From: Parelaphostrongylus tenuis
Lineage: Eukaryota; Nematoda; Chromadorea; Rhabditida; Metastrongylidae
Direction: 5' to 3'
NCBI GenBank assembly: GCA_019055375.1
Contig: JAHQIW010004688.1
Span: forward strand, 62,001 to 126,000
DNA length: 64,000 bases
Shown here in pieces: positions 1 through 64,000 of the stretch (position 1 is the first letter of the stretch; each line of letters opens with the position of its first letter). A model generated the notes under the pieces. It was not told the origin of the DNA. It saw only the letters and a list, made by a program, of their open reading frames with translations, and ran no database searches. A program made the translations under genes and the position numbers.

Positions 1-400
1 CGATTTATAACCTCATTTTAGCTGAAATGTTCTGTTTCGATGCGCAACAAGAACATTGTTTATTAGCAAAATCATACTAGTTGAGTAGTTCGCATATTCA
101 TTACGGAGCCGAAGCAAAGTATGAACCAAGGTTAAATATCTCTTCTGTTTAAAAACAAACAAATATGGATGGTGCAAATCCTCTTTACAATCTGTGGGGG
201 CCGTTGGTTAATGTTGTGGATAACGGGGAATGCAATAGTAAGTGCTCCTGGATACACCAGTCACTTTTTGAGTTTAGGTTTTTATTATCCATATGCTTCT
301 GATAAGAGAAGCAGTCACGACGAACAGAAAATGAGCTTGTGAAAATTTTAGTTTTACCTTCAAAAGGTTTACCTATTAATCGTAGTGGCAGATCTTAATC
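1..400. other. No recognisable gene
   Basis: I see no exon, RNA gene or clear repeat here. All frames are broken by stops, and the composition is typical of AT-rich intergenic or intronic DNA. If M13 copy A has exons upstream of 1154, they could lie here or before the window, but none shows an M13 motif. Confidence 0.5.
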
Positions 401-1153
401 GCGTCGAGTTATAACTACGATTCATGTTTGCCTAATGCAGTTCCATCAAAAATCACTTAATGTGGCGACTGGTATCGTCGTTTGACCGATATCTACCAAT
501 GCGGTATCGTCATCCTTCTAAGGAGTTCACTGTATTGGGTGCCACAAGCGAGGTAGAGTTCACACATTCTCTTTTGAATTGACATTTTCACAATCAAGTT
601 CTGACCATGTTGTAGTATCTCATCACCTTCTGCTGGTGAATTACTTTGGATTTTATAAAAATCAATATTTCATATTAGTTTCAGATTCGAAAACGTGAAA
701 TTTCTATGCGTTCGTGGATAAGTATAAACTGGAATTCATCTATGTGAATAGATCGTCTGGATTACACTACTGGCAGCGCGTCTAGGTGCTGTAGTGTAGG
801 CGTAAAAAGCGCGACATGGTTTTGTTAAAAAGTTCCGTTCATTTTCGCCCAAGAAATACTCATGTAGTACAATGGTGCCTGACAGCGCATGCAGTGTCAT
901 TACGATCAATTCTGTGGCTTCCTGGGAATCGATACTACAACCTTTCTGAAGTCTACACACTGATTATATTTGGGAGGATATTTTTATCTACGTGATACAT
1001 CACTATATTCTTGCAAATCACGATGTAGGTCGGACACGCATACGGTCAACTTTATAAAGCCTCATGGAGATGAATGAAGTGTGCACGGACAAATGAATGT
1101 CTGGCATTTCATTTCATTATCCAGTATAATGTTTTTTTATTGTTGCCTTTCAG
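400..1153. repeat. Diverged copy of the large-palindrome arm, next to its M13 exon
   Basis: This stretch aligns by eye with 15890-16664 and with 27373-27732, the inner part of the right arm of the large palindrome. It includes the tRNA-like piece near 850-905 and the block around 970-1030. In all three places the sequence runs into the same M13 exon at its 3' side. It is the most diverged of the copies. Here it lies directly upstream of a longer M13 exon series, so it may be the original intron sequence from which the repeat arose. That is inference. Confidence 0.6.
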
Positions 1154-1315
1154 GTTCCACTATGGAAACACTGCATTGATGAAGTCGTCGATAAACTTGC
1201 CGAGCCTCTTTCTTTCGCTTATGCAAGTAGTTTCTTTCCGATCGAGAATAGAAATAGGGTGAATATAACAAACTTTGTAACATCGGTTACCTTAAAAGTA
1301 ACTCAGAAATAATTT

Positions 1316-1371
<56 letters not shown>

Positions 1372-3949
1372 CATATACTCACCTCTGTTCCATTTCTTTG
1401 CATCTCGCTTACCGGCGTGTTTGCTTCCGTAACTACATTTAAAGCTCTAAAATGAATCGTCAGCGATGTACCTAAATGCGCAGTGAAATTGAATATTGAT
1501 ATAAATGCGAAATGAATTTAATTTGAGAGAAAATGAAGACACAAGAAAGACGATGTAGAGTTAATTTGAAAAGATAGGATTCTATGCAGAAAGTATTTGA
1601 TGAATTTTCATAGTCGCTGTTAGCTATAGAGATTTTTAGGCCAAAGAAATGATAACAGATCTGAAACGATCAATGGAACGGATTATTCTGGAAACAGATT
1701 GGTTGGACGATATGGTTAAGAAGGCGGCGCTAAAAAAACTGAAACATATGGGCGCCAAATTAGGGTAAAGAAATTGGAGATAGGATATCTTTTAAATGAA
1801 CTCTGACTGATTTACAGAATTCCTAAAATGCTGGAAGATGAAGTTAGTGTGCTAAATCTCTATAAAGGAGTGCAGATGAAAGCTGATCGCTACTTCGACA
1901 ACGTCTTGCAGTTAAAGAAAATGGCAGTAAGGTGATGAGTACAGCAAATGGGAAATTTATTGAAAGATTATCATTCGTTTCGAGTGCTTTCTTAAGACCA
2001 CAGCTCAAATTTCAATATGCCAAAGAATCATTTTTGAGCCACGCATGTTATTTGGTCTGTTCGGCACTCTGTGTGTGGTGATAATTTAACTGGACATAGA
2101 ATGTTAAACGTTCGAAGTAGCTAACTCTTAGTGTGGGGAAGGAGCACCCACACAGATTAGCAAAAGACGAGAATGGGTAACTGCCCAATTGTCGAGATCG
2201 TAAGATCGAAACACGTGTATCAGGCTCTACAAGTCACCCCAGCTTTATCAGACAACATGACATGCGTGGCTCAAAAACGATTCTTTAGCATATTGAAGAA
2301 TTGCTTGACAGCTCATCGCAATGTCTTTGAGGTGCACCATTATGCCAAAATTATGTGAACTTAGGTTTTCTTGTGATGAAATGTTCTGAAGGACCAAAAA
2401 AAAAAATGAAAGAGTATTCTACGACCAGAGCTCAGCTATAATATGCGCTGCATCTTAGCCTTCAAGATAGAAGGATAAAGGACAAGGCTCTCGGCGGTTA
2501 CCATCTCCTGTGGAAGGCAATAAGCATTCATCTTCAATTTCCAACTTCGTTTTGAAATGATTCAATGCATCTTTGGCCTTTACAGTGATTCGCGGTGGCC
2601 TCCCGCTTTGTCGAGTTAGTGCTACTTATCCTCCCAGGGAAGTCTAACATTAGTTTGGCACCGGTTTACCAACTCCGGAAGGATGGATGGCTTGATGAGC
2701 CATGAACGCAAGATCAAAGCGTTCCATTTGATCGATTCCTCTGGAAAAATGATATAAAATAAATGACAAGATGATTCTGGTTTTCTCGCGTGCTGAGAAG
2801 CATTCAAATATGTCAATGACTTATTTCATTAAATTTTTTGCGAGAAAGAGTCAGAAAGACGGCCACTAACCATTTCAGGAACAAATTTAATCAACTTCAC
2901 AATCCTCCTTCTAAGGACGACGAAAGCGTTGTGAATGTACTTCGTGCCACTGCTTTTGTTTATCTTACTAGGAATGAAATAAGTCAGTACATTTTAACGA
3001 TTCATTACTGGGCAGGATGCAACCTTAAAGAATTTCTATCATAAACCAAAATCCTTCAGTCTCTTGTGAATATGGAAGAGCTCATTTTATATAAATGGGA
3101 GATACCAATGGAGAAAACATTTTTGGAAATACTCTGATTTGAATGAGTTTATATCCAGACGTTTCTTAAGCCTTAACTGCTCCGATGTGGCAATTCCCGC
3201 TGTTCGTACCGGAGGCTCCCTTACCTATTAATTATGGGTCCATTGGCATCGTTATCGGGCATGAAATCGCTCACGGCTACGATGGTAAAGGTGGGCATCT
3301 AAAAAATTGACATGAACTGGATTCAGGTGAATATAGGAAAAATTCCTCAGGAGCAGAGCACGACGAATTTGGAAATGTGAGATCATGGTGGGATCAAAAT
3401 ACGTGGGCGACGTTCATGAAAAAGATAGAGTGCTTCGTGATGCAGTACGGCAAGCAGGTTGAGCCAACAATCAAGAAAAATGTGAGATATGTGGTATTTT
3501 TGCCGTGAATAAAAACTGACGAAACAAAATAATTATCATGACGAAGAATTTCAGGTTGATGGCCATCTGACAATTAATGAGAATATAGCTGATAATGGTG
3601 GGCTGCGAGCAGCATATGAAGTGAGGACCACTAAAAACTTGCATTAGTTAACGACTCCACTTTTTCATCTAGGCATACAAAATGAGATGTTCTCGTGAGG
3701 AATGCACGGCCTTACCGCGAATGTCATCGTTTTCACAGGAGCAATTATTCTTTGTTGCGTATGGTAACGTGAGTCATTTGCCCGTTGTCGTCTTCAGTGA
3801 CTCACTGAAAACTTCCAGACTTCAATGACTGCATTCTCACACTTTAATGAATTATGCAAAATCATTGTTTAGCTATGGTGTCGAAACGTGAGGACTTCAG
3901 TAATAAGCCAAATTATGGAAAATAACTCACATGCATTAGCGAGGTTCAG
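1154..3949 (+). CDS. M13 (neprilysin-like) metallopeptidase, copy A, multi-exon, both ends missing
   Basis: M13 enzymes are zinc metallopeptidases, usually type II membrane or secreted proteins that cut short peptides. Exons I can place: 1154-1258 (W-x-x-C-I segment, ending SSFFPIENRNR), 1640-1764 (ETDWLDD then KKLKHMG), 1818-1926 (YKGVQ, DRYFDN), a broken middle exon near 2866-2916 (HFRNKFNQLHNPPSKD), about 3173-3284 (NYGSIGIVIGHEIAHGYD with the HExxH zinc motif), 3351-3481 (GNVRSWWD), 3555-3620 (ENIADNGG with the third zinc ligand E), 3673-3768 (QEQLFF) and 3873-3949 (WCRNVRT, then NSHALARFR). GT and AG borders fit, and phases join cleanly from 1154 to 1926 and from 3284 to 3949. The middle exon is interrupted at about 2918-3090, where the expected EW segment resumes (KWEIPMEKT). 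No N-terminal membrane exon or final C-terminal exon was found. Family is certain; function is doubtful because of the split exon. Confidence 0.82.
1315..1377. repeat. AT dinucleotide microsatellite
   Basis: A nearly pure TA/AT run of about 60 bp with single G and C interruptions, lying in the intron between the first two M13 exons of copy A. Confidence 0.95.
1975..2865. repeat. Nested repeats in an M13 intron: CACGTG-type repeat and SINE-2 tail
   Basis: From about 1975 to 2310 the sequence belongs to the repeat family whose copies carry a GATCGAAACACGTGTAT-like core and a TTCGAGTG...TTAAGACCA end (compare 56840-57260 and 62800-63375). From about 2540 to 2760 it matches the tail of the tRNA-derived SINE-2 family (reverse of 14190-14390). 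The M13 reading frame is interrupted by this material, which lies between exons. The whole stretch is repeated inverted at 35280-36090. Confidence 0.65.
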
Positions 3950-4840
3950 GTGAGTGTGTTTAGCTCATCGACTAATCCTGGATATTCACAATCTTCTACC
4001 TGCCAATTCATCAACTGACGGTCGTCTTTGACACAATAACTACTGGAATGCGGCTGAATTCCAATCCTCCAGTTTAACTATTGGCAGCCCACTTCACTTC
4101 AATCTATTGGACTTTTCGTTTTCAAATATCTGCTGGAGAACGAACAATATGCAACGGTTTCGACAAGAAATTCGTCGAGATTTGAGCTGTCGAATATTTA
4201 CCCACCCATAGACCTCAGTCGGGCAGACAAGCAAGCTGAGTGCGAAACACAGTTTTAATTTTATTACTACAACACAATAAGAATAGCTTTTCATAAGCCA
4301 AACATGTTAATGAAATTACGCAGATTAATCTTTGAGATTGCTTACTGAAGCTCTGAGCAAAATGTTTCTTTAACGAGATTTTTTTTCGAAATTCCTCTGT
4401 ACAAATGCATACAATATATCCCAAAATGGTTCTTATTGAGACATCAGTCTACCCATACGAAAATCATTCTTTTTAGGGCTAACGTGCCACTCCAAAATTT
4501 TCCTCCGTTTGCGGAAGCTTTTCAATGTCCGGAAGGAAGCCCTATGAATCCACGTGAGAAGTGTCGAGTATGGTAGCTCACAGATGGAACAACTCTGAAT
4601 GGAAGATTTACTATGAATGAAAGTTAGCGAAATAATTCCACTGAGTACTAGTGGACCCATAAAGTTATTATCTAATAAACTTCAGTACAAAGTTTCTTCT
4701 GGAACTTTCTAGAATTTTCAATTTCTAACGTATGCAACGACAATGCGATGTACCTCCGAATTATTCGTGAAATGGAATTGCATTTCAATGCGCAGCGTAA
4801 GGTTTGACAACATGCCATTGCCTTACAACTTGCGTTTCGA
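3950..4840. other. Inverted-arm sequence without a recognised gene
   Basis: Following the last recognisable M13 exon, this stretch has only short open frames broken by stops. The partner copy at 34385-34711 (-) is open for 108 codons over the matching part of 4000-4340. That frame shows no known domain, and here it is broken. The expected last M13 exon, with its C-terminal Cys-x-x-W, was not found in it. Confidence 0.5.
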
Positions 4841-5205
4841 GTGTTTTCTTGAGAACACATTGACTCAAATGACAATTATGAGAAATGTTGAAATGTGAGC
4901 GTGATCTTAAGAAAAGTTTCGAAACGAAAGAATGATATATTATCAATACCAGCCAAGAGCAGTCGAGAGTACAACGCTGCCCATTTAGTGATAATTTCAC
5001 TTAGAGGACGGTGTAAAATGTTCTTCGGCGCCAACTTTTAGTACAGGGACTGTGCGCCCCGAGAGGAATGGCGAAAGACGAAGGGTAACGCCGTCGACTG
5101 GTGAAACTGTCAAGGTCAAAATACAAGCTTCGTGCTCTATAAGTCTGCCCTATAATAGACCACATGACATTTTGTCTCAAATAATATTTATGAGATATGT
5201 TCTAT
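4840..5205. repeat. CACGTG-type repeat fragment
   Basis: It carries the family landmarks TTTCGAGTGTTTTCTTGAG, a core around 5085-5165, and GACCACATGACAT. The partner is 33530-33900 in inverse orientation. No coding content. Confidence 0.6.
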
Positions 5206-5211
5206 AACTCA

Positions 5212-5575
5212 GTGATGTAGAGTGATGTGCAAAACTTTTACGTCAGGTGGAACTCGAACGCACATCTCATTATATCCGGGAGCGCGTACTCCAACCCGTT
5301 GCACTACTGGCGCTCATTTTGCACACCACTCTTTCTACGCTACAACGCATCTATCTGTCAGCCGCCAGCCGTCAACGGCCTGACCAGGGTAGTCCTTCAC
5401 ATCAAACATTGGACTACAGTAACGCTGACAGATATTGTGTAGAAAGAGTGGTATGCGAAATGAGCGTCAGTAGTGCAACGGGATAGGGCATGCGCTCCGG
5501 GATAGAGTGAGATGTGGGTTCGAGTCCCGATTGACGTAAAAGTTTTGCACATCACTCTACATCACTGGCATATTC
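5212..5575. repeat. tRNA-headed foldback SINE (SINE-1), paired heads
   Basis: Two tRNA-like heads face outward in inverted orientation. The left one, read in reverse, lies at about 5238-5325, and the right one at about 5455-5545. The right head has the box-A-like AGTAGTGCAACGGG and the box-B-like GGGTTCGAGTCCC. Both outer edges end in the same short sequence read inward (GATGTAGAGTGATGTGCAAAA), so the unit as a whole is a palindrome of about 360 bp with a roughly 125 bp centre. The copy at 33170-33520 is its inverted duplicate. Confidence 0.8.
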
Positions 5576-5739
5576 ATAACATCATACCACCGCTAAAAGC
5601 GGTTTGAAAAAAAACTTCCTTTTTTAAAATCCATTATGGCATTCTCCAACCATAAAGAGCCTTTCAGAGTTTTTCTTCAAATTTCATCTTTTGCTGATGA
5701 AAAAAGTTTTTTTTTTATCGATGAGGAAGGTCTGTAATC

Positions 5740-6060
5740 ACTACGAAACCACAACGTTGTAAGCACTACGTGCTCTATTGGCGTGGTCAATCACGGCGAC
5801 TGCCACGCGTGCGACCAACTCGACCCCACCTTCTTTCAACTGCCGGCTTGAAGGACTTAAGCGTATCTTGTTATTACTTTGATGTGATCTAATGTGCCCA
5901 GCACTCTGGTATCAATTTTGCGACCTTGGAGGGATCGGAAGACTTGATAAGCTCAGGGATTCAAAGAATCTACCACTGAGACAGCACCGCAATGTCGAAC
6001 CGCTGTCGTAGACACATAACTTGGATTATTGCTATTTGACAATAGCAAGATAGCAAGCCC
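5740..6060. repeat. Interspersed repeat block (three copies in window)
   Basis: The block runs from GTCTGTAATCACTACGAAAC through the GCCGGCTTGAAGGACTTAAG region. It recurs inverted at 32690-33020 and again at 60390-60680. The third copy lies outside the inverted duplication, so this is an interspersed repeat in its own right. No open frame or tRNA promoter box was seen. Confidence 0.65.
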
Positions 6061-6149
6061 AAGGAAACGTTAGCTACGATAAAGATTAGTTACAAACCAG
6101 TGTATCTTTGCCAGTAAATTAAGACATTTAACGAAAAAAGTACATATAT

Positions 6150-6480
6150 TAGGGATATTCAAACTTGAGCGTGAGCTAGAGAAACACTTGAAACAAGAGG
6201 TATGATTTATCGATGCCAGTCAAGAGCAATTGAGCGCATAACAGTGCTCATTCAGTGATATTTCCACCTAATGGCGAGTGTAAGTAGTATGTCTGCGTCT
6301 CCTTTATATTAAAGGATTGGGATGCCCGAAAGGAATTGGCCAAGACGAAGTACTGCGTAACTGACGAGGCTGCCAAGGCCGAAACACGTGTATTGCACTG
6401 TATAAACGCACGGAAGAGACCACATATATGACTCAAGAATAATTATCAGGCATATTGAAATTTGAACGTGTTCTCAAGAA
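6150..6480. repeat. CACGTG-type repeat, second subtype
   Basis: It contains GCCGAAACACGTGTATTGCA and the flanking family landmarks. Its inverted partner is 32270-32620. The piggyBac insertion at 57.8-60.2 kb sits inside another copy of this subtype. Confidence 0.6.
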
Positions 6481-6694
6481 AACATTTGAAACGAACAGTT
6501 CAGCAAGCGCGCCAGCTCGTGAAGCGACCACGTTCAATGGCGCAATGATTATCGATTTTCGGGCATATTAACGCCTAGAGAAGTACTGCATCAGCAGTTC
6601 ACGTAGGCGCCTCACGCACACGCCCGTGAATTGTCCAAGGAACCCCTCAACTTGCGAATGGTTACTAATACTCCTGTGGAATATGCCTCTTCAG

Positions 6695-6869
6695 GAAACG
6701 AGAACGCTTTTTCATTTGTCGTTTCAACAATCGTACCTAGCAATATACTTAAGAATCTTATATACTTTGCCATATCAGGCGTGATGAAACGCATCTTTTT
6801 GCGAGGCCGATGTTTGGATTCATCAAATTCGTCCTCAATCCCTCAAGAACCTCACATTCCTGTGCGGAG
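6695..6869 (+). CDS. Candidate exon of unknown function
   Basis: An open stretch bounded by a good acceptor (CCTCTTCAG) and a good donor (GCGGAG then GTGAGT). It would encode about 58 residues, including AFSFVVSTIVPSNILKNL and FLRGRCLDSSNSS. I recognise no domain. It lies just outside arm A of the inverted duplication and no second copy was noticed, which argues mildly for a real gene fragment. No neighbouring exon was found, so this may be chance. Confidence 0.25.
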
Positions 6870-7119
6870 GTGAGTTTTCTCCTCCAAAGCCTCTTCTTTA
6901 TGTGTGTGCCCTGTGTGAGCATAATTAGGGATTTGCTTCAGAACTGAGCTTACCATAAGTGGTCTTTTCTACAGATACAAAGTGATTCGCGTCGCCAACG
7001 TACTTGTTCCTAAATGAAACATAAGTACTAGGTAAACTATATTCTTAATCATTTAATCACCGATGATTAGGACATGTTGTGCCCTGCTTCCTGTGGTTTA
7101 TTCCAAGACAAATAAAGAA

Positions 7120-8150
7120 GCAATCCCTTTCGGTGAACAAATTTCTTCCATAGGAGTGCTAATATTCATTTAAAAGCTCAAATCTTTCGCTACTGCGCTG
7201 CTGGCTTTTTTTGTAAAATTATTCCAACGCTACAAAATTCAAGATAAAATTATGTCTTACATCTTCAGCGCAATTTTATTATTTTCACTGAAAGCACAAA
7301 AAGCAAATGATTGTGTAGAAGAAGTCTTTCAGTTTCATAGCCATACGTTTTATCATAAGCTTCTTTCGAAAAGGAGACAGAGTACCAAATTAAATAACTA
7401 AAATTGCACTGCAAATCTAAGCCTCGCCGACGCGATCAATCGATAGCCTTACTAAATCCACGACCAGCACACAGCCAGCTAACATCCAGCACGTACACTA
7501 GTCGGCAAACAAATGCGTTGCGTACGTGGAACTCAGTCCTATTTTTATGTGCTACATTACAGTGGGACGGTCTTTCTTAAAAGTAGGTTATGCCACCAAA
7601 GTCGCCGAAAATTACTCTATCGAATAGCTACTAATATTCTATGTATTAGATCTGTTTTTTTCGAAAATTATGCTTCTGTGGAGCACAAGTATTCCCTTTC
7701 TGCCACAGCATCACAAAGAGACTTTTTCAAGAAGAGCACGATGAGCAGTAACCAATAATTTGATCGAGTGAATACTGCACTCTCATGAGAATTCTTGTTC
7801 ACTTAAGGCGGTCGTACCTTCATTTGCTCCGGACAACACGAAATAAACAAGTTGTCTGACGATGAAGGAAGTTATTGGAGGCAAAGTTGGCATTACCTAA
7901 CTTTCAGAATTTTGATGCGTAAAAGGTTGAAATTTTTTTGAGCGTAGGCTTTCTGTGTTTTTTTCAGCTCTCAAAAAAAGTTTTTCTTGTTTACTCTCAC
8001 ATACAGAAAGTCAGACTCAAACAAAATACAGAAACTCTCAAATATTTGTGCATTTCTGCTTTCCCTTTTACTTTAGAGTCGTCTGCAGAATATTGTTTCG
8101 CTATAAAAAATCCACTTTGTACCATAAGTGAATGACTGGGAGAAAAAAAG
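7120..8150. repeat. Diverged repeat pieces shared with 52.0-52.9 kb
   Basis: 7120-7260 matches 52340-52480 in the same direction (CGGTGAACAAATTTC, AGAGTGCTAATAATC-like). 7870-8140 matches 52020-52300 in the opposite direction. The pieces also share landmarks with the palindrome arms (compare 10200-10760 and 20500-20760). Open frames are short and unrecognised. Confidence 0.5.
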
Positions 8151-9100
8151 AGTTAAACAACACTCCATTCAATTGAGATCGTCTGCTCAGACGTTTCTAG
8201 ATTTTAATTTAGCGTTTCATAAGTATTTTAATTGTGTGCTCAGGTGAACGCAATTTGCAGCGTTTTGAAAAAATGTTCGACATGTTGATGAAGTTCAGTT
8301 TGTACTCACCTATCAGTTTGTACTCACCTAATCGTACTCTTTAGTAGATCAATCGTGGAAGTTCGTTCTTTATATACAGACGAATTTCACACTTAACCAA
8401 GAGTATATACATGCAATATTCACTTTCGACTAGAAGTGCGCAGTTACTATAGCTAATATTTTGACAATTCTAAGACTCACCGGATGGCAAAGAGGCATCA
8501 TAATTTGTAAACATGCGCTTCAAGAAATGGAAAAACGAATTAAAAGAGATTCCAAAATTTCACTAAACCCGATGTTTATATCTCAGCTGTCCATAAGAGA
8601 GATGTGAAGGGAACGGTGGAATGGGAAGGAGGGGCACTTGAGGAGCCTCTATGCATATTACTGTTACAGGCCATCCACAACAACAACAAACATCCACCAT
8701 ATCATGAATACGGTATATCACGCTGGAACTTCAATTCTCCGTTCCAATTGTTTTACTCACTCTCTTTCTATCAATACATTTCTCCAGGAAATTATGGGGA
8801 TGATCCTAATTGAACTTCTTGGTATTTTCATTGAGTCAACGGTTCATAATACCATTTACAGGGCTAACGACGTTTTGTAGTACTGCTCTTAATGATATTT
8901 TTTGTCAATACTTCATCAAAACGGGATATCTAGTGCACTGGCTAGAGTCCATCTGATGCTCAAACTTGCATCTCGGTCTTTCTTTCATTTATTTGGAATC
9001 AGCAAAGTGGTACAAGTTTTACTCAGAACAATAGCAACACTGATGTGATACATCGATAGCCACCTGAGGCCATTATCGGTCAGGTTAGATTCGATTAGCA
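8150..9100. other. No recognised gene
   Basis: There is a short local duplication of CAGTTTGTACTCACCTA near 8300-8330 and otherwise only short open frames. Two overlapping 70-80 codon frames at 8604-8880 have no domain and no convincing splice borders. Confidence 0.4.
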
Positions 9101-10090
9101 TTGAAGATATTTGATGAAATTCAGTGCGACGCTAATTCCTCAAAGATCGGTTGACCCAAACGCTTTATTCTTCACCATTTTCTACTTGTCAAAATGGATA
9201 GATAAAGCACTTTCAAAATGCGCAGTTATGTTTATCTCAAGCTTCAAACACTCAAAAGAAGAAGTAGTAATGACAGAGCATGCACAGGTCAACAGATCAA
9301 GAGTAGTCAGTGTTAGTGATTTACATTTGAGCTCACAATTAGCTCTGCTTTCTCAAAAAGATAACATTCTTGCTTTGATCCCGTCAGAAATCGAAGTAAT
9401 ACTCATGTGATCACAAGTATGGAACCACTGCATTGTGTTATAGTACGAGTTATACAAATTTTTACAAGTTTGGAGAATTTCGTAATGATTCTTGCTGTTG
9501 TATCAAGTGATCTGCTATCAAGGACCTCAATTTGCCACTATCAACATATTACTTGTGGAATCTTCCCTTTTTTTTGAATGCCAACTCACCTGGTCATTCA
9601 ATAAATTTGTCGGCTGACGGCGCGCATCATGTCGCAAAGCATATCTTCAAGCAGGTCGCCGTTAGGCAGCCAAGAACTTCATAGAAGGCATTTTTGGTTA
9701 GATTCTAGCTATATCACCATCAATACATCTGGTGCCCGCATTACTGAAGATCTTTTCTAATCAAACAACTCAATTCTCGGTCACATGTCTCACACATTTC
9801 CCTTATGCTCAACAAATAGGTTTCCTTGAACGCTATAAATGAGCGTGCCCGCATCGAGCACTCATTATGACCATCAAACGAAAAGTCGGTCTAAGAAAAG
9901 CAAAAAATGCATTTGAAAAAGCTCTCAGAAGTGTTGGAAATGTAGCGGAAAGAAATGAATGCGACTATGCGGCCACCTTTTCGACTGTACACTTCGTGTT
10001 GATCATTCAACACACTTCGATTGCTAAACACTGCTTGAGCGAATGAGCTGGGATCATACCGAATTATTATAACAAGAACGGACATTTAAC
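9100..10090. repeat. Old copy of the palindrome-arm family
   Basis: 9420-9860 aligns with 24370-24830 (left arm of the large palindrome). 9870-10080 aligns with 24850-25080. 9111-9410 is open for 99 codons, and its ends match 49130-49365 read in reverse. It is more diverged than the arms at 23-31 kb. Confidence 0.55.
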
Positions 10091-10099
10091 AACCAAACT

Positions 10100-10960
10100 G
10101 AGTTAAGGAAGAAAAATAGAATATATATCCTTATTCATATGAGAACAAGTGGAGAAAAGACCGCTTTCGCTGGACAAAGGCTGGTCATTGTACTTTTGGT
10201 ATTCATCCTTTTAGCATTCATCTGAAATCTGAAATCTCCACCTACTGCGCTATGAACATCTTTTCAATAAAAAACCAAATTATAACTCTTTTTGTGTTTT
10301 GAACGCGCCTTTTTTGTCGCAGGATTGAACTCTTCTTTTGGACTATTAGTAACCGTTAGATAGTCTAATTTTTGACAATTCCAACGCTGTGCATAATTTC
10401 TAGAAAGATCGTTATACTGGACTATAATAGGGAAAATAAGATCGATTGACATAAGCGGGCAATTGTTTTCTCGGCTAATCTATGTTCTGGGTGGCGGGGA
10501 TGTGGTACTGTGGCTGACTACGGTTTCGGTTTTAACACGGTGATCGATTTATGGCGCATAGGCGGCTCATATTTGATATGGGAATTTGTTATTAGACCAG
10601 GAGTTATTTCTCCACTTTGACAGAAACTCCAAATAAAACGTATGGTTCTGATACAAGACTGACCTACACGTTTCATATGCTTTTCGTTCATCAAACGGTA
10701 GTAGTAGAAGTACGCGGCCGGTGTGTAACATGAGTTTAATCGGATGCTGCGAAGATTCAAAGAGGTCTTCTCAAAAAAAGAAGCTTGTTTTGCTGTAGCT
10801 AGAGATTTAGCTTGTCGCTTGTTTACTATCTATCTTAGGAAAGTTCATGTCCAGCAAGAGGGGTCGCTTCTTTATTTGTTCCGGACAAGAGAAATAGTCA
10901 CAATTCTGATGGATGTAATTTTGAGAAAAGCTGAACTTTTCTTTTAGGACTGGATAGAAT
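10100..10960. repeat. Diverged arm-family sequence
   Basis: 10200-10740 shares blocks in the same direction with 20590-20880 and 52430-52900: a CCTTTTTTG block near 10310, and a repeated ...ATGCTTTTCGT... block near 10680. Open frames on both strands are short and unrecognised. Confidence 0.45.
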
Positions 10961-12600
10961 TCTCTAGCAATCAGTAATGTTTTGAGTTAATTCCATCAAT
11001 GAATATATTTCGTAGACTTCATAAGTGCGATAGATGGTATCTCAAATTCACACTACCCGTTTTGTTTAATAAAGTAAAGATTGCGCGGTGAACAGTGATG
11101 AACTCTGCAAATAATTAAGGTATGATCTCTGGCCACTTGCACCCAGCGCTTTCTTAAGAATCCACTACTGACGCCTTACCTTAGCTATACCTAGGAATCC
11201 AAGGGTAATGTCTTGATCATAAATCCACTGCATCTGTAAAGGACACAAACTTCTCAAGCCTTAATCGAAACAAAAGAAATTTTCTGATGATTATCATCCA
11301 TGAGGTGAAGAAAGAAAGTAGATGCGGGAGGTGCGCGGATCCACACCACATGTGTTGACCGCCTTCCAAGAAAAAACCGTCCAATAATAAAAAAAATTAT
11401 AGCAATACAGTGGGTCCACTCTTCAATAGATTTCAGCCTTTGGAAGTCTTCAAAAAGCGGTAGTTGTTGAGCTGTTCGTTTCAGGTGTTTTCTAAAGACC
11501 ATGTTCAAATTTTAGCTTACTAGGTGTTTATCTTTGAGGCATGCATCTGATCTGTTTATGGTACGCTTATACAGTGCAGTACAATCGTGTTTAGGCCTTG
11601 ACAAGCTCGTCAGTAAAACAGTGCCTTTTGTTTTAGCTAATCCTCTTGGGTAAACCAAACATAGAGGAGACACACAGGCGGACTATTCACATGTGCCATA
11701 AAGTCAAAGAAATCACTAAATGTCACTCTTGTAAACTTGATTGATTTCGGCTGGTTTCTGTGAGATATCATACCGTTCGTTGTGAGTGTATTCTTGAAAT
11801 TAACCTTAAATTCTAGTATGACTAATAATTTTTTTCAGCACTTCATGTGGTCATGGACACTTGTTGAGTCAACACACGCGTGTTAGTTGGTTCCTCCCAC
11901 GAGGATTGGCTAAGGCGAAAGGCATTGTGCAACTGACGAGGTTGTCAAGGCCTAAGCACGAGTGTACTGCACTGTATAAGCGCCTCATAACAGATCAGAT
12001 GCATGCCTCAAAAAATAATTACCAAGTAAGCTAAAATTTAAAACATGGTCTTCAGATAACACCTGAAACGAATTAATCGACAACTACTGTTCCTTAAGAT
12101 TTCCTAAGGCTGAAATCTATTGAATCGTGGAATCACTGTATTGCTATACATTATTGCAATATTGGAGCATTTCTCTCGGAAGATGGCCAGCACATATGGT
12201 GTGAATCCGTGCACGTCCCGCATCCACTTTCTTTCTTCGCCTCATGCATGATAATCATCAGAAAGTTTCATGTTTTGTTTCGATTACCGCTTGAGGAGTT
12301 CGTGCCCTTTCCAGATGCAGTGGATTTATGATCAAGACAATATCCTTGGATTTCTAGGTATAGCTAAGGTAAAGCGTCAGTTGTGGATTCTTAAGAAAGC
12401 GTTTGTGCAAGTGGCCAGAGGTCAACCTTGATTATTAGCAGCGTTCATCACTGTACACCGCGCAATCCTTACCTCTTTGAACACAGCGGGTAGTGTGAAT
12501 TTGAGATAACATCTATCGCATTTATTGAGTCTTCGAGATAGACCATTGATTCAATTTAATCAAAACATTGCTGATTGCTTAGAGAATGCTATCCACATCT
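10960..12600. repeat. Palindrome with about 730 bp arms
   Basis: The left arm, about 10960-11690, reads in reverse as about 11880-12600. Landmarks are CCACTGCATCTGTAAAGG at 11226 against CCTTTCCAGATGCAGTGG at 12308, and the GACTTCATAAGTGCGATAGA block near 11015 against its reverse near 12505. The spacer is about 190 bp. The inner part of each arm carries a CACGTG-type repeat fragment. No coding sequence was recognised. Confidence 0.75.
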
Positions 12601-13217
12601 AAGAGAAAAGTTCAGCTTGAGTGCGCACTCGGCGCCGTGGCGATTGCTACATGCATAATCATTTTTGATGAATTATTAAGTGTTATTCAATTTTCATTTA
12701 CCGATGACTTTTGTCTGGAGCTTGTTTAGAACTAGAGATTATCAAAACTAAAGAATCTTAATGTTATCTCCTTTGTACAATGCAATACAATTAATTTAAT
12801 ATCAAATTCAGTGTAATTGCGTAATAAACCAGCATTTTCCTCTATACAAGTCAGATATGGCTAAGCCAAAAGCATGTGAGCGGGTAGAAAATATCTTGTT
12901 CTATCAAAGTTCTACAAGAGTTCCAGATATTTTTGCAAAATGGAGGAAACAACCTCGATAAAACAACGAAAATTGCTCAATTCGCTCTGCGCGCATCGAT
13001 TTTCTATAGCGGTCCCTTAGGGGTCAGTGATAAATATCTATTTCTCTGGCGCAATAAGTGCATCTTTTATTTTAGCGCTTTCGATGTGATTACAGAATAA
13101 GAGATGTCGGTAAACAAAGCGCAAAGAATGGAACGACAGATGAGGTGGCCTATTTGTTGCAGAAGTGTGTACAATCATATTTGACGTAATCAGACCTACA
13201 AGCTATGATAAAGTCAC

Positions 13218-13320
13218 CTTATTTCTACTCTTGATCAGGAAAAAGCTGCCTGCATAAGCAACAGATAGCGCCATGGCGAGATTCTCGGCGACTTGAAGTG
13301 CCAATGCTCCCATTGGGAAC
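13218..13320 (-). pseudogene. Solitary M13 exon copy
   Basis: Reverse-strand copy of the M13 W-x-x-C-I exon, with an AG acceptor (CATTTAG) and a GTGACT donor. It is two bases shorter than 1154-1258, so its frame is shifted. It lies in the left arm of the LINE-spaced palindrome, with no other M13 exon beside it. Confidence 0.6.
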
Positions 13321-14189
13321 CTAAATGGTAACGAATAAAAATAGTTATAATGAATAAAAAAAATAAATCTCTAGATGTTCAATTATTCGTGCACTACGCA
13401 TTCTACTCCATTAAGCACTGTGGACGAAACTGGACGTATGTTTGTTTCTATAATGACTTGCACGAATCTAGTGATGTATCACGTTGATATTTTGTCCTTC
13501 CAGATAGTAGCAGTGTGAAGATTCCAGAGGGCTGCGGGATTTGATTTTCAGTGAGCACAGGATTCAACTAATGACACTATGTGCGTAGCCAGTAACCACT
13601 GCACTACACCTTCAATTCTTTAACGGAAGCAAACGGAATGAAACGAAATCTATATCATGGCCTCTACACCTACACTGTAGTAATTAGGCAAGAAGCCAAC
13701 AGGAGAATCCAGGCGACCTTCTTAGATAAAGGATTGTTGTTCAAAGTCCACGAACACATAAAAAACTCTCGTTACCGAAACCAGAATTTTTCAACATCCT
13801 CATTTCACGAAATTCGAAACCCGCCCTACACCTAGAAGGAGATGAGGAACCATAAGTTGCGCACTAATTTTGCGATTTTAAAGAGATAAAATAAAGATGC
13901 GATTTTAAAGAGATTAGATAAAGATTTTGCGCACTGTCACAGCATGCCCCGAATTCGGTCGTAATATGGCCAATTCTAATGAGAACGAATAAACCCTACC
14001 TTAGTGGTGTTTTAACCAAACACACTGGATCGGAACTCCTGAGCAGGACGACGATACCGCATTTGTAGGTATATATCAAACGTCGATACCAATCAGCACA
14101 TCAATTAATTTTTGATGGAGCTGCATGATGCAAAACATGATCGTAGATATAATTTGACAGTATCAATTAATGATTTGATATTAATGATA

Positions 14190-14390
14190 TGCCCAGAGCG
14201 CAGGTGGTGGCAGTAGTTAGAGGTTTTTTGTGTCGCACACAACGTCAATGCTTTGATCTCGCACTCCCAGCAAGCTATATACCCCTCCGGGCTCGATAAG
14301 TGGGTTTCACACTGGTCCCATACTTGTCTGGGATGATAAGCAACATCAATTCGCTGCGGCGGTAGGCCACCGCAAGTCATTTAGAAGCCA
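14190..14390 (+). repeat. SINE-2, tRNA-derived
   Basis: The head resembles GCGCAGGTGGTGCAGTGGTT (box A), followed by a box-B-like region that is damaged in this copy. The tail carries CCCCTCCGGGC and CCACCGCAAGTCATTTA. Other copies: 15650-15860 (-), 47330-47525 (+), 39850-40080 (-). Tail pieces occur at 2540-2760 and 35400-35600. Confidence 0.7.
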
Positions 14391-14399
14391 GATATGTAT

Positions 14400-15640
14400 T
14401 CAGTCGTGTCAAATGAACTCATTGAAGAAGAATGTATGACGCCTCACTCAGGCATTGATCAACGCCGAAACTTCAACATATATCCTTTAGTTATCACCTG
14501 TATCACCTGCCGATCGTTTATCGTCGAGTGACTCGAGCGGGTACCAGCAACGCTTCCATTTACCCTGTCCCACGCAGGAGTAGCCTAGTGGGTCGGTCCT
14601 CCTCGCTCTAGGGATTCTCTGGTCATCTTATCTTTCTCCTAGGCTTTTAATGAGAATCCATCGAGTCGGTGGTCTTCCTGTGGAAAGCCTGCTATCCCGA
14701 GGAATCCAGTCGGTAACGGCTCCCGTCCATCGGTTGTCGTTGAAGAGCATTACGCGTCAGAACCCACCATATTTTAGACATCCTGGAGCGTTGAACGGCA
14801 TACTTGACCTTCGATTGATGACGTGGATCAGAGCTTCGGATCCTCGCTCTCATTTTCAAGATAAGGGGTACTTCTAGCATCGGCCTCCCGACTGCGCCTT
14901 GAATAACACCAAATGATCCCTCATTATGCTTACGTAGCGACCTGGTTTTTGCTGCATACTTTGAGTCAAGAATAATCGTCCAGTCGAAAAATTGGGCGTG
15001 GTGTCGGATGTTCTTCGTTTTCTTAACTACGGCATCGGTGCTTTCAAACGCTCCTTAAATCGCTTGTTTCCTTCTGCTCAACACTGACGCTAGATCATGC
15101 TTACTTCATGACCTAGGTAGACATAATTGGAGCATTTGTAGATGCTTTTTTCACTGAGGGTGTAAGGGCATTCGAAGTTCATTCGTTTCCTCATAAACTA
15201 CGTTTTCGTTAGAATTAGTCGACATTCAGTCTTCCCCACAGGCGCTGTCGGAATCGGTATATGCGACAGCAGTCATTATATGACTGCTTCGCGAAGGTGA
15301 AACTAAAATGCTCCGCAGACTTACTTTTCTGTTTATCGTGATTACTTTTCATATCACGTGAAGTGATGATGTTGGTGAAAGCTCATCCTAAACTTGAAGA
15401 TTTTGATGTATGACCGATTTTTATGAGGATTCACGTGTGTTCCAGTCCATCTACCATTTGACTGATTTTCAGGTTGACAAGACTTTTCTTTGGTATGGTT
15501 AGACGTCCTTAATCCTACGCTTTTCAGGTATACACAACTTTGATTTAACGGCCCTTGCAGATTGAAGAAAGCGCTTTCACCATGCAATCAAGTTTCTTTT
15601 CAAATGAAGCCTATAGTTAATTAGTTTACTTTTTTACTTT
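14400..15640 (-). mobile_element. RTE-type LINE 3' remnant
   Basis: On the reverse strand, frames broken by shifts spell the typical end of an RTE-class polyprotein: RRKQA.WG.F (near 15040), AKTW.LR (near 14950), RSKVKYAVQRSRMSKIWW (near 14800) and a following ..P.DIKR-like region. This part lies after the reverse transcriptase domain. The element is dead, with several frameshifts. The same segment occurs at 47545-48690 in the opposite orientation, also between palindrome-arm sequences, so the two share one ancestral insertion. Confidence 0.75.
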
Positions 15641-15649
15641 TTACAACTG

Positions 15650-15860
15650 AATGCATATCTGGCACCTAAATGACTTGCGGTGGCTTACCGCCGCAATGAG
15701 TCGATGCTGCTTATTCTCCCAAACAAATGGGGGACCAGTCTGGAACCAACTACCTAGCCCGGAGGGGTATATGACTTAGCTAGCTGTGAGTGCGAGTTCA
15801 AACCAGTGACGTTGTGCGCGATGCAAAACACCTCTAACCACTGCACCACCTGCGCTCTTG
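15650..15860 (-). repeat. SINE-2, inverted copy
   Basis: Reverse-strand copy of the tRNA-derived SINE. Box-A-like GTGGTGCAGTGGTTAGAGG is near 15835-15855, and box-B-like CTGGTTTGAACTCGCACT near 15790-15810. It pairs with 14190-14390 across the LINE spacer. Confidence 0.75.
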
Positions 15861-16664
15861 CATATCATTAATCATTGATTGATACTGTCAAATTATAACT
15901 GCGATTCATGCTTTACCTTATGCAGCTCCATCAAAAATAGTTGATGTGCAGCTTGGTATCGACGTTTGATATATACCTACACATGCGGTATCGTCGTCCT
16001 GTTCAGGAGTTCCGATCTAGTGTGTTTGGTAACACCACTGAGGTGGGGTTCATTCGTTCTCAATAGAATTGGCGATATTACGATCGAATTCTTGGCATGA
16101 TGCGACAATGCGCAAAATTTTTGATTTTGGTATCTCATCTCCTTCTATCTGTAGGGCCGTTTCGAATTTTGTGATATTGAGGATGTTGAAAAATTTTAGA
16201 TTCGATAACGAGAGTTTTTATGTATTCGTGGAGAGCTATGAACAACAATCCTTTCGTGTAAATAGGTCGTTTGGATTACCATTTTGACTGCTTGCCTAAT
16301 TACTTTAGTGTAGGTGTAGAAACCATGACATAGATTTCGTTTTATATTTTTCGTTTGCTCCCGTTTAAGAAATAAGGTGTAGTGCAGTGGTTATTGGGCA
16401 ACGCAAACAGTGTCATTTGTTCAATCCTGTGTTCGCTAAAAATCAAATCCTACAGTCCTCTGGAATTTTCACAATACTACTATCTGGGAGGACAAAATAT
16501 CGACGTGACACATCACTGAATTCGTGCAAGTCACTTTAGAGCAGACATAAGTCCAGTTTCGTTTACAGTGCTTAATGGAGTCGACCTCGTAGTGCACGAA
16601 CAATTGAACATCTAAAGATTAATTTTTAAATTCATCACGACTGTTTATATTCGTTACCATTTAG

Positions 16665-16770
16665 GTTCCTTTTTTGAGAGCATTGCATTCGTGAAGTTGC
16701 CGAGATTCTCGCCATGCCGCCTTCCATTTCTTATGCAAGCAGTTTTTTTCCCGATCAAGAATGGAATAAG
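16665..16770 (+). pseudogene. Solitary M13 exon copy
   Basis: Begins after CATTTAG and ends before GTGACT. The W is lost (TTTTTTGAGAGCATTGCATT), and small indels alter the frame. It pairs with 13218-13320. Confidence 0.6.
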
Positions 16771-19117
16771 GTGACTTTATCATAGCTTTTAGGTCTGATT
16801 AGTGCAAAAATTACTGTACAATCTTCTGCAGCACACAGGCCACCTCATCTCTCGCTCCATTTTTTGCGCTTTATTTATCGACATCTTATCTTCTGTAATC
16901 ACATCAAAAGCGTTGAAATTTTAAGGTGCACTTATAGCGCAGAGCAATAGATATTTACTTCTTACACCCTAAGGGACCGCTATAGAAATCGATGCGCGCA
17001 GAGCGATTTGAGCGATTTTCGTTGTTTAGTCGAGGTTGTTTTTTTCGTTTTGCAAAAATTTCGGAAACTCTTGAAGACCTTTGATAGAACAACATTTTTT
17101 TCTACCCGCTCACATGCTTTTGGCTTAGATTTACCTGACTTGTATAGAAAAACAATGCTGATTTTATTACGCAATTATACTGAATTTGATATTAAAATCA
17201 ATTGTATTGCATTGTGCAAAGGTGATATCATTTAGATTCTTCAGTTTTGATATTTTCTAGTTCTAGACAATATCCAGACAGAAGTCCATCATTTTAAATA
17301 AAAATTAAATAAGAGTTAATAATTTATTAAAAATGATTATGCATGTGGCGATCGCCATGACGCCGACTGCGCCCTCACTATTTTTTTAGTTGTAACAGCA
17401 CAATAAAAAATCCTTTTTGAAAAACCAAACATATCATTGAAATTGTTGAGAATTTTGCTATCGAATGTTCATTGAAATTCTGAATGAAATACTGTGTCCA
17501 CCGAAATTACTTGAGCGTGAAATAAAATCATGTTTTTACTATTATAGCAGAATATGTAAACCATTTGATAGTAAATTACACCGTTATAATTTTCGAGATT
17601 CAAGCTACCTAATGATAACTCAAATGCCGAAAAATAATAAAAGTACGCTTTTGATTATATGGGTGCAGATGGGGAATCATATATCTATTACTCTCCGCAA
17701 TGACGAGCGCGTGCTTTTCCTACACTTACTCCAGCTATATACTGCAATAAACTTCACATAAACCTCTGACAGGGGTGTTCAGTTGCAGAAGATGTCAAAC
17801 TACGTTCATCCAACACAGCCATTGTAGATGCATAATTAGTGCTTTATGTTTTTTTACAAGAATGTGGCAATACAGCTGAAAAAATGAAGGCTTTCAAGGG
17901 AAGTAATCGCTCTTTGTATAAAAAACTCTCGCAAAAGGTTTATTCGCGATACTCCATTCTTTGTAACGGTAGGACACTTCTTAAATATAAAAATCATCCA
18001 TGATTACCAATTAACCACAGAGTCTATACACCTAAAACATCAAAAAGGTGAGTGTTTCAAAATGAAGCTTCTACGATGCGATCCAAAATTCGTTTATAAC
18101 GTTTTCTGCTAGAGTTATGGAGGTTTTGGTTTAGTGGATTGTGAATCAATACTAAATTTCCAGGCTCTGAAGAAGGCGGTCCTCCGAAACGTTAACCACC
18201 TCGAATATTGTATATTCTGGCTGCATTACTGACTGTATCGCTATATGCTTAGCTAATTTTCAATAAATAATATCAAAAACACCTCGGAAAGGCTAAACAG
18301 AAGAAAACATTTATTAAATCTACGTCGAGGTTAATAGATAGTCGGTCTTGGAATTTTCTTCCTTAACTCATCGAGGTGTTGAATCTCCGTCATTGTTATA
18401 ATGATTTGAGACGATCCCAGCTCATCACCTCAAGTGATATTCAACAATTCGTAGTGATCTTTAGTGACGAAGTGCCGTGTCAAAAAGGTGGCCACAGAGC
18501 CGCATCATTTCTTTTCCACCACATTTTCGGCACTTCTGCGAGTTTTTTTCGAATTTATCGCTTTTTTTGTTACTTAGACCGACATTACGTTAAATGCTCA
18601 TATTGAGTGCTCGATGCAGGCACGTTCATTTATAGCGTTCAAGGAAAGCTATTTCTTGAGCATAAGGGAAATGTGTGAGACATGTGACCGAGAATTTAGT
18701 TGTTTGACTAGAAAAGATTTGCAGTGATGTAAGCCCCAGATGTTCATTAATGGTGATAACACTGAAGTCAACCATCTACACCTTCCATAGAGTTCTTGGC
18801 TGCCCGACGACGACCTGCTTGAAGATATGCTTTGCGACGTGATGCGCCCAGTCGGCCGACAAATTGATTGATGACCAAATGTGTTGGTATTTAGGAATAA
18901 ATCGAAGGATTTTGCAGGTAATATGTGATAATGGCAAATTGAGGTGCTTGATAGCAGATCATTTGATACAAAAGCTCGAATCATTACGAAATTCTCCAAG
19001 CTTGCAAAAAATTGTATAACTTGAACTACAACACTATGCAGTGGCACCATACCTGTGATCATTAATATTATTTCGATTTCTAATGAAGGAGAGATATGTG
19101 ATCAATCATCATATCTC

Positions 19118-19214
19118 TGCTTTTGATTGAAAATAAACTATTTGCACAAGCAGAAGAAAGTGGTATGGCGAGATTCTCGGCTGCTTCGTCTATGCAGCGC
19201 TCTCATTGTGGAAC
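19118..19214 (-). pseudogene. Solitary M13 exon copy
   Basis: Reverse-strand copy of the W-x-x-C-I exon preceded by CATTTAG. The donor is not evident. It forms the outer end of the palindrome 19145-21430. Confidence 0.55.
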
Positions 19215-21430
19215 CTAAATGGCCACGATTAAGCAGATACCATTTTGGATAAAGAAATAAAATTTCATTCATTTTGTCCGTCCGTTATTAATTCGTCTCC
19301 ATTCCATTGGGCATTGTAGAGTTAAGTGAATGCGGTTTTTTTGTTCTTCGGGAACAAATGAAGAAGCGACTCCCCCCTCCCGTCATTGCCCTACGGACCT
19401 TTTTATAATGCTGTAATATTCAAAATCATATCATGTTTTACATTCACAGCTTGCTCTTACTACTAGTTCGCTAATACTACTACGAAAAGCATTTGAACAT
19501 GTAGAGAATATGACGTTTTCCTTCGAAGAGGAAAAAGTTCTCAATCGAATAATAACAGCTTTTCACATGTGACCTGTCGAAGCTGGACCGATCGATCGAT
19601 GACATCGAATGGGCGGTCACCAGACTCGCGACCAAAACAAGCCGCTAAACAAGCGCGCGGATTATATGAAACTCGATTTTATTTCCCTGCTTCATGCAGT
19701 GAGACGGTATGTCCAGGAAATACGCACAGTTTTTGAGGTTGTGGGGACTTACTGGATTACGCAAAACTGGGAAAAAGCACCGATTGCGAAATTCAATTTA
19801 CTTTTCATTATTATGGAGCACTAAGAAGTTAGTTCAGGAAACCAAAAACATTATTAGAATCCTTGTCATTTGATGTATCATTTCGTTTCTAAAACTCTAA
19901 GAGAAAGACTCTGGTGAGCGAGAAATCTTGTAATGAGTAAAAAGTAAAATTATTGCTCTTTTTCCGCGCAATAAAAAAGCCTTTTCGAAAATGAAATATA
20001 TTATTCAAATTCTTATGAGTTAAGCTATGGATTGACTATTAAACATTAGACGCAATCAAAAATACGTTTTTCTAATGGAATGAAGTGAATAGAGGATAGT
20101 GCAAGCGATAATTTTTTGCGAAACCCAATATTCTTTGGCTGTTACAGCGTAATATTATGTCCACCATAGAGACCAAATAGATTGTTGGAATTCTTAAGAT
20201 TTGTTCAATGGATTGGTTTGTGAAACTCCGAAGGAAAAGCTTTGGGTAAGCGAGAAATATTTCAATGAGAAGAAGAATTTTATATTTGCTCTCAGCTAAA
20301 TAAGAAGTCTCTTTCAAAGATGAATAGATCATCAAAATTGTTTTGATATGTACTATCGAACGATCGTTTGAACAATAAAATAGACTAAGAAATACGTTCT
20401 TTGCAAAAGTCGAAATGGCGCTTGGCCAACGGGAATGTACTGATTCGTGTAGGTCGTTATTTAGGTTAGACATACATTCACAATCCTTTTCATGATTCAG
20501 GAACATGTGAAGGAACGGCCCCTTTCGCTGCACAAATTTCTTTCATTGTACTTCCATTGATCAATCGAAGGCTTAGATCTCTGGCTAGCGCTCTACGTGG
20601 CCAGAAGAAGTCTTTTTATAATGCTTCTTTGTGTTTTGCACATGCCTTTTTTGCAGTACAGAGCTCTTCCTCCAAACTACAAGTAGCCATTCGATAGCGT
20701 AAGTCCCCATAATTTCGAAACTGTGCTTATTTTCTGGATATACCGTCTCACTGCAGTGTAGACGGGAGATAAAATCGAGTTTCATATATTCCGCGTGCTT
20801 GTTTAGCGGCTTATCTAGGTCGTGGGTCTGGTGGCCGCCATTCAATGCTATCAATCGATCGGTGCAGCTTCGACCGGTAACATGTAAAGTGAGAATATGG
20901 TTATTCGATTGAAGAACTTTTTCTCTTCTTCGAAGGTAACCTCATATGAAACGTATGATACTACCTACAAAATTTTCTCTACATATTCATGCGCTTTTCG
21001 TGCTTTCACCGAACTAGTAGTAAGAGCAAGCTGCGAATGTAAAACTTGATACGGTTTTGAATATAACACCGTTATAAAAGGGTCTGTAGCGCAGTATTCA
21101 AAAAACTGTGCTATCAAATGATTATTTACACATATGAGAACTTTATGTCCAACGAGGAGTAGGGGGGGGGAGGGGGGGAGGGGTCGTTTCTTGATTTATT
21201 CCCGGAGTACGAAAAAGAACCGCATTCTCTTACCTTTACAATGCCTAATGGAATGGAGAAGAATAAATAGTGAACGGACAAATGGATGAGATTTCATTTC
21301 TTTATCCAAAATGGTACCATCTTATTCGTCGCCATTTATTTCCCACAATGGGAGCGCTGCATTAATGAAGCAGCCGAGAATCTCCCCATACCACTTTTTT
21401 CTGCCTACGCAAGTAGTTTCTCTTCAGTCA
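19145..21430. repeat. Palindrome bounded by M13 exon copies
   Basis: The left arm, about 19145-19700, reads in reverse as about 20770-21430. Both ends are the M13 exon, pointing outward. The spacer of about 1.1 kb holds short degenerate repeats carrying TCGATAG and GCTGTAACAGC landmarks. The plan is the same as at 43843-46235. Confidence 0.7.
21163..21184. repeat. G-rich tract
   Basis: A run of G interrupted by single A residues in the right arm of the palindrome. The matching place in the copy at 44100-44115 is a C run in the opposite orientation. Confidence 0.8.
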
Positions 21431-21435
21431 AAGGC
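21341..21435 (+). pseudogene. Solitary M13 exon copy
   Basis: Encodes PQWERCINEAAENLPIPL on the plus strand. The AG acceptor has decayed (CATTTATTTCCC). No other M13 exon adjoins it. Confidence 0.6.
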
Positions 21436-21439
21436 CTTT

Positions 21440-22400
21440 CCGTTACAATACTGGTACCCATTTTTGCACAAAACTCTTTTTACGCTACAGCGCATCTTCC
21501 TGTCAGCCGCCAACTATAGCAACTCATGCAACATTCATTGCTGTTTTATATTATCGTTCTATGTGAATGATAGCATAACGTGCTCGATTGTCAAGGTAAA
21601 CTTGAACGCGAGTTGCGGCGGTTGCGATGCGGGAGGACTGATACGCAGGGGAGGTACGCAGGCTATGGGCCGACGAGGCCGACAGTCGAGCGCCTTTAAT
21701 CCTCTTCGCAAACGCTTCCTTCTTCCTTTTAGGTTATCGATTGCCTATGATTGCTGCTTATGACTCGATGTGGCCCAGTTCAGTTGCTGATTGCTAACTT
21801 AGTCCATAAGACGTTACTTTGTCCACCACCTTTTACTTGATGGTCGACTGCTCCATGTTGTTCTAAGTATTGTAATTGCAAACCCAGGTCACGGACAATT
21901 GCCCAGTGGTGGGGGTTGTGGGCGACTCACCCCTAGGGATGGGTTGCAGGCTTTTAGGGCGATCTCGAACATCAGTGTGAGACTTTATGACTTATGACGA
22001 CTATGCTACTCACACACATCGTCGACCCGGCATACCGCCCTGGGGTTTCGTCATACCGAGGCGACTACGATAGCCTCCCTGGTTCCCCCGTCTCCTGATT
22101 GACGTTTGCAAACCTATTGACTAGACTACAATCGGTTCTCGCTCTTTGCTCACGTATTTGACCCACGCTGACATACTACTCATGTTACGAAGTACCTATT
22201 AGTCGAGCTACTACAGTGTATTGATCGTTGCGTAATATGCCTTTTGATCCGCCAATTGAAATGGTTGGCGGATATGAATGTAGTTTATGTGATTATTGTT
22301 TATTTTAGGCTGTTTTCTATTAAGCGATTTATTCTGGCTGTTATTTCTAATAAATTAATTGGCGTGGCAGGCATACCAAAGCATAGCATTCGACAGGGCA
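21440..22400. other. Unassigned spacer, locally GC-richer
   Basis: It lies between two palindromic regions. The stretch 21600-22120 has a higher GC content than its surroundings and several CCC and GGG runs. I see no tRNA boxes, splice-bounded exon or similarity to other parts of the window. It may be a remnant of an unidentified element. Confidence 0.35.
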
Positions 22401-22800
22401 TTCACTACTGTAACCACTACATCAGCCGTCAACGGCCTGGCCCGGGTAGTCGGTATAGACATTGAACCCATTCACGATGACCGATATTAGATACTAAAGG
22501 TCAAATGAAAAACTTTTTTTTTAACTGCTTCTAGCAGTGGTATGATGTTTCAAATATACCCATTGATGTAGAGCGATCACTGCAAAAGTTTTGCACGTCT
22601 CTGCTAAAGTTTTGCACATCTCTCTACATCACTGGGTATATTTGAAACATCATACCACCGCTAAAATCGGATAAATAAAAAAGTGTTTCATTTGATCTCT
22701 AGTACCCAATATCTGTCAGCGTGACTGGGTTCAATGTCGATACCGACTACCCAGGCCTGGGCGTTGATGGCTGGCGGCTGACAGAATGATGCGCTCTAAC
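22400..22800. repeat. SINE-1 type foldback, tail-to-tail
   Basis: 22410-22590 reads in reverse as 22610-22800. It carries the SINE-1 body (CGTCAACGGCCTGGCCCGGG near 22429) and the flanking AGTGGTATGATGTTTCAAA. The tRNA heads themselves are missing, leaving a short duplicated TTTTGCACATC centre. Confidence 0.65.
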
Positions 22801-22819
22801 CTTGCCCTTGTAAGAGACC

Positions 22820-23221
22820 ACATGCGTGGCTCAAAACTACCAGGCATATTGAAATTTGAGCGCAGTCCTACGAAATTGCGCGGCCACCAGACCCACGAAT
22901 TAGATAAGCCGCTAAACAAGCACGCGGAATATATGGAACTCGATTTTATTTCCCGTCTACTCTGCAGTGAGACGGTATACCCAGAAAATAAGCACAATGT
23001 CGAAATTATGAAGAATTACGCTATCGAATGGCCACTAATAGTTTGGAAAGAGCTCTGTACTGCAAAAAAGGCATGAGTGAAACACAAAGAAGCGTTATAA
23101 AAAAACTTCTTCTGACCACGTAGGGCGCTAGCCAGAGATTCAAGCCTTCAATTGATCAACGAATGTACAATGAAAGGAATTTGTGCAGCAGAAGCGCGAT
23201 TCCTTCACTTGTTCCTTAATC
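22820..23221. repeat. Arm-family sequence
   Basis: Corresponds in reverse to 20500-20860 and directly to 44430-44790. It contains the CCACCAGACCCACGA block. It continues directly into the left arm of the large palindrome. Confidence 0.55.
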
Positions 23222-24219
23222 ACGAAAAGTATTGTGAATGCATGTCTAACCTAAATAATGACCTACACGGATCAGTACATTCCCGTTATCTATGCACCAC
23301 TTCGACCCCTTGTAAAAAACATACTTTTCGGTCTTTTTTGTTTTCGATAGCTTAAATCGAAAGAATTTGAATATCGTATTTCACCTTCAAAAAGGCCTTG
23401 TTATTGCGCTGAATGAGCAAGAATAAATTTTTTTACGTTAAAATATTTCTCACTCACCAGAGAATTTCTCTTAGAATTTCAGAAACGAAATGATGCATCA
23501 AATGTTAAAGATTCCAATAATGTTTTTGGTTTCTTGAACCTTTTTTAGTGCTTCATAAGAATGAAAAGTAAATTGCATTTAGCAATCGGTGCTTTTTTCC
23601 AGTTTTGGTAACCCGGTAAGTCCCCACAACCTCAAGACTGTGCTTATTTTCTGGATACACCGTCTCATTGCAGTCGAAAAGGAAACAAAATTGAGTTTCA
23701 TATATTCCGTGTGCTTGTTTAGCGGCTTATCTAGGTCGCGGGTCTGGTGGCCGCGCATTCGATGCTATCAATCGATCGGTCCAGCTTCGACAGGTCACAT
23801 GTGAAAGTCCAAATTTTTATTCGATTGAAAACTTTTTCTCCTCTTCGAAAGAAATCCCATATTAAGAGTATGATGATACACAATTTCCTCTGCATGTTCA
23901 TATGCTTTTCATAGTATCAGCCAACTAGTAGTAAGAGCAAGCTGCGAATGCCAAAGTTGATATGATTTTGGAATATTACAGCGTCAAAAAAGGGTCCGTA
24001 GCGCATTGCTCAAAGAATAATGCTTTCAAATAATAAGTAACACATATGAAAACTTTATGTCCAACGGGAGTTGGGGGAAGGGGGATGGGAGTCGTACAAG
24101 AAAAACTGCATCCACTTACCTCTACAATGCTCAATGGAATGGAGACGAATAAATAACGGACGAACAAATGAATGGATTTTTCCATTCAAAAGTGTATCTG
24201 CTTATTCATTGCCATTTAG

Positions 24220-24317
24220 GTTCCAGAATATGAGCGCTGCATAGATGAAGCAGCCGAGAATATCGCCATACCACTTTCTTGTGTTTGTGCAAGTAGTTTA
24301 TTCTCGATAAAAGCAGG
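24220..24317 (+). pseudogene. Solitary M13 exon copy
   Basis: Follows CATTTAG. Encodes ...ERCIDEAAENIAIPLS; the W is changed to Y, and there is no GT donor at the 3' end. Its mirror copy is near 30170-30267. Confidence 0.6.
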
Positions 24318-26646
24318 GATATGATGATTGTTCACATGTCTTGCCTTCAACAAAAACGAATTAATATTAGTGATCACAAGTATAGTGCCACTGCGTAGTG
24401 TTATAGCTCAAGTTATACAAATTTCTAAAAGTTTGGAGAAATTCGTAATGATTCGTGCTGTTGTAACGAGTGACCTGTTATCAAGCACCTCAATTTGCCA
24501 TTATCACATACTACCTGCGGAATCTTCCATTTATTCCTAAATACAAACACATTTGGTTATTTAATCAACTTGTCAGCCGACTGCGCATCATGTCGCCAAG
24601 CATATCGTCAAGCGGACCGTCGTCGGGCAGCCAAGAACATTATGGATGGTAAAGATGGTCAAATTTTTGTTTCATCACCATTAATGAACATGTACCTACA
24701 TCGCTGCAGATCTTTTCTAGTCAAACAGCTGAATTCTCAGTCATATGTCTCACACATTCTCCTTATGCTCAACGAAATAGCTTTTTTTGAACGCTATAAA
24801 TGAACAAGCATGTATCAAGCACTAAATATGACCATTTAACGTAACGCCGGTCTTGAAAAAGAAAAGCGATGAAATCGAAAAAGCTCTCCGAAGTGCCGGA
24901 AAGGTTGTGGAGAGGAAATGGTGCAACTCTGCGCCACCTTTTTGACACGAAACTCCGTCAGTAAAAATCACTACGAATTGTTGAATACCACTTCAGGGGA
25001 TGAGCTGGGATCGTCCCGAAACACTATAACAAGAACGGAGATTCAACAACTCGATGAGTTAAGGAAGCAAATCCCAAGATCGACTACCTATTAAACTCGA
25101 CATAGTTTGAATAAACGTTTCTTCTGTTTAGCCGTTCCGAGGTGTTATTGATATTATTTATTGAATATTAGCTAAGCATATAGCAATACAGTCAGTAATG
25201 TAGCCAGAATATACAATATTCGAGGTGGCTAACGTTTCGGCGGGTCACTTTCTTCAGAGTCTGGGAAGACCATATTGATCCATAGTCCACTAAGCCAAAA
25301 CCTCCGCAACCCTAGCAGAAAACGTTAAAAACGAATTTTGGATCGCATAGTAGAAGCTTTCTTGAAACACTCACTTTTTGATGTTTTAGGTGCATAAACT
25401 CTGTGGTTAAATGGTAATTATGGATAATTCCTATATTTAAGAGGTATCTTATCGTTACAAAGAATGGAATATTGCGAATAAACCTTTTGTGAGAGTTTTT
25501 ATACAAAGAGCGGTTACTTCAATTGAAAGCCTTCATTTTTCAGCTGTATTACCACATCCTTGTAGAAAAGTATGAGCTTTCAGCACTTATTATGCATCTA
25601 CATTGGCTGTATTGGATAAACGTAGTTTAACATCTTCCGCAGCTGAACACTTCTGTCAGAGGTTTATGTGGAGCTTGTTGCAGTATATAGCTGGAATAAG
25701 TATAGGAAAAACACGCGCTCGTCATCGTGGAAAATAATAGGTATATTAATCCCCATCTGCACCCATATTACCGAAAGCGTACTTTTGTTAATTTTCGGCA
25801 TTTGAGTTATCATTAGGCAGCTTGAATCTCGAAAATTTTAACGGTGTAATTTACTTGTTAAGTGGTTTATATATTCTGCTATAATAGTAGAAATATGATT
25901 TTATTTCACGCTCAAGTAATGCTGGGCACACTATTTCATTCACAGTATTAATGAACATTCGATAGCAAAATTCCCAACAATTTCAATGATATATTTGGTT
26001 TTCAAAAAGGATTTTTCGTTGCGCTGTTACAACTAAAAAAATAGTGAGTGCGCACTCGGTTCCGCGCCGATCGTAACATGCATAATTATTTTTATAAATT
26101 ATTAACTGTTATCTGATCTTTATTCACCATGATGACTTTTGTCTTGATCTTGTCTGGAACTAGAGATTATCAAAACTGAAGAATCTTAATGTTATCTCCT
26201 TTTCACAATGCAATACAATTGATTTAATATCAAATTCAGTATAATTGCGTAATAAATCAGCATTTTTTTCTATACAAGTTAGATACATCTAAGCCAAAAG
26301 CGTGTGAGCGGGTAGAGAATATCTCGTCCTATCAAAATTTTACAAGAGTTCTAAGAATTTTTGCAAAACGGAGAAAACAGCTTCGATTAAACAACAAAAA
26401 TTGCTCAATCCGCTCTGCGCGCATCGATTTCTGTAGCGGTTCCTTAGGGGCCAGTGATAAATGTCTATTGCTCTGCGCTATAAGTGCATCTTTTTATTTC
26501 AGCGCTTTTGATGTGATTACAGAAGATAAGATGTCGATAAACAAAGCGAAAAAAAAATGGAGCGAGAGATGAGGTGGCCTGTGTGCTGCAGAAGTTTGTA
26601 CAATAGTTTTTGCACTAATCAGACCTAAGAGCTATGATAAAGTCAC

Positions 26647-26753
26647 CTTATTTCCATTCTTGATCGGAAAAAAAACTGCTTGCATAAGCAGTGGAAGGCG
26701 TCATGGCGAGAATCTCGGCAACTTCACGAATGCAATGCTCCCAAAAAAGGAAC
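26647..26753 (-). pseudogene. Solitary M13 exon copy with good splice borders
   Basis: Encodes FWEHCIREVAEILAM and AYASSFF between a CATTTAG acceptor and a GTGACT donor. It mirrors 27733-27837 and is two bases longer. It lies near the centre of the large palindrome. Confidence 0.65.
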
Positions 26754-27112
26754 CTAAATGGTAGCGAATAAAAACAGTGGTAATGAATTAAAAAATATAT
26801 CTCTAGGTATTCAATTGCTCGTGCACTACGCATTCGACTCCATTAAGCAGTGTAGACGAAACTGGGCGTATGTTTGCTTTTATAGTGGCCTGCACGAATC
26901 CAGTGATGTATCACATCGATATTTTGTCCTTCCAGATAGCAGCAGTGTGAAGATTCCAAAGAGCTGTAGGATTTAATTTTCAGCGAACACAAGATTGAAC
27001 TCTGTGTGCATTGCCAGTAACAACTGCACTACAGCTTCGCTTCTTAAACGGGAGCAAGCGGAATGAAACGAAATCTATATCACGGCTTTTACACCTGCAT
27101 TGTAATAATTAG

Positions 27113-27372
27113 TCAAGCAGCCAAAAGGGTAATCCAGACGACCTATTTACATGAAAGGATTGTTGTTCATGGCTCTTCACAGATACATAAAGATTTCTCG
27201 TTACCGAATCCAAAACTTTTCAACATCCTGATTTTCATGAAATTCGTAGCGACTCTACAACTAGAAGGAGATGAGACACCATACGTCAAAGATTTCGTGC
27301 ACTGTCACAGCATGCCGAGAATGAGACCGTAATATGGCCAGTTCTGATGAGAATGAATGAACCGTACCTAAT
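27113..27372. other. Spacer of the large palindrome
   Basis: Unique within this palindrome. Related, more diverged sequence occurs at 13690-14000 and 46935-47200 (same direction), and at 16050-16320 (opposite direction). It contains an open frame but no recognised domain. Confidence 0.7.
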
Positions 27373-27732
27373 CACTACAGTGGAGGTGTAGAGGCCATGA
27401 CATAGATTTTGTTCCATTCCATTTGCTCGTGTTTGAAAAACAAAGGTGTAGCGCACTGGTTACTACAACGCACGCAGTACCATTAGTTGAATCCTGTGTT
27501 CGGTGAAAATCAAATCCCACAGCCCTTTGGAATCTTCACACTGCTGCTATCTGGAAAGACAAAATGTCGATGTGATACATCACTGGATTCGTGCAGGCCA
27601 CTATAAAAGCAAACATACGCCCAGTTTCGTCTACACTGCTTAATGGAGTCGAATGCGTAGTGCACGAGCAATTGAATATCTAGAGATTTATTTTTTAATT
27701 CAATACCACTGTTTTTATTCGCTACCATTTAG

Positions 27733-27837
27733 GTTCCTTTTTGGGAGCATTGCATTCGTGAAGTTGCCGAGATTCTCGCCATGACGCCTTCCACTGCTTA
27801 TGCAAGCAGTTTTTTTCCGATCAAGAATGGAAATAAG
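27733..27837 (+). pseudogene. Solitary M13 exon copy, open and splice-bounded
   Basis: 105 bp, the same length as 1154-1258, fully open. It encodes VPFWEHCIREVAEILAM, then AYASSFFPIKNGNK, with a TTTAG acceptor and a GTGACT donor. The next M13 exon (W-M/L-D-D) does not follow, so it cannot make a peptidase in place. Confidence 0.7.
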
Positions 27838-30169
27838 GTGACTTTATGATAGCTTTTAGGTCTGATTAGCTGCAAAAACTATTGTACAAACTTCTGCAGC
27901 ACACAGGCCACCTCATCTCTCGCTCCATTTTTTTTGCGCTTTGTTTATCGACATCTTATCTTCTGTAATCACATCAAAAGCGCTGAAATAAAAAGATGCA
28001 CTTATAGCGCAGAGCAATAGACATTTATCACTGACCCCTAAGGAACCGCTACAGAAATCGATGCGCGCAGAGCGGATTGAGCAATTTTTGTTGTTTAATC
28101 GAAGCTGTTTTCTCCGTTTTGCAAAAATTTTTAGAACTCTTGTAAAATTTTGATAGGACAAGATATTCTCTACCCGCTCACACGCTTTTGGCTTAGATAT
28201 ATCTAATTTGTATAGAAAAAAATGCTGATTTATTACGCAATTATATTGAATTTGATATCAAATCAATTGTATTGCATTGTGGAAAGGAGATAACATTAAG
28301 ATTCTTCAGTTTTGATAATCTCTAGTTCTAGACAAGATCAAGACAAAAGTCACTGTGGTGAATAAAAATTAGATAACAGTTAATAATTCTAAAAATAATT
28401 ATGCATGTTACGATCGGCGCGGAGCCGAGTGCGCACTCACTACTTTTTTAGTTGTAAGCACAATAAAAAATCCTTTTTGGAAACCAAACATATCATTCAA
28501 ATTGTTGAGAATTTTGCTAACGAATGTTCACTGAAATTGTGATTGAAATACTGGGTCCAGCAAAATTACTTGAGCGTGAAATAAAACCATGTTTTTACTC
28601 TTTTAGCAGAATACATAAACCATCTTAACTAGTAAATTACACCGTTAAATTTTCGAGGTTCAAGCTACTTAATGATAACTCAAATGCCGAAAAATAACAA
28701 AAGTACGCTTTCGGTAATATGGGTGCAGATGGGGATTAATATACCTATTATTTTCTACGATGACGAGCGCGTGTTTTTCCTATACTTATTCCAGCTATAT
28801 ACTGCAACAAGCTCCACATAAACCTCTGACAGAAGTGTTCAGCTGCGGAAGATGTTAAACTACGTTTATCCAATACAGCCAATGTAGATGCATGATAAGT
28901 GCTGAAAGCTTAGATTTTCTACAAGGATGTGGTGATACAGCTGAAAAATGAAGGCTTTCAATTGAAGTAACCGCTCTTTGTATAAAAACTCTCACAAAAG
29001 GTTTATTCGCGATATTCCATTCTTTGTAACGATAAGATACCTCTTAAATATAGGAATTATCCATAATTACCAATTAACCACAGAGTTTATGCACCTAAAA
29101 CATCAAAAAGTGAGTGTTTCAAGAAAGCTTCTACTATGCGATCCAAAATTCGTTTTTAACGTTTTCTGCTAGGGTTACGGAGGTTTTGGCTTAGTGGATT
29201 ATGGATCAATATGATCATCCCAGACTCTGAAGAAAGTGACCCGCCGAAACGTTAGCCACCTCGAATATTGTATATTCTGGCTACATTACTGACTGTATTG
29301 CTATATGCTTAGCTAATATTCAATAAATAATATCAATAACACCTCGGAACGGCTAAACAGAAGAAAACATTTATTCAAACTAGGTCGAGGTTGATAGGTA
29401 GTCGGTCTTGAGATTTGCTTCCTTAACTCATCGAGTTGTTGAATCTCCGTTCTTGCTATAGTGTTTCGGGACGATCCCAGCTCATCCCCTGAAGTGATGT
29501 TCAAAAATTCGTAGTAATCTTTACTGACGGAGTGTCGTGTCAAAAAGGTGGCGCAGAGTTGCATCATTTCCTCTCCACAACCTTTCCGGCACTTTGGAGA
29601 GCTTTTTCGATTTCGTCGCTTTTCTTTTCTAAGACCGGCGTTACGTTAAATTGTCATATTTAGTGCTCGATACAGGCTTGTTCTTTCATAGCGTTCAAGA
29701 AAAGCTATTTCGTTGAGCATAAGGAGAATGTGTGAGACATATGACTGAGAATTTAGCTGTTTGACTAGAAAAGATCTGCAGCGATGTAGGTACATGTTCA
29801 TTAATGGTGATGAAACAAAAATTTGACCATCTTTACCATCCATAATGTTCTTGGCTGCCCGACGACGGTCCGCTTGACGATATGCTTGGCGACATGATGC
29901 GCGCAGTTGGCTGACAAGTTGATTAAATAACCAAATGTGTTTGTATTTAGGAATAAATGGAAGATTCCGCGGGTAGTATGTGATAATGGCAAATTGAGGT
30001 GCTTGATAACAGGTCACTCGTTACAACAGCACGAATCATTACGAATTTCTCCAAACTTGTAGAAATTTGTATAACTTCAGCTATAACACTACGCAGTGGT
30101 ACTATACTTGTGATCACTAATATTAATTCGCTTTTGTTGAAGGCAAGACATGTGAACAATCACCATATC

Positions 30170-30267
30170 CCTGCTTTTGATCGAGAATAAACTACTTGCA
30201 CAAACACAAGAAAGTGGTATGGCGAGATTCTCGGCTGCTTCATCTATGCAGCGCTCATATTCTGGAA
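30170..30267 (-). pseudogene. Solitary M13 exon copy
   Basis: Reverse-strand copy (ERCIDEAAENLAIPLS). The acceptor AG has changed to GG. It mirrors 24220-24317. Confidence 0.6.
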
Positions 30268-31617
30268 CCCAAATGGCAATGAATAAGCAGATACACTTTT
30301 GAATGAAGAAATCCATTCATTTGTCCGTCCGTTATTTATTCGTCTCCATTCCATTGGGCATTGTAGAGGTGAGTGGATGCAGTTTTTCTTGTAGGACTCC
30401 CATCACCCTTCCCCAGCTCCCGTTGGACATAAAGTTTTGATATGTGCTGGTAATTATTTGAAAGCATAATTCTTTGAGCAATGCGCTGCGGAGCCTTTTA
30501 TGACGCTGTAATATTTCAAAATCGTATCAACTTTGGCATTCGCAGCTTGCTCTTACTACTAGTTGGCTGATACTATGAAAAGCATATGAACATGCAGAGG
30601 AATTTGTGTATCATCATACTCTTAATATGGGGCTTCTTTCGAAGAGGAGAAAAAGCTTTCAATCGAACAAAAATTTGGACTTTCACATGTGACCTGTCGA
30701 AGCTGGACCGATCGATTGATAGCATCGAATGCGCGGTCACCAGACCCGCGACCTAGATAAGCCGCTAAACAAGCACGCGGAATATTTGAAACTCGATTTT
30801 ATTTCCTTCTACATTGCAATGAGACGGTGTATCCAGAAAATAGGCACAGTCTTGAGGTTGTGGGGACTTACCGGCTTACCAAAACTGGAAAAAAGCACCG
30901 ATTGCGAAATGTAATTTACTTTTCATTCTTGTGAAGCACTAAGAAGTGCTCAAGAAACCAGAAACATTATTGGAATCCTTGACATTTCATGCATCATTTC
31001 GTTTCTAAAATTCTAAGAGAAAGGCTCTGGTGAGCGAGAAATCTTTTAACGAGTAAAAAAATTTATTCTTGCTCTTCCAGCGCAATAACAAGGCCTTTTT
31101 GAAGATGAAATTCGTTATTCAAATTCTTTCAGTTTAAGTTATCGAATGATTATCAAACATTAGAAACTATCATAAGTACGTTTTTCTTAATGGATCGAAG
31201 TGAGTAAAGGATAGTTCAAGCAACATATTTTTGAGAAGCCCAATATTCTTTGGCTACTACAGCGTGAAATTAGGTCCACCATAGAGATCTAATAGATTGT
31301 TGGAATTCTTAAGATTTGTTCTATCGATTGGTCACTGAAACTCCGAAGGACAAGCTTTGGGTGGGCGAGAATTCTTCCAATGAGATACAGAATTTTATTT
31401 TTGCCTTCAGCGAAATAAGAAGGTTTCTTCAAAGATGAGTAAGCCATTAAAATTGTTATGATATGTACTATCGAACGCACGTTTGAACAGGAAAAAAGAC
31501 CGAGAAGTACGTTTTTTTTACAAGGAGTCGAAGTGGCTTATAGCTAACGGGAATACTGATCCGTGTAGGTCATTATTTAGGTTAGACATGCATTCACAAT
31601 ACTTTTCATGTTTTTTC

Positions 31618-32085
31618 CTGCTCCGATTTTGCAATTCCCGATGTTTGCACTTGAAGCTCCTTTACCTGTTAATTATGGAGCCATTGGCACCGTTATCGGG
31701 CATGAAATCCCTCACGGCTACGGCAATAAATGTAGCCATCTGAAAAATTGACATGAACTGGATTCAGGTGAATATAGGAAAAATTCTTCAGGAGCACAGT
31801 ACGACGAAATTGGAAATGTGAGATCATGGTGGGATCGAAGTACGTGGGCGACGCCTATGAAAAAGATGTAGTGCTTCGTGATGCAGTACGGCAAGAAGGT
31901 TGAGCCAACAATCAAGAAAATTGTGAGATATGTGGTATTTTTGCCGTGAATAAAAGTTGAGGAAACAAAATAATTAACGTGTGAAGAATTTAAGGTCGAT
32001 GGACATCTGACAGTTCAAGAGAATATAGCTGATAATGGTGGACTGCGAGCAGTATTTGAAGTGAGGACCACTAAAAACTTCTTAT
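31618..32085 (+). pseudogene. M13 peptidase fragment B1 (HExxH exons)
   Basis: Runs parallel to copy A 3168-3640. It contains PAPILQFPMFALEAPLPVNY, then AIGTVIGHEIPHGYG (HExxH kept, the following D replaced by G), a second exon with GNVRSWWDRSTWAT, and an exon with VQENIADNGGLRA (zinc ligand E kept). In the second exon a TAG stop replaces the codon before the conserved CFVMQYG. It starts exactly where the right arm of the large palindrome stops and ends where inverted arm B begins. Pseudogene status is inferred from the stop and the missing exons. Confidence 0.78.
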
Positions 32086-33169
32086 ATCTTGGAAGGACTG
32101 CTTTGCTGCATCGCAGAAGGTAAAATAATTTGAATTCGCATATGCGAGCAAGGGTTCCTTGGCCAGCTTTTCTACGCGTTCGTATGCCCGAAAAATCGAT
32201 GATCATTGCGCCATCGAACGTGGTTGCCTCACAAGCTGGAGCGCTTGTTGAATTCTTCATTTCAAATGTTCTCTTGTGAACAAGTTCAAATTTCAATATG
32301 CCTGATAATTATTCTTGAGCCATACATGTGGTCTCTTCCGGGAGTTTATACATTGCAATACACATGTTTCGGCCTTGGCAGCCTCGTCAGTTGCACAGTA
32401 CTTCGTCCTAGCCAATTCCTTTCCTTTCGAGCATCTCGGTCCCCTTATATGGAGGAGACGCAGACGTACTATTTATACGCACAATTAGGTAGGAATATCA
32501 CTGAATGAGCAGTGTTATACGCTTAATTGCCCTTGACTGGTATCAATAAATTATACCTATTGTTTCGTGTGTTTCTTTAGCTCACGCTCAAGTTCCAAGA
32601 TTCCTAAAAGTTATTCTTGATCTATGTCTCATTTTACTGGCAAGGATACACTGGTTTGTAATCAGTCTTTATCGTGGCCTACGTTTCCCTAGGTCTGCTA
32701 TCGTCAATTAGCATTAATCCAAGTCAAGTGTCTACAACAGCGGTTTGACATTGCGATGCTGTCTCAGTGGTACATTACTTGAATTCCCGAGCTTATCAAG
32801 CCTTTCGATCCCTCCAAGGTCAGAAAATTGATGCCAGAGTGCTGGGTACATTTGATAACATCCAAGTAATAATGAGATACGCTTAAGTCCTTCAAGCCGG
32901 CAGCTGAAAAAGGTGGCTTCAAGTTGGTCGCTCGCGTGGCAGTCGCCGCGATTGACCACGCCAGTGGAGCACGTAGTGTTTACACGTTGTGGTTTCGTAT
33001 TGATTACAGACCTTCCTCATCGATAAAAGAAACATTTTCATTAGGAAGGGATGAAATTTGAAGAAAAATCTCTGAAAGGCTCTTCATGGTTGGAGTATGC
33101 CAAAGCGGTTATAAAGAAAAGGGAGTTCTTTTCCTCAAACCGCTTTTAGCGGTGGTATTGTTATAAATA

Positions 33170-33520
33170 TGTCCAGTGATGTAGAGTGATGTGCAAAACT
33201 TTTGCGTCAAGCGGGACTCAAACCACATCTCACTCTATCCGGGGGCGCGTGCTCTAACACGTTGCATTACCGACGCTCATATCCTACACAATATCTGTCA
33301 GCGTGACTGGACTTCAATGTCGAAACCGACTACCCGGCCAGGCCGTTGACGGCTGGCGGCTGACAGATAGGATTCGTCGTGGCGTAGAAAGAGTGGTGTG
33401 CAAAATGAGCGCCAGTAGTGCAGCGGGTTAGAGTACGCGCTCCCGGATAGAGTGAGATGTGCGTTCGAGTTCCACCTGACGTAAAAGTTCTGCACGTCAC
33501 TCTACATCACTGAGTTATAG
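33170..33520. repeat. SINE-1 foldback, inverted-duplicate copy
   Basis: Two tRNA-like heads in opposite orientation. The right-hand one has AGTAGTGCAGCGGGTTAGAG (box A) and GTTCGAGTTCC (box B). The centre carries CTGTCAGCGTGACTGG. It corresponds to 5212-5575. Confidence 0.8.
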
Positions 33521-34789
33521 AACATATCTCATGAATATTATTTGAGACAACATGTCATGTGGTCTATTATAGGGCAGACTTATAGAGCATGATGCATGTA
33601 TTTTGACCTTGACAGTTTCATCAGTCGGCGGCGGTACCCTTCGTCTTTTGCCATTCCTCTCTGGGCGCACAGTCCCTATACTAGGAGTAGGCGCCGAAGA
33701 ACATTTTACACCGTCCTCTAAGTGAAATTATCACTAAATGGACAGCGTTGTACTCTGGACTGTTATTATCTGGTATTGTTAATATGCAATACCTTTTGTT
33801 TCGAGTCTTTTCTTATGATCACGCTCACATTACAGCATATCTCATAATTGTCATTTGAGTCAACGTGCTTTCATGAAAGCACTCGAAACGTAAGATATAA
33901 GGCAATTACATGTTGTCAAACCTTACACTGCGCATTGAAATGCGATTATATTTTACGAATAAATCGGAGGTTCATCGCATTGTCGGCATTTACGTTAGGA
34001 ATTGAAAAATCTATATAGCTCCAGAAGAAATTTTGTACTGAAGTCTGCTGGATAATAACTTTATAGCTCCACTTGTACTCAGTAAAATTTTTTAGCTAAC
34101 TTTCATTTGAAATAAATCTAGTCAATTTTTTGTTCACTCAAAGCTGTTCCATCTGTGAGCTACCATTCGACACTTCTCACGTGGATTCACAGGGCTCCCT
34201 ACCAGACATTGGAAACTTCCGCAAACGGAGGAAAGTTTTGAAGTGGCACGTTAGTCCTAAAAAGAATGATTTTGGTATTTGTAGACTGATGTCTCAATGT
34301 TAACCATTTTGGGATGGATTGTATGCATTTGTACAGACAAATTTCTAAGGAAAATCTCGTTAAGGAAACATGTTCCTCAGACCTCTAGCATGCAATCTCA
34401 AAGATTAGTCTGGGCAATTTCATTGACATTTTTGGCCTAGGAAAAGCTATTCTTATTGTGCTGTAATAATAGAAATAAAACTGTGTTTCGCACTTAGTTT
34501 GCTTCTCTGCCCGACTGAGGTTTATGGGTGGGTAATTATTCGATAGCTCAATACTCGACAAATTTCTTGTCGAAACCGTTGCATATTGTTCTCCAGCAAA
34601 AATTTGAAAACGAGAAGTCCAATGGATTGAGGTGAAGTGGGCTGCCAATAGTTGAACTTGAGAATTGGAATTCAGCCGCACTCCACTAGTTATTGTGTCA
34701 GAGATGACCATCAGTTGATGAAATGGCAGGTAGAAGGTTGTAAATATCCTGGATTAGTCGATGAGCTGAAAATACTCACCTAAACCTCC

Positions 34790-35260
34790 CGAGTGCATGT
34801 GGGCTACTTTCCATAATTTGGCTTATTACTGGAGTCCTCACGTTTTGACAGAATATCTAAGCAATGATTTTGCATAATTCATTGAAGTGTGAGAATTCAG
34901 TCATTGAAGTTTGGCAGTTTTCAATGAGTAGCTGAAGACGACAATCGGGAAATGACTCACGTTACCAAACGCAAAGAAGAATAATTGCTCCTGTGAAAAC
35001 GACGACATTTGCGGTAAGGCCGTGCATTCCTCACGAGAACATCTCATTTTGTATGCCTAGATGAAAAAATGGAATCGTTAACTAATACAAGTTCCTAGTG
35101 GTCCTCACTTCATATGCTGCTCGCAGTCCACAATTATCAGCTATGTTCTCTTGAATTGTCGAATGTACATCAACCAAAAATTTTTCGTCACGATAATTAT
35201 TTTATTTCGTCAGTTTTTATTATCGCTAAAAACACCACATATCTGACATTTTTCTTGATT
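34790..35260 (-). pseudogene. M13 peptidase fragment B2 (C-terminal half)
   Basis: Reverse-strand exons: about 35223-35257 (end of the EPTIKKN exon), about 35095-35162 (QENIADNCGLRAAYE), about 34974-35067 (AYKMRCSREECTALP, then QEQLFFFAFGN) and about 34790-34853 (FCQNVRTPVISQ, then SSPHALGRFR). All four are open, with GT/AG borders as in copy A. The HExxH exons are absent because the arm jumps from the equivalent of 2868 to the equivalent of 3456. It can no longer encode an active enzyme. Confidence 0.75.
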
Positions 35261-36334
35261 GTTGGCTCTGGAAGTGGCAGTCTTTCTGACTCTTTCTCGC
35301 GAAAAAATTAATGAAGTGAGTCATTAATATATTTGAATGTTTCTCAGCACACGAAAAAACCAGAATCATCTCGTCACTTATTTTGTATATCATTTTTCCA
35401 GATAAATCGATCAAATGGAGGGCTTTGATCTTGCGTTCATGGCTCATCAAGCCATCCATCCTTCCGGAGTTAGTAAACCGGTGCCAGACTGGTGTTAGAC
35501 TTCCCTGGGAGTATAAGCAGCGCTGACTCGACAAAGCGGGAGGCCACCGCAAGTCATTGTAAAGGCCAAAGATGAATTGAATCATTTCAAAACGAAGTTG
35601 GAAATTGAAGATGAATGCATATTGCATTCCACAGGAAATGGTAACCGCCGAGAGCTTTGTCCTTTATCCTTCTATCTTGAACGCCGAGAAGCAGAGCATA
35701 TTATAGCTGTGCACTGGTCGTAGAATACTGTTTTAGCTCTTTTGGTCATCCAGATCATTCCATCACAAAAAAACCTAAGTTTACATAGTTGTGATTCAAT
35801 GGTGAACCTCAAAGACATTGCAATGAGCTGAATGAGACAAAGCCGAGATGAACAATGCTGTCAAGCAATTCTTCAATATGTTAGAGAATCATGTTGAAGA
35901 TGGGGTCACTTATAGAACCCGATACACGTGTTTCGATCTTACGATCTCGACAATCGGTCAATTACCCAATCTCGTCTTTTGCTAATCTGTGTGGGTGCTC
36001 CTTCCCCTCACTAAGAGTTAGCTACGTCGAACCATTAACACTCTATGAAGAGTTAGATTATCACCGCACACAGAGTGCCGAACAGGCCACACTCTATGAA
36101 CCGCTGTATCATATCGGCGCTTCTGTCTCTTCTTTCTAGAGAAATCTTTCAAAATAAACCGATCTGATTTACCGAACCCAGTGGAATGAAAGGCTTGATG
36201 AGCCTCAGGCACGGGGCGGAAACATGACCATCGATTGATCAGCCTCAATCGTAGAGCACCTTCATGGCTGCGCAACATGCACTTATAATGAACTAATAAG
36301 GACAGAATTCTTTTTATTCAAACGCTTTTAGTGA

Positions 36335-36945
36335 TGATATGGTGTTACAAATATACCCACTGACTTAGAATGCTGTGCAAAAGTTTCGCACGCTCTACTG
36401 ATGCCCGTTTTGTCATCAGTCTCTCTTTCTACGCTAGAAAGCATCTATTTGTCAGCAACCAACCGTCAACGGCCCGGCCCACGTAGTCGCTTCTCGGCAC
36501 TGAATCCAGTCATGCTGACAGATACTGGTTATTATATGATCAAATACAATTCCTTTATTGAGATTTAAAGTATTTTTACTGCTTTTTTTCGCAATGTTGT
36601 GATATATCGTACATACCTAGGAGAACTGAGTGGTGAGCAAAAATACGACCTCATACAGGAGTCGAACCCGCGTTTCATCCACACCGGAAACGCATGGTAC
36701 CTATTCTTGATCACCACTCAATGCTCTTAGGTATATATGAAAATTCCCTTTCTATATAACCGCTTCTAGCGGTGGTATGATGCTACACATATACCAACTG
36801 GTATATCGTGATGAGCGAAACTTTCACGTCATGCGGGACTCGCACTCATATCTCACCCTATCCGGGAGCACGTGCTTTAACCCCTTGAACTATTGACTCC
36901 CGTTTTGCTCATCACTTTATATCATTGGCTAATTTGTTCGCAAAA
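36335..36945. repeat. Cluster of three SINE-1-like or tRNA-like fragments
   Basis: Three adjacent units near 36335-36560, 36600-36760 and 36770-36945, each with a reverse box-B-like sequence (for example GAGTCGAACCCGCG at 36659) and a GATGTAGAGTGATG-type edge. They share the GCTTTTAGTGATGATATGGTG-type border seen beside other SINE-1 copies. None folds as a full tRNA gene when read by eye. Confidence 0.6.
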
Positions 36946-37209
36946 CATGTATAACCCAAAACAGAAATTTTCGAAAAAATTGAGGGATTTATGACAAAAA
37001 TTTATACCGCTTTCGGTCTGTGATGTTCCCACTGCGAATTCCAAAGAAGAGAGTACATCGTACGGGGTCGCTGAGAATGATGTTCCTCCAACGTTTACGA
37101 CCAATATTGTCTATGAAAGCTAGTACACCTACAGACCTGTTCTATAGCAAAGACGATAAAAATAGCGAAGACACTTTACTGATCCATTTTCACAGCGTTT
37201 TTTGTTTAC

Positions 37210-37435
37210 CATGCGGATCCCACTAGTTCTAGCATTCAATTCGTTTTTCATCTTCTTCTTGAACGTCGTAGAATACTGGTTGAGTGAGTCTCCTTGCAAT
37301 CTCGGGGATAGCTCGGCTGTGGCGTTCCATAGGGCGTTGTTGATGACTGCCCGATAGGGCTGGGCGTGGAGCACAGCTCCACGTGCGCCGCGACGACCTT
37401 AACAACCACTCGGCTACGGCGCTCCCAATAACAAC
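37210..37435 (-). repeat. SINE-4, with tRNA-Leu/Ser-like box A
   Basis: On the reverse strand it begins near GGAGCGCCGTAGCCGAGTGG, which resembles the start of a type II (Leu or Ser) tRNA gene with its A box. A hairpin follows (GTGGAGCTGTGCTCCAC near 37365-37383), then a body ending at CATGCGGATCC. It lies just downstream of the stop codon of the minus-strand gene. A second copy at about 38505-38745 has the same order and strand. Confidence 0.6.
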
Positions 37436-37500
37436 GATTCGGCGGAGTTCATTATAAAAAAAAATTCGAAGAGAACGAAAAACGTCTACATACGTTCTTT

Positions 37501-39039
37501 TTAAGACGGGAGTTCTCTAAACGAGAGATGCCGTATCCAAAATAGCACGGGATCGAATCGACGCGGTAACTTTTCCAATGTTGGGTCGTACTTTTTGCCG
37601 TGAAGAATTGCATCTAGCACCTGAAAAAGAGGAGCCTAAGTTCTCGGGTTCCGAAGAACGTCATACCAAGCATTTTTGGTTGTGAATCTCAATATTGAAA
37701 CTTACTAACCACATCCTCGGAGATGTCAGATGACCGACATGGTGTATGGCAGTCTCTGGCAATCCCTCTCTCACAACTGCTTTGCTCAAAACAGCTGCTT
37801 GATCGGCACCGTCACTCAACGGAACGCTACCATCGAACAGAAAACAGTGGGTTTTAGAGTAGAGCGAATGCTCCTTAAAGCACACAAAGGATGATAAATG
37901 TGCAAATGAAGAAAACTTCTGAGAGAAAAGAAACAAATCAGTACGTTGTACCAACACAACGTTCAGTAGTATGTAAGCAAAAGACCGACTCTCCCAAAAC
38001 TAGGCATGGCAAGTGTAAACCATCTCCCAAACTGTCCTTTATAGGAGATCTCCCTAGGTTGGTATATCGAACCTAAGAAAAGCGGAATCGCTGGAACATC
38101 ACGAAGATGATGAGACGTTATACAGACCTCAGGGAACGTTCATAACAAAGGACAGTTCGTGAGGTAATAAAGATCGGATGGTGGTGATTATAGCTGCTGT
38201 CAAGCTTGGAACGAAAAAATATCACCTCGATTGACGGGACTCGGAAAGCCGGATGAGTTTCGCCGAGATCTGGGAGAGATGTTGCAGTCTCAGTGATTGG
38301 CGTGAAGAACGATTGTTCGCTTGGATCATATACAGTGATTGCGGCAGGCTTTAAGAAAAAGGTATACCTGAATCACAAGACATCAACTCTCAAGAATCTC
38401 CTCACTAAAGCTCAAGGCATTTATTATAGAAAACCGATAACACAACTTTTTAGCCCTTTACCTCAGCACTTAACTAATCCGCCTTCCCAGCGTTCTTTCT
38501 CATTATGCGGATCCCAACTTGTAGCATTCAATTCCTTTTTTTTCGTCTTCTTCTTCTTGAACGTCGTAGAATTATGGTTGAGCACGTCTCCTTGCAATAT
38601 AGAGGATAGCCTAGCAATAACGTTCCATATGGCGTCTTTGTTGACTGCCGGAGAGGAGAGAAGCAGGAGGCAGGATGTGGGAGGTAGAGCTCAGCTCCAC
38701 GCGCGCCACGACCAGCATCACAACCACTCTGCTGCGGCGCTCCGTTTACACAACAACGGTAAAATTAACTCTCTGTTAAAGATAGAAAAAACGAATGTCT
38801 CCCACTAAACCTCAACATAAAAAGTAAAAACCATCTCACAAACTGCTCTACTTTTGTCCTTTACTGAAAGAAAAGAATCGTTTTACTCTCGGATTCTCTT
38901 AAGAGAGCTCACTTTAACAGCAGGTGGTACATGGAATGCTGGCATCTTCCGATTATTCCGTGCTTTCAGAATCGCTTCGAAAATTCGCGTATCAATTTTT
39001 TCCCATTGTTTTTCGGTTCAATACTTTCTGAAGACCATC
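37501..39039 (-). CDS. Multi-exon gene, 3' part, outside the M13 repeats; function uncertain
   Basis: Exons on the reverse strand: 39039-38913 (WEKIDTRIFEAILKARNN, MPAFHVPPAVK, donor GTGAGC), 38348-38226 (ITVYDPSEQSFFTPITETA, then GETHPAFRVPSIE), about 38127-38010 (VCITSHHLRDVPAIPLF; 3' border not settled), 37918-37706 (THCFLFDGSVPLSDGADQAA, donor GTAAGT) and 37620-37501 (DAILHGKKYDPTLEKLPRRF, ending FRELPS and TAA). Phases agree for the 37918-37706 and 37620-37501 pair and for 38348-38226. The first exon reads through a TGA near its 5' end in the chosen frame, so it has a frameshift or a mis-set acceptor. Start not found. The ending recalls mitochondrial ribosomal proteins of the mL37/mS30 type, but that is a weak impression. 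A SINE-4 copy sits in its 5' intron. Confidence 0.6.
38505..38745 (-). repeat. SINE-4 copy in an intron
   Basis: Parallel to 37210-37435. The reverse strand begins GGAGCGCCGCAGCAGAGTGG and ends near GGATCCGCATAAT. It lies between the exons at 38348 and 38913 of the minus-strand gene, in the same orientation as that gene. Confidence 0.65.
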
Positions 39040-39189
39040 CTGAAACAGAATTCGTTCACATGATCGTTGAGAACCCGACTGAATGAATCGCTGAATGGAA
39101 CGACACACAATAAAATAGAACTAAACTCTGAAGCAACAAGGGTCGGCAGATAAAAATGACTTTCACAAAACAGAGCCAATAAGCCCAAT

Positions 39190-39330
39190 GATGATGAGTG
39201 ATGTGCAAAAGTTTGACGCCAGGCAGGACTCGAACTCGCGTCTCACCATTTGGGTGGTCGCGATGTTTTGACTAGTTGCACTACCGACAACCGTCTTGCC
39301 ACCACTCTTTCCACACTCTACGTCATAGTC
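39190..39330. repeat. SINE-1-like tRNA fragment
   Basis: Begins GATGATGAGTGATGTGCAAAA. It contains a reverse box-B-like GGACTCGAACTCGCG and a reverse box-A-like TTGCACTACCGACA. Single head, no inverted partner. Confidence 0.6.
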
Positions 39331-39394
39331 ACTAATCACCAGATTATTTCCATTAGATTATCACTGCTATCGAGGGTTGCCAAGTGACTAGAGG

Positions 39395-39640
39395 TCAGAA
39401 TATAAGTAGACGGGGAGACGGTTCCACCGCCTCTTGCCGTTCATCGACGAACGCGTCACGGATCGTCCTAGCTCGAATACCTCCTGCGCTGCAAGATTTG
39501 CCTGACCAGCATCGGCTCATATTCCTGAGACGAAATCCCCTTAAACAGCGATGGAAGCAGTACACGAGATGTTCGAAGAACTCTATGAAAGTTGAATAGA
39601 GGAGATGAATTAAGGCTAGCAGTGCACAGTGGAAATGCAA
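39395..39640 (-). other. Open frame, possible 5' exon of the minus-strand gene
   Basis: The reverse strand is open for 81 codons and includes RTIRDAFVDERQEAVEPSPR, which looks coding in character. No clear donor follows it, and it was not joined to the exon at 39039. It could be an upstream exon of the gene at 37501-39039 or a chance frame. Confidence 0.2.
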
Positions 39641-39689
39641 CGACGGGTCGCGTAATTATAAAAACTATAAAAAATTTTTTCCAATAATG

Positions 39690-39800
39690 TGGAGCGCTGG
39701 ACAAAAACATTCGCGTCATCCGGGATTCGAACCCTGATCTCACTTATTCCGGGAGCGTATGCTAACCGTTGCACCACCGACGCCTTTTTTTCTACATTGA
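39690..39800 (-). repeat. SINE-1-like tRNA head
   Basis: The reverse strand carries GGTGGTGCAACGGTTAGCAT (box A) and AGGGTTCGAATCCCGGATGA (box B). Single copy without a partner. Confidence 0.65.
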
Positions 39801-39849
39801 ATAATTCCTGAGGGATGCTCCATGTTTCCGTCTTCAATTTTTAACTTCA

Positions 39850-40080
39850 TTTGAGGTGACTGAACGCATATCTGGCCTTTATAATAACTCGCTGTGGCCT
39901 CCTGCTGTGCCGAGTCAGTGCCGCTTATCCTCCCAGACAAGTCTGAGATCAGTTTGGTACCAATTTACTGACCCCGGAGAGACGGATGGCTTGGTGAGCC
40001 ATGAGCGCGAGATCGCACCATTGACCTCGTGCGTGACGCAGAGCACCTCTAATCACTGCGCCACATGCGCTCTTGCGTAA
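39850..40080 (-). repeat. SINE-2 copy
   Basis: The tail (CTGGCCTTTATAATAAC, CTGTGGCCTCC) is at the left and the tRNA-like head (reverse of CATTGACC... ACTGCGCCACATGCGC) at the right, so the element reads on the minus strand. Confidence 0.65.
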
Positions 40081-40227
40081 GAATAAGAAAAAGACAAAAT
40101 TGTTGGTACCATTTTCGCCATATCTCATTTATGGAGGGATCAATAAGCGACTTATTCACAAATTCCATATTTCGATTATATATGATATTGAACCAAGCGA
40201 CCATTCTAGCAAAGGAAAGATTCGGTA

Positions 40228-40295
40228 ACAAAACAAAAATATAAAAATAACAAATAAAAATAAAAAATAAATAGAAAATAAAAAATAAAAGATAC
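40228..40295. repeat. A-rich simple repeat
   Basis: An AAATAAAAAT-type run of about 65 bp with no other features. Confidence 0.85.
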
Positions 40296-40299
40296 CTCC

Positions 40300-41220
40300 C
40301 TTAATTCCCTTTCCCCTCCGTAGTACCTATAACCAAGTTTTCTTCGACAATGTCTGTAAAAAAAATCTGAATTTGTCGCAACGCTTGAAAAGTTTTCAGT
40401 AATCAACGGAAGTCGCGTTTCTTTTAGTTGACACTGTGCCAGCGATTTTTTATAGCGTCGGAAGGGAGCGTCATTTGAGATACACACGATTACCGTTATT
40501 TATTTAGGAATTTCTCTTATATTTCTGAGAGTGTTCGAAATTCTTCATATGAGGATTGTAGAACAGACTTTGTTCTATCGTTTTCTAAATAGACCTATTT
40601 TCACATTACCAAGCAAACCCACTATGCAGCTCAAGCTCCGAGCTAACTACCTCGAGTGTAAACCCTGATCTTGCTTTTGTTTTAATCCGCTCTCTGTAAG
40701 CATTTTGTGCAACCAATTTCTGCGTCGTCCTTAGAATTTGGACTTCGAACGACCCTCCTACAATTCACCGAAAAGCCACTCATAAATCGCTGCCGAGCAA
40801 ATAGAGTGCGATATATAATATATCTTCGCTGCTGCATCACAATAAGAATAGAATCTCATAATCTGAGCAGATCCTTAACATTGCCAAAATTTGAGTTTTT
40901 GAGTGATTCTTTGATACTCAGGAAAAAAACTTTTCCCCGCGAGAAAGTGTGCAATTAAATGGATATCGCTCCAAAAGGGTTGGCTATTTTAAGGTTAACA
41001 ATAAAGGTTTTGAAATCTACTATAACGCGCATTGTTCTATGGCAACAATTAGGAAATGAAAATTACAATGGGTCAGAGTAAAAAGTGCAATACTGCCTGT
41101 TGAACCCAATAAAGGTTCACAGACTTAGGTGGCATTCCCAGAGCTTATCATAACAGAGAAGACCACCATTGGATAGATTGGTAGTTTAAATGTGGTGAGA
41201 CTCTTAGTGACTAGGTAACC
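40300..41220. other. No recognised gene
   Basis: Open frames here are under 95 codons and lack domains or convincing splice borders. No repeat of the families above was recognised. Confidence 0.4.
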
Positions 41221-41224
41221 TGAT

Positions 41225-43935
41225 AACACTCACTTAAACCTCCTAGGTGGATGGTTGTCATGTTCCATAAAAGCTTTATTGCTGAGGGTTTCACGTTTTC
41301 GCAGAATGCAATGACTCAATAAAGTCCGGAAATTTTCTTTGAGTCATTAAGATGACACGGTGAGATTTATGACAATTCCAGTAAGGCCACAACGTCTTCA
41401 CGAGAGCATCTTGTTTGTAGGCCAGAACGAAAAGGGAATGGACTTGCCTGCGCAGGGAAAATTCCTAGTGGTGCCTACTTACTATGCTAATCGTAGTCCA
41501 CCATTATCAGCTATATTCTCTCCAACTGATAGACGACTATCAGCCTACAACTTTTCTAGCACAAAAGTTATTTCAATTCAGCACTTTTTATTCACGTCGA
41601 AAATGTCACAAGTCTCACATTTTTCTGTATTGTTGGCTCAATCTGCCAGCCATACTGCGTTATGAGGCACTGCTGCTTCTCGAGATAAGCTGCCCACGTA
41701 CGTTGATCCCACCGCGTTCTCATATTTCCAGCTTCGTCGAACTGTGTTCTTGGAAAAGTGTATCTATATGCTTTTTTAGCTATTCAGCTCATGCCAAATT
41801 AAAATGGCCACCCTGATCGTCATATCCGTGGGTGAATTCATGCCCAATGACGGAGCCGATGGTTACAAAATTAACATAGAAGAGAGCTCGGGTACGAGTA
41901 ACGGGAATTCCAAAATGGCAGCCGAAGGATCTTAGGAGACATAAGATAATAGCTCGTTCATATTAAGTACTTCCCAAAAATATATCTCGAACGATTTCTG
42001 CTGTTTATGTGAAGAAATAATTCTACCATCTTCATAGCAGATTGAATGATATGCTGTAAGTTTTTAGAATATTACTCTTCCCAACTATAAATCAATGAAA
42101 AGTTTACTGACCTTTTTCATTCTCACTAGGGTCATCATAAAAGTTGGCAAAATTTATAGGCAAAATCCATTCGTCCTTGAAGAGAGGGTTGTTCAGTCGA
42201 TTTGAATTCTTTCTGAAATGGTGGACGTCCGTTATAGCTACCTCCCCAACTGATAAAGTATAGTGAAGGAAACCATTAATCTGTTAGCACAGCTTTCCAG
42301 CACACAAATTCTCATGTATCATATTTTGCGCACTGAAAAAGAGCGGATGCCATAGTTATGCTCCGGTCGCAGCTAATTTCTACCAATTTTTGTGATCATT
42401 CAAAGCATTCCAGTAGAACTAGTGATGTGGAGTGATGTGCAAAACTATCGTGTCAGGCGGGACTAAAACCCGGACCTCACTCTATCCGGGAGAGTGTGCT
42501 CTTTCCGTTACACTGTTGACCCCAATTTGCACAATACTCTTTTTACGCTACAGCGCATCTTTCTGTCAGCCGCCGCTGTCAACGGCCTGGCCCGGGTAGT
42601 CGGTATGGACACTGAACCCAGTCACGCTGACCGATTGGGTACTAGAGATCGAATGAAATACTTTTTTTTATTTAACCGCTTCTAGCAGAGGTATGTTGTT
42701 TCAAATATACCTATTGATGTAGAGTGATCACTGCAAAAGTTTTGCACATCAGCCAGACCGTTGACCGCTGGCGGCCGGCGGAAAGATGCGGTCTAGCGTA
42801 AAAAGGGTGTTGTGAAAAAGGGCGTCAGTAGTGTAACGGAAAGAGCACACCTTCCGGATAGAGTGAGATGCGGGTTTCGGTCCCGCTGACGCAAAAGTTC
42901 TGCACATCACTCTACACGACTGGATATATATGAAACATCAAACCATCGTTAGAAGCGGTTAAATAAAGAAGAAAATCCAACAGAGGAAAATTTGTGTGTG
43001 CGCAGTTATGATCTGACGGAGCGTCTCGCAGAAATGAAGAAGATCTGCCGAACAGTCTTTCAACAAATTTATCACTTGCTGTACTCATTACCTTACTGCC
43101 AATTTCATCAACTGCAAAACATCGCCGAAATAGCGGTCAACTTTTTTCTGCACTCTTCTGTAAGGAATAAGCATAGCAGTTTCATCTTTCACTACTTTGG
43201 AGAATCTGTATTTCAGTTAGAGTTCACTCCATTTATATCTTAACGTATATCGGACTCTACAAGTTGCCTTATAAGAGATCACATGCGTGGCTCAAAACTG
43301 CCAGGCATAATGAAATTGAGCGTAGTCCTACAAAAACACTGGTTTTATTTCGTTTACCCAATTTTTCCACCCATGTTCTTTAGCTTCTGAAGCGCTTTCT
43401 CTTTACCGCATCGTCCATCCAATCTGTATCCAAAATAATCCGCTCCATTGGTCGTTGCTAATCTGCTACCACTTCTTCGGCCTCGAAATCGTCAACGTTA
43501 ACAACTAGCGAAGAAATTCATTCTTATCTCTAGAATCCTTTTCCTTCTCTCCGTTACTTCTTTTTTGTTGCTTTCTAAATTTTTTAAGTTTGGTTCATTT
43601 TGAATCTTATGATCACAATACAATTTAATTGCGTATTTAGGTTCATCTTTGCTGATTCATTACAGAGTTTTGGTAGCAAATACGAAGGTAAACATATCGC
43701 CAAACGAAAAGCGAAGAACTGGAAAAGTGTGTGGAAGAGTTAAAGAGAAAAAGAGTATATCTATGTAATTCTAAAGTAGTGCACTACCTTTGAAGCAACC
43801 GATGCTGCGATATGTGTTCAGGCACCTAATTTCCGCCTTTGACTGAAAAGAAACTACTTGCGTAGGCAGAAGAAAGTGGTATGGCGAGATTCTCGGCTGC
43901 TTCATTAATGCAGCGCTCCCATTGTGGGAAATAAA
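41225..43935 (-). pseudogene. M13 peptidase copy C, nearly full exon order, with lesions
   Basis: Exons on the reverse strand: about 43930-43830 (QWERCINEAAENLAIPLS, YASSFF), 43481-43358 (MERIILDTDWMDD, KLKNMGGKIG), 43205-43097 (DRYFGDVLQLMKLA), about 42265-42120 (DVHHFRKNSNRLNNP, EWILPINFANFYDDP), about 41925-41810 (ILEFPLLVPELSS, then IGSVIGHEFTHGYDDQGGHF with HExxH), 41755-41640 (TRWDQRTWAAY, then CLITQYGW), about 41535-41480 (RLSVGENIADNGGL), a decayed piece near 41440-41380 and about 41300-41225 (HDNHPPRRFK). The second exon is 124 bp against 125 in copy A (a 1-base loss) and has a TAG early in it. The HExxH exon has a frame break just before the zinc motif. It is more diverged from copy A than B1 or B2 are. 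Assembly error is the alternative to true pseudogenisation. Confidence 0.78.
42415..42960. repeat. SINE-1 foldback inside an M13 intron
   Basis: The left head is at about 42425-42520 (reverse) and the right head at about 42820-42900, with GTAGTGTAACGGAAAGAGCA (box A) and GGGTTTCGGTCCCGC (box B). The body and two GATGTAGAGTGATC edges lie between. It is located between the copy C exons at 42265 and 43097. Confidence 0.7.
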
Positions 43936-46235
43936 TGGCGGCGAATAAGATGATACCATTTTGGATAAAGAAATGAAATTAAATCCATTTGTCCGCCAGC
44001 TATTTCTTCGTCTCCATTCCAGTAGGCATTGTAGAGGTAAGTGAATGCGGTTCTTTTTGTACTCCGGGAACAAATAAAGAAACGACCCCCCTCTTACTCA
44101 TCCCCCCCCCCCCCACTCCTCGTTGGACATAAGGTTTTCACATGTGTTATTAATCATTCGAAAGCGCAGATCTCTGAATACTGCGCTACAGACCCTTTTA
44201 TAACGTGTAATATTCAAAACCATATCATGTTTTACATTCGCAGCTTGCTCTTACTACTAGTTCGCTGATGATACGAAAAGAATATGAAGATGCAGAAAAA
44301 ATTTTTTGGTATCACACGTTCCATATGAGGTTACCTTCGAAGAGGGAAAAAGTTCCTAATCGAATCACAAAATTCGCACTTCCATGTGACCTGTCGAAGC
44401 TGGAGCGACCGATTGATAGCATCGAATGCGCGACCACCAGACCCACGGCCTAGATAAGCCGCTAAACAAGCACGCGGAATATATGAAACTCGATTTTATT
44501 TCCCGTCTACACTGCAGTGAGACGGTATATCCAGAAAATAAGCACAGTCTCCAAATTATGGGGAATTACGCTATAGAATGGCTACTTATAGCTTGGAGGA
44601 AGAGCTCTGTACTGCAAAAAAGGCATGAGTGAAACACAAGGGAGCGTTATATAAAAACTTCTTCTGATCACGTAGAGCGCTAGCCAGAGATTTAAACCTT
44701 CAGTTGATCAATGGAAGTACAATGAAAGGAATTAGTGCAGCGAAAGGGCCGTTCCTTCACTTGTTCTTTAATCAAGAAAAGGATTGTGAATGCATGTCTA
44801 ACTTAAGTAATGACCTACACGGATCAGTACATTCCCGTTAGCTAAGCGCCACTTCGACCCCTTGTATAAAACGTACTTCTTAGTTTTTTTATTGTGCAAG
44901 CGATCCTTCGATAGTACATATCAAGACAATTTCAATGGTCTAATCATCTTTGAAGAAAATTTTCTTATTTTACTGAAAGCAAAAATAAAATTCTGTTTCT
45001 CATTAAAAGATTTTTCGCTCACGCAAAGCTTTTCCTTCGGAGTTTCACTAACTAACCGATAGAACAAATCTTAAGATTTCTAACGATCTATTTGGTCTTT
45101 ATGGTGTACCTAATATTACGCTGTAACAGCCAAAGAATATTGGGTTTCGCAAAAAATATATTACTTGAACTGTCCTTTATTCACTTCGATCCATTGAGAA
45201 AAACGTATTTTTGATCGTTTCTAATGTTCAGTAATCATTCGATAGCTTAAATCAAAAGAATTTGAAAAATGTATTTCTTCAAAAAGTTCTTGTTATTGCG
45301 CTCGAAGAGCAAGAATAAAATTTTTTTCAATAAAAGATTTCTCGCTCACCAGAACCTTTCTCATAGAGTTTCAGTGGCGAAATGATAAATCAAATGTCAA
45401 GGATTCCAATAACGTATTTGGTTCCTTGAACGAACTTCTTAGTGCCTCATAAGAATGAAAAGTATATTGCATTTGGCAATCGATGCTTTTTTCCACTTTT
45501 GCGTAACCCCGTAAGTTCCACAATCTCAAGACTGTGCTTATTTTCTGGATATACCGTCGCATTGCAGTGTAGAAGGAAAATAAAGTCGAGTTTCATATAT
45601 TGCGCGTGCTTGTTTAGCGGCTTATCTAGGTCGCGGGTCTGGTGGCCGCGCATTCGATGCTATCATTCCATCGGTCCAATTTCGACAGGTCACATGTGAA
45701 AGTCCAAATTTTTATTTGATTGAGAACTTTTTCTCATCTTTGAAGGAAACCCAATATTAAGAGTATGATTATACACAATTTTCTCTGCATGTTCATGTGT
45801 TTTTCATAGTATCAGCGAACAAGTAGTAAGAGCAGGCTGCGAATGCCAAACATGATATGATTTTAAATATTACAACGTCATAAGAGGGTCCGTAGCGCAG
45901 TACTCAAAGAATTATGCTTTCAAATAATTGCCAACACATATTAAAACTTTATGTCCAACGGGAGGTGGGGGTGGGAGTCGCTTCTTCATTTGTTCACGAA
46001 GTTTAAAAAAGAACCGCATTCACTTACCTCTACAATGCCCAGTCGAATGGAGACGAATTAATAACGTACGGACAAATGAATGGAATTCTATTTCTTTATC
46101 CAAAAAGGTAGCTGCTTATTCATCGCCATTTAGGTTCCACAATGGGAGCGCTGCATAGATGAAGCAGCCGAGAATCTTGCCATACCACTTTCTTCTGCTT
46201 GTGCAAGTAGTTTCTTTTCGACCAAAAGCAGAGAT
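43843..46235. repeat. Palindrome bounded by M13 exon copies, second example
   Basis: The left arm 43843-44550 reads in reverse as 45540-46235 (matching positions add to about 90083). The ends are M13 exons pointing outward; the left one is also the first exon of copy C. The spacer 44550-45540 holds degenerate short repeats with TCGATAG and GCTGTAACAGC landmarks. The plan is the same as at 19145-21430. Confidence 0.75.
46134..46232 (+). pseudogene. Solitary M13 exon copy
   Basis: Open after CATTTAG. Encodes VPQWERCIDEAAENLAIPLS, then ASSFFST. The donor GT has been lost. No further M13 exon follows on this strand. Confidence 0.65.
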
Positions 46236-46239
46236 ATGA

Positions 46240-47530
46240 TGACTGCTCACATATCTTGCTTTCATCAGAAATCGAATTAGTATTAGTGATCACAAGTATA
46301 GTGCCACTGCTTGGTGTTATAGCTCGAGTTATACAAATTTCACGAGTTTGGAGAAATTCGTAATGATCCGTGCTGTTGTATCAAATGATCTGTTAACAAG
46401 CACCTCAATTTGCTATTATCACATACTACCTGCGGAATCTTATATTTATTCCTAAATACAAACACATTTGGTCATTCAATGAATCTGTAGGCCGACTGTG
46501 CGCATCATGTCGCAAAGCATATCGTCAAGCAGGTCGTCGTCGGGCAGCCAAGAATATTATGGAAGGTGTAGATAGTTAAATTTTAGTTTTAATAGTCGTA
46601 ATGAATTAAAAAAATAAATCTCTAGATATTCAAGTGTCTGTGCACTACGCATTCGACTCCGTTAAGCAGTGTAGACGAAAGTGGACGTAAGTCTGCTTCT
46701 TTAGTGGCTTACACGAATCCAGTGATGTATCACACGGATATTTTGCCCTTCCAGATAGCAGCAGTGTGAAGATTCCAAAGGGCTGTAGGATTTATTTTTC
46801 ATCGAACACAGGATTCAACTAATGACACTATGTGCGTTGCCAGTAACCACTGCACTACACCTTCGTTTCTTAAACGGGAGCAAACGGAATGAAACGAAAT
46901 CTATATCATGGCCTCTACACTTGCACTGTAGTAATTAGGGTAGCAGCCAACAGGGAATCCAGGTGACCTATTTACATAAAGGATTGTTGTTCATAGCTCT
47001 CCACGAATACATAGAAAACTCTGATTACTGATTCTAAAATTTTTCAACATTCTGAATTTCACAAAATTCGAAACGGCTCTACAGCTGGAAGGGGATGAGA
47101 TACCATAAGTCAAAGATTTTGCGCACTGTCACAGCATGCCCAGAATTATCGTAATATGCCCAATTCTGATGAGAACGAATGAACCCTACCTCTGTGGTGT
47201 TACCTCTGTCACACTCGCCACATTGAGTAATTTTTGATGGAGCTACATGAAGTAAAATATGAATCGTAATTATAATTTATCTGACAATACCAATTAATGA
47301 TTCGATATTGATGATATGCCAGAACGCAGGTGGCGAAGTAGTTAGAGGTGTTTTGTGTCGCACACAGCGTCACTGGTCTAATCTCGTGCTCATAGCTAAC
47401 TATACCATATACCCCTCCGGGCCCGGTAAGGTGGTTCTAGACTGGTTCCCTAGTTGTTTGGGAGGATAAGCAGCATCGACTCGATGCGGCGGTAGGCCAC
47501 CGCAAGTCATTTAGATGCCAGATATGCGTT
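46240..47530. repeat. Arm-family sequence joined by a deletion, ending in SINE-2
   Basis: 46240-46565 follows 24330-24660. At about 46568 it jumps to sequence matching 26770-27360 and 13360-14000. A SINE-2 copy is at 47330-47525, with a damaged box A and the CACCGCAAGTCATTTA tail. This equals the left half of the LINE-spaced palindrome at 12.6-14.4 kb. Confidence 0.65.
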
Positions 47531-47544
47531 CAGTTGTAGAAAGT

Positions 47545-48690
47545 AAAAAGTAAACTAATCAACGATCGCCTTCATTTGAAAAGAAACTTGATTGCATGAT
47601 GGAACTGCTTTCTTCAATCTGCAAGGCCGTTGAATCAAAGTTGTGTATACCTGAAAGCGTAGGATTAAAGACGTCTAACCATACCTAAGAAAAGTCTTGT
47701 CAACCTGAAGGTCAGTCAAATGGTAGATGTACTGGAATACACGTGAATTCTCATAAAAATCGGTTGTACATAAAAATTTTCAAGTATTGGATGAGCTTTC
47801 ACCAACATCATCACATAAGGTGATATAAAAAGTAATCACGATAAACAGAAAGTTACTCTGCAGAGCATTTTAGTTTCATTTTCGCGAAGCAGTCATATAA
47901 TGACTGCAGTGGCATATGCCGATTCCGACAGCGCCTGTGGGAAGACTGAACGTCGCTAAATCTAACGAAAACGTAGTTTACGAGGAACGAATGAACTTCG
48001 AATGCCCTAACACCCTCAGTGAAACCAGCATCTACAAATGCTTCAATTACACCTAGGTCTACCGAGGTCGTGAAGTAAGCATGAACTAGCGCCAGTCTTG
48101 AGCAGAAGGAAACAAGCTATTTGGGGAGCGTTTGAAAACACCGATGCCGTAGTGAAGAAAACGAAGAACATCCGGCACCATGCCCACTTCTTCGACTGGG
48201 CGATTATTCTTGACTCAAAGTATGCAGCAAAAACCTGGTCGTTACGTAAGGATAATGAGGGATCATTTGGTGTTATTCAACGCCAGTCGGGAGGCCGATG
48301 CTAGAAGTACCCCTTATCTTGAAAATGAGAGCGAGGATCCGAAGCTCTGACCCATGTTATCGATCGAAGGTCAAGTATGCCGTTCTACACTTCAGGATGT
48401 CGAAAATAGGGTGGGTCGGGCACGCAATGCTCCTCAACGACAACCGATGGACGAGAGCCGTTACCGACTGAATTCCTCGGAATAGCAGGCCTCCACAGGA
48501 AGACCACCGACTTGATGATCCGATTTCTTTATTAGAAGCCTAAAAAAAAGATATGATGCTCAGCAAGTCCCTAAAGCGAGGAAGACCGACCCACTGGGCT
48601 ACTTCTGCGTGGGATAGGGAAAATGGAAGTATTGCTGGTACCTGCTCGAGTCACTCGACGTTCAACGGACGGCAGGCGATACAGGTGATA
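47545..48690 (+). mobile_element. RTE-type LINE 3' remnant
   Basis: Plus-strand frames spell the end of an RTE polyprotein: SRRKQAIWGAFENTDAVVKK, HAHFFDWAIILDSKYAAKTW, RSKVKYAVLHFRMSKIGWVG, then a K.RYDA-type region near 48545. Frameshifts separate the blocks, so it is inactive. It is the reverse-oriented counterpart of 14400-15640. No target-site duplication could be identified, because the same arm sequence flanks both copies. Confidence 0.78.
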
Positions 48691-49370
48691 ACTCAAGGAT
48701 AAATGGTAAAGTTTCGACGTTGATCAATGCCTGGGTGAATAGTTGTTGCATTGTGCGCGATATGAAAATCTGGAAATGAGCTTTTAAGTAGAACAAATCC
48801 GCAATGAGATAGATGGCGGGTGTTGTTGAATAGTGATGAATCAATAATTAATTATCGATACCTCACATAAAGTTTACGGCTTTTTGACGAGATGCTTGAC
48901 GACATGTTGTGCGCTACCAACCGACGAATGAATTGAAGACCAAATGAAGTGGAATAAAATGAAGCAATTCGCAAGTGGTATATGTTAACGGCGAACCGAG
49001 GTACTTGATAACAGATCACTTGATACTACAGCACAAGTCATTATGAAATCCTCAAGAACCTATAAAATTTGCGTAGCTCGCATTGTTTAACAATGCAGTG
49101 GTTTCATACTTGTGGTCATATGAATATTGGTTCAATTTCCTCCAGAAATCTGAGAAAAGACAACTTTTTATAAGCTTTATAAGCTCAATTGTAAAACGCG
49201 AACATTGACTACTCTTGATCTGTTAACACATGTAAGTTCAAAGCTTTCACTAAGCATGTGTGCGCTCTCTAAAGGTGACTCGTCTTGACTAGCAGATAAT
49301 GGTGAAGGATTAGCATATAGGTCGACTGATCTGTGAGGGATAATCGGTGCACTCAAATTCATCATATTTT
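48690..49370. repeat. Old arm-family sequence
   Basis: 48870-49050 aligns with 29870-30060, and 49130-49365 aligns in reverse with 9111-9420. Divergence is similar to the 9.1-10 kb copy. Confidence 0.5.
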
Positions 49371-49561
49371 TTTACAATATTAGAATCTGTCCTGATTAAT
49401 GATGGTTTGAAGTAGCTATCGTTATACCACATGTTGCCATTTCTCTGTACATATTTCGTATAACCACTGACTCTAAACGGATAGAAAAAGGCCGAGACGA
49501 AAAGCTGAACCTTATGAACGTCAGACGGGTCTAAAACGGCTGCTTTAGACTTCTCCAGCAA
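49310..49561 (-). other. Open frame with coding-like character, unknown
   Basis: The reverse strand is open for 83 codons with composition unlike the repeats, including DPSDVHKVQLFVSAFFYPFR and MWYNDSYFKPSLIRTDSN. Part of it overlaps the edge of an old arm repeat. The SAFFYP stretch faintly recalls nematode glycosyltransferase family 92 proteins, but nothing more supports this. No partner exon was found. Confidence 0.25.
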
Positions 49562-50089
49562 ATTGACGCATTGCCAAAATTATCCTTTATACCAGTCTTA
49601 TATAAGGTCATTGACTATTACAAATAGTATTACAGACTGCAGATCAAATAAGAATATCGAGAAGTTCTTTTGAAGAGAAATCAATGTTTGAAAGAGAGTG
49701 GATGAAACATTCGGAGGAAAGAATCAAATTTTCTGATTTGATGTGCCGTTTGGATGATATGGTGGATATTTGTAGCTGGTGCAGATGGTTTGTGAAAGCG
49801 GTACGCCTTAGCGGCTCCTCGAGTGCTCCTCAAATTCATTCCACTATCCCGTTCACTTTCTCTTACCGACAGCTGTTTACATATCGAATCTTTTGGAACT
49901 CTCGATACATCTTATCATTCGTTTATCCACTGCTTAAAGCAAGTGTGTTCAACTCAAAGTTGCTCTCTTGCAGTCGGTGAGTCTTAAGAGTGTCAAAATG
50001 TTGGCTGTCCTCACTACGCCCTTCAGTATCTTTCCATTATTTGAGCGCCGTTTCGACCTTTCAGGAAAAGCCTATTTCGAGCTTGTTTT

Positions 50090-51680
50090 TGGCACCTGGT
50101 AATCTTTCGATAGCTAAATCAAAGAAATTTGAGCGGTCTATTCTGTTTCCAAAAAGACCTTGCTGTTGCGCTAATAGCAAGGAAAACATTTGGTCCCGCA
50201 TTCAAAGATTTCTTGCTAACCAAAGTTTTTCCTTTCGAGTTTTTATAATGAATTGGTAGAACAAATCTTAAGGATTTCAACGATATTTTTGGTCTTTGAA
50301 TTGTACCACGAATTACGCTGTAACAGCCAAAAGGATATTGGGTTTCGCAAAACTAAATTGCCTTTTTTTATCCACTCCTCAATTTGATGCCTCGGGAAAA
50401 ACGTATTTTTTGGTCGGTTCCAACGTTCAAGCACCCTCTTGATAGCTTAGATCATAGAGACTTTAGTCGTGTACTTTCTAAACCCAATGATGACAAAGAG
50501 TGGCGTGCAGGAACGCTTGCGTCAGCCGGGATTCGAACCCAGATCCTACTCTTTCCAGGAGCTTGCGCTAAACCGTTGCACCACCGATGCTCGTTTCGCA
50601 CTCCACTCTTTCTACATTGCAACGCGTTATCTGTCAACAGTTAACCGTGTTCGGTGTGGCTGGGCAATCATTATCGACATTGATCCCCTTATGTCACGAG
50701 CGTCGGTGGTGCAACGGTTTAGCACATGCTCCCGGAAAGAGTAGGATCTGGGTTCGAACTCAGGCTGACGCAAACGTTTTTACACATTACTCAGCATCAT
50801 CATTGGGGTTTATAGTAACATCATAATACCGCAGTGGGCGATCAAATCAAATGATTTTGTGTACTTTATCTCAAAAAAAAAGCCTTTCTATTGCGCTGTA
50901 AAAGCAAAAATAAAATTTTGCTTTCCATTTGAAGATTTCTCGCTAACCAAAGTTTTTCCTTTAAAGTCTTAGCAACTAATCGATAGGTTAGATTCCAAGA
51001 ATTCTAACGATTCAATTGATTTTGAATATCGGACTCTTATCAGACTGTAACAGCCAATAGAAGATTGAGCTTTGCAAAACTGTAAAAAAAGCATCGAGTG
51101 CGAAGTGCAGTTCTCCTTTGGTTCTTATGGACATCGAGAAATCTGTTAAAGAAACCAAAGACATTATTAGAATTTTTGACATTTAATCTATTGTATGGTT
51201 TTTGAAACTATATGAAAGATGCTCTGGTCAGCGAGATATCTCTAAATGAGGAACAAATTGTTGTTCTGCTCTTCCAGCGCAATGACAAGGCCTTCTTGAA
51301 AATAAAATACACCATTCAAAATTTTATAAATCAAGCAATCGGTTTATAACTTAAAAATTTAAGACGATCAAAAAGTACGTTTTTCTTAATGGATCGTAAT
51401 GAAGAGAGGATAGTTGAAGTGGTCCATCTCTGCGAAACCCAATCTTCTTTTGGCTGTTACAACGTAATACCAGGTTCACTATAAGAACCAAATAGGTTAG
51501 CGGAGTTCTCAAGATTTGTTCTATTGACTGGCTCATAAAATCCCAAAGGAAAAGCTTTGGTCGGCAAGAAATCTTTTAATGAGGAGCAAAATTTTATTCC
51601 TGCCCTTTCAGCGCAATAAGAAGAGTTCTTTGAAGATGAGACACATCATACAAATTCTTTTGATTTGTGCTATCGAACAA
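50090..51680. repeat. Degenerate tandem-like short repeats
   Basis: Units of roughly 130-190 bp recur with TCGATAG, AAATCTTAAGAATT-like and GCTGTAACAGCCAA landmarks, for example starting near 50107, 50255, 50438, 50978 and 51340. The same units fill 44920-45400, 19830-20400 and 31010-31530. They are broken by the foldback at 50480-50830. Confidence 0.55.
50480..50830. repeat. SINE-1 foldback with the best-preserved tRNA heads
   Basis: The left head (reverse strand, about 50594-50512) and right head (plus strand, 50699-50771) both show a tRNA-like layout. Each has a 7-base acceptor-type pairing at the ends, a D-arm-like GTGC...GCAC or GCGC, a 7-base anticodon-type loop (CTGGAAA on the left, CCGGAAA on the right) and a TTCGAA T-loop. 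The left copy has a clean T stem (CTGGG with CCCGG). The loop would give GGA at the anticodon position. About 100 bp separates the heads. Read as a SINE pair rather than functional tRNA genes, because the acceptor stems carry mismatches. Confidence 0.75.
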
Positions 51681-52020
51681 CTGTTTAAGAATAAAAAAAG
51701 ACCGAAAACTGCGTTTTTTAACAAGGGGTCCAAATGGTGCCCAGATAACGGAAAGGTGACCGTTCTTCTTGTAAAAATTAGCATTGCTTATATATATTAT
51801 TAGATTAGTATGAAATTAGCCTCTAAATGAAAAAAAGAACTTTGCTCAGGCAAGTGCATAATCAACATTAACATCTTAAGCTTTTACCGGAAACGCTGGA
51901 AACTGCGTGAGTATAATTACACAAGGAGAATGCTGATGAATCGTTCACATAATATCTAGCAACGCAGTAACGCAGCATATCTGAGCACACAATTGGATAG
52001 CATGTTTTTCGGCGCTCCTT
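51680..52020. other. No recognised gene
   Basis: A short AT-rich stretch with no exon, SINE box or clear match elsewhere in the window. Confidence 0.4.
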
Positions 52021-52915
52021 CACTCCTCTCATTCATTTACTTATGGTACAAAACTGTACAATATAACGAAATGGTATTTTGCAGATGATACAAGGATAAG
52101 AAGAAGAAGAAGAAAGTCCAAAGAGATACAGAATATTTCTTGCCCTGCTTCAAGAGATACGTGAGAGTAAATGAGATGAAGTTTCGTTAAGAGCTTGAAG
52201 AAACGTAGAAAAGCTGCCACTCCAACAAATCCAACCTTTGACGCAACGAAAGATCGAAAATTAGGAAGTGCCATTTTTTTCTCGGAAGGCATGTCTCAGC
52301 GCCAGGCAATTCGGGCCTTTTTTGTTATCCGGAAACTATATTGAAGCAACCCCTTCCGATGAACAAGAAATTTTCGGGAGAGTGCTAATAATCATTCGAT
52401 ACTTAAAGCTCTGGCTACTGTGTTACATGCTACTCTTCTGAATAATACTTTTTTATAACAGCGTAACAAAAGGAAAACATTTGTGTTTCACACACGCATA
52501 CTTCTCGCAAGGCAGAACTGTGCCCTGGGATCATAAATGAATATTTGGTACGCAAGTTTCATGGATTTTGCTGCTGGCCCGTTTTCTGGAAAGGTAATTC
52601 ACGTTCGCGTAGCGGGGAGAATGAAATCGCACTTTACATACGCGGCGGCTTGCTTATTGGCTAGGTGTGTTGGGTACGTGGATGGACGCTGCTCGGTACG
52701 ACGTTCCGAAATCGAACGATCGAACACATTGGGAATTTTATGTAGTGCGGCTTGTTATTTAATCAGGATTTTCCCACTTTGAAAAAAACTCCAGATAGTA
52801 ATTATTACTCCGATATTAAAAGATTTTATTTGCACGTTCATAAGCTTTTCGTGCTTCCAGAAAAGTAATAGTAAGAGGGCGCGGCTGGAATGAAACATAA
52901 TTTTATCTCAGAGGC
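52020..52915. repeat. Diverged repeat pieces shared with 7.1-8.1 kb and 10.2-10.8 kb
   Basis: 52020-52300 matches 7870-8140 in reverse, 52340-52480 matches 7120-7260 directly, and 52770-52890 matches 10605-10730 directly. The open frame at 52537-52782 (+) shows no domain. Confidence 0.5.
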
Positions 52916-52921
52916 TACTTA

Positions 52922-53146
52922 CTAAATTGGGTACTTAGAGGGATCGTCTTTACTCGTAATGCGCGGCACAGCATAGTTTTCATTCGCCTCTCTCTCACAC
53001 AGCTCTCGCCCATGGTGGTGGTCTGCTTCGATCATGGTGACGTACGCAAGACCCGTTTCGTGAATCAGAACTTGCTGCCATCTGCGGATGCAGATGGCTG
53101 AGGTTACTCGCAAACACGTCTGCCTATCGTTCGGGTGGCATATCAA
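52922..53146 (-). other. Open frame, unknown
   Basis: The reverse strand is open for 74 codons with coding-like composition (AYVTMIEADHHHGRELCERE). It lies downstream of the RTE fragment on the same strand, but I cannot match it to the known RTE C-terminus. No domain recognised. Confidence 0.2.
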
Positions 53147-53279
53147 CAGTGCGTTTCCATTCCCTTGATGTTCACTCCTCTATTTTATTCTTCCAAGTGT
53201 CGTGTATTCTTCCTATCATGTGATCGAACATTCGTATTTACAAATTAATCTGTTTCTCAGTGATGAAGATGGAACAATT

Positions 53280-54330
53280 TTCAATTATCAAAGCTGTGCA
53301 AAACGCTTAGACTTGAGTACCGATTGGTTTCTTGATGAGCCCTCTTTGAGGTGGTAGTAAGACTTTTTGAGGTGGTTGTTGTGTATGTCCACGTTTTGCT
53401 GCACAGCAGAGCGCTATGAGAGCTGTCGAATAAGATATCATGGAGTTTGAGGCTGGCTATCTGGTTGGTGGGTTCTTTGGGAGGCCAGAACGCGACCAAT
53501 GAGGATTTCTTCTTCTATCTTCTTTCACGTTACCTTTGCTTTCCATGTTTCTAAACGTTTAAGGTAGACACATGAGATGGTCTTTTCAATCAGAGGGATA
53601 CTCAATTTGATTTTATAACCTTCCCACCATGGATTCTCCATGAACTGTATCTTCGTTCAGTTCATGCAGAGCGCTATCTTTTTACACTTTGCTAAGTTTG
53701 TTCATTCTGCTTCACTGGTACTTTTCGAAAAGATGACGATGATGTCAAAGCAAAGGTTTGACAAAAATTTTTCATCAGCCCGTATGCCTTTTCCGTCTCA
53801 GTTGAGCGACTTCATCATCCACTGCACTGCGGCCTTGTACACTTTGGCGATGAAGTGTCGCCTTGTCAAACTTGATGGGTGTGCCAAAGGGTCAATAAAA
53901 GAGCACCAATTTGTGCTGCAGTATCGACAGCCGTCTGCCGATGTTTGTATAAGACGAGTCTCTACCTTGGTCGACGAATACTGGCAGGATTGTAGTTGCT
54001 TCTGAGCTGCCAGACACTTTCTCATAGTCGATAAGGATTAGAATAAAAAGCATGAGCTGTTCGACAGACTTCAGTGACCCATGACACTCTTAGGAGGTCC
54101 CAATGTAGCACTATCCTTTAGGAAGTATTGCCAGATCAACCGGCTATGCTTCATCCAAGGTTCTTGATATGTTCCGAAAATGACCTTTGAGAAGATCGTG
54201 TAGGGTACACAAAGCAAGCATATTGGGCGGTAGTTACGAAGATTCCTAGTATGACCCATTTTGAGTAGGATGGTTGCGGGCTTAGTCTTCCACTGTTCCG
54301 GCATTCTTTCTCTGAAAATATGATGTCGGA
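53280..54330 (-). mobile_element. RTE-type LINE fragment with a broken reverse transcriptase
   Basis: Reverse-strand blocks in order: PEQWKTKPATILLKMGHTRN, then LRNYRPICLL (start of the RT fingers, about 54300-54200), a YEK-type block with FVDQGRDSSYTN (about 53960), AAVQWMMKSLN (about 53800), NLCFDIIVIFSKSTSEAE (about 53740), and IASLKLHDILFDSSHSALLC with WTYTTTTSKSL (53281-53499). The last block is the region after the RT. The catalytic FADD/YADD box is reduced to F-D-I, and there are many stops and frameshifts. It is from a different lineage than the two 3' remnants at 14.4 and 47.5 kb, judging by the residues after the RT. Confidence 0.8.
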
Positions 54331-54439
54331 TGTATTACGAGTAGGGCAGCAGATTGCTCACTAGCTGTGAGGAAATAGGCAGTGTTATTACTAGTTCCTT
54401 AAGCTATGCCTCCCTGTATGCTTTCGGTACTAACTCGAA

Positions 54440-54610
54440 ATTTAGATCCTTTCAATATTATTTGAGCCAACATGTCATGTGGTCTGGTAAAGGCTCTTGT
54501 ACAGCCCGAGACACGTGTTTCGTCCTTACAGACTCATCAGCCAAAAAAAAATAGCTCATCAGAATTTGAGCGTGGTCTTAATAAAGCACTCGAATGAAAG
54601 GTCACAATTT
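54440..54610. repeat. CACGTG-type repeat fragment
   Basis: Contains GAGCCAACATGTCATGTGGT and GAGACACGTGTTTCGTCCTT, followed by a TTGAGCGTGGTCTTAATAAA end. Truncated relative to 61280-61600. Confidence 0.6.
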
Positions 54611-54619
54611 AGAGGTTAT

Positions 54620-55500
54620 AATCCTGGGTGTTTTGTCAACAGTGGGAATTTTGGGGTCCGAAGCGATGATCAGATTTTGTACAGAGTCCTCGTACCAAAT
54701 AATTGTCAAAAGGGCATTATTTTTAGTTTGTAAATGTATGACGGATCGTCGCTATAGGAAGTTTCCATGTCCATCTTCTGTTTGCTCCCTTTTAAAATGT
54801 GAATTGTCATAAAAGGGACGTTTCACGGGCACGCACGCGTGCTATAAGATGGTCCTCACTCTCGTTTTCTCCCAGCATAAACTGTCATATTCCGCATAGC
54901 AACAGTTTCACGGATCCGTTGCCACTTCTCTAGCCAACTGCAGGGAAATCCCACGGACAAGTCGTCAATAAGGTCTATCGCAGCAGGACCATTGAGAGTC
55001 GCGGTCGCGTCCGCTTCGCCACGTCATCGTGGCGGCGGTCATTTCATTCATTTCACAACTTCTTTGCTTCGTGAGCTGTTGTTTCGTCACTACTGCAGTG
55101 TTACACTGTCGCTGGCATGTTCTTTATTGCGATGCTCTGATTTATCAGTTGATTGTTTCCATTAGGTTGCATTAGTTCCTGCTGCACAAGGCTCAACATA
55201 ATGCAAGCGGAGTTCTTCACGACGGCGGCGGACCAACTTCAAACGGGTTTTGTTAGACCCGCCACAGTGGGGATCGGTTCCAGCCCCATACAGATAAACT
55301 CCTCCCTAATTATACCAATATATAGTCACCCACTCGTTTTCCTCCCTGGTATTCTCACCTGTCCGGGCAAGCATAATCGCATCCTAAAGTCCGCTGCCTA
55401 ATCATGCCTTGCTGTTCAACGGTCAGTATGGCAATTTGTACTTAACAGTCACTTGCTCTCGTTGCACTGATCTAAACACGTCGTGTGTTACGTAATTATT
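54620..55500. other. Unassigned, partly GC-rich
   Basis: 54980-55050 is rich in CG and CGTC motifs, unlike the rest of the window. An 82-codon frame at 55153-55401 (+) has no domain. No splice-bounded exon recognised. Confidence 0.35.
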
Positions 55501-55502
55501 GT

Positions 55503-55503
55503 A

Positions 55504-55550
<47 letters not shown>
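55503..55550. repeat. AT dinucleotide microsatellite
   Basis: A nearly pure AT run of about 45 bp. Confidence 0.95.
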
Positions 55551-55553
<3 letters not shown>

Positions 55554-55559
55554 CAAGGG

Positions 55560-56780
55560 AATGAGCTTCCTGCTTTGCACCACCGATTTGACACACTTCT
55601 ATTTCTACGAGTGAAGTCAACCAGAGGCTGGGAAGTACGTGGGAGGCGGTTAGGAGTCGCCTTCAACAAATAAGCTCCTCGCGCTACTCCAAAAGAGGCT
55701 GGCAAGCTACTTGTGAGTACTGAGCCCCTACGTTTAGAGCCCAGCAAGCTATAAGTTGGATATCAAAATGCTGAAATCAGCAATAAATATAGGCCCCATT
55801 CCCCTAACCCCGAAAGAGCCCCTGGTATGGCAGCTTTTGTTGATTGCTGATTCATGTAAAAAGGATAAGATACGACGTCATTGGCCTGGTTAGGACGAGA
55901 AGACGTCATCCTTTTTAAGTTCTTTACCAGACCGGAGAAGAACTATTTCTTGAGCCAAGCGATCGGAGAGGTGTCGGGGGCGATGGTGTTCTTGTCAAAT
56001 CGAACTTGACTGTGAACATTGATGGATCAATGCCGGCTTTGGATATCTAAGTCTTGTGATGAATAGCTGAGATATACGTCTTAGTTGAACTTGGAAGTCG
56101 ATTTTTGCACATGTAGTGCCAGTAGTGTCTAACAAGTGTTCTTCAAAATGTGTGCGTGATCAAACTAAAGAGCAGAAGAAGTATGTAGCCTAAGGTAGGT
56201 AGATATTGGTAAGAAAAAAATAGCAGCGAAATGCTCGTATACAAGTGTTCTCGCCACAGTAAAGTCTGACAGCTATTAAGTCGGTGGAATCCTCAAGTAA
56301 CCTCCACTTTCTGCAAAACTGATCAACGTCAAGTTTTATCGTTCTTGGATCAGTAGCCATGTTGTACATTGTTGGACCATTATGACACCCCTTTTACCAT
56401 TCCATGTAATCACATTCCATCTTACCTCAGCATTCTTTCGAAAGACTAGATCAAAAATATTCAGGAAAATTTTCAGCAGGATTTGTGTATGCATGAAGAA
56501 TACTTCCATCAATATCTGGTGAAAAAGTGGAGGCCCTGAACCCCTAATAAAGAGTTGCTATAGAAAAATTGCAATGAACTATGCGGAAGAGGAGTTACTC
56601 GCATTGGTACAAGTGAAGGATAATTCTCATAGAAAGCAGATAGCGCATCAGGAAATCTCTGATGCACTGACGATCATCTGAAACTGGTGATGAATGATGG
56701 AAGTGAAATCATTTGGGCAAGTGGAGACTGAACAAGGTTCATGTAATCGCAATAAAGACAATTAATTGAAAAATGCGTAG
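55560..56780. other. No recognised gene
   Basis: Short frames only. A GC-richer stretch at 55560-55760 has reverse-strand frames without domains. Two long inverted words, GACGTCATTGGCCTGG at 55874 and GACGAGAAGACGTCATCC at 55896, form a small local structure around the GACGTC motif. Confidence 0.35.
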
Positions 56781-56784
56781 ACCA

Positions 56785-56840
56785 CCCATAGGGGTGAGCA
56801 TGTCCAATGACAGAAGTACGATTAATAATGTTTACAACAC
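56785..56840 (-). pseudogene. Possible relic of an M13 HExxH exon
   Basis: The reverse strand reads SVIGHAHPYGW where copy C reads SVIGHEFTHGYD, and bases align around CATGTCCAATGACAGAAGTA. The zinc glutamate is lost. No flanking M13 exons were found, so the match is weak. Confidence 0.3.
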
Positions 56841-57260
56841 ATCTTTCGTTTTGGGTGTTTTCTTAAGACCACAGCTAAAATTTCAATATGCCTGACAATC
56901 ATTTATTGAGCCACGCATGTCAGTGGTCTACCAAAGAGGGCTGACTTATAGAGTTCGATACAAGTGGCCTTAAGAAAACACTCGAAACGAAAGATATGAT
57001 ATATTGAATATACTAGCCAAGAGCAATAGAGTGTACAACGCTGGATGTTCTGTGAGATCTTCACTGGGCATAGAGTGTAAAACGTTCGACGTCGCTAACT
57101 CTTAGTGTGGGGACTGGAGCACCCACACAGGACTGGCAAGAGACGGGAAAGGGTAACTGCCCGGCTGACGAGATCGCAAGATCGAAACACGTGCATCGGG
57201 TTCTATAAGTCGTCAGCCAATTTAAAAGACCACTGACATGTGTGGCTCAAAAAATGATTA
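56840..57260. repeat. CACGTG-type foldback repeat
   Basis: Two part-copies face each other: GAGTTCGATACAAGTGG at 56957 and GATCGAAACACGTGCATCGG at 57181. The family ends TTGGGTGTTTTCTTAAGACC at 56853 and TCAGTGGTCTACC at 56928 are also present. Confidence 0.6.
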
Positions 57261-57589
57261 TCTGGTATACAACATATATTATTGTTCAACTGTCAGTAAT
57301 TATGATGGTGACTTCTGGGTACTGTACGAGAAGAAAGAATATCGAAACCAAAAGATTGGTATACTAATTTTTTTTCCAAATTTATACATTGCCGATTGTT
57401 AAGTATGATTATGCAAACAGTATGAATGCATGGTGAACGATTGATTTTTCTTCACACACAAGAACTGCATATGCACCAGAAACAGGACTGTGTCTATAAC
57501 ACCGTGGAGCGTGCATACATGTAGCTATGAAAGTCTTATCAAAAAGTGTGGAAAGGTTAACAGATGTAAATGCTGTTATGTCTTATTTA

Positions 57590-57776
57590 ATGCCTGATAG
57601 TTATTTTTGAGCCATACATGTGGTCTATCAAGAGCACTTATACTGTGATATACATGTGTTATGACCTTGCACGGCCTCGTCAGTAGCACAGAACCTTTCG
57701 TTACAGCCAATCCCTCTTAGGGGAAACCCAATGCTCTTACATTAAAGAAAGGCAGACGTACTACTTAAATGCACCG
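57590..57776. repeat. CACGTG-type repeat split by the piggyBac insertion (left part)
   Basis: It matches 32300-32480 up to CAGACGTACTACTT, where the copy is cut by the piggyBac end. The right part resumes at 60177 and continues to about 60330 (CTCGATTGCTCTTGGCTGG), just as the unbroken copy at 32490-32620 does in sequence order. Confidence 0.75.
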
Positions 57777-57780
57777 TTAA

Positions 57781-60172
57781 CCTTTCGGGACTGCGTGTGC
57801 CATGAGTGGTACAAGCGTATTTCCGTGATTTTCTCGTCAACCAGAGATTTCTTGCGAGACTTTAAGGAACATTCGATAGCTGAAAAAATTGCAATTCTGA
57901 TGGTATTTTTGGCTTTTGGAAATGTTGGTATTCTGGTGATTGTGTAGTGAAGCCGTAACCTAGAGACAATTTGTGTTTTCAACCCCTTCACTGATGTTGT
58001 TGATCTTTGGCTTCAAATATTTATTTATCAAACAATAAATTATACAGCAACCATCGATCACTAGCAATTCACCCTAAATATCAGTGCCGGTTGACATTCA
58101 CCCGTGTTGCATAGTTTGCTTGTTGCATTCAACAAATTAAGCGTTCTATAACGATTAACATCAAATCCTAAAATAATTAGTTCTCGGTTCATAGATGTCT
58201 TCATTATTTTACGACATGATTTTTCGACCTAAATTATACAATTGTCGAACGACATAGCGCCTGACAACTCATCTCCAATGAGAAGTATTGAAACAAGGGA
58301 AACAAATATGCTGTTTACATCTACTGCACCTCGTGCTTACTCGCTTAGCTTTGTTTCGAGCATTAGCAGTATTTGCACGTATTGCCAGTTTTCTATAACA
58401 TCCAAAACAACGTCTACGACGTGGCAAAGTGATATCGAGAATACGCCTGGGTGTCGGCTGTAAAAGACATGATCTTGTAAGTATTTCAGATAAACATCCA
58501 TATTAAAATCGGTGAATGAAAATTTCTTCACGCAGTCCTTGTAGATTGTCCACGCCTTCATCAGGCACATATGCGTCACCAGGTGCGAAAACAGACGGAT
58601 GTACCTGAACTGTGAAATTAGATATTGCAAAACATATCGCGGCAAAATGCAGTCACCATTTATATGTCTTCTTGGTGCATGAGCAATAGGCAGCCATGTG
58701 ATCAGTGAAATCGACGAGCAGCTTGCGCGCGTTGTAAATCTCCACGGCCTCATATTTCCTCGTCGTTGAATTGATGGTGGGACTGTGCGCGGTGGGAATC
58801 ATCACTACATCTCTCCTGACATTCCACCTGAGCACTATCACTCCTTTCGTATTTTATATGGTCACTGCCTGCCCTTTCTCCTCTGGGTACTGCATAAATT
58901 CCCTAGGCAATCCTCGGCTATTCTTTTTGCATGTCCCGATCAAGTGCGCTTTCATCTGGAGCAGAGCCTCGACAAGTTCAACACTAGTGTACCAGTTGTC
59001 AGCGTAGAGGTGTCGCCCCTTATCTAGCAAGCCTTCTATTAGGTCCATCACGATACTGTCTGCAGTTCGTCCAGCGCGCTTGGGAGATGTGCCTACACCT
59101 GCGTATTGGATCGTTTTATACGTGCATCCTCCTTCACTGCACAGTTTGAATAGTTTCATGCCACATCTGTGCCTCATGCTGGTGAGGTATTGTCGAAAAA
59201 CGATTCTTCCTCTGAAGTGTAGTATTGATTCGTTTATGTATACATTCTTCCAAGGTCTATGCGCATCTTGGCAACTCTCATTGACAGGTTCTAGGTGTTT
59301 TTTGATTTTGTGTAGTCTGTTCTTTCCATACCACTTGGAGTTGTCGGCAAAATGCATTCTTCTTACATACGCATCCAATTTGTAACAGTAACCTAGAAAA
59401 TGGACATAGTTATACGCGTTACAATTACATCACCTAGAATATACAGTGGCCAGTATAGCTTGAAGCTAATGTGAAATCATCATATTTTGTGAACTTGATA
59501 CAGCAGCAAGTCCAGTGCACTGTTGAAGTATAAGGCTTTGATTGTCAGGAAGACTAAATCTCTACACCCAGGCTGTAAATAAAACTTGGATATGCTTGAA
59601 CAATAATAAAATGGGTAGCCTGCTATACTTACTAGTTCTCTTCAGTACGACTGGCCTTTCTTTCCCAAAAATCTTCTGTGATCCATAGGTTCCATCTTTC
59701 TCGTGTGCATCATGATATGAATTACTATAGATGAACGAATCCCTGCTATAAAAACTTGGTTATGGTATATATCATCGATGATCTGGCATCGCATGCATTG
59801 TGTAACAGCTTCTTCTGACATACTGTTCTTTGCTTCCCAATTCCCAGTCATTATTAAAATCTTAAGTGTCGTTTATAATAAAAAAAATATCAAAACTGAT
59901 TGATTTATGCCATTACATATTTTGTACAACTTATTACAATTGACAGAATGCCAACAGCACTATGATTTCGTAGCAAAAAGAGCTTTTGTTTTCAGACATA
60001 AACGACATATTTGCATTAAAAACACACGGATGTGTAGAGAAAATCTCAGAATATCGATATATTACAAGAAACTCCAGACTTTTGTCCGAGACGATAAAAA
60101 AACCCTAATCAAGTGCTATTAATTGGAGATTTGCTTTGCGTGGGGCTATTACAACTGGCGGTCCCGAAAGGG
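57781..60172 (-). mobile_element. piggyBac-family DNA transposon, non-autonomous by decay
   Basis: The element is 2392 bp and flanked on both sides by TTAA (57777-57780 and 60173-60176), the target site used by piggyBac. The ends are inverted: CCTTTCGGGACTGCG on the left, and CCCTTTCGGGACCGCC on the right read inward. The left end has lost one C. Inside, on the minus strand, is a broken transposase gene. Its insertion site is an older CACGTG-type repeat; an uninterrupted copy of the site is at 32450-32530. Confidence 0.9.
58340..59390 (-). pseudogene. piggyBac transposase, C-terminal two-thirds, with lesions
   Basis: Reverse-strand exon from about 59390 (after a TTCTAG acceptor) to 58657: RRMHFADNSKWYGKN, then YINESILHFRGRIVFRQYLT (first catalytic region), DKGRHLYADNWYTSVELVEA (second catalytic D in ADNWYTS), RDVVMIPTAHSP and a late VDFTDHMAAY block (third catalytic D region). 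A 52 bp intron, 58656-58605 (GTGACT to TTCAG), restores the frame into YIRLFSHLVTHMCLMKAWT. Two defects stand out: the first catalytic aspartate (DE in the family) is N, and an in-frame TAA at 58854-58856 splits the protein between VTI and NTKGV. The N-terminal third is not recognised; an open frame at 59642-59851 may be what is left. No Cys-rich C-terminal finger was seen. Confidence 0.85.
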
Positions 60173-60389
60173 TTAAGTGAAGATATCATTGAACGGACAA
60201 TGATGTACACTCGATTGCTCTTGGCTGGCATCGTCGAAAAGCACACACTTTTCGTCTTAAATGTTTCTGTAGACCATGATCAAAATTCAATGTCCATCAT
60301 AGTTATTTTTGAGCCATGTCTTATTTTTCCGGCAAGAATGTACGGGCTTTTGACTAATCGTTATCATAGTCGACGTTTCGTCGGTTTTG

Positions 60390-60680
60390 CTATCGTCAAA
60401 TCGCGTTAATTCAAGTCGTGTGTCTACAGAAGCCGTTCGCCATTGCGATGTTGTCTAAGTGGTAGACTTTTTAGGTGCCCTTAGCTTACCAAACTTGCGT
60501 TCTCTCCAAGGTTGGCAAAATGACGCTAGAGTGGTGGGCACATTAGATCACATTCATATAACAACGTAAAACGCTTAAGACTTTTACACCGGCAGTTGAT
60601 AAGAAGTAGCGTCGCGCTAGTCGCTCGCGTTCGCAATGCGCGGTGAGATTGGAGCACCTAATATTCATAACGTAGTGGTT
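60390..60680. repeat. Interspersed block, third copy
   Basis: It matches 32690-33020 (direct) and 5740-6060 (reverse) at TAATTCAAGTCGTGTGTCTAC-like and GAGCACCTAATATTCAT-like landmarks, with frequent changes. Confidence 0.6.
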
Positions 60681-61270
60681 TTGTGATGATTTCAGATCTT
60701 TCTCATATACGAAAAATTTAACGAGAAAAATAATAAACATAACGATGTTCTCATCAGCAAAGAGTGAACTTCGAAGGAAAAACTTCAAAAGGTTGTTTCT
60801 GGCTGACTTATGTCAAAACAATTGAGAACAATGACATGTTCACCTATACTTACACTGCACATTGAAGTACGAAGCAATTTCAATTGGAGGAACTTTCCAT
60901 TGTTACTGTACTTGAAATACTGAAGACTCCACAGAGATCTTGAAGAGACTTTATTCTATCGTCTTATGGGTAGTAACGCTGCATATCCATTTATACTTAA
61001 TCAAAACAATATTAGTCGCTGTAACCTAGAAACAACTCCGATGTTTCCCCTCTAATCCCCAGTTTTGAAGGGGTGATTACATTCCTACAAAGAAAAATCG
61101 TATTTGGAGCTCTTATTGAGCATTCCTTTTTGCTCTTGTATCTAGTGGTAATTCAACCATAATTTTCCTTTGTTTCTTATGTCAGCAACCATTGCCCTTG
61201 ATTCATTGCCACAAATAAATAATAATCAGCATTCAGGTATACTAGCATTCTGCATCCTAAAATCAAATAT
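60680..61270. other. No recognised gene
   Basis: Only short frames; no known exon. A faint resemblance to arm A sequence near 33030-33160 runs to about 60840. Confidence 0.35.
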
Positions 61271-61279
61271 TGCGACATA

Positions 61280-61605
61280 CCTTTCGTTTCGAGTGTTTTC
61301 TTCAGACCACGCCCAAATTGCAACTTATCTCATATCTCATAACTATTCTCTCATAACTATCATTTGAGTCAACATGCCATGTGATCGGTTAGAAGGCAAA
61401 CTTACAGTGCCCGATACACGTGTTTCGTAGTCGCCTACTCTTAGTATAGGGGATTGAGCATCCTGAGAGTACTGGCGAAAGTCGAACGGTACCGGCCGAC
61501 TGTTGAAACCAAGGTCGAAACACGTGTATCGAGCCTCTATAAGTCTGCTCTATAACAGACCATGTGACATGTTGGCTCAAATTCTAATTATGAGATATAT
61601 TGCGA
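61280..61605. repeat. CACGTG-type foldback repeat
   Basis: 61370-61430 (CCATGTGATCGGTTAG ... CGATACACGTGTTTCG) reads in reverse at 61505-61572 (GTCGAAACACGTGTATCGAG ... GACCATGTGACATG). The centre carries ACTCTTAGTATAGGGGATTG. Confidence 0.7.
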
Positions 61606-61609
61606 AGTA

Positions 61610-62790
61610 GATCCTCTAATCTTGATATCTTCCAACTCGGTACAATAGCCAGAATTGTCTTAGTGTTCAAATTAGAGAATAACAGAAAGCTTGAAGAACG
61701 ATAATGCTCACTGCATGCGATGGCACCTCATCAACGACTTTCGAAAATTTTTTTTATCATTAGTGTACTTCACAAGCGAGGAGATTTCATCAGTCATAAA
61801 ACATATTTTTAGTTATTCCGCAAGTCTGAGTGTTTTTCTATTTATATATCAATGCTGAGAACATTTCATAGTAGCGACTTATGCCAGTAGATATGCGCAC
61901 CGATTTTGTGTGCCCGACGTATTTCTAATCAGTTGAGCGCCCACAATTTCCTGTGCTTCCTCTAGTTCCACCATCTCCAGTCTTCAGTAAGAAAATCTCC
62001 AACCAGCTGACGCTGTCCATCAGAACATGATAGGTCTGATCCTCCACCTGCTTCCGACGGATATCATTTTTCACTAAAGTTAAAACGCACTCCCATCACA
62101 AAACGAATTCTTCTTGGTGCTAAAGAAAATTATAACAGTATTCGTAAAGTAAAATTTCGGCACCAAAATCTTATCTTTTCAACTATCGATTGATTTCGTA
62201 TAATCTGTAATAATGTTTAAAGGCTTACCGAGGTTGCTGTGTCAGAGCCATACACTCGTTTTGGAGATATCGCCCTCTTCGTCAGTGGCCAACGCCCCAC
62301 AGAACCCTACTTTGTAGCAGGAAGGGGAGAAGTATGTGCTGGCAGCACAACGTACGATGATTTATTGTTATAACCATTTTTCCAGTCAATGGATTGCGGC
62401 TGGTAGATACAAACTAGTCCATCTCATAGACTGTATTTCAACCTCGCTTTGAAAATTTAATATGATCTGTAATATTCTTACAGATTATATTGAATGTTTA
62501 TAGAGAGGTTTAATAAACAATCGATGAGATGTATCGACTGATTCGCTTAATTGACTGAAAAAAAGAGAGGAAGAAGAGTATATTCCACACAACTCGTCTC
62601 CATTCCATAAAATTCATAATGGGACGCCAGAAAGATAACTCGGCGTTCTTCACACCGACATACGCTTACATAAATTCTCCATCAATAATCAATTTCGTTA
62701 TTTCGACAAAATTTACTTGAGCACAAAATTCTACTGTTTAAGGCCAAAAAAGTCCACTGTGAAGATGAGCCAACGCTTTCCAAATGCAGA
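61610..62790. other. No recognised gene
   Basis: Open frames are under 60 codons on both strands, with no conserved domain or matching copy elsewhere in the window. Confidence 0.4.
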
Positions 62791-62799
62791 CGTAATATC

Positions 62800-63375
62800 T
62801 TTCGTTTCGAGTATGTCCTATGGTTACAGCTCAATTTTTAGTATTCCTGATAATTATTTTTGAGCAATGCATGTCAGTGGTCTGTTAAATAGGCTGCCAT
62901 ATAGAGCCCGGTACACGTATTTCAGTTTTGCGATCTCGTCAGTCGGGCAGTTATTACCCTTTCGTCTTTTTTTGCCAATCCTATGTGGGTGCTCTACTTC
63001 CAACACTAAAAGTTGCACATGCGTGGCCACTGACATGCGTGACTCAACAATATTTATCAGGCATATTGAAATTTGGGCTGTGGTCTTGAGGAAACACTCG
63101 AAACGAAAGAAGCGGTATATTAAATATATATACCAAGAGCAATCGAGTATACAGCACTCTACGTTCGGTGAGAATTTCACTAGGCATAGGGCGTAAAAAA
63201 CTCTTAGTGTGGGGACTGGAGCATCCACACAGGATTGGCAAAAGACGAGAAAGGGCAACTGCTAGATTGACGAGATCGCAAGATCGAAACGCATGCGTCG
63301 GGTTCTATAAGTCAGCCCATATAAGAGACCACTGACATGCGTGGTTTAGAAATAATTATCAGGCATATTGTGAAC
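62800..63375. repeat. CACGTG-type palindrome, best-preserved pair
   Basis: The left part 62800-63000 reads in reverse as about 63180-63370. Landmarks are TGCATGTCAGTGGTCTGTTA against GAGACCACTGACATGCGTGG, and TCTCGTCAGTCGGG against its reverse near 63269. The two open frames of 109 and 134 codons here are antisense shadows of the palindrome and show no domain. Confidence 0.75.
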
Positions 63376-63379
63376 GGTA

Positions 63380-64000
63380 TCTTTTTTCCGTAAGTAAGAC
63401 GTAGTATGAAGTTCTTTCCACAAGCCACTCACTGTCAAAATCAAATTTTCTCAAACTATCGATCAGCTGCAATGATAGAGTAAAAAGGACAAAGTAGTGT
63501 AACAGTTGAAATATAATCATAATTGGAAGGATATCGATTTGTTGTAGAAGTATAGACTTTTCGACATATGTGTGTTGTTTCTGCTAAATTCACTCTTATG
63601 AAAGCCATTTTAATAAACTTCATTTCGTGATGACAATGTGTCCCTGAAACCCAATTCGTTCAGTAAATTCCCTTAGCTCCATCGCGATATGCGCCAATAC
63701 AAATTCGCGCGGAGACACGGCGCCATGATCGTAGTAGTTGAGTCAGATGTGACGTCATACAGGGTCCTACGAAATGACAAGTCGACGTGAAAGAATTAAT
63801 AATAACGGGGATGAATGATCCTAGTCTGTCTACCTTTCATCGATATGAATTTACAGTTATGAAAATTGAGATCAGCGTGGCGTAACTAAAAACTAAATAA
63901 ACATTCGTATGCAATATGACCACTTCATGACTAAAATTCATTTCCTGCATTACTATCAACACCAGCATAAAAGAAATCTCCTTCGACATATTCTTAAACT
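63380..64000. other. No recognised gene
   Basis: AT-rich stretch without an exon, SINE box or clear repeat. Confidence 0.4.

Follow-up and report, generated by a model that had tools for sequence, protein, structure and literature searches.

The palindrome described here lies in the genome of Parelaphostrongylus tenuis, the deer brainworm, within a 64-kb stretch of the assembly (C3096:62001-126000, hereafter the window; coordinates without a contig name refer to it). The searched genome comprises 481.5 Mb in 5105 contigs, compared with 491 Mb for the published assembly, so that short contigs may be missing from it. Self-BLAST and alignment of the window resolve a palindrome of approximately 8.4 kb, which consists of a left arm (L), a short non-palindromic spacer and an inverted right arm (R). 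This agrees with the preliminary description, which had claimed arms of about 3.9 and 4.2 kb; the spacer measures 255 bp where 260 bp had been claimed (Table 1). Specifically, 23343-27112 matches 31146-27368 at 94.35% identity over 3788 columns in self-BLAST, and 201 differences over 3884 aligned sites (5.2%) separate L from R, with a transition:transversion ratio of 2.3. Chance cannot explain a 3.8 kb match at 94%. Polarisation of the 201 differences assigns 93 to L and 90 to R, with 17 ambiguous and one without an outgroup base, so that change has been equal on both arms. The window contains no N.

Table 1. Features of the palindrome, its tracts and its surroundings (window coordinates unless a contig is named).
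Feature	Position	Strand	Remarks
Left arm (L)	23218..27112	+	3895 bp; self-BLAST and alignment
Spacer	27113..27367		255 bp; one-sided extension of left unit, no counterpart in right arm
Right arm (R), inverted	27368..31613	-	4246 bp; self-BLAST and alignment
Inversion junction	27362..27370		C1, C2, C3 continuous across both sides; 3 nt (CCT) common at switch
Left-arm loss site	23343..23344		344 bp; present in R, C2, C3, a2
Outer tract, less homogenised	23274..23714	+	L-R 44/439 = 10.0%; L-C2 81/438
Homogenised tract	24136..24783	+	L-R 13/648 = 2.0%
Homogenised tract	25113..25809	+	L-R 13/696 = 1.9%
Middle patch, little homogenised	25810..26145	+	L-R 34/332 = 10.2%; L-C2 41/331
Homogenised tract	26146..26949	+	L-R 17/802 = 2.1%
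Innermost tract	26950..27112	+	L-R 31/162 = 19.1%, equal to distance among other family copies
Copy C1	12618..14407	+	self-BLAST; older palindrome with C2, 83-84%
Copy C2	15643..20838	-	self-BLAST
Copy C3	44427..47537	+	self-BLAST; lacks ~2.1 kb between 46589 and 46591
M13 (neprilysin-like) peptidase gene fragment	31614..32063	+	Pfam match; directly outside right arm
Block A	22802..41270	+	contains whole palindrome; 18.5 kb; recurs inverted as block B
Block B	C3096:12111-30583	inverted relative to A	98.8% identical, 54 kb away

At the centre of the palindrome, the left unit tracks C1, C2 and C3 to about 27364, and the right arm tracks them, inverted, from 27368, with CCT belonging to both. Because the left unit continues where R stops, the spacer is a piece of the unit without a copy in the right arm, and it is homologous to the other copies (5.9% between L and a2, 16-23% for seven others). 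The junction fits template switching or fold-back repair, but its three bases prove no pathway. Near the outer end, a 344-column stretch is absent from L alone: R has 344, C2 341 and a2 340 columns of it, and C3 has the stretch too. It has therefore been lost from the left arm, which bears out and polarises the earlier observation that this arm lacks about 335 bp. The lost stretch, earlier assigned to internal short repeats, is probably a single unit of an internal repeat with a period of about 330 bp, since this period fits a 73% offset match between 23218-23534 and 31613-31283 in self-BLAST.

Pfam searches of 22801-32200, translated in all three frames of the plus strand with X for stops, returned no match inside the palindrome, the sole match being the M13 fragment outside the right arm. 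Among ten open reading frames (ORFs) of the window that were scanned (two of them in the arms and two in C2), only a piggyBac-like ORF matched. The ORF at 20072-20542 in C2 is interrupted by three stops in R and four in C3, with none in the part common with L, and the ORF at 26228-26572 in L by one stop in R and two in C2. Since neither of these ORFs is open across the copies and the plus-strand frames hold no Pfam match, we propose no function for the arms. Between ORF 20072-20542 and R, non-synonymous divergence (0.125) is below synonymous divergence (0.255; Fisher p 0.006); when windows in every frame are considered, however, 45 of 397 have ratios as low as this, and the ORF is therefore not taken as coding, while possibly being an old exon. 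No homologue at E <= 0.001 was found for this ORF among 10 candidates or for the piggyBac-like ORF among 16.

The arms belong to a family with dispersed copies, C1, C2 and C3 in the window and further copies on C3097 (a1, a2, b1, b2) and C3099 (c). L differs from C1 at 203 of 1311 sites, from C2 at 625 of 4393, from C3 at 295 of 2381, from a2 at 459 of 4130 and from b2 at 443 of 3198, and overall the arms are 11-16% apart from these five aligned copies. Copies a1, b1 and c are generally more distant: they differ from L by 15-20% in the two arm tracts for which the comparison covers each of them. Over their whole length, though not in every tract, the arms are thus closer to each other than to related copies. 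This upholds what had been claimed relative to copies at 12-21 kb and 43-49 kb, here located at 12.6-20.8 and 44.4-47.5 kb and differing by 12-16%. Among the 40 of 1063 candidates scored for 26000-27112, matches longer than 500 bp lie on C3096, C3097 and C3099, and among the 40 of 3617 scored for 24136-25809 they lie on C3096 and C3097; both distributions are lower bounds. A foldback transposon, in which the whole palindrome is mobile, was rejected: among the stretches compared, the full palindrome occurs only in blocks A and B.

The surroundings are themselves duplicated. The best relative of the M13 fragment is a P. tenuis protein (58% identity over 95% of the query), three pieces of which match C3097 at 100% (C3097:18636-18701, 69169-69261 and 69318-69452). 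Over long distances C3096 and C3097 are collinear, mostly at 82-91%, and M13 peptidase exons recur along both contigs. The window holds other inverted pairs at 10928-12618 (84%, spacer 245), 12618-17377 (83-84%) and 43809-46255 (81%), and similar pairs lie on C3097. The palindrome therefore belongs to a set of inverted segmental duplications that populate this M13 neighbourhood.

Blocks A and B differ by 161 substitutions over 18,442 aligned sites, spread very unevenly, and block B carries the identical junction and the identical left-arm loss. At 197 arm-difference sites examined in B, whose arms are denoted L' and R', 185 are unchanged, eight have R'=L, three have L'=R and one is otherwise. 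Interspersed with these, an indel at 25570 and the sites 25729, 25791 and 25818 still show the original difference. A single conversion tract in B at 25473-25827 was considered and rejected. At 25415 and 26606, the change is carried by both arms of one block, and B contains no clean conversion tract. Sites where only the arms of B differ comprise 8 transitions and 14 transversions, an excess of transversions that looks partly like consensus noise. Block B may be either a recent duplication or a partly collapsed repeat; given this and its richness in transversions, we give it little weight as an independent witness.

The preliminary description left open whether the inversion is recent or the arms are kept alike by gene conversion, and it proposed comparing identity within and between pairs. 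Identity is indeed higher within the pair, a result that does not separate a recent inversion from conversion. The course of divergence along the arms is more informative. If a single inversion had been followed by equal ageing, L-R divergence should be a constant fraction of outgroup divergence. Instead, the ratio of L-R divergence to the mean distance to C2 ranges from 0.10 to 1.31 across 25 fixed windows of 150 columns, and the proportion of L-R differences to changes shared by L and R is heterogeneous among such windows with C2 as outgroup (chi2 95.8, df 24, p 1.6e-10). A second alignment with C2, a2 and b2 as outgroups gave chi2/df of 3.85, 4.08 and 5.22, respectively (p 5.9e-10, 3e-11 and 7.7e-13). 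Six control comparisons among C2, a2 and b2, none of which are neighbours, gave chi2/df of 0.90-1.71 (p 0.024-0.58). Unevenness is intermediate when either arm is paired with one dispersed copy (six comparisons, chi2/df 1.57-2.41, p 0.0002-0.032), which suggests that exchange with dispersed copies contributes. Raw variance/mean in 100-column windows is 3.26 for L-R, 3.14 for C2-C3 and 3.20 for C1-C3 (5 windows). Because the raw unevenness is unremarkable against other pairs, the argument rests on the outgroup-corrected tests.

In line with these tests, a two-rate model with tracts at 2.2% and 10.7% improves on a single rate by 2dlnL of 71.6, compared with at most 3.5 in 12 permutations, and the arms thus contain homogenised tracts beyond local rate variation. 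Mutation-rate variation as the entire cause is ruled out by the outgroup-corrected tests, and accounts for a share. Specifically, L-C2 divergence is 12-32% in high tracts of at least 40 columns, with 32% in 23961-24135, and 7-14% in low tracts; fast-evolving sequence therefore accounts for some of the high class, chiefly 23961-24135. The middle patch is not fast: its L-C2 divergence of 12.4% resembles that of low tracts, and its L-R divergence is five times higher than theirs. The same patch rules out a model of end effects only. Taken together, one recent inversion ageing at a single rate does not fit the arms. The unevenness thus favours the conversion side of the earlier alternative, as piecemeal homogenisation of an older duplication, and speaks against its recent-inversion side.

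Along the arms, tracts near 2% alternate with tracts at 8-19%; the six low tracts span 43, 71, 246, 648, 696 and 802 columns. Trees and AU tests covered six of eight tracts and did not include the arms of block B. The two tracts set aside were the spacer and the outer tract, the latter because the left-arm deletion distorted its alignment (L-R 13.8% there versus 10.0%). L and R are sisters in four of the six trees (low1, low2, low3 and 24784-24997), with support of 100/97 to 100/100. The best trees of the innermost tract and of the middle patch separate L from R, but the AU test does not reject their sisterhood (p 0.143 and 0.156). With C2 and C3 as outgroups, and with tracts picked on the same data, the ratio of shared-derived to private sites falls from 41:21 over three low tracts to 15:38 over two high ones (Fisher p 7e-5) and to 0:24 for the innermost tract (p 3e-9); two other outgroup pairs give 2:24 and 1:26 for the innermost tract. 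The direction of changes between weak and strong bases (W>S/S>W) is 38/30 for shared changes, 13/27 for L and 23/18 for R, with no consistent bias.

We propose that arm-to-arm gene conversion has homogenised an older inverted duplication piece by piece, sparing the innermost tip and the middle patch, and we consider this the probable history, albeit with appreciable room for doubt. The agent, gene conversion, together with the order of events and the repair pathway, is what we infer. A sequence with no recognised genes, surrounded by segmental duplications around M13 peptidase genes, would have been copied beside itself in inverted orientation. The switch would have used about 3 nt of shared sequence and, in the manner of template switching or fold-back repair, would have omitted from the copy the 255 bp that now form the spacer. 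This inversion would be older than the roughly 2% now seen over most of the arms. Arm-to-arm gene conversion would later have overwritten tracts repeatedly, the larger ones of about 250-800 bp, mainly in the arm bodies, and would have bypassed the spacer-side tips, the middle patch and, partly, the outer ends. Because tracts that are 8-10% apart still have L and R as sisters, they would set a minimum age for the inversion, and the 2% tracts would represent later rewriting. The innermost 163 bp allow two readings: an inverted pair that dates back to the origin of the family and whose tip has escaped all rewriting, or a tip acquired from a different copy.

The history that competes best, although we regard it as improbable, reverses the order: the palindrome would be recent (about 2%), and the divergent patches would have been pasted later into one arm from family copies by ectopic conversion. 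Exchange with dispersed copies does seem to occur, as L and a2 are 5.9% apart in the spacer versus 15.3% in the adjoining innermost tract; likewise, R pairs with b2 in the tree of the middle patch (support 81/81), and the innermost tract lacks any change common to L and R and opposed to C2 and C3. However, the outer tract retains 12 derived sites common to L and R, against 1 and 1 for the alternative groupings, and 24784-24997 groups L and R as sisters at 100/97. In these two tracts the arms are 8-10% apart, and pasting from outside would erase such signs of kinship. Moreover, the innermost tract is an arm end, where arm-to-arm conversion should fail.

Slightly less probable still is an artefact of assembly or consensus, in which noisy reads shared between the arms blurred the middle, or the junction is false. 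The assembly was made with Flye from PacBio reads with a mean length of 8 kb and an average Phred score of 8, at 23x, from two pooled female worms, and Illumina sequencing is described for RNA only in the available passages of that report (PMC10940269). The mean read length is thus about that of the palindrome. Moreover, only 2 substitutions distinguish block A from block B in 29302-36301, compared with 118 in 36302-41270 (2.4%), a pattern that a partly collapsed repeat would also produce. Against this, mixing only lowers divergence, so that the arms would have to be about 10% apart throughout with reads misassigned over most of their length, whereas 8 kb reads mostly reach the spacer or the flank of a 4 kb arm. 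The 3 nt shared at the junction are too few for an overlap join, no N is present, and the changes are balanced between the arms (93/90). A hairpin or chimeric-read artefact is unlikely for a related reason, since arms derived from one molecule would be near identical and would not show the number, balance and transition bias of the observed differences.

Derivation of the arms from an older family palindrome of the C1/C2 type by deletion across its centre, instead of by a new inverted duplication, is highly improbable: such palindromes do recur on C3096 and twice on C3097 (C3097:27248-31823 and C3097:84211-88848), and the innermost L-R divergence equals that among other copies, but C1-type arms begin at about 26045 in L coordinates (26045 for 12618 and C3097:84211, 26089 for C3097:27248) while L and R extend to 23218, and in the innermost tract, where support is weak throughout, L does not group with C1-type arms nor R with C2-type arms.

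An older inverted duplication rewritten by conversion between its arms has counterparts elsewhere. Inverted repeats with paralogous gene pairs in Caenorhabditis, including F44E5.4/F44E5.5 and the hsp16 locus, are presented in passages of Zhao et al. 2007 (PMC1803023) as having inverted arms, a short spacer and likeness above their age, with conversion proposed, all of which resembles the P. tenuis arms. The Caenorhabditis repeats, as treated there, comprise genes and intergenic DNA in a structure common across species, whereas the P. tenuis arms hold no recognised gene and come from one species examined. Mammalian sex-chromosome palindromes share the architecture and the proposed mechanism of arm-to-arm gene conversion; in a primate X set, as summarised in part of PMC8981503, the arms are more than 99% identical with a median of 37 kb, unlike the patchy P. 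tenuis arms of 3.9-4.2 kb, which are 94-95% identical and in which no GC bias was seen. In C. elegans, tracts converted between paralogues measure 12-2,958 bp with a mean of 117, and surviving ones cluster at 50-200 nt, according to a portion of PMC3966223; the low tracts here (43-802 columns) overlap these lengths, and a long tract here may represent several events. A search of the open-access literature by title and abstract opening found no palindrome of such kind in a strongylid nematode, which is weak evidence of absence. The structure itself is therefore of a known kind, and the novelty lies in evidence for a greater age than the likeness of the arms suggests.

More tentatively, the M13 neighbourhood may be a recurrent site of inverted duplication, with palindromes of several ages and differing centres, the youngest of which would have been rewritten, its tip preserving the earlier state and thereby serving as a clock, and then copied inverted as part of the 18.5 kb block; this wider scenario is possible but doubtful. 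In practical terms, the M13 cluster of this assembly calls for caution in the use of its gene models and copy numbers. If the proposed history is true, the inversion is several times older than mean arm identity suggests, and the spacer-side tip, which escaped conversion, may be a better clock. We propose that the arms are alike because of the way they are arranged; the palindrome would then provide a case from a parasitic nematode, in DNA without recognised genes, in which gene function need not be the cause of arm likeness.

A separate palindrome lies at 10928-12618, with arms of 723 bp that are 84% alike and a spacer of 245 bp, and a palindrome resembling it, with a spacer of 255 bp, is located at C3097:25168-26852 on another contig of the same assembly. 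Close to the start of the contig that holds the window (C3096), the sequences C3096:19-1516 and 4672-6170 form an inverted pair with 99.7% identity across 1.5 kb and a spacer of 3.2 kb.

Dispersed repeats are present within the arms of the palindrome under study. Specifically, a repeat of ~320 bp, at 25066-25386 with its right-arm mirror, is matched at 85-87% on at least 29 other contigs (best 40 of 3617 candidates). A second one, at 26000-26450, shows 71-78% likeness on many contigs and reaches into the margin of the middle patch, the left-arm stretch that is little homogenised with the right arm. Additionally, the window contains protein-coding sequences, with both orientations represented among the M13 peptidase exons or fragments.

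Repeat elements and protein-coding sequences in the window
Feature	Position	Strand	Annotation
Self-complementary element	5210-5567		tRNA-Ser(GGA)
Self-complementary element	22423-22773		no tRNA call
Self-complementary element	33174-33512		tRNA-Ser(GGA)
Self-complementary element	50480-50810		tRNA-Ser(GGA)
Further element, grouped with these four	42426-42916
piggyBac-like transposase	58626-59363	minus	DDE_Tnp_1_7, E 2.8e-34
M13 peptidase gene exons/fragments	1640-4573
M13 peptidase gene exons/fragments	31614-32063
M13 peptidase gene exons/fragments	34220-35174
M13 peptidase gene exons/fragments	41485-41905

The self-complementary elements are ~330-360 bp in size; ARAGORN calls a tRNA in three of the four, the exception being the 22423 element, and the Rfam cut-off is reached only once among them. 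The 22423 element is dispersed in the genome (at least 142 match rows, best 40 of 5031 candidates), and a gap of 29 bp separates its copy here from the border of block A, the segment containing the palindrome. The P. tenuis annotation, as given in PMC10940269, counts 9,623 tRNA genes, part of which may be explained by such self-complementary elements.
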